NCBI GenBank assembly: GCA_963457665.1
Contig: OY735224.1
Span: 53,798,929-53,862,928, forward strand
Reading direction: 5' to 3'
DNA length: 64,000 nucleotides
Origin: Thysanoteuthis rhombus
Lineage: Eukaryota; Mollusca; Cephalopoda; Oegopsida; Thysanoteuthidae
Shown: piece by piece, positions 1 through 64,000 of the stretch
Layout of the letters: each line of letters starts with the position of its first letter
Position numbering within the stretch: position 1 is the stretch's first letter
Position numbers and translations under genes: made by a program
The notes under the pieces: model-generated
Told to the model about the DNA's origin: nothing
Database searches by the model: none
Seen by the model: only the letters and a program-made list of their open reading frames with translations

Positions 1-677
1 CTGGTGATATCACCATTCATTCATAGTTTTTTGGAAATTAACATTTGAATATTTGCAGTAGATGAATTTAGTCGTAAAAAGGTTTCAGGAAAGCACTGTT
101 TGTTAAACTGGGGAATGATTCATCAAAGAGTGAATGACATTATTTTGGGGTTGAGTAAAATTGCAGGGGTAAGTAAAGGGTAAACGAAAGATGAAGGGTT
201 TAAAGACTTTATAAGCCCAGATATTCATATTTTTCTATTCTTAAAAAATGTATTTTTGTGATTAACATGTACAAGGAGAAAACATTATTCCTAAAAATCG
301 AATACTAAGTTCTAATACTGTTTGCTAAATCAATGTAGACTAAAAAAATTTGTGTGGAATATTTGTCATTTTTTTCTTTTCTCTATATTTAGGTTGTTCA
401 GAAGTCATGAAAAAAAAACCAACACTTCATAGATGAGTTAGTTTGTGCTCTTTGTTAATGATATAAGATGAATTAAAATAATACACAAAGAATAATAAGA
501 TAGAAACAGGTCTGGTTATTCACTCAAAGGAAACAGTCACAAGACTAGCGTCTTTTAGCAGCATGCTGTGTTGGTGTGATCAATCAAAAAAATGTGGTGA
601 TCAGTGATTAAGTTACTTCTCTCGTTTTTGATGGGTAGAGATCATTAAAAAATTTGAATTTAAAAGGAAAAACAGCA
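1..677. other. AT-rich non-coding stretch
   Basis: I see no exon, RNA gene or recognisable element here. A last transglutaminase exon (second C-terminal beta-barrel) would be expected downstream of the 1106-1278 exon on the minus strand, but no matching open segment with splice borders is visible, so it probably lies left of the window. Confidence 0.5.
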
Positions 678-931
678 TATGTCAATGTGGCCGGACACAA
701 ACTAACGGACCAATTTGGCATAAGCCTATATTGTAAATTGAACCCCCACACAAAAGTTGTTGGAGGTTGTGGTGAAAAAAAAATTTTTTTTTCTAGGCAT
801 GATAAAAAGCAATTGAAAATGTCATCCCATTGGTACGGCCTGTACTCGTGATACATACATACATAGCCAGTCAGCCAGACTAACTTGAAAACTAAAGAAA
901 TTTATTTTTAGAGTTTTGGTTGACGGTTTTT
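678..931 (+). repeat. Dispersed repeat family X, copy 1
   Basis: This segment aligns over its whole length with 8206-8495 in the same orientation. Shared blocks include GCCGGA.ACAAACTAA near the left end, a run of C's followed by AAAAG, and CAGCCAGAC.AACTTGAAA with GTTTTGGTTGA at the right end. The two copies differ by many substitutions and indels, so they are old. No coding potential is visible. It could be a SINE or a non-autonomous DNA element, and terminal repeats are not clear enough to decide. Confidence 0.6.
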
Positions 932-1105
932 TAATAATCAAAAACATGAAGACATTTAGTCATGGGTGAATTTGATTTTGTAATATACACTTGAGGGTGA
1001 ATTTCACAGGAATAGTTTAAGAAATACTGGAGTAAGTAAAGGAGGGCAATAATTTCAACGATGTATCCACCATCCTTACGTCCATATCTACGATTTCAAA
1101 CTTAC

Positions 1106-1278
1106 TTCAATGTTAAGATAGGGCCAATCCATGTGGAAACTGTCGCTGTAGACAAACAATTGATCAGTCTGTTTGACTTTACAATAAGCAGCAATTCTCA
1201 TCGAGAGACGGGAGTCATTATCCCGTCCCATGTATGGCATATAGTCCTCTGGATTTACTTCCATCACAAAAGTCTTAC
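1106..1278 (-). CDS. Transglutaminase exon, end of first C-terminal beta-barrel
   Basis: This 173-nt exon reads KTFVMEVNPEDYMPYMG, then IAAYCKVKQTDQLFVYSD and SFHMDWPYLNIE. The pattern matches the end of the first C-terminal barrel of animal transglutaminases (a PEDY-type turn, an AxCKV strand, a DxF strand, then PxLxIE). The acceptor is a long T-run ending in TTTAG and the donor is GAA|GTAAGT. It starts with two bases that complete the TGT codon left by the exon at 2636-2834, so phases agree. Transglutaminases cross-link glutamine and lysine side chains. In invertebrates they act in clotting, cuticle or matrix stabilisation, and the barrels flank the catalytic core. The exon ends on a codon boundary, so the reading continues outside the visible part. 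Confidence 0.82.
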
Positions 1279-1344
1279 CTAAAAAAAAAAAGCAGATGCT
1301 TAGATTTAGAAAAATCATAAATGAATTTAAATATTGCATTATCG

Positions 1345-2380
1345 ATAATTTTTACTGTAAGATTACATTGGCCCATGATGTCTATTATGTGAAGTATTGA
1401 CTAATAAAATGCAATGACCAACTATTTTAATCGAAAAATGCAATGGCTTAGGATTTTACCGTAAAAATGCAATGGCCAATAATTTTAACAATAAAAATAA
1501 ATTTAACAATGTTTTTGATATAATAATTGTATTGACCAATGATTGTTACTACAAAAAATATTAACTAATGACTTTTAACGTAAAATCATCTTGGCCGATG
1601 GTTTTTATTACTAAAATGATCGACTAATTACTTTTACTATAAGAATGCACTAGCAAACGGATTTTACTATGAAATTGCATTGGCCAATGATTTTAATAGA
1701 AATCATATTATATAATTACAATTAAAATACATTACCAATGATTTTGATATGAGAATTGCATTGACCGATGCTTTTTATTATTATATAAAAATGCATTTGC
1801 CTGTGGTGTTTATTTCTAAAATATAAAGGCCTATGATTTTTACTCTGAGATTGCATTGGTTAATGATTATAACTTGAAAATGCAAAGGTCCATAATTTTA
1901 CGATTTAAATACGTTACCAATGATTTTAAATATAAAGGTCTATTGGCCAATGATTTATTACTATAAAATTGCATTGTCCAATAATTTTAATATAGATATG
2001 CATTGGCCAATATTTTTTACTAAGAAAATAGATTGCCAATGATTTTTACCGCACAATACATTGGCCAATATTTTTTTTTACTACAGAAATGCATGGACAA
2101 TAACGTTTACGTTCAAAACGCACTGGCCAATAATTTTGCAATGAAATGCATTGATAACATTTGCTCTAATGCACTGGCTAATATTTTTACCAGAAAAATG
2201 CATTGACGATAGCATTCATTATAAAAATGTACAGATAAATGGTCTTACTATAAACATGCCTTGACAATAACATTTACGATGAAAATGCAGTGACCAACGA
2301 TGTGACTACATAAATACATTGACAATCATTTTTAGATTTGAAATTATATTGGCAAATTATTTTTAGTACAAAAATATGCA
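1345..2380. repeat. Decayed ~35-bp minisatellite in a transglutaminase intron
   Basis: The motif ATGCATTGGCCAATGATTTT followed by a TTACTATAAAA-like segment recurs about every 30-40 bases, giving nearly 30 degenerate copies. The core TTGGCCAAT is itself a palindrome and is the best kept part. Copies differ by many substitutions and small indels, so the array is ancient. It fills most of the intron between the last two visible transglutaminase exons. Confidence 0.75.
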
Positions 2381-2457
2381 GCAAATAGTTACATGAATAA
2401 ATAAGGTCACACTGACAGGTACATATATACACACAGACTCACACACACATACTTATA

Positions 2458-2610
2458 AAGAAAAAAAGGTGAAATGTGAAAAAGAAAGAATGAAATAAAC
2501 AAATAAAACGGAGGAGGATAAAGGGAGGAAAAAAAAAGAAAAGAAGGAGAAAAGAATGAGATGAAGGAAACAAGAAGGGAGAGAAAAATGGAAAAAAAAA
2601 GAGGAATAGT
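2458..2610 (+). repeat. A-rich purine tract
   Basis: About 150 bases are almost entirely A and G. In the sense of the host gene this is a polypyrimidine stretch starting about 25 bases after the donor of the 2636-2834 exon. Open frames across it are artefacts of composition. Confidence 0.7.
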
Positions 2611-2635
2611 ATCCTTTGATGAAGAAGATCCTTAC

Positions 2636-2834
2636 AGTCTTTAGATCCAAATTGGGTGTTGATATGCAACTCCCTGCACATTCCAATGCGATCACCGTAA
2701 TGGTTAACGATCTTGCAGTACATGGATGTCTGCACATTTCGTTTATCGAAACCCAAGTTCCGTCCGCTGACAGTGACGGAGAACTTTTGTCCAACTATCA
2801 CGTTTTCTTTCTCAGTCGCACGGAATTCCATGTC
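2636..2834 (-). CDS. Transglutaminase exon, start of first C-terminal beta-barrel
   Basis: This 199-nt exon reads DMEFRATEKENVIVGQKFSV, then SGRNLGFDKRNVQTSMYCKI and VNHYGDRIGMCRELHINTQF. This is the usual start of the first C-terminal barrel in transglutaminases: (D)(V/M)xF, then G.xFxVxVxxxN, a strand ending in C, and YxG/YGD. The acceptor is TTCTTCTTTGCAG|GAC and the donor is GACT|GTAAGG. It begins on a codon boundary and ends one base into a codon, matching the two leading bases of the 1106-1278 exon. No internal stop or frame change is visible. Identification rests on family pattern and on the neighbouring exons in the same order and strand. Confidence 0.85.
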
Positions 2835-3317
2835 CTGCAAAGAAGAAACAGAAGGCAATTGAATTTTTCTTCTTCTAAGCCAGTCATTTTAAAAGTCTTT
2901 GCGTCGACTCTCCGTTACGCTGTGATCAGCTTCTCGAGACACGGCGAGGTATTTGAATATTTGAACAATCCTACACAATTGTAATTCAATCTGCTTAAGC
3001 ATGGTTTCACTGACCATAAGTGACATCAACCTGGTACATAATAAATTGAATTGTCCATTCTATGGTAATTAAAGTGTGATAAAAAGTAATTATTTTGCCA
3101 AAATTCACGTGGAACAAAAAATGTGGGTTGCTGTCCAAATCTTTTTAAATCTAATTTCACTAACTCTAAGCCTGTTCTTATTTCACTACTGATGTCAACC
3201 GCTGCTGAAAAGACACATAATCTTCTTCGATCATTGGTTAGACGGTTGATACATACCTTCCATCTTAAGAGAGGAATCTTAGGGTGAACTCAATTAGCAC
3301 ACGGAAATGTCTACGAA
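2835..3317. other. Intron sequence, nothing recognised
   Basis: This lies between the transglutaminase exon at 2636-2834 and the tRNA-derived relic. I see no repeat, RNA or exon signature in it. Confidence 0.5.
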
Positions 3318-3401
3318 GAGTTTTCTACGCTCTTTGCTCGTACCAGGAATCGACCTCTGAGTGTGAGACAAACGTGCTAACCATTGCACCACTCTGTTTC
3401 C
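3318..3401 (-). repeat. tRNA-derived relic (tRNA pseudogene or SINE head)
   Basis: Read on the minus strand, this has an A-box-like block (GGTGCAATGGTTAGCACG) and, about 30 bases later, a B-box-like block (GGTCGATTCC), the layout of the internal Pol III promoter of a tRNA. The T-stem does not pair well and no clean acceptor stem is visible, so a functional tRNA is unlikely. The anticodon region reads TGTCTCACA. A SINE head is the main alternative to a lone pseudogene. Confidence 0.55.
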
Positions 3402-3775
3402 AGTTTGAATCCAAGATTTTAGAAACTGCGGGATGAACAACAGGCTCAACCATTCCAGAAGTAATTTTGATTATTAAAAGAGGTAACAAATATATAACTC
3501 TATACTTTTATTATTAATTTTGACTATATTTTGAAAATATTAGAAACTTCCTTTATGTCACCAACAGAGAAGTTAGAAAAATAGACTGTATTCCAATTCA
3601 TACTGAGTACATCTTAGATATTTTGGTCTTGTTGCCTGCATGTCCAATGACGTATTACCATTATATTATTTGATTGGAACCTTGCATACGGCAAATTGAT
3701 TGTTGGTCGTCAAAAAAAAAGAAAGATTTTAATCATATTTGGAAAGGACCTACAGAAATTTACGAAGAATAAGAT
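3402..3775. other. Intron sequence, nothing recognised
   Basis: AT-rich with short A runs. No repeat or exon signature was found. Confidence 0.45.
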
Positions 3776-4160
3776 CATCATCATCATCATCAGTTTTTTA
3801 ACATTCGTCGTTGGATATAGACCTTCCCCAGGATTTGCCACACTTCTCTATGATGGGCGTCGCGGAGCCATTACTTTCTGAACTTGTCTAGTTCGTCTCC
3901 CCATCTAATATTCTGCCGGCCTCGGTTGTGCATGTGATCTCGGGGGATCCATGTCGTGAGTCGTGATGTCCATCGGTTGTCTGCAATTCTTGCAACATGG
4001 CCAGCCCACCGCCATTTGAGATTTTTAATGGATTCTATGATGTCCCTTACTCTTGTCTTTTCTCAGATGTACTGTGATGTCTTGTGGTTTCTTCATGTGA
4101 GTCCTAGCATAATTCTTTCATGTGCACGTTGCATGGTTCTCAATTTACGGGTCTCGCAAA
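3776..4160 (-). mobile_element. RTE-type LINE, 5'-truncated 3' end (copy A)
   Basis: The minus strand aligns with the last ~380 bases of the LINE at 11540-12842. It contains codons for LKWRWAGHVARI-like, GRQ...RW-like and RDAHHREVW-like segments that follow the reverse transcriptase in this family, then the (GAT)n tail, seen on the plus strand as ATCATCATCATC at 3776-3793. Only the post-RT tail remains, as expected of a 5'-truncated insertion. It lies opposite in direction to copy B about 440 bp away, in the same host intron. Confidence 0.8.
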
Positions 4161-4600
4161 TTGAGAACAATAAGATAACCAATATTGAAATTGGATTTCA
4201 ACTATCAATATATATACGGGGTGAATATAAGTTGTGGTAATGAGAAACTAAAAATCAGAATTAAGTAAGAACTAGTCAACATTAATGATAGAAATATTAT
4301 TTTTTCGCAAATATCAGACTGGTATTCCCAGACTGTTAATACACAGCATGGGTCTGCAAAGAAAAGAATTAGCCTTTGGCAAGTTTTGGACTGGTTCTTC
4401 TCATCTTTAGGAGCTTGTCTTACTTTGTCTGCGCCTTACCAATTAGGTAACGAAGGCTTGATCAGCAGATGTTGCTCATAGCTATAGTCTTTTCTTATTT
4501 GCTCTCGTATTGTTAGATGCTAATATCCACTAGTGTTGATAATAATTGACAATACTATTACATCTAATACTACTACAGCGCAAAAAGCTACCATGAAGTT
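4161..4600. other. Intron sequence between two LINE copies
   Basis: No exon or repeat was recognised. It separates LINE copies A and B. Confidence 0.45.
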
Positions 4601-5576
4601 GGGATTGGAGATTCGTGTTATCCAAATCTGTTACCACCAGACAATCATTTGTTTTACACTATGGAACGCATGCAGATCATGGTGATACCAGCTCATCCAA
4701 ACTCTGTTCAGCCTGCCTCGAGATGATCTTCCGTAACCTAGACTGGGAAGATAGAGGAATCAAAATAGACGGCAAATATCTAAGTAACCACAGGTTTGCA
4801 GATGACATTTCCTTTTCGCACAGAACCTACATGACCTCCAACTAATGCTAGATGAAATAAGCGAAGAAAGTAAAAAAGTCAGCCTACACGTGAACTTCAG
4901 TAAAACGAAAATCATGTGCAACAATCACATCGAGAATAAGGACATAACTGTCAAAATCGAAGATGGAAAACTGGGGAAAATAGACCACTACATCGACTCA
5001 GGACAACGAATCTCTTTGGAACCCGGAAGACAAGAAGAAATCAAGCGGAGAATCACCCTAGGATGGCAAGCCTTCGGCAAAGCAAGCTCAACCTTCAAAA
5101 ACAAGGCGATCCCAATAATCCTGAAAAGAAGAGTATACAACCAATGCATCCTCCCAATAGTCACTTATGGGGCTGAAACATGGAATCTAACCAAAAGACA
5201 AACCTGCAAACTGAGAAGCATGCAACGTGCACACGAGAGAATCTTGCTCAACCTCACAGCTCAAGAGATCACATGACAGCACAATACATCAGAGAGAAAA
5301 CGGGGGTCAGTGACATCATAGAATCCATTAGAAAACTCAAATGGCAATGTGCTGGTCATGTTGCAAGAATGAAAGACAACCGATTGACATGACGACTCAC
5401 AACATGAATCCACAGAGACCACATGCAAAATCGGGGCCGACGAAAAACAAGATAGAGAGATAAAATAGACAAAATCAGAAAATATTGGCTCTGCGACGCC
5501 CATGATCGAGATATGTGGTAGATTCTGGGGAAGGTTTATGTCCAACAACGGACGCTAAAAGAATGATGATAATAAT
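4601..5576 (+). mobile_element. RTE-type LINE, 5'-truncated RT and tail (copy B)
   Basis: The reading starts inside the reverse transcriptase: GDTSSSKLCSACLEMIF, then GIKIDGKYLSNHRFADDI with the catalytic DD pair intact, then EESKKVSLHVNFSKTKIM, GWQAFGKASSTFKN, NQCILPIVTYGAETWNLTKR and, further on, LKWQCAGHVARMKDNR. These are the ordered blocks of RTE/BovB-like reverse transcriptases in invertebrates. The segments fall in three frames: a shift lies just after FADDI (near 4815-4845) and another near 5260-5275. The endonuclease and the 5' half of the RT are missing. The element ends in GATGATGATAATAATTATGAT, the family's simple-repeat tail. It is a dead copy. Confidence 0.85.
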
Positions 5577-5914
5577 TATGATGCAACGCGTCATTTTTTG
5601 TCAGCAGTTCAATACATCGAGAAACTTCTCGCAGAATCAAATATAGAATCCTTCTTTTATGACGGAATACACAAGGACGTTAAAAAGTCATAGAACGCCA
5701 ACAAAAGTATGTTGACAATCGAATAATGATGCTATGGATTTAAATGAATGTTTTCGATATTTTTGAATCAATCTAATCTATCTAGGGATTACGGCTGTTC
5801 CTCCGTTGTCGCGAATACTTACATCGTGATGTCGGGTGGATTTCTTTACCCTCATCATCATCAGTTTCTTGCGGCACATGTTGATGATATCAATCCGGTC
5901 ATATTCAGGCCCTG

Positions 5915-5918
<4 letters not shown>
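5577..5918. other. Intron sequence with a short ATC run
   Basis: Mostly unremarkable. A (TCA)n run at 5850-5863 resembles the reversed tail of the RTE elements, but the adjoining sequence does not match the element. Confidence 0.4.
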
Positions 5919-5986
<68 letters not shown>

Positions 5987-6420
5987 GATTGAGTGAGGGG
6001 AAAAGACGAAGAGAGAGGGAGAGAGAGAGATGAACAGAGAGAGTCAAGGATGGAGAGAGAGTAAAGAGTGGAAATGAAGCAAGAGAGGAGAGGAAGAAGA
6101 GAAAGTGAGATGGAGAAAGAGAGTTGTGGATGGAGAGAGAGTGAAAAGAGGGATTAAAGAGAGAAGGTTAGAGAGAGGGTATGAGGGAGAGAGACAGACG
6201 TACAGAGAGAGAGAGAGAGAGTTATGAATGGAGTGAGAGTGAAAAAGGACATTAAATTAGAGATTAATTAGAGAGAGAGAGTTTGAGGGAGGGAGACAGA
6301 CATACAGATAGAGGGATTAAAGGGAGGGGATTAGAGAGAGATTGTATGAGGAAGAGCAAGAGACAGACAGAAGGAGAGAGTTAGGGATAAAGACAGATTG
6401 AAAATGAGGAGGGATGGAGG
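5919..6420 (+). repeat. (GA)n microsatellite and 500-bp homopurine tract
   Basis: A nearly perfect (GA)n run of about 30 units (5920-5983) grades into GAGAGAGTGAGG-type purine sequence up to about 6420. In the host gene's sense it is a long polypyrimidine stretch beginning roughly 15 bases after the donor of the candidate exon at 6435-6490. Apparent open frames here (serine-leucine or arginine-glutamate runs) are composition artefacts. Confidence 0.9.
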
Positions 6421-6434
6421 AAAAGAACTATTAC

Positions 6435-6490
6435 CACTGGAAAGAGTTTCATTCTCATCAGGTGTCTCATATTTGTGACCTTATGCCAAA
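6435..6490 (-). CDS. Candidate short transglutaminase linker exon
   Basis: A strong acceptor (polypyrimidine then GTCCTCAG) and a fair donor (CCAGTG|GTAATA) frame 56 nt. Its two leading bases complete the codon left open by the 7194-7289 exon. It ends on a codon boundary, as the 2636-2834 exon requires. In that frame it reads VWHKVTNMRHLMRMKLFPV, in the place of the variable linker between the transglutaminase core and the first barrel. That linker is poorly conserved, so sequence similarity does not help. A second frame reads GHKYETPDENETLSS, which looks more protein-like but is closed upstream by a stop and does not fit the phases. The call rests on splice sites, phase and position. Confidence 0.45.
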
Positions 6491-6663
6491 CTGAGGACAG
6501 TAAACATAAAAAAGGACGCCCCATCATGCAGCCATAGTCAACAAGCAACCCATACCGACGAGTACGGCTGTTTGATTTTCAGTGGTTATACTTGGCCCTT
6601 AGTCGTGTAACCCTTCCACATCGTTGGGTCCAACATCACAGGAGAGATGGATTGACAGAACCT

Positions 6664-6880
6664 GCCCCTCTATAGCAGGCGTAGTTAACTTTTTTGATTT
6701 AGTGGGCCACATAGGTAATTTTGCATCTTTATTCAGGTCACGCATTCATTTCAAAATATCGATCGTATTCTGGAAGAAATTATATGATATTTTGAATGAA
6801 TACCTAATTTGGCCACTGGCCACAAGAAATGTTGCTGTGAGCCGAATCTGGCTCTCGTGCCTGTAGTTACCTGTCAGTGT
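6664..6880 (+). mobile_element. hAT-like non-autonomous element fragment
   Basis: The left edge reads TAGCAGGCGTAGTTAACTTTTTTGATTTAGTGGGCCAC (given in part: TAGCAGGCGTAGTTAAC then TGGGCCAC), close to the CAGGGGTCGGCAAAC...GGGCCAC termini usual in hAT elements. The right part (GAGCCGAATCTGGCTC) is a short inverted pair. No transposase is present and the opposite terminal repeat is not clear. A degenerate MITE is the most likely explanation. Confidence 0.35.
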
Positions 6881-7193
6881 TCTCCAGCACTCTACCACTG
6901 GGTGACGGTGATTGGTAGTAAGTGTACTAAACTTAGCAAATACCTATAAGAGTAAATTGCCATCGAGCAATCGCAAGCTAGTCTCGCAGACCCTTACTAC
7001 TGTAGTTAGTTCGGTCTTCAAGAAGCGCTGAATTGCTGTAGACCTGAGCAATACCAAGCTATGCTGGGTAAGCAAAAGGCAACGCTGACAGACTACACAT
7101 TGCTTAAAGTAGGTGAATTGGCCGTTCAAACAACCCGATACGTAAGGACGAATACCAGCTTGGAAAAACAGTTTTCCCAGAGAACTATCTTAC

Positions 7194-7289
7194 CACTGAG
7201 CAGTTTATAGTCGTTGGTAATATCCATTAAACCTTCGATTATAGCCAGGCACACTGTGAGGATATTTTGTGTAGACGTATTTTCCAAGA
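7194..7289 (-). CDS. Transglutaminase exon, end of catalytic core, with apparent frame change
   Basis: The acceptor is a long T-run then TTCTACAG and the donor is GTG|GTAAGATAG. Entered in the phase set by the 9381-9546 exon, it reads ALGKYVYTKYPHSVPGYNRR, matching the family's VGxxISTKxxG...R segment, but then reaches a stop. The frame one base later reads MDITNDYKLLS, matching the conserved (E)DITxxYKxPEGS segment that should follow, and its ending phase fits the next candidate exon. So a net one-base gain (or two-base loss) lies between about 7215 and 7260. It may be an assembly indel in an unpolished long-read assembly or a true lesion making the gene a pseudogene. The exon boundary after YKxxxG agrees with vertebrate transglutaminase genes. 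Confidence 0.7.
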
Positions 7290-8205
7290 CTGTAGAAAAA
7301 AAAAGGAAAAGGAATGCGAAATAAAAATGAGTGTAGATATTAGCTATATATATATACCAGAAATGGTGCACTTTTGTTCGCTCAAATAAATGCAAATAAA
7401 GAAGATCAAGGGAAGTTCGGCAACTAAGCTGTTGTTATCTTACGGAGACAATAAGTGAGGTTTAGGGATTAGGGTTAGATAATCAGTAAGGGTAAAGATT
7501 ATTTTGTATTGAAGCTTCGGACTTTTTTTTTTTTTCATTTAGCAAGATTTTATATTTAAGTACATAACACACAACCGAAACTTTGTGCAAAACAAAACAA
7601 CGAAAACAAGGAAATACTATGGAAAGTGAGAACACTGCTTGAGGTTTGGTACTCACTCTAAAAAAAAAAAAGATTTAATACTAGTCTTAAACAACACTTC
7701 TTTGCAAGTTGCGTTGTAAACCCACAAAACATCCCCATCGCTCCAAACGTCCAAGCTTGGCAAACACTAAACTAGATTCACCTGTGTATATTAGAAGTGA
7801 TGAGCAAAGATCAAAAGATTAGACCAAATGCCATCGGCCTAATCTAATCTGACATGATACTTTATTCTATGGTATAAATAACATTTCACCAATACATGCA
7901 ATAGTTCGTACACTTCGTCTAACTAAATTCAGTCAAGAACCTTGGTTTTGTTAGAGAATTAGTTTCTACCATGAAAGCATACATAATTATTGGTTGTTGA
8001 CAAGGAATATTAAGTGTAATCTCCGATAATCTGGCCTTTTGTGGTAGAGTTTCGATGATTAGAAAATGCATGTATATTTTATTTGCTGGAAGCAATGTTT
8101 GTATATAAATAAGGAAAAGTAATAACACGTCTGTCTCGCCTTTTGTTGGGCATTGATCACTCATAGGAAGTCAGAATATTAAAAAAACAAAAAACGAAAA
8201 CAAGC
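7290..8205. other. Intron sequence, nothing recognised
   Basis: Left half of the intron between the exons at 7194 and 9381. It contains an (AT)n run near 7343 and a T-run near 7526. The open frame at 7919-8164 on the minus strand has no family signature and I do not call it a gene. Confidence 0.5.
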
Positions 8206-8495
8206 GTGAATGCTGCCGGATACAAACTAAGGGGTCAATTTACTAGAAATTCACTTAGCCAATTGACCCCACCCCCAACTAAAAGAACTTTTTTTTGAGG
8301 GTAATTTTCAAAAGAAAAGAAAAGTTTTTTGGAGACATAATAAGGACAGAATGTTTATATTAGCTCCACTGGTGCGTCTTGTATGTGTGACACACCCATA
8401 CGTATATAGAGAGCTAGACAAGCAGCCAGACCAACTTGAAACTGAAGAAACCTATGCTGACGGTAATGGCCATAGTTTTGGTTGATGGTATCTAA
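8206..8495 (+). repeat. Dispersed repeat family X, copy 2
   Basis: Second copy of the repeat at 678-931, same orientation, about 35 bp longer because of insertions near GAAGAAACC and TAATGGCCAT. See the first copy for the shared blocks. Having two copies within 8 kb suggests a common genomic repeat. Confidence 0.6.
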
Positions 8496-9380
8496 TTACC
8501 ACAACATCCCACTAAATTAAAGCAATTCCTCTGAGAATATGATATCTAAAATGAGGAAATATCGATCATGAGATTTCAGCCTTGCACCTCTTAAAAGTCA
8601 GTGTTGCCGACTTGAAAATATTCTGCGCTAGTTCGACTAGGTAAAAGCGTTATTTTTAAAAAAATAGCTGAAGATAGCAAAAATTTGCCAAACACCGAAT
8701 TCTCAAAATGATCAAAAAATGTTTTTAAATGGTTTAAAATAGCCAAATATGGCCAAAATGCTTGCGCTGGTATAGCGTTTTTTATCCATGCCAAGAAAAC
8801 GTACTAAAGTTGGTACGAAAAGTGCTAAATTAACAATCATAAAGGTATTACTACCTGAGACCATGATATAAAAAAAATTAAATTAATTTTGTCACCTCAC
8901 CTGTTTTACTACGTTGCCATTATTTTGAGGATGCCTACATATAATGATTATCAACGAGCAGATGTCTCCTGTCATGCTAAAGGATGCAACTTACTTGATA
9001 AAATCAAATTTCATTCATGCAGCTCATGTCGTAAAATAGAATTTCATTCATCTTCTTGGTGTAATAAGAACAAAAACAAAAAAATGAAAATTTGTTTGTG
9101 GTAAACAAAACGTTTTCACCAAGGTCATTGCAACGCAAACCTCTATCATCCACGAACATGAGATGTAATGCGTACCCGTATATTTCATATATGTATTTCA
9201 TATATGTTGTCATCTTTCACAGCACGGATAACCGTTATCTTTAACGGCAAATTATACTTTTTTGTCATTACTCTGATAATATGGCATCAAAAAGTAGGTC
9301 TCGTTTTCAAGATACATTTTTCTCGGTACCTTGGTAGCATTGAACGCTAGTTATTTTCTATCTGATATCATATTACTTAC
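8496..9380. other. Intron sequence, nothing recognised
   Basis: AT-rich. A block at 8585-8800 has weak internal symmetry (GTCGGCAACACTGAC on the minus strand at one end), which could be a small transposon, but I cannot support it. Confidence 0.45.
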
Positions 9381-9546
9381 GCATCTTTTTCAACGTGCAC
9401 AATCTCCCATCTGCCGCTCTGCGGGTTTCTCAGCCAATAAACGCGGTCGGAGTTTAATTCCGGGAAGATGAAGTTAGTGTCAAATACTTGGTTGACTTCT
9501 CCATTCTTGATAGCTTTCAACGGAGCTGGTCCACAGCAGAAGAACC
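9381..9546 (-). CDS. Transglutaminase exon, catalytic core after the Asp
   Basis: This 166-nt exon reads GFFCCGPAPLKAIKNGEVNQ, then VFDTNFIFPELNSDRVYWLR and SGRWEIVHVEKDA. It matches the core block that in TGM2-type enzymes reads CCGPVPVRAIKEG, YDAPFVFAEVNAD and a W. The acceptor is GTTTCCAG|GGT and the donor is GATGC|GTAAGT. Leading phase (two bases) matches the 10732-10835 exon, and the frame is open throughout. The paired cysteines before GP are the same as in tissue transglutaminase. It encodes the part of the core right after the catalytic Asp, including residues that line the calcium and substrate region in known structures. Confidence 0.92.
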
Positions 9547-10054
9547 CTGGAAACAAGCGAATTGGAACGATTACCATCCAAATCTCTTGGACCACTGATT
9601 TCGAAATTTTAAAAACTCGAGTATCTCTCCTGTAAGGGAAATATTCTAGCAAACCCTCAGTTTTAGCATTTAGTTTCAGTAATTAATTATAACTATTACA
9701 TTATTAAGAATAAGCAACTTTTGACTCCTGAAAATTATTTCTATTTTAAATGGATTATTTTCATTTGAATTATAATATATGGTATTATATTTTTAACATA
9801 ATATAACTGGATTACAGCTAACGTAATCCGTTTTAAAGAGGAAATTATTTTTAAAAGTCAGAAGTTGTTTATTCTTAACATTATCTCAAAGAATTAAAGA
9901 TGGGGTGAAAATTATCAGTATTAGTAGATAGATATCGATGGGGGAGTAGGACTATATTGATAATGTATCCGTGGCACATAGGTATCAATTCGTAGGTGTC
10001 TAGGTGACTATGAGTTTATACCCAATTATCCATATATATGAAAGAAAAGTAAAG
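9547..10054. other. Intron sequence, nothing recognised
   Basis: AT-rich, no repeat or exon signature seen. Confidence 0.45.
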
Positions 10055-10605
10055 TATTAATATAATGTTGGGTCTCTTAGGAGCGAAAGTGTTGAGTTTA
10101 TTAATCCAAATATCCTCATGTAGTTCAAGACTTTTTGTCGTGTCGGGGCCTGTATTTTCTATCTTTTCAATGACAGTTAATCTAGCATCTATGCTAAAGC
10201 TTTGTCCAAGGGGACGGGAGTTCTGTTCTACTGGGAGTAGGTTGTAATGATTAGTTGATTTAATCTTGTGCCTATAGTTATCAAGTATATCATTCAATTA
10301 CCATTCTGATTTACCTATGCATTGCACTTTACATTTAATTCATTTTAGGAAATTGATGACTTTTTTGGCTTCTGCAGTTGGAATTATGGCAGATGTAGAA
10401 AGTTCAATAGTAGTAGCGTCAGAAAAGTTGTTGGTGTATTTAATGAGGTTACAGCATTCATTTATTATCACCGGGTTGGCCAAATTTGACAGTATTAGGG
10501 ATGATATTATTGTGGGAGCCCTGGTTGTCCATTATGGTATTACTACTTATCGCATACTTAACATTTTGGGGTCTACGGTAGGCAATAACACATGATTTTG
10601 GAATA
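10055..10605 (-). mobile_element. Penelope-like element, C-terminal endonuclease fragment
   Basis: On the minus strand the segments run in the order usual for the end of Penelope-like elements: IPKSCVIAYRRPQNVKYAI (the family's P.xVVxYRRPxxLxDxL block), KCKVQCIGKSE (the C..YIG core of the GIY-YIG-type nuclease), YRHKIKS, RPLGQSFS, LTVIEKIENTG and LHEDIWINKLNTFAPK (the family's ExFWIxxLxTxxPxGLN ending). The reading is spread over more than one frame and the reverse transcriptase is absent, so this is a dead 3' fragment. Penelope-like elements are non-LTR retroelements found widely in invertebrates. It sits in the intron between two transglutaminase exons. Confidence 0.65.
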
Positions 10606-10731
10606 TTTCTATGAATTCTATATCCTAAAAAGAGGTAATAGTTTGGAAAGGGATGATAGTGCGAAAAAGTATGGGAATACTGGGTTTAATAGTCTTGTTG
10701 ATTTTTTATTGTTTGAATGACATGATATTAC

Positions 10732-10835
10732 CATCACTGGCCTCTTGTGGGGTCGGGTCAATGGTTTGCCAGCCACAGTAGCCGACAGGGAGATCAGGAC
10801 GTCCCATCCAAACATCATTCCAAACGTGGAAGCTC
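10732..10835 (-). CDS. Transglutaminase exon with catalytic His and Asp
   Basis: This 104-nt exon reads [20 protein letters not shown] then [15 protein letters not shown]. It is the transglutaminase active-site block: the H of FHVWN and the D of [10 protein letters not shown] are the second and third members of the Cys-His-Asp triad. The acceptor is TCTTTCCAG|GAGC and the donor is GATG|GTAATA. It starts and ends one base into a codon, in phase with 9381-9546. The frame is intact and both catalytic residues are kept. The exon with the catalytic Cys (GQCWVF-type) should be upstream, to the right on this strand. I did not find it before the repeats begin, nor anywhere else in the window. Confidence 0.95.
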
Positions 10836-11220
10836 CTGGAAAGAATATTAGACGAGCATTTTTATAATTTCTATAAAATTTCAATCAAATTCTCAAGATT
10901 TTTAATGATCAAGTTAAGAGACAAACTAGCAGAGAATCCGTCCCTACGGGCGTCACTGAGTGACTGAAAAGTGCCTTATAGAGATGGTTGGATCCATCCA
11001 GAAAAATAGCAATGTTTGTCCTCGAATCAAACTATTCTCACAGACAAATGCTGAGCCCCTGAGCTCTAAGCATTTGGCAGGCCAGATATTAGACGAATAC
11101 ACAGAAAAAATTGCCAGCTTCATAGGAATAGATGTTTAAACTTCATCTGTGTTCTTTTAGCCTTCTGTACGCATCAAATGTTCATTTTTCCTCACTTGGT
11201 GTAATTCACAAATTTATAAA
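10836..11220. other. Sequence upstream of the last visible transglutaminase exon
   Basis: No upstream transglutaminase exon, repeat or RNA gene was recognised. Confidence 0.5.
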
Positions 11221-11224
11221 ATCC

Positions 11225-11445
11225 GGTAGATTTTGACCAGAAATAAATGATTAATTGATTTTCAAACACTTTTTTGATGTGATCTTTGCTCATCAGAATG
11301 ATTTTACAAACACTTAAACAAAAGATAGTCAGTTGGAGCAAGGGCATGAGAGTATAGTGCATAAATCATTTTTTCCAACCAAATACGTCGAGCGGTATGA
11401 GGACATGCATTATCTTGATGAAGAATGACCCCCTTTCAGATCACT
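11225..11445 (-). mobile_element. Mariner-family transposase fragment
   Basis: The minus strand reads HQDNACPHTARRIWLEK near 11407-11365 and HALAPTDYLLFKCL near 11345-11310. These are the second and third acidic motifs of mariner transposases (HDNARPH and LAPSDYHLF), with the spacer between them shortened. Further on, a degraded FWSKSTGFYKF segment fits the FFASKxxEFYxRG end of the protein. The N-terminal part and terminal repeats are missing. It is a dead scrap of a plain DNA transposon. Confidence 0.7.
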
Positions 11446-11539
11446 AAGAATGAATATTTTCTTTCCAATGCCCTTTTCAAAATATAAAATCGTTAGTGGT
11501 AAACTTCAGTTGTGACTGTTTGACTTTTGTTTAAAAGAT

Positions 11540-12842
11540 TGTGATTAAAAACAAAGGGGAGACAGAAGAAGATACACGACGACAGTCATCGAATCGAATT
11601 TCACAAAAATCATCATCAACCGAATCACGAAAACACTCAATTAAAACAAGCCTTGTGAACAAGCTGGCTTTAGAAGAAGTTACTCCACCATCGACCACCT
11701 ACATCCGATAAATCAACAATGAAAAAAAAGGCAGCTGAGTATAAACTACCACTCGCCGTAGCATTTATCGACTTCAAAAAGGCGTTCGACTCAGTAGAAA
11801 TCCCTAAGGTCATGGAGGCCATCAGTCGATAAGGTGTAGATCCAGTATATGTTGAAGTGCTGAAACATATATACAATCACTGCAGCTCCTTTATTAGGTT
11901 ACATAAAGACTCAGACCCCTTTCATTACCAGAAAGGAATAAGACAAGATGATACCAGCTCACCTAAACTCTTCACAGCCTGCCTCGAGATGATCTTCATA
12001 AGACTAGACTGGGAGAATAAAGGAATTAGAATAGACGGCGAGTATCTGAGTAACGTCAGATTTGCAGAGAACCTACCCGACCTCCAACAAATGATAGATG
12101 AACTAAATGAAGAGAGCAAGAAAGTAGGCCAACACATAAACTTCAGCAAGACGAAGATCATGTGCAACAACCACATCGGAGATAAAAACACTAAGATCAA
12201 AATCGAGGACACTGAACTGGAGGAAGTAGATCACTGCATCTACCTAGGACAACGAATCTCCATGAGACCCTCAAAAGAAGAAGAAATCAAGCGAAGAATC
12301 ACACTAGGATGGCAAGCCTTTGGCAGAGCAAGCTCGACCTTTAAGAATCCCATTAATCCTAAAGAGAAGGGTGTATAACCAATGCATCCTCCCAAAAGTC
12401 ACTTATGGAGCTGAAACATGGAACTTAACCAAGAGACAGATCCGTAAATTGAGAACCATGCATCACGCACATGAAAGAATTATGCTAGGGACTCACATCA
12501 CATGGAGAGACCACAAGACAGCACAGTACATCTGAGAAAAGACAAGAGTTAGGGACATCAAAGAATCCATTAGAAATCTCAAATGGCGGTGGGCTGGCCA
12601 TGTTGCAAGAATGGCAGACAATCGATGGACATCGCTACTCACAACATGGATCCCCCGAGACCATATACGCAACCGAGGCCGACAAAGTGTTAGATGGAGA
12701 GACGAACTAGACAAGTTCAGGAAATACTGGCTCCGTGACGCCCATGATAGGGAAGTGTGGCAAAACCTGGGGAAGGTCTATGTCCAACGACAGATACAAA
12801 AAGACTGATGATGATAATGATGATGATGATGATGATGATTGT
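11540..12842 (+). mobile_element. RTE-type LINE, RT domain and tail (copy C)
   Basis: This is the longest LINE copy here. In order it shows KIIINRITKTL, CEQAGFRRSYSTIDHL, AFIDFKKAFDSVEIP (first catalytic Asp block), DTSSPKLFTACLEMIF, GIRIDGEYLSN, then DLQQMIDELNEESKKVG, INFSKTKIM, GWQAFGRASSTFKN, YGAETWNLTKRQ, LKWRWAGHVARMADNRW and RDAHDREVWQNLGK. Then comes a GAT-rich tail (12809-12842). Defects include stops after KTL and at 11830, a frame shift at the A-run near 11722-11729, and a frame change near 12350. The FADD box is reduced to FAEN by a small deletion that removes the catalytic pair and the following hydrophobic residues. It is inactive. RTE elements lack poly(A) and end in short tandem repeats, which fits. 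Confidence 0.88.
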
Positions 12843-14265
12843 AAGAAAATGTTGGAAACACTGGTTTCAATGCCAAAAACGCTCTCGTCACATGCTTTTT
12901 CAGCATGCTTTTCACACATATTCACATGTTATTACTACATTCGAGAAAATTACAGAAGGAAACATTTTAAACATTGCTTTCCACACCCAAAAGTCTCTTT
13001 TTTTATCCTTTCAGGCTGGCTTTTGACATTTACTTATATATGAATACTACCTTCGATTAGATTGTTTTTAATTTCAGCTTTGAAAAGCATCTTTGAAAGG
13101 TTATTACCTTTAAAAACTAGGTTTCAAAGCTGAAAAGTCCCTTTTATTACCCTTTTAGGCTAGGTTGTGACATGCTGAAAATTCAACCGTATATCATTTA
13201 CACATTGACAAAAAATCATCGAAAAACCATGATGACATTGCTTACAGAGCTGAAAAGACCTTTTCGGGCTCGGTTTTGACATTTAAAGGCGTACTCAAAT
13301 ATCATAACTTCATTCAAGAAATTGTTGAAAAACCTTGAAAACATTTCTCTTATAAGCTAAAAAGGCTCTGTTGATGCCCTTTTCGGCATTCTTTAGACAT
13401 TCGGAAGATAAAATCACGTATTATATTACATTACAGAAAACATGTTCATATATATTCAAGGAAATTGCTTGAAACTATTGAAAACGTTACTTTCAAAGCC
13501 AAAAAAAGGCTTCCCTATAGGTTTTTAGGCTTGGTCTTAACACTTACATGTATAGTATTAGTACATACGTATAAATTGTTAAAAACCTCTAAAACATTGA
13601 TTCCAAAGCTAAAAACACTCTTTTCACAGCCTTTTCGGCTTGGTTTTAACACTTTACAAATTCAATCATTTATCATTGATACATTGGAGAAAATTTGAAA
13701 ACACTTGTTTCCGGGCTAGAAAGTCTCTGTTTATACTCTTTCGGGCTTTATTTTGAGCTTCTCACTCCTATATGACTACTATTTTCAAGATAATCAATGA
13801 AAATCTTGAAAACATTGCTTTCAATGCTATAAAATCTCTGTTCCTGCTTCCTTAGGGCTTAGTTTTGATATTCGGAAATTAAATCATGTATCATTGCTAT
13901 ATTAGGTAAAATTGTTGAATAGCCATGAGAATATGACTTTTCCCAAGCTGAAAAGGCTTCCCTTCATACCTTTATAGGTTTGGTGTCAACAGTCTGAAAA
14001 TTGGATCCTATATTATTAGTGCATTCTAGAAAATTATCGAAAAACTTTGAAAACATTGATTTCGAAGCTGAAAAAGGCTATGTTCGTACTATTTCAGGGT
14101 AGATTTTCAAACTTTCGAAATTCAATCATGTATCATTATAGTTAGATTTAAAGAAAATTGCTCAAAAACATTAGAAACATTGGTTTCCAAAGCTGGAAAC
14201 GATTTTCCGGTCGTTTTGTTTCACATTTAACACTGCTGTTATTAGTACATTCAATAAAATTGTTT
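12843..14265. repeat. Decayed satellite, unit about 115-125 bp
   Basis: About eleven degenerate copies are seen. Each has GAAAACATTG(C)TTTC-AAGCTGAAAA, then a CTCTGTTTATACCCTTTTCGGGCTTGGTTTTGACA-like part (CCTTTTCGGCTTGGTTTTGA), then AAATTCAATCATGTATCATT and ACATTCAAGAAAATTGTTGA. Copies start near 12845, 12965, 13110, 13225, 13330, 13475, 13590, 13690, 13805, 13925, 14045 and 14165. Divergence is high, so this is an old array. LINE copy C ends exactly where it begins. Confidence 0.75.
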
Positions 14266-14271
14266 GGGACA

Positions 14272-15149
14272 TGCTCCCCGAGCCGTAAGTAGCGTCACTC
14301 CGTACACGCTGTAAGTAGCAGAGAGCAGGGGAAAGTCTGTCAGATTGACCAAGCTTTCAACTCACTATTCTCTATAACCCTTCTTCTACACCTTGTGGAA
14401 GTCTCCAATCACATAACTTGCTGCTCCCAAACCCGTGTGCGGAACGGAGGCGTCCACGGTACATGTGCTAACCACCCCGGCTCTCCCGGCTGCCTACCGG
14501 CCCCAAACGCGTGCGACGTCAGCCAGAGATCGAGCAACACTTATCAGGGTCTTCTGCAGCCCACACAGCCGACATCCCCGCCCTGACTTGGGACGGCACA
14601 ATAGTCAAATGGTCGGCTGCCAGTCCTGCTTGGAGGAGCAGGCGGTGGTGTCTGGCGCACACGGCTCGCGTGTCCCTCTTGCTACTCGACATCCAGGCAA
14701 AACGACTTCCCTCCCGGCTAACCGTCCGAGCCATGCTTCCCGACCCGTAAGCAGCGTCACTCCGCACACGCTGCACGCACCAGAGAACAGGGAATAGTCT
14801 CTCAGATCGACTTAGCTTTTCAACTCACTATTCTCTCTAACCCTTCAGCTTGTGGAAGTCTCTAATTACAAACTTGCTGCTCCCCGACCCGTTTGCGGAA
14901 CGAAGCCGTCGACGGTACGAGTAACGACGACCCTCCCTCTCCTGACTGCCTACCGGCCCCAAACGCGTTCGATCACAGGTTTGTTGTGGTGTGGCTTGTG
15001 TTGTCTGCCCAGTCTGAGCCCCGAACGATCAGAGTCGTAGAGAAAGTGAGATGTGTGTAGCAGCCCCAAGGCTAGCCTATCCTCATTCCTAAATATGCTC
15101 CCCTGCCAGTTGTTGTTTGGAACAGGCAGCGGTGGCTGGTGCACCTGGT
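14272..15149 (+). repeat. P repeats, two tandem units (P1, P2)
   Basis: Both units start with ATGCT(C/T)CCCGA.CCGTAAG and GCGTCACTCCG.ACACGCTG, then share a CTCACTATTCTCT..AACCCTTC block, a CTTGTGGAAGTCTC block and a CCTACCGGCCCCAAACGCGT block. P1 (14272-14727) goes on to GAGATCGAGCAACACTTATC. P2 (14728-15149) ends with a TTTGTTGTGGTGTGGCTTGT segment that leads into the Q array. GC content is clearly higher than in the flanks. Open frames through these units lack any domain and I treat them as chance. Confidence 0.75.
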
Positions 15150-15302
15150 TTGCCGATCCCCTTTCCTAAGTTTTTCTTCGTCCCGTAGTCGTCGTCAGGA
15201 ACAGTCTCTGCCCAGGCCAGCAGACCCTCGAGTCCGTCAGTCGGTTAGCGCGTAAAGCAACTCGGTTCGCCTGAACGCAGACTTCGATGTTCGTAGGGCT
15301 TC

Positions 15303-15380
15303 TCGAGGATTGAACTAGAGCCATTTTCTATGGGTCAGAATGCCGACAGCGCGCTCTAACCGGTATGGCAGCATCGGCCA
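15303..15380 (-). repeat. tRNA-like segment, Q unit 1
   Basis: On the minus strand the A-box-like TGCCATACCGG (one mismatch to TRGYNNANNNG) is followed by GTTAGAGCGCG and, about 40 bases on, a B-box-like AGTTCAATCC. The anticodon arm does not fold cleanly, so this is a tRNA-derived promoter module and not a working tRNA. Confidence 0.6.
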
Positions 15381-15847
15381 GAGGTGGGCAGACGTGATGA
15401 ATGCGATAACTGGCTCTGGGAGCGTATTTTAAAAAAAATTTTAAAAGTTGTTACACGAATTCGATGTTTTGACAATGTTAGAGGGAGCACCTTCACGGAG
15501 AGGCTTATCGTGAAGGAACGAGTGTCCGCCCCTGGAAGTGAGTCGGCAGTCTGCCGTAGTCGGCACCGTGTCGTCTTTGATGTCCGCTTCGCCCGGCTAA
15601 GGGACGATCATTGTAAACATTTTATAATTGTCGCGTCGTGACCGTCGAGCACCGTAGAGTGGGGAACGCTGGCTGTCAGAGCTGGCTTGCCTATCCCCTT
15701 TCCTAATTTTTCAAAGTTTTTCTTCGTCCCGTAGTCATAGACAGAAACAGTCTCTGCCCAGGCCTGCAGACCCTCGAGTCCGTCAGTCGGTTAGCGGGAA
15801 AGGAACTCGGTTCGCCAGAACGCAGACTTCGATGTTCGTAGGGCTTT

Positions 15848-15925
15848 TCGAGGATCGAACTAAAGCCATTTTCTATGGGTCAGAATGCCGACAGCGCGCT
15901 CTAACCGGTATGGCAGCATCGGCCA
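15848..15925 (-). repeat. tRNA-like segment, Q unit 2
   Basis: Same module, B box AGTTCGATCC, which fully meets GWTCRANNC. Confidence 0.62.
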
Positions 15926-16393
15926 GAGGCGGGCAGAAGTGATGAATGAGATAACTGGCTCTGGGAGCGTATTTTTAAAAAAATTCCAAAAGTTGTTAAA
16001 CGAATTCGATGTTTTGACAACGTTAGAGGGAGCACCTTCACGGAGAGGCTTATCGTGAAGGAACGAGTGTCCGCCCCGGAAAGTGAGTCAGCGGTCTGCC
16101 GTTGTCGGCATCGTGTCGTCTTTGATGTCCGCTTCGCCCGGCTAAGGGACGATCATTGTAACCATTTTATAATTGTTGCGTCGTGACCGTCGAGCACCGT
16201 AGAGAGGGGAATGCTGGCCGTCGGAGCTGGTTTGCCTATCCCCTTTCCTAATTTTTCAAAGTTTTTCTTCGTCCCGTAGTCGTAGATAGAAACAGTCTCT
16301 GCCCAGGCCTGCAGATCCTCGAGACCGTCAGTCGGTTAGCGGGGAAAGCGACTCGGTTCGCCTGAACGTAGACTTCGATGTTCGTAGGGCTTT

Positions 16394-16471
16394 TCGAGGA
16401 TCGAACTAAAGCCATTTTCTATGGGTCAGAATGCCGACAGCGCGCTCTAACCGGTATGGCAGCATCGGCCA
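16394..16471 (-). repeat. tRNA-like segment, Q unit 3
   Basis: Same module; A and B boxes identical to unit 2. Confidence 0.62.
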
Positions 16472-16926
16472 GTGGTGGGCAGACGTGATGAATGCGATAA
16501 CTGGCTCTGGGAGCGTATTTTTAAAAAAATTTCAAAAGTTGTTACACGAATTCGATGTTTAGACAATATTTGAGGGAGCACCTTCACGGAGAGGCTTATC
16601 GTGAAGGAACGAGTGTCTGCCCCGGAAGGTTAGTCGGCAGTCGGACGTTGTCGGCACCGTCTTGTCTTTGATGTCCGCTTCGCCCGGCTGAGGGACGATC
16701 ATTGTAACCATTTTATAACTGTCACGTCGTGACCGTCGAGCACCGTAGAGAGGGGAACGCTGGCCAGCGCAGCTGGCTTGCCTATCCTCTTTCCTAATTT
16801 TTCAAAGTTTTTCTCCGTCCCGTAGTCTCTGCCCGGGCCTGCAGCAGCCCCTCCAGTCCGTCAGTCGGTTAGCGAATAAAGCAACTCGGTTCGCCTGAAC
16901 GCAGACTTCGATGTTCGTAGGGCTTT

Positions 16927-17004
16927 TCGAGGATCGAACTAAAGCCATTTTCTATGGGTCAGAATGTCGACAGCGCGCTCTAACCGGTATGGCAGCATCG
17001 GCCA
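16927..17004 (-). repeat. tRNA-like segment, Q unit 4
   Basis: Same module with one change between the boxes (GTCGACA in place of GCCGACA on the plus strand). Confidence 0.62.
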
Positions 17005-17165
17005 GAGGTGGGCAGACGTGATGAATGCGATAACTAGCTTTGGGAGCGTATTTTTAAAAAAATTTCAAAAGTTGTTACACGAATTCGATGTCTTGACAAT
17101 GTTAGAGGGAGCACCTTCACGGAGAGGCTTATCGTGAAGGAATGTTTGTCCGCCTCGGGAGGTTA

Positions 17166-18091
17166 GTCGGCCGTTGTCGGCAATGTGTCGTGTTGGATGT
17201 CCGCTTCGCGCGGTTTGGGTGGCAAACGTAATTGTAAACAAAAGGATAACTACGATCTCTTCGTCCTCGTCGGCTCGTCGTCCGCTCGTCGTCCGCTCGT
17301 CGTCTCTTCGTATCGTTCCTTCCCAAACGGTGACTCTGTTGATTCCGAACGTAAACATCGACTGGTACTTACGCGAGCTAGTGGTCCCGGCGTGTAGGTA
17401 GCCAACCGCTGCCCTCTCTTTGCGTCCATCCTCACGCTCTGCTGGGCTACGAGAGAGAGGGAGAGAGATCACTGGATATCGTGACTTGTTTAACATAATC
17501 GCTGCTCCGGGTGGCAAACGTAATTATAAACAAATGTATACCTACGATCTCTTCGTTGTCGTCGTCGGCTCGTCGTCTGCTCGCCGTCTCCTCGTGTCTG
17601 GGCTCCCCATCGTGATCCTGTGGCACCTGCTCTCTTCGCAGGTTCAAGACTAGGGCGTAACTTGAGTCTTCCTCTTCTCGTCACGCCTTTGTTCGCCGTC
17701 TGTCCCATGTCAGTCTTCGCCTGGCGTGTTGGAGCTTCAACCAGAAGTGTCCCAAGTTTTTCTATGTTTTCAGGTCCCCAGCGTCGTACGTTGACCCGTG
17801 CACAGGTTGATGACCACCCAGCACAAACTGTTGGCCGTAGCACTGGTATATACTATTGCTCCGTCACTTGCTGGCAGCCGGTCCGAGGGTGCCGCTGCTG
17901 TCGTCGTGATCCTCTGGTTTGCCTTTCCGTCTTTATCTTCCACTTTCGCCCGTCGTACGGTTCTCCAATCATCCCAGAGGGTTGGCTAGCCCTCTCACTG
18001 AGTCTGGGGTCTCTTAAGCCGGCCAGCTTGCTATTCATCTGGGTGGACTACTGTTCGCCGCTCCCTTTTCTGAAAATATTCAGTCAAACCC
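17166..18091 (+). repeat. T segment, copy 1
   Basis: Long spacer between the Q array and the next P unit, repeated at 20356-21297. It contains two related blocks with GGTGGCAAACGTAATT.TAAACAAA (17217 and 17511), a CGTCGTCGGCTCGTCGTC-type run, a GAGAGAGATCACTGGATATC block, a CAGGTTCAAGACTAGGGCGT block (also in the palindrome further right) and TATATACTATTGCTC near 17847. No domain is visible in any frame. Confidence 0.7.
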
Positions 18092-18967
18092 ATGCCACGC
18101 TCCCCGACCCGTGAGAAGCGTCACTCCACACGCTGTGTGGACCAAAAAATAGAGAAAATCACTCAGATCGACCTAGCTCACTTTTTTCTATAACCCTTCT
18201 TATAGACCTTGTGGAATTCTCCAATCCAGAAACTCCGTGCTCCCCGACATATTGCACAGCGGAGGCATGCACCAGACGAGTGCCACCACCCTCCGTCTCC
18301 CGACTGCATACCCATCCCAAACGCGTGCGACGTCGGCCAGAGATCGAGCAACACTTATCAGGGTCTTCTGCAGCCCACACAGCCGACATCCCCGCCCTGA
18401 CTTGGGACGGCACAATAGTCAAATGGTCGGCTGCCAGTCCTGCTTGGAGGAGCAGGCGGTGGTGTCTGGCGCACACGGCTCGCGTGTTCCTCTTGCTACT
18501 CGACATCCAGGCAAAACGACTTCCCTCCCGGCTAACCGTCCGAGCCATGCTTCCCGACCCGCAAGCAGCGTCACTCCGCACACGCTGCACGCACCGGAGA
18601 ACAGGGGAAAGTCTCTCAGATCGACTTAGCTTTTCAACTCACTATTCCCTATAACCCTCCTTCTACAGCTTGTGGAAGTCTCCAATTACAAACTTGCCGC
18701 TCCCCTACAAGTTTGCAGAACGAAGCCGTCGACGGTACAAGTAACGACGACCCTCCCTCTCCTGACTGCCTACCGGCCCCGAACACGTTCGATCACAGGT
18801 TTGCTGTGGTGTGGCTTGTGTTGCCTGCCCAGTCTGAGCCCCGAACGATCAGAGTCGTAGAGGAAGTGAAATGTGTGTAGCAGCCCCAAGGCTAGCCTCT
18901 CCTCCTTCCTAAATATGGTCCCCTGCCAGTTGTTGTTTGGAACGGGCAGCGTTGGCTGGTGCACCTG
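18092..18967 (+). repeat. P repeats, two tandem units (P3, P4)
   Basis: P3 (18092-18546) and P4 (18547-18967) repeat the P1-P2 pair. From the GAGATCGAGCAACACTTATC block to the end of P4 they are almost the same as 14525-15149. The first 250 bp of P3 is a diverged version shared with 21298-21540 instead. Confidence 0.75.
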
Positions 18968-19131
18968 GTTTGCCTATCCCCTTCCCTAATTTTTCAAAGT
19001 TTTTCTTCGTCCCGTAGTCGTAGACAGAAACAGTCTCTGCCCGGGCCTGCAGACCCTCGAGTTCGTCAGTCGGTTAGCGTGGAAAGCAACTTGGTTCGCC
19101 TGAACGCAGACTTCGATGTTCGTAGGGGTTT

Positions 19132-19209
19132 TCGAGGATCGAACTAAAGCCATTTTCTATCGGTCAAAATGTCGACAGCACACTCTAACCGGTATGGCAG
19201 CATCGGCCA
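19132..19209 (-). repeat. tRNA-like segment, Q unit 5
   Basis: Same module with several changes between the boxes (GTGTGCTGTCGAC on the minus strand). A and B boxes are kept. Confidence 0.6.
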
Positions 19210-19669
19210 GAGGTGGGCAGACGTGATGAATGCAATAACTGGCTCTTGAAGCGTATTTTTAAAAAAATTTCAAAAGTTGTTACACGAATTCGATGTTTTG
19301 ACAATGTTAGAGGGAGCACCTTCACGGAGAAGCTTATCTTGAAGGAACGTTTGTCCGCCCCGGGAGGTTAGTCGGCCGTTGTCGGCACCGTGTCGTCTTT
19401 GATGTCCGCTTCGCCCGGCTAAGGGACGATCATTGTAACCATTTTATAATTGTCGAGTCGTGAACGTCGAGCACCGTACTGAGGGGAACGCTGACTGTCG
19501 GAGCTGGTTTGCCTATCCCCTCTCCTAATTTTTCAAAGTTTTTCTTCGTCCCGTAGTCGTACACAGAGACAGTCTCTGCCCAGGCCTGCAGCCCCCCAGT
19601 CCGTCAGTCGGTTAGCGTAGAAAGCGATTCGGTTCGCCTGAACGCAGACTTCGATGTTCGTAGGGTTTT

Positions 19670-19747
19670 TCAAGGATCGAACTAAAGCCATTTTCTATGG
19701 GTCAGAATGCCGACAGCGCGCTCTAACCGGTATGGCAGCATCGGCCA
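19670..19747 (-). repeat. tRNA-like segment, Q unit 6
   Basis: Same module. B box AGTTCGATCC kept; the base after it changes (TTG for TCG). Confidence 0.62.
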
Positions 19748-20164
19748 GAGGTGGGCAGACGTGATGAATGCGATAACTGGCTTTTTTTTTGACAATATTA
19801 GAGGGAGCACCTTCACGGAAAGGCTTATCGTGAAGGAACGTTTGTCCGCCCCGGGAGGTTAGTCGGCCGTTGTCAGCGCCGTGTCGTCTTTGATGTCCGC
19901 TTCGCCGGGCTAAGGGACGATCATTGTAAACATTTTATAATTGTCGCGTCGTGACCGTCGAGCACCGTAGAGAGGGGAACGCTGGCTGGCGCAGCTTGCT
20001 TGCCTATCCCCTTTCCTAATTTTTCAAAGTTTTTCTTCGTCCCGTAGTAGTAGACAGAAACAGTCTCTGCCCGGGCCTGCAGCAGCCCCTCCAGTCCGTC
20101 AGTCGGTTAGCGTGGAAAGCGACTCGGTTCGCCTGAACGCAGACTTCGATGTTCGTAGGGTTTT

Positions 20165-20242
20165 TCAAGGATCGAACTAAAGCCATTTTCTATGGGTCAG
20201 AATGCCGACAGCGCGCTCTAACCGGTATGGCAGCATCGGCCA
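20165..20242 (-). repeat. tRNA-like segment, Q unit 7
   Basis: Same module as unit 6; the flanking AGAGGTGGGC is changed to AACGAGGG. Confidence 0.62.
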
Positions 20243-20355
20243 AACGAGGGTAGACGTGACCAATGCGATAACTGGCTTTTTTTTTGACAATATTAGAGGG
20301 AGCACCTTCACGGAAAGGCTTATCGTGAAGGAACGTTTGTCCGCCCCGGGAGGTT

Positions 20356-21297
20356 AGTCGGCCGTTGTCGGCAATGTGTCGTGTTGGATGTCCGCTTCGC
20401 GCGGTTCGGGTGGCAAACGTAATTGTAAACAAAAGGATAACTACGATCTTTTCGTCCTCGTCGGCTCTTAGTATCGTTCCTTCCCAAACGGTTACTCTGT
20501 TGATTTCGAACGTAAACATCGACTGGTACTTATGCGAGCTAGTGGTCCCGGCGTGTAGGTAGCCAACCGCTGCCCTCTCTTCGCGTCCAACCTCACGGTC
20601 TGCTGGGCTACGAGCGAGAGAGAGAGAGAGAGGGAGAGAGATCACTGGATATCGTGACTTATTTAACATAATCGCTGTTTCGGGTGGCAAACGTAATTAT
20701 AAACAAATGTATACCTACGATCTCTTCGTCGTCGTCGTCGGCTCGCCGTCTCCTCGTGTCTGGGCTCCCCATTGTGATCCTCAGGCACCTGCTCTCTTCT
20801 CAGGTTTAAGACTAGGGCGTAACTTGAGTCTTCCTCTCCTCGTCACGCCTCTGTTCGCCGTCTGTCCCGTGTCAGTCCTCGCCTGGCGTGTTGGAGCTTC
20901 AACCAAAAGTGTCCCAAGTTTTCTTCTATGTTTACAGGTCCCCAGCGTCGTATGTTGACCCGTGGACAGGTTGATGGTCACCCAGCGTAAACTGTTGGTC
21001 GTAGCACTGATATATACTATTGCTCTGTCACTTGCTGGCAGCCGGTCCGAGGATGCCGCCGCTGTCGTCGTGATCCTCTGGTTTGCCTTTCCGTCTTTAT
21101 CTTTCACTTTCGCCCGTCGTACGGTTCTCCAATCACCCAGTGGGGTGGTTAGCCCTCTCACCGAGTCTGGGGCCTCTTAAGCCGGCTAGCTTGCTATTCA
21201 TCTTGACTGATTGCTGTTCGCCGCTCCCTTTTCTATATTGCGTATCGTTCACTTGCGGCGCATCCAGACTAGTCTGAAAATATTCTGTCAAACCCAT
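20356..21297 (+). repeat. T segment, copy 2
   Basis: Second copy of 17166-18091, with the CGTCGTC runs shortened and a (GA)n run at 20613-20639. It carries the same TATATACTATTGCTC block (21012-21026). Confidence 0.7.
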
Positions 21298-21600
21298 GAC
21301 ATGCTCCCCGACCCGTAAGAAGCGTCACTCCACACGCTGTGTGGACCAAAAAATAGAGAAAATCACTCAGATCAACCTAGCCTTCCAACTCACTTTCTTC
21401 TATAACCATTCTTATGGACATTTTGGAATTCTCCAATCCAGAAACTCCGTGCTCCCCGACATATTGCACAGCGGAGGCATGCACCAGACGAGTGCCACCA
21501 CCCTCCGTGTCCCAACTGCATACCCATCCCAAACGCCTACCACGTGGGCCAGAGATCCACTCACACTTATCAGGCTGTCCTAAGGCCACCCACAAAGCCG
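21298..21600 (+). repeat. P repeat, truncated fifth unit (P5)
   Basis: This matches 18092-18400 closely up to about 21540, then diverges and stops. It is the last recognisable P unit of the compound array. Confidence 0.7.
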
Positions 21601-21868
21601 ACATCCACGCCCTGGGACGGACACTACGGACACCCCTCACCAATAACCGTCCCAGCCATGCTACGTGGGCCTTACAAAAACCTAATAACACCAGCTCCAT
21701 CGATCGATCGAGCGAGCAACCGATCTCTGCCTCACGTGCTACGCGTTTCGGGCCGCCGCTACGCTGTCGGGAGACAGACGGACGGATGGTGGTGGCACTC
21801 CAACCGTCGATGCCTTCTTCGTTCCGTGCACGGATCTGGGAGCATCGAGTCTCTTGATCGGGGCAACC
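21601..21868. other. Unique spacer before the palindrome
   Basis: No match to P, Q or T. It contains CGATCGATCGAGCGAGC at 21700-21716. A 255-codon open frame on the minus strand (21377-22144) runs through here and into the palindrome, but it has no recognisable domain and is built mostly from repeat sequence. Confidence 0.5.
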
Positions 21869-22273
21869 TACGACGCTAGGGACCTGTAAACATAGAAGAA
21901 AACTTGGGACACTTTTGGTTGAAGCTCCAACACGCCAGGCGAGGACTGATACGGGACAGACGGCGAACAGAGGCGTGACGAGAAGAGGAAGACTCAGCTT
22001 ACGCCCTAGTCTTGAACCTGAGAAGAGAGCAGGTGCCGCAGGATCACGCTCTCTCTCTCGAAGTCCGTCCCGGCTGACCGCTGTCTCCGTCAGCTTGCTT
22101 CGTTTATCGTGATCCTGGGGCACTTGCTCTCTTCTCAGGTTCAAGACTAGGGCGTAAGCTAAGTCTTCCTCTTCTCGTTAGTCCTCTTTTCGCCGTCTTC
22201 CCCGTGTCAGTCTTGGAGCTTCAACCAAAAGTGTCCCAAGTTTTCTTCTATGTTTACATGTCCCCAGCGTCGT
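21869..22273. repeat. Large inverted repeat (about 170-bp arms, 59-bp loop)
   Basis: The left arm 21869-22048 is the reverse complement of the right arm 22108-22273, with a few mismatches and a deletion of about 15 bases in the right arm. Each arm is a copy of the CAGGTTCAAGACTAGGGCGT to CCCCAGCGTCGTA part of the T segment (compare 17605-17790 and 20775-20957), so the palindrome is two T pieces placed head to head. Confidence 0.85.
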
Positions 22274-22426
22274 ACGTTGACCCGTGTACAGGTTGATGAC
22301 CACCCAGCACAAACTGCTGGTCGTAGCACTGATATAGTATACTATTTCTCGGTCACTTGCTGGCAGCTAGTCCAAGGTTGCCGTTGCCGTTGCCAACATC
22401 TACCGCAGCCGTCTCTTACGCTAAGC

Positions 22427-22473
<47 letters not shown>

Positions 22474-22477
22474 GAGA

Positions 22478-22541
<64 letters not shown>

Positions 22542-22562
22542 AACGGACAGACGGACAGACAG
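22427..22562 (+). repeat. (GA)n then (GACA)n microsatellite
   Basis: Pure and near-pure GA dinucleotides (22429-22519) followed by seven or so GACA units and GGACAGAC variants to 22562. Confidence 0.92.
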
Positions 22563-22564
22563 AG

Positions 22565-22738
22565 AAAAAACGGTGACTGTTGATTTCGAACGTAAACATC
22601 GACTGGTACTTGTGTAGGCTAGCAGTCCAAGCGTGTAGGTAGCCAACCACAGCCATCTCTTCGCATCCGGCCTCACGCTCCGTTGCGTTACGAGAGAGAG
22701 AGAGAGAGATCACTGGATATCATGACTTGTTTAACATA
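22565..22738 (+). repeat. Truncated T-segment piece
   Basis: This resembles 17328-17492 and 20488-20665 (GACTGTTGATTTCGAACGTA, GTAGGTAGCCAACC, GAGATCACTGGATATC, TTGTTTAACATA). The similarity stops at about 22738, where the 5S-like tail begins. Confidence 0.65.
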
Positions 22739-22741
22739 GCC

Positions 22742-22769
22742 CAGTTTGGGAACACCAGGAACAGTGAGC
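22742..22769 (+). rRNA. 5S rRNA relic, 3' end only
   Basis: TTTGGGAACACCAGGAACAG then TGAGC lines up with the last ~27 nt of animal 5S rRNA (CTTGGGAAxACCxGGTGxTGTxGGC). A run of nine T's follows after 10 bases (22780-22788), as in a Pol III terminator. The final GTGAGC can pair with the first six bases of the next 5S-like copy (GCTTAC, one G-U), as helix I of 5S requires. The rest of this copy is lost at the junction with the T segment. Confidence 0.6.
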
Positions 22770-22779
22770 AAGACAAATC

Positions 22780-22788
22780 TTTTTTTTT
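22780..22788 (+). terminator. T-run, Pol III terminator-like
   Basis: Nine T's lie 10 bases after the end of the 5S-like tail. Confidence 0.5.
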
Positions 22789-22839
22789 CGCACCCCCCGT
22801 CCAGTTTTCAACCAGATTCTTTAAACGTTGTGAAACCGA

Positions 22840-22845
22840 TATAAG
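22840..22845 (+). promoter_or_regulatory. TATA-like site upstream of 5S relic
   Basis: TATAAG lies 24 bases before the inferred 5S start at 22864. Many invertebrate 5S genes have a TATA-like element near -25 to -30. Function is inferred from position only. Confidence 0.45.
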
Positions 22846-22863
22846 CCCCTGAATTCAGCACTT

Positions 22864-22948
22864 GCTTACATTCAAATCACGCTGGGAGTACCAGTTCTTG
22901 TTCGATCACCAATGTTAGGCAGCATCGAGCCTGATCAGTACTTAAATG
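22864..22948 (+). rRNA. 5S rRNA relic, 5' 85 nt, fused to satellite
   Basis: The blocks CACGCTG, GTTCTTGTTCGATCACC, TTAGGCAGC, TCGAGCC and AGTACTTAAATG occur in 5S order with exactly the animal 5S spacing: 14 nt before CACGCTG, 26 from CACGCTG to GATCACC, 4 to TTA, and 13 from GCAGC to AGTACTT. The internal control region (A-box like TTAGGCAGC, C-box like AGTACTTAAATG) is present but mutated. Most differences look like C-to-T or G-to-A transitions. The sequence breaks at about nucleotide 85 and passes straight into a satellite monomer. It is either the edge of a decayed tandem 5S cluster or a 5S-derived SINE. The T run and helix-I pairing with the copy before it favour the former. Confidence 0.75.
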
Positions 22949-25082
22949 TTAGAAATGCATTTTCGGCCAATAGCAGCTATTTCCATCAAATTAGGCTGAA
23001 TCGAAAAATACATCAAATCCACCCGATCCAATGGTACCGTTGCAATCAGCACGTCAAACTACGCCAGAAAAAGCCATAAAATCGATAGGTAAAAATGACA
23101 TTCAAAAGACCATTTTTGATGGCTCCCTTATGGAAGTGCCTTCTCGACCAATAGTGGCTTTTTCCATCAAATTGGGCTGAGTTGAAAATTACATCAAATC
23201 CACCCGATCCAATGGTACCGTTGCAATCAGCACGTCAAACTACGCCAGAAAAAGCCATAAAATCGATAGGTAAAAATGACATTCAAAAGACCATTTTTGA
23301 TGGCTCCCTTATGGAAGTGCCTTCTCGACCAATAGCGGCTTTTTCCATCAAATTGGGCTGAGTTGAAAATTACATCAAATCCACCCGATCCAATGGTACC
23401 GTTGCAATCAGCACGTCAAACTACGCCAGAAAAAGCCATAAAATCGATAGGTAAAAATGACATTCAAAAGACCATTTTTGATGGCTCCCTTATGGAAGTG
23501 CCTTCTCGACCAATAGCGGCTTTTTCCATCAAATTGGGCTGAGTCGAAAAATACATCAAATCCATCCGATCCAATGGTACCGTTGCAATCAGCACGTCAA
23601 ACTACGCCAGAAAAAGCCATAAAATCGATAGGTAAAAATGACATTCAAAAGACCATTTTTGATGGCTCCCTTATGGAAGTGCCTTCTCGAGCAATAGCAG
23701 TTTTTTCCATCAAATTGGGCTTAGTCGAAAAATACATCAAATCCACCCGATCCAATGGTACTGTTGCAATCAGCACGTCAAACTACGTCAGAAAAAGCCA
23801 TAAAATCGATAGGTAAAAATGACATTCAAAAGACCATTTTTGATGGCTCCCTTATGGAAGTGCCTTCTCGACCAATAGCGGCTTTTTCCATCAAATTGGG
23901 CTGAGTCGAAAAATACATCAAATCCACCCGATCCAATGGTACCGTTGCAATCAGCACGTCAAACTACGCCAGAAAAAGCCATGAAATCGATAGGTAAAAA
24001 TGACATTCAAAAGACCATTTTTGATGGCTCCCTCATGGAAGTGCCTTCTCGACCAATAGCGGCTTTTTCCATCAAATTGGGTTGAGTCGGAAAATACATC
24101 AAATCCACCCGATCCAATGGTACCGTTGCAATCAGCACGTCAAACTACGCCAGAAAAAGCCATAAAATCGATAGGTAAAAATGACATTCAAAAGACCATT
24201 TTTGATGGCTCCCTTATGGAAGTGCCTTCTCGACCATTAGCGGCTTTTTCCATCAAATTGGGCTGAGTCGAAAAATACATCAAATCCACCCGATCCAATG
24301 GTACCGTTGCAATCAGCACGTCAAACTACGCCAGAAAAAGCCATAAAATCGAACGGTAAAAATGACATTCAACGGACCATTTTTGATGGCTCCCTTATGG
24401 AAGTGCCTTCTCGACCAATAGCGGCTTTTTCCATCAAATTGGGCTGAGTCGAAAAATACATCAAATCCACCCGATCCAATGGTACCGTTGCAATCAGCAC
24501 GTGAAACTACGCCAGAAAAAGCCATAAAATCGATAGGTAAAAATGACATTCAAAAGACCATTTTTGATGGCTCCCTTATGGAAGTGCCTTCTCGACCAAT
24601 AGCGGCTTTTTCCATCAAATTGGGCTGAGTCGAAAAATACATCAAATCCACCCGATCCAATGGTACCGTTGCAATCAGCACGTCAAACTACGCCAGGAAA
24701 AGCCATAAAATCAATGGGTAAAAATGACATTCAAAAGACCATTTTTGATGGCTTACTGATGTGTGCAGTAGAAATGCATTTTCGGTCAATATTGACTTTT
24801 TCCATCAAATTGGGCTGAGTCGAAAAATACATCAAATCCACCCGATCCAATGGTACCGTTGCAATCAGCACGTCAAACTACGCCAGAAAAAGCCATAAAA
24901 TCGATAGGTAAAAATGACATTCAAAAGACCATTTTTGATGGCTCCCTCATGGAAGTGCCTTCTCGACCAATAGCGGCTTTTTCCATCAAATTGGGCTGAG
25001 TCGAAAAATACATCAAATCCACCCGATCCAATTGTACCGTTGCAATCAGCACGTCAAACTACGCCAGGAAAAGCCATAAAAT

Positions 25083-28000
25083 CGAACGGTAAAAATGACA
25101 TTCAAAAGACCATTTTTGATGGCTCCCTCATGGAAGTGCCTTCTCGACCAATAGCGGCTTTTTCCATCGAATTGGGCTGAGTCGAAAAATACATCAAATC
25201 CACCCGATCCAATGGTACCGTTGCAATCAGCACGTCAAACTACGCCAGAAAAAGCCATAAAATCGATAGGTAAAAATGACATTCAAAAGACCATTTTTGA
25301 TGGCTCTCTTATGGAAGTGCCTTCTCGACCAATAGCGGCTTTTTCCATCGAATTGGGCTGAGTCGAAAAATACATCAAATCCACCCGATCCAATGGTACC
25401 GTTGCAATCAGCACGTCAAACTACACCAGAAAATCCATAAAATCGATAGGTAAAAATGACATTCAAAAGACCATTTTTGATGGCTCCCTTATGGAAGTGC
25501 CTTCCCGACCAATAGCAGCTTTTTCCATCAAATTGGGCTGAGTCGAAAAATACATCAAATCCACCCGATCCAATGGTACCGTTGCAATCAGCACGTCAAA
25601 CTACGCCAGAAAAAGCCATAAAATCGATAGGTAAAAATGACATTCAAAAGACCATTTTTGATGGCTCCCTTATGGAAGTGCCTTCTCGACCAATAGCGGC
25701 TTTTTCCATCAAATTGGGCTGAGTCGAAAAATACATCAAATCCACCCGATCCAATTGTACCGTTGCAATCAGCACGTCAAACTACGCCAGAAAAAGCCAT
25801 AAAATCGATAGGTAAAAATGACATTCAAAAGACCATTTTTGATGGCTCCCTTATGGAAGTGCCTTCTCGACCAATAGCGGCTTTTTCCATCAAATTGGGC
25901 TGAGTCGAAAAATACATCAAATCCACCCGATCCAATGGTACCGTTGCAATCAGCACGTCAAACTACGCCAGGAAAAGCCATAAAATCGAACGGTAAAAAT
26001 GACATTCAAAAGACCATTTTTGATGGCTCCCTCATGGAAGTGCCTTCTCGACCAATAGCGGCTTTTTCCATCAAATTGGGCTGAGTCGAAAAATACATCA
26101 AATCCACCCGATCCAATGGTACCGTTGCAATCAGCACGTCAAACTACGCCAGAAAAAGCCATAAAATCGATAGGTAAAAATGACATTCAAAAGACCATTT
26201 TTGATGGCTCTCTTTTGGAAGTGCCTTCTCGACCAATAGCGGCTTTTTCCATCGAATTGGGCTGAGTCGAAAAATACATCAAATCCACCCGATCCAATGG
26301 TACCGTTGCAATCAGCACGTCAAACTACGCCAGAAAAAGCCATAAAATCGATAGGTAAAAATGACATTCAAAAGACCATTTTTGATGGCTCCCTTATGGA
26401 AGTGCCTTCCCGACCAATAGCAGCTTTTTCCATCAAATTGGGCTGAGTCGGAAAATACATCAAATCCACCCGATCCAATGGTACCGTTGCAATCAGCACG
26501 TCAAACTACGCCAGAAAATCCATAAAATCGATAGGTAAAAATGACATTCAAAAGACCATTTTTGATGGCTCCCTTATGGAAGTGCCTTCTCGACCAATAG
26601 CGGCTTTTTCCATCAAATTGGGCTGAGTAGAAAAATACATCAAATCCACCCGATCCAATGGTACCGTTGCAATCAGCACGTCAAACTACGCCAGAAAAAG
26701 CCATAAAATCGATAGGTAAAAATGACATTCAAAAGACCATTTTTGATGGCTCCCTTATGGAAGTGCCTTCTCGACCAATAGCGGCTTTTTCCATCAAATT
26801 GGGCTGAGTCGAAAAATACATCAAATCCACCCGATCCAATTGTACCGTTGCAATCAGCACGTCAAACTACGCCAGAAAAAGCCATAAAATCGATAGGTAA
26901 AAATGACATTCAAAAGACCATTTTTGATGGCTCCCTTATGGAAGTGCCTTCTCGACCAATAGCGGCTTTTTCCATCAAATTGGGCTGAGTCGAAAAATAC
27001 ATCAAATCCACCCGATCCAATGGTACCGTTGCAATCAGCACGTCAAACTACGCCAGGAAAAGCCATAAAATCGAACGGTAAAAATGACATTCAAAAGACC
27101 ATTTTTGATGGCTCCCTCATGGAAGTGCCTTCTCGACCAATAGCGGCTTTTTCCATCAAATTGGGCTGAGTCGAAAAATACATCAAATCCACCCGATCCA
27201 ATGGTACCGTTGCAATCAGCACGTCAAACTACGCCAGAAAAAGCCATAAAATCGATAGGTAAAAATGACATTCAAAAGACCATTTTTGATGGCTCTCTTA
27301 TGGAAGTGCCTTCTCGACCAATAGCGGCTTTTTCCATCGAATTGGGCTGAGTCGAAAAATACATCAAATCCACCCGATCCAATGGTACCGTTGCAATCAG
27401 CACGTCAAACTACGCCAGAAAAAGCCATAAAATCGATAGGTAAAAATGACATTCAAAAGACCATTTTTGATGGTTCCCTTATGGAAGTGCCTTCCCGACC
27501 AATAGCAGCTTTTTCCATCAAATTGGGCTGAGTCGGAAAATACATCAAATCCACCCGATCCAATGGTACCGTTGCAATCAGCACGTCAAACTACGCCAGA
27601 AAATCCATAAAATCGATAGGTAAAAATGACATTCAAAAGACCATTTTTGATGGCTCCCTTATGGAAGTGCCTTCTCGACCAATAGCGGCTTTTTCCATCA
27701 AATTGGGCTGAGTAGAAAAATACATCAAATCCACCCGATCCAATGGTACCGTTGCAATCAGCACGTCAAACTACGCCAGAAAAAGCCATAAAATCGATAG
27801 GTAAAAATGACATTCAAAAGACCATTTTTGATGGCTCCCTTATGGAAGTGCCTTCTCGACCAATAGCGGCTTTTTCCATCAAATTGGGCTGAGTCGAAAA
27901 ATACATCAAATCCACCCGATCCAATGGTACCGTTGCAATCAGCACGTCAAACTACGCCAGAAAAAGCCATAAAATCGATAGGTAAAAATGACATTCAAAA
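25083..28000 (+). repeat. Higher-order repeat, 6-mer of 1085 bp
   Basis: Marker variants recur at 1085 bp: CAGAAAATCCATAAAATCG at 25427, 26512 and 27597, and CGAACGGTAAAAATG at 25987 and 27072 (also 25083). The first copy lacks one monomer between its two markers (344 bp apart instead of 525). Confidence 0.85.
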
Positions 28001-31000
28001 GACCATTTTTGATGGCTCCCTTATGGAAGTGCCTTCTTGACCAATAGCAGTTTTTTCCATCAAATTGGGCTGAGTCGAAAAATACATCAAATCCACCCGA
28101 TCCAATGGTACCGTTGCAATCAGCACGTCAAACTACGCCAGAAAAAGCCATAAAATCGATAGGTAAAAATGACATTCAAAAGACCATTTTTGATGGCTCC
28201 CTTATGGAAGTGCCTTCTCGACCAATAGCGGCTTTTTCCATCAAATTGGGCTGAGTCGAAAAATACATCAAATCCACCCGATCCAATGGTACCGTTGCAA
28301 TCAGCACGTCAAACTACGCCAGAAAAAGCCATAAAATCGATAGGTAAAAATGACATTCAAAAGACCATTTTTGATGGCTCCCTTATGGAAGTGCCTTCCC
28401 GACCAATAGCGGCTTTTTCCATCAAATTGGGCTGAGTCGAAAAATACATCAAATCCACCCGATCCAATGGTACCGTTGCAATCAGCACGTGAAACTACGC
28501 CAGAAAAAGCCATAAAATCGATAGGTAAAAATGACATTCAAAAGAAATTTTTGATGGCTCCCTTATGGAAGTGCCTTCTCGACCAATAGCGGCTTTTTCC
28601 ATCAAATTGGGCTGAGTCGAAAAATACATCAATTTCACCCGATCCAATGGTACCGTTGCAATCAGCACGTCAAACTACGCCAGAAAAAGCCATAAAATCG
28701 ATAGGTAAAAATGACATTCAAAAGACCATTTTTGATGGTTCCCTTATGGAAGTGCCTTCTCGACCAATAGCGGCTTTTTCCATCAAACTGGGCTGAGTCG
28801 AAAAATACATCAGATCCACCTGATCCAATGGTACCGTTGCAATCAGCACGTCAAACTACGCCAGAAAAAGCCATAAAATCGATAGGTAAAAATGACATTC
28901 AAAAGACCATTTTTGATGGCTCCCTTATGGAAGTGCCTTCTCGACCAATAGCGGCTTTTTCCATCAAATTGGGCTGAGTAGAAAAATACATCAAATTCAC
29001 CCGATCCAATGGTACCGTTGCAATCAGCACGTCAAACTACGCCAGAAAAAGCCATAAAATCGATAGGTAAAAATGACATTCAAAAGACCAATTTTGATGG
29101 CTCCCTTATGGAAGTGCCTTCTCGACCAATAGTGGCTTTTCCATCAAATTGGGCTGAGTCGAAAAATACATCAGATCCACCCGATCCAATGGTACCATTG
29201 CAATCAGCACGTCAAACTACGCCAAAAAAAGCCATAAAATCGATGGGTAAAAATGACATTCAAAAGACCATTTTTGATGGGTCCCTTATGGAATGCCTTC
29301 TCGACCAATAGCAGCTTTTTCCATCAAATTGGGCTGAATCGAAAAATACATCAGATCCACCCGATCCAATGGTACCGTTGCAATCAGCACGTCAAACTAC
29401 GCCAGAAAAAGCCATAAAATCGATAGGTAAAAATGACATTCAAAAGACCATTTTTGATGGCTCCCTTATGGAAGTGCCTTCTCGACCAATAGCGGCTTTT
29501 TCCATCAAATTGGGCTGAGTCGAAAAATACACCGAATCCACCCGATCCAATGGTACTGTTGCAATCAGCACGTCAAACTACGCCAGAAAAAGCCATAAAA
29601 TCGATAGGTAAAAATGACATTCAAAAGACCATTTTTGATGGCTCCCTTATGGAAGTGCCTTCTCGACCAATAGCGGCTTTTTCCATCAAATTGGGCTGAG
29701 TCGAAAAATACATCAAATCCACCCGATCCAATGGTACCGTTGCAATAAGCACGTCAAACTACGCCAGAAAAAGCCATAAAATCGATCGGTAAAAATGACA
29801 TTCAAAAGACCATTTTTGATGGCTCCCTTATGGAAGTGCCTTCTCGACCAATAGCGGCTTTTTCCATCAAATTGGGCTGAGTCGAAAAATACATCAAATC
29901 CACCCGATCCAATGGTATCGTTGCAATCAGCACGTCAAACTACGCCAGAAAAAGACATAAAATCGATAGGTAGAAATGACATTCAAAAGACCATTTTCGA
30001 TGGCTCCCTTATGGAAGTGCCTTCTCGACCAATAGCGGCTTTTTCCATCAAATTGGGCTGAGTCGAAAAATACATCAAATCCACCCGATCCAATGGTACC
30101 GTTGCAATCAGCACGTCAAACTACGCCAGAAAAAGCCATAAAATCGATAGGTAAAAATGACATTCAAAAGACCATTTTTGATGGCTCCCTTATGGAAGTG
30201 CCTTCTCGACCAATAGCGGCTTTTTCCATCAAATTGGGCTGAGTCGAAAAATACATCAAATCCACCCGATCCAATGGTACCGTTGAAATCAGCACGTCAA
30301 ACTACGCCAGAAAAAGCCATAAAATCGATAGGTAAAAATGACATTCAAAAGACCATTTTTGATGGCTCCCTTATGGAAGTGCCTTCTCGACCAATTGCAG
30401 CTTTTTCCATCAAATTGGGCTGAGTCGAAAAATACATCAAATCCACCCGATCCAATGGTACCGTTGCAATCAGCACGTCAAACTACGCTAGAAAAAGCCA
30501 TAAAATCGATAGGTAAAAATGACATTCAAAAGACCATTTTTGATGGCTCCCTTATGGAAGTGCCTTCTCGACCAATAGCGGCTTTTTCCATCAAATTGGG
30601 CTGAGTCGAAAAATACATCAAATCCACCCGATCCAATGGTACCGTTGCAATCAGCACGTCAAACTACGCCAAAAAAAGCCATAAAATCGATAGGTGAAAA
30701 TGACATTCAAAAGACCATTTTTGATGGCTCCCTTATGGAAGTGCCTTCTCGACCAATAGCGGCTTTTTCCATCAAATTGGGCTGAGTCGAAAAATACGTC
30801 AAATCCACCCGATCCAATGGTACCGTTGCAATCAGCACGTCAAACTACGCCAGAAAAAGCCATAAAATCGATAGGTAAAAATGACATTCGAAAGACCATT
30901 TTTGATGGCTCCCTTATGGAAGTGCCTTCTCGACCAATAGCGGCTTTTTCCATCAAATTGGGCTGAGTCGAAAAATACATCAAATCCATCCGATCCAATG

Positions 31001-34000
31001 GTACCGTTGCAATCAGCACGTCATACTACGCCAGAAAAAGCCATAAAATCGATAGGTAAAAATGACATTCAAAAGACCATTTTTGATGGCTCCCTTATGG
31101 AAGTGCCTTCTCGACCAATTGCGGCTTTTTCCATCAAATTGGGCTGAGTCGAAAAATACATCAAATCCACCCGATCCAATGGTACCGTTGCAATCAGCAC
31201 GTCAAACTACGCTAGAAAAAGCCATAAAATCGATAGGTAAAAATGACATTCAAAAGACCATTTTTGATGGCTCCCTTATGGAAGTGCCTTCTCGACCAAT
31301 AGCGGCTTTTTCCATCAAATTGGGCTGAGTCGAAAAATACATCAAATCCACCCGATCCAATGGTACCGTTGCAATCAGCACGTCAAACTACGCCAGAAAA
31401 AGCCATAAAATCGATAGGTGAAAATGACATTCAAAAGACCATTTTTGATGGCTCCCTTATGGAAGTGCCTTCTCGACCAATAGCGGCTTTTTCCATCAAA
31501 TTGGGCTGAGTCGAAAAATACATCAAATCCACCCGATCCAATGGTACCGTTGCAATCAGCACGTCAAACTACGCCAGAAAAAGCCATACAATCGATAGGT
31601 AAAAATGACATTCAAAAGACCATTTTTGATGGTTCTCTTATGGAAGTGCCTTCTCGACCAATAGCGGCTTTTTCCATCGAATTGGGCTGAATTGGAAAAT
31701 ACATCAAATCCACACGATATAATGGTACCTTTGCAATCAGCACGTCATACTACGCCAGAAAAAGCCATAAAATCGATAGGTAAAAATGACATTCAAAAGA
31801 CCATTTTTGATGGCTCCCTTATGGAAGTGCCTTCTCGACCAATAGCGGCTTTTTCCATCAAATTGGGCTGAGTCGAAAAATACATCAAATCCACCCGATC
31901 CAATGGTACCGTTGCAATCAGCACGTCAAACTACGCCAGAAAAAGCCATAAAATCGATAGGTAAAAATGACATTCAAAAGACCATTTTTGATGGCTCCCT
32001 TATGGAAGTGCCTTCTCGACCAATAGCGGCTTTTTCCATCAAATTGGGCGGAGTCGAAAAATACATCAAATCCACCCGATCCAATGGTACCGTTGCAATC
32101 AGCACGTCAAACTACGCCAGAAAAAGCCATAAAATCGATAGGTAAAAATGACATTCAAAAGACCATTTTTGATGGCTCCCTTATGGAAGTGCCTTCTCGA
32201 CCAATAGCAGCTTTTTCCCTCAAATTAGGCTGAGTTGAAAAATACATCAAATCCACCCGATCCAATGGTACCGTTGCAATCAGCACGTCAAACTACGCCA
32301 GAAAAAGCCATAAAATCGATAAGTAAAAATGACATTCAAAAGACCATTTTTGATGGCTCCCTTATGGAAGTGCCTTCTCGACCAATAGCGGCTTTTTCCA
32401 TCAAATTGGGCTGAGTCGAAAAATACATCAAATCCATCCGATCCAATGGTACCGTTGCAATCAGCACGTCAAACTACGCCAGAAAAAGCCATAAAATCGA
32501 TAGGTAAAAATGACATTCAAAAGACCATTTTTGATGGCTCCCTTATGGAAGTGCCTTCTCGACCAATAGCAGCTTTTTCCATCAAATTGGGCTGAGTCGA
32601 AAAATACATCAAATCCACCCGATCCAATGGTACCGTTGCAATCAGCACGTCAAACTACGCCAGAAAAAGCCATAAAATCGGTAGGTAAAAATGACATTCA
32701 AAAGACCATTTTTGATGGCTCCCTTATGGAAGTGCCTCCTCGACCAATAGCGGCTTTTTCCATCAAATTGGGCTGAGTCGAAAAATACATCAAATCCACC
32801 CGATCCAATGGTACCGTTGCAATCAGCACGTCAAACTACGCTAGAAAAAGCCATAAAATCGATAGGTAAAAATGACATTCAAAACACCATTTTTGATGGC
32901 TCCCTCATGGAAGTGCCTTCTCGACCAATAGCGGCTTTTTCCATCAAATTGGGCTGAGTCGAAAAATACATCAAATCCACCCGATCCAATGGTACCGTTG
33001 CAATCAGCACGTCAAACTACGCCAGAAAAAGCCATAAAATCGATAGGTAAAAATGACATTCAAAAGACCATTTTTGATGGCTCCCTTATGGAAGTGCCTT
33101 CTCGACCAATAGCGGCTTTTTCCATCAAATTGGGCTGAGTCGAAAAATACATCAAATCCACCCGATCCAATGGTACCGTTGCAATCAGCACGTCAAACTA
33201 CGCCAGAAAAAGCCATAAAATCGATAGGTAAAAATGACATTCAAAAGACTATTTTTGATGGCTCCCTTATGGAAGTGCCTTCTCGACCAATAGCGGCTTT
33301 TCCCATCAAATAGGGCTGAGTCGAAAAATACATCAAATCCACCCTATCCAATGGTACCGTTGCAATCAGCACGTCAAACTACGCCAGAAAAAGCCATAAA
33401 ATTGATAGGTAAAAATGACATTCAAAAGACCATTTTTGATGGCTCCCTTATGGAAGTGCCTTCTCGACCAATAGCGGCTTTTCCCATCAAATTGGGCGGA
33501 GTCGAAAAATACATCAAATCCACCCGATCCAATGGTACCGTTGCAATCAGCACGTCAAACTACGCCAGAAAAAGCCATAAAATCGATAGGTAAAAATGAC
33601 ATTCAAAAGACCATTTTTGATTGCTCCCTTATGGAAGTGCCTTCTCGACCAAAAGCGGCTTTTTCCATCAAATTTGGCTGAGTCGAAAAATACATCAAAT
33701 CCACCCGATCCAATGGTACCGTTGCAATCAGCACGTCAAACTACGCCAGAAAAAGCCATGAAATCGATAGGTAAAAATGACATTCAAAAGACCATTTTTG
33801 ACGGCTTACTGATGTGTGCAGTAGAAATGCATTATTGGTCAATATTGACTTTTTCCATCAAATTGGGCTGAGTCGAAAAATACATCAAATCCACCCGATC
33901 CAATGGTACCGTTGCAATCAGCACGTCAAACTACGCCAGAAAAAGCCATAAAATCGATAGGTAAAAATGACATTCAAAAGACCATTTTTGATGGCTCCCT

Positions 34001-34147
34001 TATGGAAGTGCCTTCTCGACCAATAGCGGCTTTTTCCATCAAATTGGGCTGAGTCGAAAAATACATCAAATCCACCCGATCCAATGGTACCGTTGCAATC
34101 AGCACGTCAAACTACGCCAGAAAAAGCCATTAAATCGATAGGTAAAA

Positions 34148-35365
34148 ATGACATTCAAAAGACCATTTTTGATGGCTCCCTTATGGAAGTGCCTTCTCGT
34201 CCGAAAGCGGCTTTTTCCATCAAATTGGGCTGAGTCAAAAAATACATCAAATCCACCCGATCCAATGGTACCGTTGCAATCAGCACGTCAAACTACGCCA
34301 GAAAAAGCCATAAAATCGATAGGTAAAAATGACATTCAAAAGACCATTTTTGATGGCTCCCTTATGGAAGTGCCTTCTCGACCAATAGCAGCTTTTTCCA
34401 TCAAATTGGGCTGAGTCGAAAAATACATCAAATCCACCCGATCCAATGGTACTGTTGCAATCAGCACGTCAAACTACGCCAGAAAAAGCCATAAAATCGA
34501 TAGGTAAAAATGACATTCAAAAGACCATTTTTGATGGCTCCCTTATGGAAGTGCCTTCTCGACCAATAGCGGCTTTTTCCATCAAATTTGGCTGAGTCGA
34601 AAAATACATCAAATCCACCCGATCCAATGGTACCGTTGCAATCAGCACGTCAAACTACGCCAGAAAAAGCCATAAAATCGATAGGTAAAAATGACATTCA
34701 AAAGACCATTTTTGATGGCTCCCTTATGGAAGTGCCTTCTCGACCAATAGCGGCTTTTTCGTTCAAATTGGGCTGAGTCGGAAAATACATCAAATCCACC
34801 CGATCCAATGGTACCGTTGCAATCAGCACGTCAAACTACGCCAGAAAAAGCCATAAAATCGATGGGTAAAAATGACATTCAAAAGACCATTTTTGATGGC
34901 TCCCTTATGGAAGTGCCTTCTCGACCAATAGCAGCTTTTTCCATCAAATTGGGCTGAGTCGAAAAATACATCAAATCCACCCGATCCAATGGTACCGTTG
35001 CAATCAGCACGTCAAACTACGCCAGGAAAAGCCATAAAATCGATAGGTAAAAATGACATTCAAAAGACCATTTTTGACGGCTTACTGATGTGTGCGGTAG
35101 AAATGCATTATCGGTCAATATTGACTTTTTCCATCAAATTTGGCTGAGTCGAAAAATACATCAAATCCACAAGATCCAATGGTACCGTTGCAATCAGCAC
35201 GTCAAACTACGCCAGAAAAAGCCATAAAATCGATAGGTAAAAATGACATTCAAAAGACCATTTTTGATGGCTCCCTTATGGAAGTGCCTTCTCGACCAAT
35301 AGCGGCTTTTTCCATCAAATTGGGCTGAGTCGAAAAATACATCAAATCCACCCGATCCAATGGTA
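34148..35365 (+). repeat. Multi-monomer block duplicated 5822 bp away
   Basis: This block reappears at 39970-41187, including the marker TCGTTCAAATTGGGC (34759 and 40581) and the ACAAGATCC variant. A shorter copy of the same cassette is seen near 46870-47280 (marker at 46951). Confidence 0.8.
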
Positions 35366-37546
35366 CCGTTGCAATCAGCACGTCAAACTACGCCAGAAAA
35401 AGCCATAAAATCGATAGGTAAAAATGACATTCAAAAGACCATTTTTGATGGCTCCCTTATGGAAGTGCCTTCTCGACCAATAGCGGCTTTTTCCATCAAA
35501 TTGGGCTGAGTCGAAAAATACATCAAATCCACCCGATCCAATGGTACCGTTGCAATCAGCACGTCAAACTACGCCAGAAAAAGCCATAAAATCGATAGGT
35601 AAAAATGACATTCAAAAGACCATTTTTGATGGCTCCCTTATGGAAGTGCCTTCTCGACCAATAGCAGTTTTTTCCATCAAATTGGGCTGAGTCGAAAAAT
35701 ACATCAAATCCACCCGATCCAATGGTACCGTTGCAATCAGCACGTCAAACTACGCCAGAAAAAGCCATAAAATCGATAGGTAAAAATGACATTCAAAAGA
35801 CCATTTTTGATGGCTCCCTTATGGAAGTGCCTTCTCGACCAATAGCGGCTTTTTCCATCAAATTGGGCTGAGTCGAAAAATACATCAAATCCACCCGATC
35901 CAATGGTACTGTTGCAATCAGCACGTCAAACTACGCCAGAAAAAGCCATAAAATCGATAGGTAAAAATGACATTCAAAAGACCATTTTTGATGGCTCCCT
36001 TATGGAAGTGCCTCCTCGACCAATAGCGGCTTTTTCCATCAAATTGGGCTGAGTCGAAAAATACATCAAATCCACCCGATCCAATCGTAACGTTGCAATC
36101 AGCACGTCAAACTACGCCGGAAAAAGCCATAAAATCGATAGGTAAAAATGACATTCAAAAGACCATTTTTGATGGCTCCCTTATGGAAGTGCCTTCTCGA
36201 CCAATAGCGGCTTTTTCCATCAAATTGGGCTGAGTCGAAAAATACATCAAATCCACCCGATCCAATGGTACCGTTGCAATCAGCACGTCAAACTACGCCA
36301 GAAAAAGCCATAAAATCGATAGGTAAAAATGACATTCAAAAGACCATTTTTGATGGCTCCCTTATGGAAGTGCCTTCTCGACCAATAGTAGCTTTTTCCA
36401 TCAAATTGGGCTGAGTTGAAAAATACATCAAATCCACCCGATCCAATGGTACCGTTGCAATCAGCACGTCAAACTACGCCAGAAAAAGCCATAAAATTGA
36501 TAGGTAAAAATGACATTCAAAAGACCATTTTTGATGGCTCCCTTATGGAAGTGCCTTCTCGACCAATAGCGGCTTTTTCCATCAAATTGGGCTGAGTCGC
36601 AAAATACATCAAATCCACCCGATCCAATGGTACCGTTGCAATCAGCACGTCAAACTACGCCAGAAAAAGCCATAAAATCGATAGGTAAAAATGACATTCA
36701 AAAGACCATTTTTGATGGCTCCCTTATGGAAGTGCCTTCTCGTCCAATAGCGGCTTTGCCCCTCAAATGTGGCTGAGTCGAAAAATACATCAAATCCACC
36801 CGATCCAATGGTACCGTTGCAATCAGCACGTCAAACTACGCCAGAAAAAGCCATAAAATCGATAGGTAAAAATGACATTCAAAAGACCATTTTTGATGGC
36901 TCCCTTATGGAAGTGCCTTCTCGACCAATAGCGGCTTTTTCCATCAAATTGGGCTGAGTCGAAAAATACATAAAATCCACCCGATCCAATGGTACCGTTG
37001 CAATCAGCACGTCAAACTACGCCAGAAAAAGCCATAAAATCGATAGGTAAAAATGACATTCAAAAGACCATTTTTGATGGCTCCCTTATGGAAGTGCCTT
37101 CTCGACCAATAGCGGCTTTTTCATTCAAATTGGGCTGAGTCGAAAAATACATCAAATCCACCCGATCCAATGGTACCGTTGCAATCAGCACGTCAAACTA
37201 CGCCAGAAAAAGCCATAAAATCGATAGGTAAAAATGACATTCAAAAGACCATTTTTGATGGCTCCCTTATGGAAGTGCCTTCTCGACCAATAGCGGCTTT
37301 TTCCATCAAATTGGGCTGAGTCGAAAAATACATCAAATCCACCCGATCCAATGGTACCGTTGCAATCAGCACGTCAAACTACGCCGGAAAAAGCCATAAA
37401 ATCGATAGGTAAAAATGACATTCAAAAGACCATTTTTGATGGCTCCCTTATGGAAGTGCCTTCTCGACCAATAGCGGCTTTTTCCATCAAATTGGGCTGA
37501 GTCGAAAAATACATCAAATCCACCCGATCCAATGGTACCGTTGCAA

Positions 37547-40060
37547 TCAGCACGTCAAACTACGCCAGAAAAAGCCATAAAATCGATCGGTAAAAATGAC
37601 ATTCAAAAAGACCATTTTTGATGGCTCCCTTATGGAAGTGCCTTCTCGACCAATAGCGGCTTTTTCCATCAAATTGGGCTGAGTCGAAAAATACATCAAA
37701 TCCACCCGATCCAATGGTACCGTTGCAATCAGCACGTCAAACTACGCCAGAAAAAGCCATAAAATCGATAGGTAAAAATGACATTCAAAAGACCATTTTT
37801 GATTGCTCCCTTATGGAAGTGCCTTCTCGACCAAAAGCGGCTTTTTCCATCAAATTTGGCTGAGTCGAAAAATACATCAAATCCACCCGATCCAATGGTA
37901 CCGTTGCAATCAGCACGTCAAACTACGCCAGAAAAAGCCATGAAATCGATAGGTGAAAATGACATTCAAAAGACCATTTTTGACGGCTTACTGATGTGTG
38001 CAGTAGAAATGCATTATTGGTCAATATTGACTTTTTCCATCAAATTGGGCTGAGTCGAAAAATACATCAAATCCACCCGATCCAATGGTACCGTTGCAAT
38101 CAGCACGTCAAACTACGCCAGAAAAAGCCATAAAATCGATAGGTAAAAATGACATTCAAAAGACCATTTTTGATGGCTCCCTCATGGAAGTGCCTTCTCG
38201 ACCAATAGCGGTTTTTCCCATCAAATTGGGCTGAGTCGAAAAATACATCAAATCCACCCGATCCAATCGTAACGTTGCAATCAGCACGTCAAACTACGCC
38301 AGAAAAAGCCATGAAATCGATAGGTAGAAATGACATTCAAAAGACCATTTTTGATGGCTCCCTTATGGAAGTGCCTTCTCGACCAATAGCAGCTTTTTCC
38401 ATCAAATTGGGCTGAGTCGAAAAATACATCAAATCCACCCGATCCAATGGTACCGTTGCAATCAGCACGTCAAACTACGCCAGAAAAAGCCATAAAATCC
38501 ATAGGTAAAAATGACATTCAAAAGACCATTTTTGATGGCTCCCTTATGGAAGTGCCTTCTCGACCAATAGCGGCTTTTTCCATCAAATTGGGCTGAGTCG
38601 AAAAATACATAAAATCCACCCGATCCAATGGTACCGTTGCAATCAGCACGTCAAACTACGCCAGAAAAAGCCATAAAATCGATAGGTAAAAATGACATTC
38701 AAAAGACCATTTTTGATGGCTCCCTTATGGAAGTGCCTTCTCGACCAATAGCGGCTTTTTCCATCAAATTGGGCTGAGTCGAAAAATACATCAAATCCAC
38801 CCGATCCAATGGTACCGTTGCAATCAGCACGTCAAACTACGCCAGAAAAAGCCATAAAATCGATCGGTAAAAATGACATTCAAAAAGACCATTTTTGATG
38901 GCTCCCTTATGGAAGTGCCTTCTCGACCAATAGCGGCTTTTTCCATCAAATTGGGCTGAGTCGAAAAATACATCAAATCCACCCGATCCAATGGTACCGT
39001 TGCAATCAGCACGTCAAACTACGCCAGAAAAAGCCATAAAATCGATAGGTAAAAATGACATTCAAAAGACCATTTTTGATTGCTCCCTTATGGAAGTGCC
39101 TTCTCGACCAAAAGCGGCTTTTTCCATCAAATTTGGCTGAGTCGAAAAATACATCAAATCCACCCGATCCAATGGTACCGTTGCAATCAGCACGTCAAAC
39201 TACGCCAGAAAAAGCCATGAAATCGATAGGTGAAAATGACATTCAAAAGACCATTTTTGACGGCTTACTGATGTGTGCAGTAGAAATGCATTATTGGTCA
39301 ATATTGACTTTTTCCATCAAATTGGGCTGAGTCGAAAAATACATCAAATCCACCCGATCCAATGGTACCGTTGCAATCAGCACGTCAAACTACGCCAGAA
39401 AAAGCCATAAAATCGATAGGTAAAAATGACATTCAAAAGACCATTTTTGATGGCTCCCTCATGGAAGTGCCTTCTCGACCAATAGCAGTTTTTCCCATCA
39501 AATTGGGCTGAGTCGAAAAATACATCAAATCCACCCGATCCAATCGTAACGTTGCAATCAGCACGTCAAACTACGCCAGAAAAAGCCATGAAATCGATAG
39601 GTAGAAATGACATTCAAAAGACCATTTTTGATGGCTCCCTTATGGAAGTGCCTTCTCGACCAATAGCAGCTTTTTCCATCAAATTGGGCTGAGTCGAAAA
39701 ATACATCAAATCCACCCGATCCAATGGTACCGTTGCAATCAGCACGTCAAACTACGCCAGAAAAAGCCATAAAATCCATAGGTAAAAATGACATTCAAAA
39801 AGACCATTTTTGATGGCTCCCTTATGGAAGTGCCTTCTCGACCAATAGCGGCTTTTTCCATCAAATTGGGCTGAGTCGAAAAATACATCAAATCCACCCG
39901 ATCCAATGGTACCGTTGCAATCAGCACGTCAAACTACGCCAGAAAAAGCCATAAAATCGATAGGTAAAAATGACATTCAAAAGACCATTTTTGATGGCTC
40001 CCTTATGGAAGTGCCTTCTCAACCAAAAGCGGCTTTTTCCATCAAATTGGGCTGAGTCAA
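37547..40060 (+). repeat. Higher-order repeat, 7-mer of 1277 bp
   Basis: Two tandem copies start near 37547 and 38824. Markers include CGATCGGTAAAAATG with an extra A in CAAAAAGACC (37584 and 38861), the GATTGCTCCC variant, and one 190-bp monomer per copy. Confidence 0.85.
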
Positions 40061-43000
40061 AAAATACATCAAATCCACCCGATCCAATGGTACCGTTGCA
40101 ATCAGCACGTCAAACTACGCCAGAAAAAGCCATAAAATCGATAGGTAAAAATGACATTCAAAAGACCATTTTTGATGGCTCCCTTATGGAAGTGCCTTCT
40201 CGACCAATAGCAGCTTTTTCCATCAAATTGGGCTGAGTCGAAAAATACATCAAATCCACCCGATCCAATGGTACTGTTGCAATCAGCACGTCAAACTACG
40301 CCAGAAAAAGCCATAAAATCGATAGGTAAAAATGACATTCAAAAGACCATTTTTGATGGCTCCCTTATGGAAGTGCCTTCTCGACCAATAGCGGCTTTTT
40401 CCATCAAATTTGGCTGAGTCGAAAAATACATCAAATCCACCCGATCCAATGGTACCGTTGCAATCAGCACGTCAAACTACGCCAGAAAAAGCCATAAAAT
40501 CGATAGGTAAAAATGACATTCAAAAGACCATTTTTGATGGCTCCCTTATGGAAGTGCCTTCTCGACCAATAGCGGCTTTTTCGTTCAAATTGGGCTGAGT
40601 CGGAAAATACATCAAATCCACCCGATCCAATGGTACCGTTGCAATCAGCACGTCAAACTACGCCAGAAAAAGCCATAAAATCGATGGGTAAAAATGACAT
40701 TCAAAAGACCATTTTTGATGGCTCCCTTATGGAAGTGCCTTCTCGACCAATAGCAGCTTTTTCCATCAAATTGGGCTGAGTCGAAAAATACATCAAATCC
40801 ACCCGATCCAATGGTACCGTTGCAATCAGCACGTCAAACTACGCCAGGAAAAGCCATAAAATCGATAGGTAAAAATGACATTCAAAAGACCATTTTTGAC
40901 GGCTTACTGATGTGTGCGGTAGAAATGCATTATCGGTCAATATTGACTTTTTCCATCAAATTTGGCTGAGTCGAAAAATACATCAAATCCACAAGATCCA
41001 ATGGTACCGTTGCAATCAGCACGTCAAACTACGCCAGAAAAAGCCATAAAATCGATAGGTAAAAATGACATTCAAAAGACCATTTTTGATGGCTCCCTTA
41101 TGGAAGTGCCTTCTCGACCAATAGCGGCTTTTTCCATCAAATTGGGCTGAGTCGAAAAATACATCAAATCCACCCGATCCAATGGTACCATTGCAATCAG
41201 CAGGTCAAACTACGCCAGAAAAATCCATAAAATTGATAGGTAAAAATGACATTCAAAAAACCATTTTTGATGGCTCCCTTATGGAAGTGCCTTCTCGACC
41301 AATAGCGGCTTTTTCCATCAAATTGGGCTGAGTCGAAAAATACATCAAATCCACCCGATCCAATGGTACCGTTGCAATCAGCACGTCAAACTACGCCAGA
41401 AAAAGCCATAAAATCGATAGGTAAAAATGACATTCAAAAGACCATTTTTGATGGCTCCCTTATGGAAGTGCCTTCTCGACCAATAGCGGCTTTTTCCATC
41501 AAATTGGGCTGAGTCAAAAAATACATCAGATCCACCCATTCCAATGGTACCGTTGCAATCAGCACGACAAACTACGCCAGAAAAAGCCATAAAATCCATA
41601 GGTAAAAATGACATTCAAAAGACCATTTTTATGGCTCCCTTATGGAAGTGCCTTCTCGACCAATAGCGGCTTTTTCCATCAAATTGGGCTGAGTCGAAAA
41701 ATACATCAAATCCACCCGATCCAATGGTACCGTTGCAATCAGCACGTCAAACTACGCCAGAAAAAGCCATAAAATTGATAGGTAAAAATGACATTCAAAA
41801 GACCATTTCTGATGGCTCCCTTATGGAAGTGCCTTCTCGACCAATAGCGGCTTTTTCCATCAAATTGGGCTGAGTCGAAAAATACATCAAATCCACCCGA
41901 TCCAATGGTACCGTTGCAATCAGCACGTCAAAATACGCCAGAAAAAGCCATAAAATTGATAGGTAAAAATGACATTCAAAAGACCATTTTTGATGGCTCC
42001 CTTATGGAAGTGCCTTCTCGACCAATAGCGGCTTTTTCCATCAAATTGGGCTGAGTCGAAAAATACATCAAATCCACCCGATCCAATGGTACCGTTGCAA
42101 TCAGCACGTCAAACTACACCAGAAAAAGCCATAAAATCGATAGGTAAAAATGACATTCAAAAGACCATTTTTGATGGCTCCCTTATGGAAGTGCCTTCTC
42201 GACCAATAGCGGCTTTTTCCATCAAATTGGGCTGAGTCGAAAAATACATCAAATCCACCCGATCCAATGGTACCGTTGCAATCAGCACGTCAAACTACGC
42301 CAGAAAAAGCCATAAAATCGATAGGTAAAAATGACATTCAAAAGACCATTTTTGATGGCTCCCTTATGGAAGTGCCTTCTCGACCAATATCGGCTTTTTC
42401 AATCAAATTCGGCTGAGTCAAAAAATACATCAAATCCACCCGATCCAATGGTACCGTTGCAATCAGCACGTCAAACTACGCCAGAAAAAGCCATAAAATC
42501 GATAGGTAAAAATGACATTCAAAAGACCATTTTTGACGGTTTACTGATGTGTGCAGTAGAAATGCATTATCGGTCAATATTGCCTTTTTCCATCAAATTG
42601 GGCTGGGTCGAAAAATACATCAAATCCACCCGATCCAATGGTACCGTTGCAATCAGCACGTCAAACTACGCCAGAAAAAGCCATAAAATCGATAGGTAAA
42701 AATGACATTCAAAAGACCATTTTTGATGGCTCCCTTATGGAAGTGCCTTCTCGACCAATAGCAGCTTTTTCCATCAAATTGGGCTGAGTCGAAAATTACA
42801 TCAAATCCACCCGATCCAATGGTACTGTTGCAATCAGCACGTCAAACTACGCCAGAAAAAGCCATAAAATCGATAGGTAAAAATGACATTCAAAAGACCA
42901 TTTTTGATGGCTCCCTTATGGAAGTGCCTTCTCGACCAATAGCGGCTTTTTCCATCAAATTTGGCTGAGTCGAAAAATACATCAAATCCACCCGATCCAA

Positions 43001-45245
43001 TGGTACCGTTGCAATCAGCACGTCAAACTACGCCAGAAAAAGCCATAAAATCGATAGGTAAAAATGACATTCAAAAGACCATTTTTGATGGCTCCCTTAT
43101 GGAAGTGCCTTCTCGACCAATAGCGGCTTTTTCGTTCAAATTGGGCTGAGTCGGAAAATACATCAAATCCACCCGATCCAATGGTACCGTTGCAATCAGC
43201 ACGTCAAACTACGCCAGAAAAAGCCATAAAATCGATGGGTAAAAATGACATTCAAAAGACCATTTTTGATGGCTCCCTTATGGAAGTGCCTTCTCGACCA
43301 ATAGCAGCTTTTTCCATCAAATTGGGCTGAGTCGAAAAATACATCAAATCCACCCGATCCAATGGTACCGTTGCAATCAGCACGTCAAACTACGCCAGGA
43401 AAAGCCATAAAATCGATAGGTAAAAATGACATTCAAAAGACCATTTTTGACGGCTTACTGATGTGTGCGGTAGAAATGCATTATCGGTCAATATTGACTT
43501 TTTCCATCAAATTTGGCTGAGTCGAAAAATACATCAAATCCACAAGATCCAATGGTACCGTTGCAATCAGCACGTCAAACTACGCCAGAAAAAGCCATAA
43601 AATCGATAGGTAAAAATGACATTCAAAAGACCATTTTTGATGGCTCCCTTATGGAAGTGCCTTCTCGACCAATAGCGGCTTTTTCCATCAAATTGGGCTG
43701 AGTCGAAAAATACATCAAATCCACCCGATCCAATGGTACCATTGCAATCAGCAGGTCAAACTACGCCAGAAAAATCCATAAAATTGATAGGTAAAAATGA
43801 CATTCAAAAAACCATTTTTGATGGCTCCCTTATGGAAGTGCCTTCTCGACCAATAGCGGCTTTTTCCATCAAATTGGGCTGAGTCGAAAAATACATCAAA
43901 TCCACCCGATCCAATGGTACCGTTGCAATCAGCACGTCAAACTACGCCAGAAAAAGCCATAAAATCGATAGGTAAAAATGACATTCAAAAGACCATTTTT
44001 GATGGCTCCCTTATGGAAGTGCCTTCTCGACCAATAGCGGCTTTTTCCATCAAATTGGGCTGAGTCAAAAAATACATCAGATCCACCCATTCCAATGGTA
44101 CCGTTGCAATCAGCACGACAAACTACGCCAGAAAAAGCCATAAAATCCATAGGTAAAAATGACATTCAAAAGACCATTTTTATGGCTCCCTTATGGAAGT
44201 GCCTTCTCGACCAATAGCGGCTTTTTCCATCAAATTGGGCTGAGTCGAAAAATACATCAAATCCACCCGATCCAATGGTACCGTTGCAATCAGCACGTCA
44301 AACTACGCCAGAAAAAGCCATAAAATTGATAGGTAAAAATGACATTCAAAAGACCATTTCTGATGGCTCCCTTATGGAAGTGCCTTCTCGACCAATAGCG
44401 GCTTTTTCCATCAAATTGGGCTGAGTCGAAAAATACATCAAATCCACCCGATCCAATGGTACCGTTGCAATCAGCACGTCAAAATACGCCAGAAAAAGCC
44501 ATAAAATTGATAGGTAAAAATGACATTCAAAAGACCATTTTTGATGGCTCCCTTATGGAAGTGCCTTCTCGACCAATAGCGGCTTTTTCCATCAAATTGG
44601 GCTGAGTCGAAAAATACATCAAATCCACCCGATCCAATGGTACCGTTGCAATCAGCACGTCAAACTACACCAGAAAAAGCCATAAAATCGATAGGTAAAA
44701 ATGACATTCAAAAGACCATTTTTGATGGCTCCCTTATGGAAGTGCCTTCTCGACCAATAGCGGCTTTTTCCATCAAATTGGGCTGAGTCGAAAAATACAT
44801 CAAATCCACCCGATCCAATGGTACCGTTGCAATCAGCACGTCAAACTACGCCAGAAAAAGCCATAAAATCGATAGGTAAAAATGACATTCAAAAGACCAT
44901 TTTTGATGGCTCCCTTATGGAAGTGCCTTCTCGACCAATATCGGCTTTTTCAATCAAATTCGGCTGAGTCAAAAAATACATCAAATCCACCCGATCCAAT
45001 GGTACCGTTGCAATCAGCACGTCAAACTACGCCAGAAAAAGCCATAAAATCGATAGGTAAAAATGACATTCAAAAGACCATTTTTGACGGTTTACTGATG
45101 TGTGCAGTAGAAATGCATTATCGGTCAATATTGCCTTTTTCCATCAAATTGGGCTGGGTCGAAAAATACATCAAATCCACCCGATCCAATGGTACCGTTG
45201 CAATCAGCACGTCAAACTACGCCAGAAAAAGCCATAAAATCGATA
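40060..45245 (+). repeat. Higher-order repeat, 14-mer of 2551 bp, two copies
   Basis: Private variants recur exactly 2551 bp apart: TCGTTCAAATT (40581, 43132), CAGGTCAAACTACG (near 41202, 43753), CACCCATTCC, GACCATTTTTATGG (a one-base deletion) and CGGTTTACTG (near 42538, 45089). The copies are almost identical over 2.5 kb, so the duplication is recent. Confidence 0.9.
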
Positions 45246-48200
45246 GGTAAAATGACATTCAAAAGACCATTTTTGATGGCTCCCTTATGGAAGTGCCTTC
45301 TCGACCAATAGCGGCTTTTTCCATCAAATTGGGCTGAGTCGAAAAATACATCAAATCCACCCGATCCAATGGTACTGTTGCAATCAGCACGTCAAACTAC
45401 GCCAGAAAAAGCCATAAAATCGATAGGTAAAAATGACATTCAAAAGACCATTTTTGATGGCTCCCTTATGGAAGTGCCTTCTCGACCAATAGCGGCTTTT
45501 TCCATCAAATTGGGCTGAGTCGAAAAATACATCAAATCCACCCGATCCAATGGTACCGTTGCAATCAGCACGTCAAACTACGCCAGAAAAAGCCATAAAA
45601 TCGATAGGTAAAAATGACATTCAAAAAGACCATTTTTGATGGCTCCCTTATGGAAGTGCCTTCTCGACCAATAGCGGCTTTTTCCATCAAATTGGGCTGA
45701 GTCGAAAAATACATCAAATCCACCCGATCCAATGGTACTGTTGCAATCAGCATGTCAAACTACGCCAGAAAAAGCCATAAAATCGATAGGTAAAAATGAC
45801 ATTCAAAAGACCATTTTTGATGGCTCCCTTATGGAAGTGCCTTCTCGACCAAAAGCAGCTTTTTCCATCAAATTGGGCTGAGTCGAAAAATACACCAAAT
45901 CCACCCGATCCAATGGTACCGTTGCAATCAGCACGTCAAACTACGCCAGAAAAAGTCATAAAATCGATAGGTAAAAATGACATTCAAAAGACCATTTTTG
46001 ATGGCTCCCTTATGGAAGTGCCTTCTCGACCAATAGCGGCTTTTTCCATCAAATTGGGCTGAGTCGAAAAATACATCAAATCCACCCGATCCAATGGTAC
46101 CGTTGCAATCAGCACGTCAAACTACGCCAGAAAAAGCCATAAAATCGATAGGTAAAAATGACATTCAAAAGACCATTTTTGATGGCTCCCTTATGGAAGT
46201 GCCTTCTCGACCAATAGCAGCTTTTTCCATCAAATTGGGCTGAGTCGAAAAATACATCAAATCCACCCGATCCAATGGTACCGTTGCAATCAGCACGTCA
46301 AACTACGCCAGAAAAAGCCATAAAATCGATAGGCAAAAATGACATTCAAAAAGACCATTTTTGATGGCTCCCTTATGGAAGTGCCTTCTCGACCAATAGC
46401 GGCTTTTTCCATCAAATTGGGCTGAGTCGAAAAATACATCAAATCCACCCGATCCAATGGTACCGTTGCAATCAGCACGTCAAACTACGCCAGAAAAAGC
46501 CATAAAATCGATAGGTAAAAATGACATTCAAAAGACCATTTTTGATGGCTCCCTTATGGAAGTGCCTTCTCGACCAAAAGCGGCTTTTTCCATCAAATTG
46601 GGCTGAGTCGAAAAATACATCAAATCCACCCGATCCAATAGTACCGTTGCAATCAGCACGTCAAAATACGCCAGAAAAAGCCATAAAATCGATAGGTAAA
46701 AATGACATTCAAAAGACCATTTTTGATGGCTCCCTTATGGAAGTGCCTTCTCGACCAATAGCGGCTTTTTCCATCAAATTGGGCTGAGTCGAAAAATACA
46801 TCAAATCCACCCGATCCAATGGTACCGTTGCAATCAGCACGTCAAACTACGCCAGAAAAAGCCATAAAATCGATAGGTAAAAATGACATTAAAAAGACCA
46901 TTTTTGATGGCTCCCTTATGGAAGTGCCTTCTCGACCAATAGCGGCTTTTTCGTTCAAATTGGGCTGAGTCGGAAAATACATCAAATCCACCCGATCCAA
47001 TGGTACCGTTGCAATCAGCACGTCAAACTACGCCAGAAAAAGCCATAAAATCGATGGGTAAAAATGACATTCAAAAGACCATTTTTGATGGCTCCCTTAT
47101 GGAAGTGCCTTCCCGACCAATAGCAGCTTTTTCCATCAAATTGGGCTGAGTCGAAAAATACATCAAATCCACCCGATCCAATGGTACCGTTGCAATCAGC
47201 ACGTCAAACTACGCCAGGAAAAGCCATAAAATCGATAGGTAAAAATGACATTCAAAAGACCATTTTTGACGGCTTACTGATGTGTGCGGTAGAAATGCAT
47301 TATCGGTCAATATTGAGTTTTCCATCAAATTGGGCTTAGTCGAAAAATACATCAAATCCACCCGATCCAATGGTACCGTTGCAATCAGCACGTCAAACTA
47401 CGCCAGAAAAAGCCATAAAATCGATAGGTAAAAATGACATTCAAAAGAGCATTTTTGATGGCTCCCTTATGGAAGTGCCTTCTCGACCAATAGCGGCTTT
47501 TTCCATCAAATTGGGCGGAGTCGAAAAATACATCAAATCCACCCGATCCAATGGTACCGTTGCAATCAGCACGTCAAACTACGCCAGAAAAAGCCATAAA
47601 ATTGATAGGTAAAAATGACATTCAAAAGACCATTTTTGATGGCTCCCTTATGGAAGTGCCTTCTCGACCAATAGCGGCTTTTTCCATCAAATTGGGCTGA
47701 GTCGAAAAATACATCAAATCCACCCGATCCAATGGTACCGTTGCAATCAGCACGTCAAACTACGCCAGAAAAAGCCATAAAATCGATAGGTAAAAATGAC
47801 ATTCAAAAGACCATTTTTGATGGCTCCCTTATGGAAGTGCCTTCTCGACCAATAGCGGCTTTTTCCATCAAATTGGGCTGAGTCGAAAAATACATCAAAT
47901 CCACCCGATCCAATGGTACCGTTGCAATCAGCACGTCAAAATACGCCAGAAAAAGCCATAAAATCGATAGGTAAAAATGACATTCAAAAGACCTTTTTTG
48001 ATGGCTCCCTTATGGAAGTGCCTTCTCGACCAATAGCAGCTTTTTCCATCAAATTGGGCTGAGTCGAAAAATACATCAAATCCACCCGATCCAATGGTAC
48101 CGTTGCAATCAGCACGTCAAACTACACCAGAAAAAGCCATAAAATCGATAGGTAAAAATGACATTCAAAAGACCATTTTTGATGGCTCCCTTATGGAAGT

Positions 48201-48564
48201 GCCTTCTCGACCAATAGCGGCTTTTTCCATCAAATTCGGCTGAGTCAAAAAATACATCAAATCCACCCGATCCAATAGTACCGTTGCAATCAGCACGTCA
48301 AACTACGCCAGAAAAAGCCATAAAATCGATAGGTAAAAATGACATTCAAAAGACCATTTTTGACGGTTTACTGATGTGTGCGGTAGAAATGCATTATCGG
48401 TCAATATTGACTTTTTCCATCAAATTGGGCTGGGTCGAAAAATACATCAAATCCACCCGATCCAATGGTACCGTTGCAATCAGCACGTCAAACTACGCCA
48501 GAAAAAGCCATAAAATCGATAGGTAAAATGACATTCAAAAGACCATTTTTGATGGCTCCCTTAT

Positions 48565-48764
48565 NNNNNNNNNNNNNNNNNNNNNNNNNNNNNNNNNNNN
48601 NNNNNNNNNNNNNNNNNNNNNNNNNNNNNNNNNNNNNNNNNNNNNNNNNNNNNNNNNNNNNNNNNNNNNNNNNNNNNNNNNNNNNNNNNNNNNNNNNNNN
48701 NNNNNNNNNNNNNNNNNNNNNNNNNNNNNNNNNNNNNNNNNNNNNNNNNNNNNNNNNNNNNNNN
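48565..48764. other. Assembly gap (200 N)
   Basis: Exactly 200 N's inside the satellite. A round number suggests a placeholder of unknown true size. Satellite orientation and main monomer length both change across it. Confidence 0.98.
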
Positions 48765-51599
48765 GATCGGGTGGATTTGATGTATTTTTCGATTCAGCCC
48801 AATTTGATGAAAATAGCCGCTATTGGTCGAGAAGGCACTTCCAGCACAAACATAATTGAGCCGTCAAAAATGGTCTTTTGAATGTCATTTTTACCTATCG
48901 TTTTTATGGCTTTTTCTGGCGTAGTTTGACGTGCTGATTGCAACGGTACCATTGGATCGGGTGGATTTGATGTATTTTTCGATTAAGCCCAATTTGATGA
49001 AAATAGCCGCTATTGGTCGAGAAGGCACTTCCAGCACATACATAAGTGAGCCGTCAAAAATGGTCTTTTGAATGTCATTTTTACCTATCGATTTTATGGC
49101 TTTTTCTGGCGTAGTTTGACGTGCTGATTGCAACGGTACCATTGGATCGGGTGGATTTGATGTATTTTTCGATTCAGCCCAATTTGATGAAAATAGCCGC
49201 TATTGGTCGAGAAGGCACTTCCAGCACATACATAAGTGAGCCGTCAAAATGGTCTTTTGAATGTCATTTTTACCTATCGATTTTATGGCTTTTTCTGGCG
49301 TAGTTTGACGTGCTGATTGCAACTGTACCATTGGATCGGGTGGATTTGATGTATTTTTCGATTGAGCACAATTTGATGAAAATAGCCACTATTGGTCGAG
49401 AAGGCACTTCCAGCACATACATAAGTGAGCCATCAAAATGGTCTTATGAATGTCATTTTTACCTATCGATTTTATGGCTTTTTCTGGCGTAGTTTGACGT
49501 GCTGATTGCAACGGTACCATTGGATCGGGTAGATTTGATGTATTTTTCGATTCAGCCCAATTTGATGAAAATAGCCGCTATTGGTCGAGAAGGCACTTCC
49601 AGCACATACATAAGTGAGCCGTCAAAAATGGTCTTTTGAATGTCATTTTTACCTATTGATTTTATGGCTTTTTCTGGCGTAGTTTGACGTGCTGATTGCA
49701 ACGGTACCATTGGATCGGGTGGATTTGATGTATTTTTGATTCAGCCCAATTTGATGGAAAAAGCCAATATTGACCGAAAATGCATTTTTACCGCATACGT
49801 AAGTGAGCCGTCAAAAATGGTCTTTTGAATGTCATTTTTACCTATCGATTTTATGGCTTTTTCTGGCGTAGTTTGACGTGCTGATTGCAACGGTACCATT
49901 GGATCGGGTGGATTTGATGTATTTTTCGATTTAGCCCAATTTGATGAAAATAGCCGCTATTGGTCGAGAAGGCACTTCCAGCACATACATAAGTGAGCCG
50001 TCAAAAATGGTCTTTTGAATGTCATTTTTACCTATCGATTTTATGGCTTTTTCTGGCGTAGTTTGACGTGCTGATTGCAACGATACCACTGGATCGGGTG
50101 GATTTGATGTATTTTTCGATTCAGCCCAATTTGATGAAAATAGCCGCTATTGGTCGAGAAGGCACTTCCAGCACATACATAAGTGAGCCGTCAAAATGGT
50201 CTTATGAATGTCATTTTTACCTATCGATTTTATGGCTTTTTCTGGCGTAGTTTGACGTGCTGATTGCAACGGTACCATTGGATCGGGTAGATTTGATGTA
50301 TTTTTCGATTCAGCCCAATTTGATGAAAATAGCCGCAATTGGTCGAGAAGGTACTTCCAGCACATACATAAGTGAGCCGTCAAAAATGGTCTTTTGAATG
50401 TCATTTTTACCTATCGATTTTATGGCTTTTTCTGGCGTAGTTTGACGTGCTGATTGCAACGGTACCATTGGATCGGGTTGATTTGATGTATTTTTCGATT
50501 CAGCCCAATTTGATGAAAATAGCCGCTATTGGTCGAGAAGGCACTTCCAGCACATACATAAGTGAGCCGTCAAAAATGGTCTTTTGAATGTCATTTTTAC
50601 CTATCGATTTTATGGCTTTTTCTGGCGTAGTTTGACGTGCTGATTGCAACGATACCACTGGATCGGGTGGATTTGATGTATTTTTCGATTCAGCCCAATT
50701 TGATGAAAATAGCCGCTATTGGTCGAGAAGGCACTTCCAGCACATACATAAGTGAGCCGTCAAAAATGGTCTCATGAATGTCATTTTTACCTATCGATTT
50801 TATGGCTTTTTCTGGCGTAGTTTGACGTGCTGATTGCAACGGTACCATTGGATCGGGTGGATTTGATGTATTTTTCGATTCAGCCCAATTTGATGAAAAT
50901 AGCCGCTATTGGTCGAGAAGGCACTTCCAGCACATACATAAGTGAGCCATCAAAAATGGTCTTTTGAATGTCATTTTTACCTATCGATTTTATGGCTTTT
51001 TCTGGCGTAGTTTGACGTGCTGATTGCAACGGTACCATTGGATCGGGTGGATTTGATGTATTTTTGATTCAGCCCAATTTGATGGAAAAAGCCAATATTG
51101 ACCGAAAATGCATTTTTACCGCATACGTAAGTGAGCCGTCAAAAATGGTCTTTTGAATGTCATTTTTACCTATCGATTTTATGGCTTTTTCTGGCGTAGT
51201 TTGACGTGCTGATTGCAACGATACCACTGGATCGGGTGGATTTGATGTATTTTTCGATTCAGCCCAATTTGATGAAAATAGCCGCTATTGGTCGAGAAGG
51301 CACTTCCAGCACATACATAAGTGAGCCGTCAAAAATGGTCTTATGAATGTCATTTTTACCTATCGATTTTATGGCTTTTTCTGGCGTAGTTTGACGTGCT
51401 GATTGCAACGGTACCATTGGATCGGGTAGATTTGATGTATTTTTCGATTCAGCCCAATTTGATGAAAATAGCCGCTATTGGTCGAGAAGGTACTTCCAGC
51501 ACATACATAAGTGAGCCGTCAAAAATGGTCTTTTGAATGTCATTTTTACCTATCGATTTTATGGCTTTTTCTGGCGTAGTTTGACGTGCTGATTGCAAC

Positions 51600-54430
51600 G
51601 GTACCATTGGATCGGGTGGATTTGATGTATTTTTGATTCAGCCCAATTTGATGGAAAAAGCCAATATTGACCGAAAATGCATTTTTACCGCATACGTAAG
51701 TGAGCCGTCAAAAATGGTCTTTTGAATGTCATTTTTACCTATCGATTTTATGGCTTTTTCTGGCGTAGTTTGACGTGCTGATTGCAACGGTACCATTGGA
51801 TCGGGTGGATTTGATGTATTTTTCAATTTAGCCCAATTTGATGAAAATAGCCGCTATTGGTCGAGAAGGCACTTCCAGCACATACATAAGTGAGCCGTCA
51901 AAAATGGTCTTTTGAATGTCATTTTTACCTCTTTATTTTATGGCTTTTTCTTGCGTAGTTTGACGTGCTGATTGCAACAGTACCATTGGATTGGGTGGAT
52001 TTGATGTATTTTTCGATTCAGCCCAATTTGATGAAAATAACCGCTATTGGTCGAGAAGGCACTTCCAGCACATACATAAGTGAGCCGTCAAAAATGGTCG
52101 TTTGAATGTCATTTTTACCTATCGATTTTATGGCTTTTTGTGGCGTAGTTCAACGTGCTGATTGCAACGGTACCAATGGATCGGGTAGATTTGATGTATT
52201 TTTCGATTCAGCCCAATTTGATGAAAATAACCGCAATTGGTCGAGAAGGCACTTCCAGCACATACATAAGTGAGCCGTCAGAAATGGTCTTTTGAATGTC
52301 ATTTTTACCTATCGATTTTATGGCTTTTTCTGGCGTAGTTTGACGTGCTGATTGCAACGGTACCATTGGATTGGGTGAATTTGATGTATTTTTTGATTCC
52401 GCCCAATTTGATGGAAATAGCCAATATTGACCAAAAATGCATTTTTACCACATACATAAGTGAGCCGTCAAAAATGGTCTTTTGAATGTCATTTTTACCT
52501 ATCGATTTTATGGCTTTTTCTGGCGTAGTTTGACGTGCTGATTGCAACGGTACCATTGGATCGGGTGGATTTGATGTATTTTTCGATTCAGCCCAATTTG
52601 ATGAAAATAGCCGCTATTGGTCGAGAAGGCACTTCCAGCACATACATAAGTGAGCCGTCAAAAATGGTCTTTTGAATGTCATTTTTACCTATCGATTTTA
52701 TGGCTTTTTCTGGCGTAGTTTGACGTGCTGATTATAATTGTACCATTGGATCGGGTGGATTTGATGTATTTTTCGATTAAGCCCAATTTGATGAAAATAG
52801 CTGCTATTGGTCGAGAAGGCACTTCCAGCACATACATAAGTGAGCCGTCAAAAATGGTCTTTTTAATGTCATTTTTACCTCTCGATTTTATGGCTTTTTC
52901 TGGTGTAGTTTGACGTGCTGATTGCAACGGTACCATTGGATCGGGTGGATTTGATGTATTTTTCGATTAAGCCCAATTTGATGAAAATAGCCGCTATTGG
53001 TCGAGAAGGCACTTCCAGCACATACATAAGTGAGCCGTCAAAAATGATCTTTTGAATGTCATTTTTACCTATCGATTTTATGGCTTTTTCTGGCGTAGTT
53101 TGACGTGCTGATTGCAACGGTACTATTGGATCGGGTAGATTTGATGTATTTTTCGATTCAGCCGTATTTGATGGAAAAAGCCAATATTGACCAAAAATGC
53201 ATTTTCACTGCATACATAAGTGAGCCGTCAAAAATGGTCTTTTGAATGTCATTTTTACCTATCAATTTTATGGCTTTTTCTGGCGTAGTTTGATTTGCTG
53301 ATTATAATTGTACCATTGGATCGGGTGGATTTGATGTATTTTTTGATTTAGCCCAATTTGATGAAAATAACCGCTATTGGTCGAGAAGGCACTTCCAGCA
53401 CATACATAAGTGAGCCATCAAAAATGGTCTTTTGAATGTCATTTTTACCCATCGATTTTATGGCTTATTCTGGCGTAGTTTGACGTGCTGATTGCAACGG
53501 TACCATTGGATCAGGTAGATTTGATGTATTTTTGATTCAGCCCAATTTGATGAAAATAGCCGCTATTGGTCGAGAAGGCACTTCCAGCACATACATAAGT
53601 GAGCCGTCAAAAATGGTCTTTTGAATGTCATTTTTACCTATCGATTTTATGGCTTTTTCTGGCGTAGTTTGACGTGCTGATTGCAACGGTACCATTGGAT
53701 CGGGTGGATTTGATGTATTTTTGATTCAGCCCTATTTGATGGAAAAAGCCAATATTGACCGAAAATGCATTTTTACCGCATACGTAAGTGAGCTGTCAAA
53801 AATGGTCTTTTGAATGTCATTTTTACCTATCGATTTTATGGCTTTTTCTGGCGTAGTTTGACGTGCTGATTGCAACGGTACCATTGGATCGGGTGGATTT
53901 GATGTATTTTTCAATTTAGCCCAATTTGATGAAAATAGCCGCTATTGGTCGAGAAGGCACTTCCAGCACATACATAAGTGAGCCGTCAAAAATGGTCTTT
54001 TGAATGTCATTTTTACCTCTTTATTTTATGGCTTTTTCTTGCGTAGTTTGACGTGCTGATTGCAACAGTACCATTGGATTGGGTGGATTTGATGTATTTT
54101 TCGATTCAGCCCAATTTGATGAAAATAACCGCTATTGGTCGAGAAGGCACTTCCAGCACATACATAAGTGAGCCGTCAAAAATGGTCTTTTGAATGTCAT
54201 TTTTACCTATCGATTTTATGGCTTTTTGTGGCGTAGTTTGCCGTGCTGATTGCAACGGTACCATTGGATCGGGTAGATTTGATGTATTTTTCGATTCAGC
54301 CCAATTTGATGAAAATAACTGCAATTGGTCGAGAAGGCACTTCCAGCACATACATAAGTGAGCCGTCAGAAATGGTCTTTTGAATGTCATTTTTACCTAT
54401 CGATTTTATGGCTTTTTCTGGCGTAGTTTG
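51600..54430 (-). repeat. Satellite block duplicated at 2088 bp (11 monomers)
   Basis: About 740 bp at 51600-52340 is repeated at 53690-54430. Shared markers are CCTCTTTATTTTATGG (51928, 54016) and GCCGTCAGAAATGG (near 52272 and 54360). The monomers between them are not part of the match. Confidence 0.8.
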
Positions 54431-55569
54431 ACGTGCTGATTGCAACGGTACCATTGGATCGGGTGGATTTGATGTATTTTTGATTCAGCCCAATTTGATG
54501 AAAATAGCCGCTATTGGTCGAGAAGGCACTTCCAGCACATACATAAGTGAGCCGTCAAAAATGGTCTTTTGAATGTCATTTTTACCTATCGATTTTATGG
54601 CTTTTTCTGGCGTAGTTTGACGTGCTGATTGCAACGGTACATTGGATCGGGTGGATTTGATGTATTTTTGATTCAGCCCTATTTGATGGAAAAAGCCAAT
54701 ATTGACCGAAAATGCATTTTTACCGCATACGTAAGTGAGCTGTCAAAAATGGTCTTTTGAATGTCATTTTTACCTATCGATTTTATGGCTTTTTCTGGCG
54801 TAGTTTGACGTGCTGATTGCAACGGTACCATTGGATCGGGTGGATTTGATGTATTTTTCGATTGAGCCCAATTTGATGAAAAACGCCGCAATTGGTCGAG
54901 ATGGCACTTCCAGCACATACATAAGTGAGCCGTCAAAAATGGTCTTTTGAATGTCATTTTTACCTATCGATTTTATGGCTTTTTCTGGCGTAGTTTGATG
55001 TGCTGATTGCAACGGTACCATTGGATCGGGTGGATTTGATGTATTTTTCGATTGAGCACAATTTGATGAAAATAGCCGCTAATGGTGGAGAAGGCACTTC
55101 CAGCACATACATAAGTGAGCCGTCGAAAATGGTTTTTTGAATGTCATTTTTTACCTCTCGATTTTATGGCATTTTCTGCGTAGTTTGACGTGCTGATTGC
55201 AACGGTACCATTGGATCGGGTGGATTTGATGTATTTTTCGATTGAGCCCAATTTGATGGAAATAGCCAATATTGACCAAAAATGCATTTTTACCACATAC
55301 ATAAGTGAGCCGTCAAAAATGGTCTTTTGAATGTCATTTTTACCTATCGATTTTATGGCTTCTTCTGGCGTAGTTTGACGTGCTGATTGCAACGGTACCA
55401 TTGGATCGGGTGGATTTGATGTATTTTTCGATTCAGCCCAATTTGATGAAAATAGCCGCTATTGGTCGAGAAGGCACTTCCAGCACATACATAAGTGAGC
55501 CGTCAAAAATGGTCTTTTGAATGTCATTTTTACCTATCGATTTTATGGCTTTTTCTGGCGTAGTTTGAC

Positions 55570-57720
55570 GTGCTGATTATAATTGTACCATTGGATCGGG
55601 TGGATTTGATGTATTTTTCGATTCAGCCCAATTTGATGAAAATAACCACAATTGGTCGAGAAGGCACTTCCAGCACATACATAAGTGAGCCGTCAAAAAT
55701 GGTCTTTTGAATGTCATTTTTACCTATCGATTTTATGGCTTTTTCTGGCGTAGTTTGACGTGCTGATTGCAACGGTACCATTGGATCGGGTGGATTTGAT
55801 GTATATTTCGATTCAGCCCAATTTGATGAAAATAGCCGCTATTGGTCGAGAAGGCACTTCCAGCACATACATAAGTGAGCCGTCAAAAATGGTCTTTTGA
55901 ATGTCATTTTTACCTATCGATTTTATGGCTTTTTCTGGCGTAGTTTGACGTGCTGATTGCAACGGTACCATTGGATCGGGTAGATTTGATGTATTTTTCG
56001 ATTCAGCCCTATTGATGGAAAAAGCCAATATTGACCGAAAATGCATTTTCACTGCATACATAAGTGAAACGTCAAAAATGGTCTTTTGAATGTCATTTTT
56101 ACCTATCGATTTTATGGCTTTTTCTGGCGTAGTTTGACGTGCTGATTATAACAGTACCATTGGATCGGGTGGATTTGATGTATTTTTCGATTCAGACCAA
56201 ATTGAAGGAAATAGCGCTATTGGTCGAAAAGACACTTCCAGCACATACATAAGTGAGCCGTCAAAAATGGTCTTTTGAATGTCATTTTTACCTATCGATT
56301 TTATGGCTTTTTCTGGCGTAGTTTGACGTGCTGATTGCAACTGTACCATTGGATCGGGCGGATTTGATGTATTTTTTCGATTCAGCCCAATCTGATGAAA
56401 ATAGCAGCTATTGGTCGAGAAGGCACTTCCAGCACATACATAAGTGAGGCGTCAAAAATGGTCTTTTGAATGTCATTTTTACCTATCGATTTTATGGCTT
56501 TTCTGGCGTAGTTTGACGTGCTGATTGCAACGGTACCATTGGATCGGGTGGATTTGATGTATTTTTGATTCAGCCCTATTTGATGGAAAAAGCAATATTG
56601 ACCGAAAATGCATTTTTAACGCATACGTAAGTGAGCTGTCAAAAATGGTCTTTTGAATGTCATTTTTACCTATCGATTTTATGGCTTTTTCTGGCGTAGT
56701 TTGACGTGCTGATTGCAACGGTACCATTGGATCGGGTGGATTTGATGTATTTTTCAATTTAGCCCAATTTGATGAAAATAGCCGCTATTGGTCGAGAAGG
56801 CACTTCCAGCACATACATAAGTGAGCCGTCAAAAATGGTCTTTTGAATGTCATTTTTACCTCTCGATTTTATGGCTTTTTCTGGCGTAGTTTGACGTGCT
56901 GATTGCAACGGTACCATTGGATTGGGTGGATTTGATGTATTTTTCGATTTAACCCAATTTGATGAAAATAGCCGCTATTGGTCGAGAAGGCACTTCCAGC
57001 ACATACATAAGTGAGCCGTCAAAAATGGTCTTTTGAATGTCATTTTTACCCATCGATTTTATGGCTTTTTCTGGCGTAGTTTGACGTGCTGATTATAATT
57101 GTACCATTGGATCGGGTGGATTTGATGTATTTTTCGATTCAGCCCAATTTGATGAAAATAACCACAATTGGTCGAGAAGGCACTTCCAGCACATACATAA
57201 GTGAGCCCTCAAAATGGTCTTTTGAATGTCATTTTTACCTATCGATTTTATGGCTTTTTCTGGCGTAGTTTGACGTGCTGATTGCAACGGTACCATTGGA
57301 TCGGGTGGATTTGATGTATATTTCGATTCAGCCCAATTTGATGAAAATAGCCGCTATTGGTCGAGAAGGCACTTCCAGCACATACATAAGTGAGCCGTCA
57401 AAAATGGTCTTTTGAATGTCATTTTTACCTATCGATTTTATGGCTTTTTCTGGCGTAGTTTGACGTGCTGATTGCAACGGTACCATTGGATCGGGTAGAT
57501 TTGATGTATTTTTCGATTCAGCCCTATTTGATGGAAAAAGCCAATATTGACCGAAAATGCATTTTCACTGCATACATAAGTGAAACGTCAAAAATGGTCT
57601 TTTGAATGTCATTTTTACCTATCGATTTTATGGCTTTTTCTGGCGTAGTTTGACGTGCTGATTATAACAGTACCATTGGATCGGGTGGATTTGATGTATT
57701 TTTCGATTCAGACCAAATTG
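55570..57720 (-). repeat. Satellite block duplicated at 1516 bp (8 monomers)
   Basis: About 640 bp at 55570-56200 recurs at 57086-57716, with the markers GATTATAATTGTACC, GTATATTTCG and GTGAAACGTC 1515-1516 bp apart. Confidence 0.8.
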
Positions 57721-60659
57721 ATGAAAATAGCCGCTATTGGTCGAAAAGACACTTCCAGCACATACATAAGTGAGCCGTCAAAAATGGTCTTTTGAATGTC
57801 ATTTTTACCTATCGATTTTATGGCTTTTTCTGGCGTAGTTTGATTTGCTGATTATAATTGTACCATTGGATCGGATGGATTTGATGTATTTTTTGATTCA
57901 GCCCAATTTGATGGAAATAGCCGCTATTGGTCGAGAAGGCACTTCCAGCACATACATAATTGAGCCGTCAAAAATGGTCTTTTGAATGTCATTTTTACCT
58001 CTCGATTTTATGGCTTTTTCTGGCGTAGTTTGACGTGCTGATTGCAACGGTACCATTGGATCGGGTGGATTTGATGTATTTTTCGATTCAGCCCAATTTG
58101 ATGAAAATAACCGCTATTGGTCGAGAAGGCACTTCCAGCACATACATAAGTGAGCCGTCAAAAATGGTCTTTTGAATGTCATTTTTACCTATCGATTTTA
58201 TGGCTTTTTCTGGCGTAGTTTGACGTGCTGATTGCAACGGTACCATTGGATCGGGCGGATTTGATGTATTTTTCGATTCAGCCATATCTGATGAAAATAG
58301 CCACTATTGGTCGAGAAGGCACTTCCAGCACATACATAAGTGAGTAGTCAAAAATGGTCTTTTGAATGTCATTTTTACCTATCGAATTTATGGCTTTTTC
58401 TGGCGTAGTTTGACGTGCTGATTGCAACGGTACCATTGGATCGGGTGGATTTGATGTATTTTTCGATTCAGTGTAATTTGATGAAAATAACCACAATTGG
58501 TCGAGAAGGCACTTCCAGCACATACATAAGTGAGCCGTCAAAAATGGTCTTTTGAATGTCATTTTTACCTATCGATTTTATGGCTTTTTCTGGCGTAGTT
58601 TGACGTGCTGATTGCAACGGTACCATTGGATCGGGTGTATTTGATGTATTTTTCGATTCAGCCCAATTTGATGGAAATAGCCAATATTGACCGAAAATGC
58701 ATTTTTACTGCATACGTAGGTGAGCTGTCAAAAATGGTCTCATGAATGTCATTTTTACCTATCGATTTTATGGCTTTTTCTGGCGTAGTTTGACGTGCTG
58801 ATTGCAACGGTACCATTGGATCAGGTGGATTTGATGTATTTTTCGATTCAGCCCAATTTGATGAAAATAGCCGCTATTCATCGAGAAGGCACTTCCAGCA
58901 CATACATAAGTGAGCCGTCAAAATGGTCTTTTGAATGTCATTTTTACCTATCGATTTTATGGCTTTTTCTGGCGTAGTTTGACGTGCTGATTGCAACGGT
59001 ACCATTGGATGGGGTAGATTTGATGTATTTTTCGATTCAGCCCTATTTGATGGAAAAAGCCAATATTGACTGAAAATGTATTTTTACTGCATACATAAGT
59101 GAGCCGTCAAAAATGGTCTTTTGAATGTCATTTTTACCCATCGATTTTATGGCTTTTTCTGGCGTAGTTTGACGTGCTGATTATAACAGTACCATTGGAT
59201 TGGGTGGATTTGATGTATTTTTCGATTCAGTGTAATTTGATGAAAATATCCGCTATTGGTCGAAAAGACACTTCCAGCACATACATAAGTGAGCCGTCAA
59301 AAATGGTCTTTTGAATGTCATTTTTACCCATCGATTTTATGGCTTTTTCTGGCGTAGTTTGACGTGCTTATTGCAACGGTACCATTGGATCGGGTGGATT
59401 TGATGTATTTTTCGATTCAGCCCAATCTGATGAAAATAACCACAATTGGTCGAGAGTGCACTTCCAGCACATACATAAGTGAGCCGTCAAAAATGGTCTT
59501 TTGAATGTCATTTTTACCTATCGATTTTATGGCTTTTTTTGGCGTAGTTTGATGTGCTGATTGCAACAGTACCATTGGATCGGGTGGATTTGATGTATAT
59601 TTCGATTCAGCCCAATTTGATGGAAAAAGCCAATATTGTCCGAAAATGCATTTTTACCGCATACATAAGTGAGCCGTCAAAAATGGTCTTTTGAATGTCA
59701 TTTTTACCTATCGATTTTATGGCTTCTTCTGGCGTAGTTTGACGTGCTGATTATAACAGTACCATTGGATCGGGTGGATTTGATGTATTTTTCGATTTAG
59801 CCCAATTTGATGAAAATAGCCGCTATTGGTCGAGAAGGCACTTCCAGCTCATACATAAGTGAGCCGTCAAAAATGGTCTTTTGAATGTCATTTTTACCTC
59901 TCGATTTTATGGCTTTGTCTGGTGTAGTTAGACGTGCTGATTGCAACGGTACCATTGGATCGGGTGGATTTGATGTATTTTTCGATTTAGCCCAATTTGA
60001 TGAAAATAGCCGCTATTGGTCGAGAAGGCACTTCCAGCACATACATAAGTGAGCCGTCAAAAATGGTCTTTTGAATGTCATTTTTACCTATCGATTTTAT
60101 GGCTTTTTCTGGCGTAGTTTGACGTGCTGATTGCAACAGTACCATTGGATCGGGTGGATTTGATGTATTTTTTGATTCAGCCCAATCTGATGAAAATAGC
60201 CGCTATTGGTCGAGAAGGCACTTCCAGCACATACATAAGTGAGCCGTCAAAAATGGTCTTTTGAATGTCATTTTTACCTATCGATTTTATAGCTTTTTCT
60301 GGCGTAGTTTGATTTGCTGATTATAATTGTACCATTGGATCGGGTGGATTTGATGTATTTTTTGATTTAGTCCAATTTGATGAAAATAGCCGCTATTGGT
60401 CGAGAAGGCACTTCCAGCACATACATAAGTGAGCCGTCAAAAATGGTCTTTTGAATGTCATTTTTACCTCTCGATTTTATGGCTTTTTCTTGCGTAGTTT
60501 GCCGTGCTGATTGCAACGGTACCATTGGATCGGGTGGATTTGATGTATTTTTCTATTTAGCCCAATTTGATGAAAATAGCCGCTATTGGTCGAGAAGGCA
60601 CTTCCAGCACATACATAAGTGAGCCGTCAAAAATGGTCTTTTGAATGTCGTTTTTACCT

Positions 60660-62560
60660 ATCGATTTTATGGCTTTTTCTGGCGTAGTTTGACGTGCTGA
60701 TTGCAACGGTACCATTGGATCGGGTGTATTTGATGTATTTTTCGATTCAGCCCAATTTGATGAAAATAACCGCAATTGGTCGAGAAGGCACTTCCAGCAC
60801 AAACATAAGTGAGCCGTCAAAAATGGTCTTTTGAATGTCATTTTTACCTATCGATTTTATGGCTTTTTCTGGCGTAGTTTGACGTGCTGATTGCAACGGT
60901 ACCATTGGATCGGGTGGATTTGATGTATTTTTCGATTCAGCCCAATTTGATGAAAATAGCCGCTATTGGTCCAGAAGGCACTTCCAGAACATACATAAGT
61001 GAGCCGTCAAAAATGGTCTTTTGAATGTCATTTTTACCTATCGATTTTATGGCTTTTTCTGGCGTAGTTTGACGTGCTGATTGCAACAGTACCATTGGAT
61101 CGGGTGGATTTGATGTATTTTTCGATTCAGCCCAATTTGATGGAAAAAGCCAATATTGACCGAAAATGTATTTTTACCGCATACATAAGTGAACCGTCAA
61201 AAATGGTCTTTTGAATGTCATTTTTACCTATCGATTTAATGGCTTTTTCTTGCGTAGTTTGACGTGCTGATTGCAACGGTACCATTGGATTGGGTGGATT
61301 TGATGTATTTTTCGATTTAGCCCAATTTGATGAAAATAGCCGCTATTGGTCGAGAAGGTACTTCCAGCACATACATTAGTGAGCCGTCAAAAATGGTCTT
61401 TTGAATGTCATTTTTACCTATCGATTTTATGGCTTTTTCTGGCGTAGTTTGACGTGCTGATATCAACGGTACCATTGGATCGGGTGGATTTGATGTATTT
61501 TTTGATTCAGCCCAATTTGATGAAAATAACCGCTATTCGTCGAGAAGGCACTTCCAACACATACATAAGTGAGCTGTCAAAAATGGTCTTTTGAATGTCA
61601 TTTTTACCTATCGATTTTATGGCTTTTTCTGGCGTAGTTTGACGTGCTGATTGCAACTGTACCATTGGATTGGGTGTATTTGATGTATTTTTCGATTCAG
61701 CCCAATTTGATGAAAATAACCGCAATTGGTCGAGAAGGCACTTCCAGCACATACATAAGTGAGCCGTCAAAAATGGTCTTTTGAATGTCATTTTTACGTA
61801 TCGATTTTATGGCTTATTCCGGCGTAGTTTGACGTGCTGATTGCAACGGTACCATTGGATCGGGTGGATTTGATGTATTTTTCGATTCAGCCCAATTTGA
61901 TGAAAATAGCCGCTATTGGTCGAGAAAGCACTTCCAGAACATACATAAGTGAGCCGTCAAAAATGGTCTTTTGAATGTCATTTTTACCTATCGATTTTAT
62001 GGCTTTTTCTGGCGTAGTTTGACGTGCTGATTGCAACGGTACCATTGGATCGGGTAGATTTGATGTATTTTTCGATTCAGCCCAATTTGATGGAAAAAGC
62101 CAATATTGACCGAAAATGTATTTTTACCGCATACATAAGTGAGCCGTCAAAAATGGTCTTTTTAATGTCATTTTTACCTATCGATTTTATGGCTTTTTCT
62201 TGCGTAGTTTGACGTGCTGATTGCAACGGTACCATTGGATCGGGTGGATTTGATGTATTTTTCGATTTAGCCCAATTTGATGAAAATAGCCGCTATTGGT
62301 CGAGAAGGCACTTCCAGCACATACATTAGTGAGCCGTCAAAAATGGTCTTTTGAATGTCATTTTTACCTATCGATTTTATGGCTTTTTCTGGCGTAGTTT
62401 GACGTGCTGATATCAACAGTACCATTGGATCGGGTAGATTTGATGTATTTTTCGATTCAGCCCAATTTGATGAAATAACCGCTATTCGTCGAGAGGGCAC
62501 TTCCAACACATACATAAGTGAGCCGTCAAAAATGGTCTTTTGAATGTCATTTTTACATAT
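60660..62560 (-). repeat. Higher-order repeat, 5-mer of 950 bp
   Basis: Two tandem copies share GGTGTATTTGATG (60723, 61673), CAGAACATACAT (60986, 61936), CATTAGTGAGCC (61375, 62325) and GCTGATATCAAC (61458, 62408), each 950 bp apart. Confidence 0.85.
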
Positions 62561-64000
62561 CGATTTTATGGCTTTTTCTGGCGTAGTTTGACGTGCTGAT
62601 TGCAACGGTACCATTGGATCGGGTGGATTTGATGTATTTTTCTATTCAGCCCAATTTGATGGAAATAGCCAATATTGACCAAAAATGCATTTTTACCGCA
62701 TACATATGTGAGCCGTCAAAAATTGTCTTCTGAATGTCATTTTTACCTATCGATTTTATGGCATTTTCTTGTGTAGTTTGACGTGTTGATTGCAACAGTA
62801 CCATTGGATCGGGTGGATTTGATGTATTTTTCGATTCAGCCCAATTTGATGAAAATAACCGCTATTCGTCGAGAAGGCACCTCCAGTACATACATAATTG
62901 AGCCGTCAAAAATGGTCTTTTGAATGTCATTTTTACCTATCGATTTTATGGCTTTTTCTGGCGTAGTTTGACGTGCTGATTATAATTGTACCATTGGATC
63001 GGGTGGATTTGATGTATTTTCCTCTTCAGCCCAATTTGATGGAAATAGCTAATATTGACCGAAAATGCATTTTTACTGCATACATAAGTGAGCTGTCGAA
63101 AATGGTCTTTTGAATGTCATTTTTACCTATCGATTTAATGGGATTTTCTGGCGTAGTTTGACGTGCTTATTGCAACGGTACCATTGGATCGGGTGGATTT
63201 GATGTATTTTTCGATTCAGCCCAATTTGATGGAAATAGCCGCTATTGGTCGAGAAGGCACTTCCAGCACATACATAAGTGAGCCATCAAAAATGGTCTTT
63301 TCGATGTCATTTTCATCTATCGATTTAATGGCTTTTTCTGGCGTAGTTTGACGTGCTGATTGCAACGGTACCATTGGATCAGGTGGATTTGATGTATTTT
63401 TCGATTCAGCCTAATTTGATGGAAATAGCCAATATTGGCTAAACAATGGATTTTCACTGCACACATAAGTACGTTGTCAAAAATGGTCTTTTGCATGTCC
63501 TTTTTACCTTTCGATTTTATGGCTTTTTCAGGCGTAGTTTGACGTGCTGATTGCAACAGTACCATTGGATCGGGTGGATTTGATGTATTTTACGATTCAG
63601 CCCAATTTGATGGAAATAGCCACTATTGGTCGAGAAGGCACTTCCAGCACATACATAAGTGAGCCGTCAAAAATGGTCTCTTGAATGTCATTTTTACCTA
63701 TCGATTTCATGGCTTTTTCTGGTGTAGTTTGACGTGCTGATTGCAACGGTACCATTGGATCGGGTTGATTCGTTGTATTTTTTGATTCAACCCAATTTGA
63801 TGGAAATTGCCAATATTGACCGAAAATGTATTTTTACTGCATACATAATGTGAGCCGTCAAAAATGGTCTTTTGAATGTCATTTTTACCTCTCGATTTTA
63901 TGGCTTTTTCTGTCGTAGTTTGACGTGCTGATTGCAACGGTTCCATTGGATCGGGTGGATTTGATGTATTTTTCGATTCAGCCCAATTTGATGGAAATAG

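Follow-up and report, generated by a model that had tools for sequence, protein, structure and literature searches.

How did a fragment of a 5S ribosomal RNA gene come to form the boundary between a GC-rich repeat block and a long satellite array near a chromosome end of the cephalopod Thysanoteuthis rhombus? The window analysed here is a stretch of 64,000 nucleotides (C29:53798929-53862928) on contig C29, which is 54,156,971 bp long and ends on the right about 0.29 Mb past the window; the genome searched comprises 2.73 Gb in 514 contigs. The features of the window on which the argument draws are the following.

14200..22428, + strand: GC-rich compound repeat block, 5′ of the 5S remnant (53% GC)
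22429..22745, + strand: GA/GACA microsatellite and a linker of about 170 bp that reaches the 5S tail (sequence and repeat calling)
22746..22769, + strand: 5S tail, nt 95-118 of the 5S rRNA gene (alignment to the C25 5S unit)
22770..22863, + strand: 5S intergenic spacer of 94 bp, homologous to the spacer of the C25/C438 class (alignment)
22780..22788, + strand: T9 run past the 5S tail, resembling a Pol III terminator (direct reading)
22840..22845, + strand: TATAAG, a TATA-like site at -24 (direct reading)
22864..22948, + strand: 5S head, nt 1-85 (85 nt), truncated within the gene (RF00001 match of 31.4 bits; percentage identities)
22949..48564, + strand: terminal satellite, mostly of a 181-bp monomer (sequence; Tandem Repeats Finder, which calls the array from 22952)
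48765..64000, - strand: the same satellite family with a 190-bp monomer (Tandem Repeats Finder; orientation determined separately)

A preliminary description of this DNA had placed the 3′ tail of a 5S copy, a T9 run, a spacer, a TATA-like site at -24 and an 85-nt head between the GC-rich compound block and the satellite, and all of these are present in the sequence at that place. The start of the tail needed correction, as it is at 22746 and not at 22742; the spacer measures 94 bp (22770-22863). The first six bases of the head can pair with the last six of the tail, as had been proposed (GCTTAC at 22864-22869 with GTGAGC at 22764-22769, including one G-U pair). Alignment of 22742-22948 to the doubled 209-bp 5S unit of contig C25 gave a local score of 177, compared with 26 for the best of 300 shuffles, and alignment to the 5S gene of contig C7 gave a score of 75, compared with 24 for the best of 300 shuffles. 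Since the former is a real 5S unit from the same genome, these alignments settle the identity of the remnant and bear out the claim that it is derived from 5S. Tail, T run, spacer and head all align to the C25 unit, as expected for an origin from a 5S unit complete with its spacer, and a T/C-rich run in that unit occupies the position that matches the T9 of the window.

The covariance-model search that the preliminary description had proposed as a check gave a divided answer. Of the Rfam families, RF00001 gives the best match in the window (22864-22978, 31.4 bits; E-values of 0.00042 over 1.6 kb and 0.017 over 64 kb), but the score falls short of the gathering score of 38 bits, and the last 30 of the 115 matched bases, about a quarter, are satellite and not 5S. 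Taken strictly, for the window copy this is the outcome that the preliminary description had named as refuting. An Rfam scan of 13 related loci at E <= 0.1 detected 5S in seven, with scores of 31.4 to 41.9 bits; the two best (38.8 and 41.9 bits) exceed the cut-off, and the other six loci gave no 5S match; two short-form loci scored 28.0 and 26.0 bits with RF00001. The remnant is not a contiguous gene of about 119 nt with all helices, since nt 86-94 are gone, the order is permuted and satellite cuts the gene. Moreover, the 85-nt head folds no better than its shuffles (z -0.16; 80 of 200 shuffles were as good). No second 5S unit was found elsewhere in the 64-kb window, and ARAGORN with bacterial settings detected no tRNA genes in it. 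Matches to VA RNA, DUF2800, SNORD44 and SCARNA7 were far under cut-off and were disregarded.

Tail and head had been taken for a broken pair of 5S copies with an implied unit of about 215 bp. The true unit of the C25/C438 class is 209-211 bp, and the sole part of the gene that the remnant lacks in comparison with a full unit is nt 86-94. Therefore, the remnant appears better read as nearly one unit, permuted and short of 9 nt, than as two distant fragments of a pair. The TATA-like site of this source class lies at -28, and those of the C7 and C20 units, whose spacers differ from that of the remnant, lie at about -28 to -29 (read by eye). Six of the 28 full copies of the remnant described below retain four extra nucleotides 5′ of the gene, which place the site at -28 and which are absent from the window copy.

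The 5S genes of this genome that could have supplied the unit fall into several classes. The C20 class has at least 46 places at 27.92-28.06 Mb (family search, best 47 of 77,246 candidates, including one on C7), and a query with a 5S unit (best 38 of 1,870 scored) found further C7 units at 10.61-10.75 Mb. In the units fetched, the spacing was about 700-720 bp on C20 and 297 bp on C7. A third class, about 90-92% identical to these main classes, has units of 209-211 bp and is found on C25 and C438. The first 9,990 bp of C438 contain 46 genes of identical sequence with 112.8 bits each and one deleted copy with 75.7 bits; two of the three genes in the last stretch of this array (C438:1-11170; L060, L071) score 110 bits, and the array stops at about 11.17 kb. 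The array near the end of C25 is heterogeneous (C25:56698086-56708943; L009, L010), with 52 5S matches of 55.6 to 112.8 bits, and 49 extracted genes have a mean identity of 94.2% to the C438 gene. 5S clusters in the company of the satellite, for which the preliminary description had suggested a genome search, exist on both contigs: the C25 array is followed by an inverted piece of spacer and then by satellite, and C438, which is 357.5 kb long and opens as a 5S array, has the satellite of the window as its last 2 kb. The inverted spacer on C25 (L010:2944-3038) creates a palindrome ahead of the satellite and represents a second, different 5S/satellite join. On the same contig, nine equal-scoring haemocyanin-domain matches about 2.18 kb apart (C25:56607734-56625492), about 72-90 kb from the 5S array, look like a single haemocyanin unit that has expanded in tandem. 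Haemocyanin beta-sandwich domains gave 52 matches in the genome in total, as expected of a mollusc, and the one domain compared with solved structures has 6r83, a squid haemocyanin, as its best relative, which makes a cephalopod likely. Inside C438, degenerate TTAGGG-like DNA (C438:180000-180800; L070) appears to be what is left of an interstitial telomere.

The C438 gene differs from that of C7 at 10 of 118 sites and from that of C20 at 11 sites. In helix I, C9-G110 is replaced by T9-A110 and G7-T112 by G7-C112. The composition of the C438 array together with the paired change in helix I suggests that this class is, or recently was, a working 5S gene, and it could possibly be a tissue- or stage-specific 5S. 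The third class is also the likely source of the remnant, judging from the characters that the copies share with it. The head in the window is 84.7% identical to the C438 5S gene and 77.6% identical to each of the C7 and C20 genes. Among six head sites at which C438 differs from both other classes, four carry the C438 letter in all 28 full copies and a fifth does so in 27 of them (sites 9, 12, 25, 39 and 71). Nucleotide 63, which is A in the C438 array, is the older C in 26 of the 28 copies; thus, the C438 array of today would be related to the donor as a sister, and the donor was probably an earlier member of the C438/C25 class.

Copies of the remnant are dispersed in the genome. A 249-bp query across the join gave 88 matches (best 39 of 361 candidates scored; all counts are lower bounds). 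Of these, at least 28 represent full or nearly full copies and six are shorter, with the head and the join alone; 50 fall in the C25 array, two (C19 and C1, among the matches listed) are isolated 5S-like copies that lack the join, and two match satellite only. All 34 copies of the first two kinds, 28 full and six shorter ones, were extracted; they are distributed over 16 contigs. In all 34, 5S nt 85 is joined to satellite, as seen by base-by-base alignment in the 28 and by a spanning BLAST match in the six (L030 was also read), where the copies were drawn from a query that crosses the join and that also found join-less 5S matches on C25, C19 and C1. The 5S tail was aligned in the 28 full copies, with L027 lacking most of it, and the linker is 85.5-97.1% identical in other copies where it aligned as linker. 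The satellite lies 3′ of the 5S in each of 26 copies (23 loci) mapped in detail, and pieces of the GC-rich block lie 5′ of it in 24 of these (the exceptions are L016 and L021); eight copies outside the detailed map (L002-L007, L031, L033) show the identical 5S-satellite join. C29 itself carries seven full copies, with about 94-100% identity to the window across 249 bp. Because one and the same join recurs in all extracted copies at many chromosome ends, we infer one old capture event whose product was copied around. An island between inverted 5S copies on C44 and C26 was considered as a mobile element and rejected, since its flanking satellites run opposite ways; it more probably belongs to a larger inverted arrangement.

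For the 32 of the 34 copies that are on 14 large contigs, the distance to a contig end is at most 1.13 Mb, and for 31 of these it is at most 0.77 Mb; the remaining two copies are on the small contigs C73 and C294. Eight contig ends were read, of which six consist of satellite (L029, L037-L041) and two open in N. At the left end of C29 the N is followed by a (CCCTAA)n tract of about 3.5 kb and, within about 50 bp, by satellite; at the left end of C44 neither telomere tract nor satellite was found within 9.9 kb. Satellite next to telomere repeats was therefore seen at one of the eight ends, that of C29, and the telomere tract was absent from the other seven. The copies share breakpoints near the ends of several contigs, as subtelomeric duplicons do, and a telomere tract identifies one of these contig ends, the left end of C29, as a chromosome end. 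The closest relative of the window copy is on C45 (98.1% identical over 3.2 kb), compared with 93.4-94.2% over 3.2 kb for its neighbours on C29 (L001-L004, L007). Furthermore, 181-bp monomers follow the window and C45 copies and 190-bp monomers follow those neighbours. As the window copy is thus nearer to C45 than to its own neighbours in identity as well as in monomer length, we read the pattern as an indication that exchange between chromosome ends is continuing. The copies on C44 and C35 have their nearest relatives at the opposite end of their own contig (98.3% and 91.6%). The left (L017) and right (L015) ends of C44 carry the same pair of 5S-bounded islands, mirror-placed and 98.3% alike at the 5S, which could represent either end-to-end exchange within one chromosome or a misplaced haplotype copy.

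Taken together, it is very probable that one 5S unit of the C25/C438 class was captured beside the terminal satellite and then spread among chromosome ends as a fossil. Long ago, a single unit of the subtelomeric 209-211-bp class would have been captured next to the satellite, leaving a permuted unit that runs from nt 95-118 through the spacer to nt 1-85. The event would have cost 9 nt and truncated the gene at nt 85. Subtelomeric duplication and exchange may then have carried the composite of GC-rich block, 5S fossil and satellite from one chromosome end to others, with local amplification on C29. Capture could have proceeded by insertion of a single-unit 5S circle, or by a break-induced join or template switch between a 5S array and adjoining satellite. 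A near-unit length would arise by chance in about 1 in 10 cases by our estimate, and thus lends the single-circle route weak support; with the C25 array next to this satellite, it is easy to picture a break or a switch of template between them. Against this explanation stand the score of the window copy under the Rfam cut-off and the six of 13 related loci without a 5S match. The finding bears on mechanism and would add no new kind of element. The remnant behaves as part of a subtelomeric duplicon, of which the 5S unit appears to be the satellite-side edge.

The preliminary description had favoured a local origin, in which the satellite invaded, or grew out of, the edge of a 5S cluster at this very site. 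The setting that it envisaged does exist in this genome, where at the end of C25 an array of the same class stands beside the same satellite with an inverted spacer piece as the junction, and C438 also combines the two. At this locus, however, the join is the one common to all 34 extracted copies at many chromosome ends, which largely refutes a local edge, and the window contains no additional 5S unit; we therefore regard an eroded cluster edge here as unlikely.

A different possibility is that the remnant has a function, and its mode of change bears on this. Mean pairwise identity among 22 copies (six near-identical ones dropped) was 0.845 in the head and 0.834 in the satellite next to it, with values of 0.876 in the tail and 0.901 in the spacer from -54 to -13; Fitch counts over 23 copies (five dropped) gave 1.28, 1.56, 1.12 and 0.98 changes per site, respectively, and 1.54 for the A box/IE part of the head. 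The rates of head and satellite showed no detectable difference (1.28 versus 1.56, p 0.15). Constraint on the 5S head was sought in these 22-23 copies and not found, and within the power of the test the head is not detectably protected. Over the spacer from -54 to -13 the rate is lower than in the satellite (0.98 versus 1.56 per site, p 0.013, uncorrected), a weak hint of some constraint beyond pure drift; for spacer against head, p is 0.16. Given the truncation of the head and a rate of change that is not measurably below that of the satellite, the 5S gene in the remnant is probably dead, and what is left would be a fossil and not a promoter.

These data can be set against the proposal that the remnant binds Pol III factors and either separates the GC-rich block from satellite chromatin or starts satellite transcription. 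Its position at the satellite edge, pointing into the satellite in all 26 mapped copies, and the low rate of change of the spacer with the TATA-like site would fit such a boundary or promoter. However, position and direction are already explained by single ancestry, the A box/IE stretch is as variable as the satellite (1.54 versus 1.56 changes per site), and the gene is cut at nt 85, which we take to fall inside box C. This explanation is thus quite unlikely. We would give a slimmer chance still to the version in which the remnant has been kept at the satellite edge because its spacer and what is left of the internal promoter have retained the ability to recruit Pol III factors, providing a chromatin boundary or the start of a satellite or telomere-side transcript at many ends; if true, a ribosomal gene unit would have been turned into an organiser of subtelomeres.

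SINEs with 5S heads exist, and the remnant could in principle be the head of a SINE3-like retroposon with a 5S promoter. The preliminary description had named a dispersed SINE head as the finding that would speak against it, and such dispersal was not seen: among the matches listed, isolated 5S-like copies were C19 and C1 for the 249-bp query (86.2 and 68.3 bits) and C4:79107793 (L064; 71.5 bits) and C29:36940860 (L065; 109.9 bits, nearly the score of an array gene) for the 5S-unit query. These four are what could be cited for a SINE. In contrast, the full copies have 5S spacer and tail ahead of the head, satellite and no retroposon body follows the head in 26 of 26 mapped copies, the copies sit near contig ends, and the two isolated copies whose flanks were read (C19 and C1) lack an A-rich tail downstream of the 5S, all of which makes a SINE extremely improbable. 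Equally hard to credit is that the satellite itself descends from 5S rDNA, like PcP190 of frogs, with the remnant as intermediate: its 181-190-bp monomer comes fairly close to the 5S unit in length, but nothing above shuffles was found in eight of eight comparisons (two monomers against 5S unit and 5S gene, both strands), and we rejected the satellite as a 5S derivative.

Capture followed by spread would place the remnant among known kinds of chromosome-end DNA. Animal subtelomeric duplicons have common breakpoints near many chromosome ends, some of which are nearly identical. The copies described here resemble them in their common breakpoints and near-identical ends, with telomere repeats by the satellite at one end. 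We know of no animal subtelomeric duplicon with a 5S rDNA unit as its satellite edge, and the 5S-satellite join is undescribed in the titles and abstract openings of the literature found by a limited search. Being one recognisable join at many chromosome ends, it could serve as a tracer for subtelomeric DNA that moves between chromosomes. Moreover, a divergent and apparently maintained third 5S class that is linked with telomere-side satellite provides a case for sequence exchange between rDNA arrays and satellites.

Partial parallels are found in other systems. PcP190 of frogs is a satellite whose monomer has a 5S-like part (PMC11675491), and the likeness lies in the passage of 5S rDNA into non-genic repeats and in several 5S classes within one genome; in PcP190, however, the 5S-like part is within each monomer, whereas here none is detectable in the satellite and the 5S stands at a block boundary. 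Human cells have been shown to contain circular multimers of 5S rDNA (PMC3225859). Had a one-unit circle inserted, the product would be a permuted single unit, as found here, although insertion beside the satellite would in our case be deduced from unit length. In the tapeworm Caryophyllaeus laticeps, a subtelomeric 5S rDNA locus, single by FISH, has been described (PMC12274263), which is similar in having a 5S cluster near a chromosome end and differs in being one locus, as compared with arrays and dispersed satellite-fused fossils in T. rhombus.

Several further features of the window concern the flanks of the remnant. CpG observed/expected is 1.05 over 14200-22740, compared with 0.68 over 1-14200, and is also 1.0-1.12 in the satellite arrays. 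The 14200-22740 block carries long direct and inverted repeats and presumably resembles CpG-rich subtelomeric promoters. Fourteen open reading frames of at least 120 aa were found in 1-23000, and three of them were sent to Pfam: the frame at 11857-12378 gave a weak RVT_1 match below the curated cut-off, and the other two gave no Pfam match. The frames at 4845-5276 and 11857-12378 are reverse-transcriptase-like and resemble each other. At the join with the 5S, the satellite monomer looks like the kind of about 190 bp, and at 48565-48764 the satellite flips its orientation as the monomer length passes from 181 to 190 bp.
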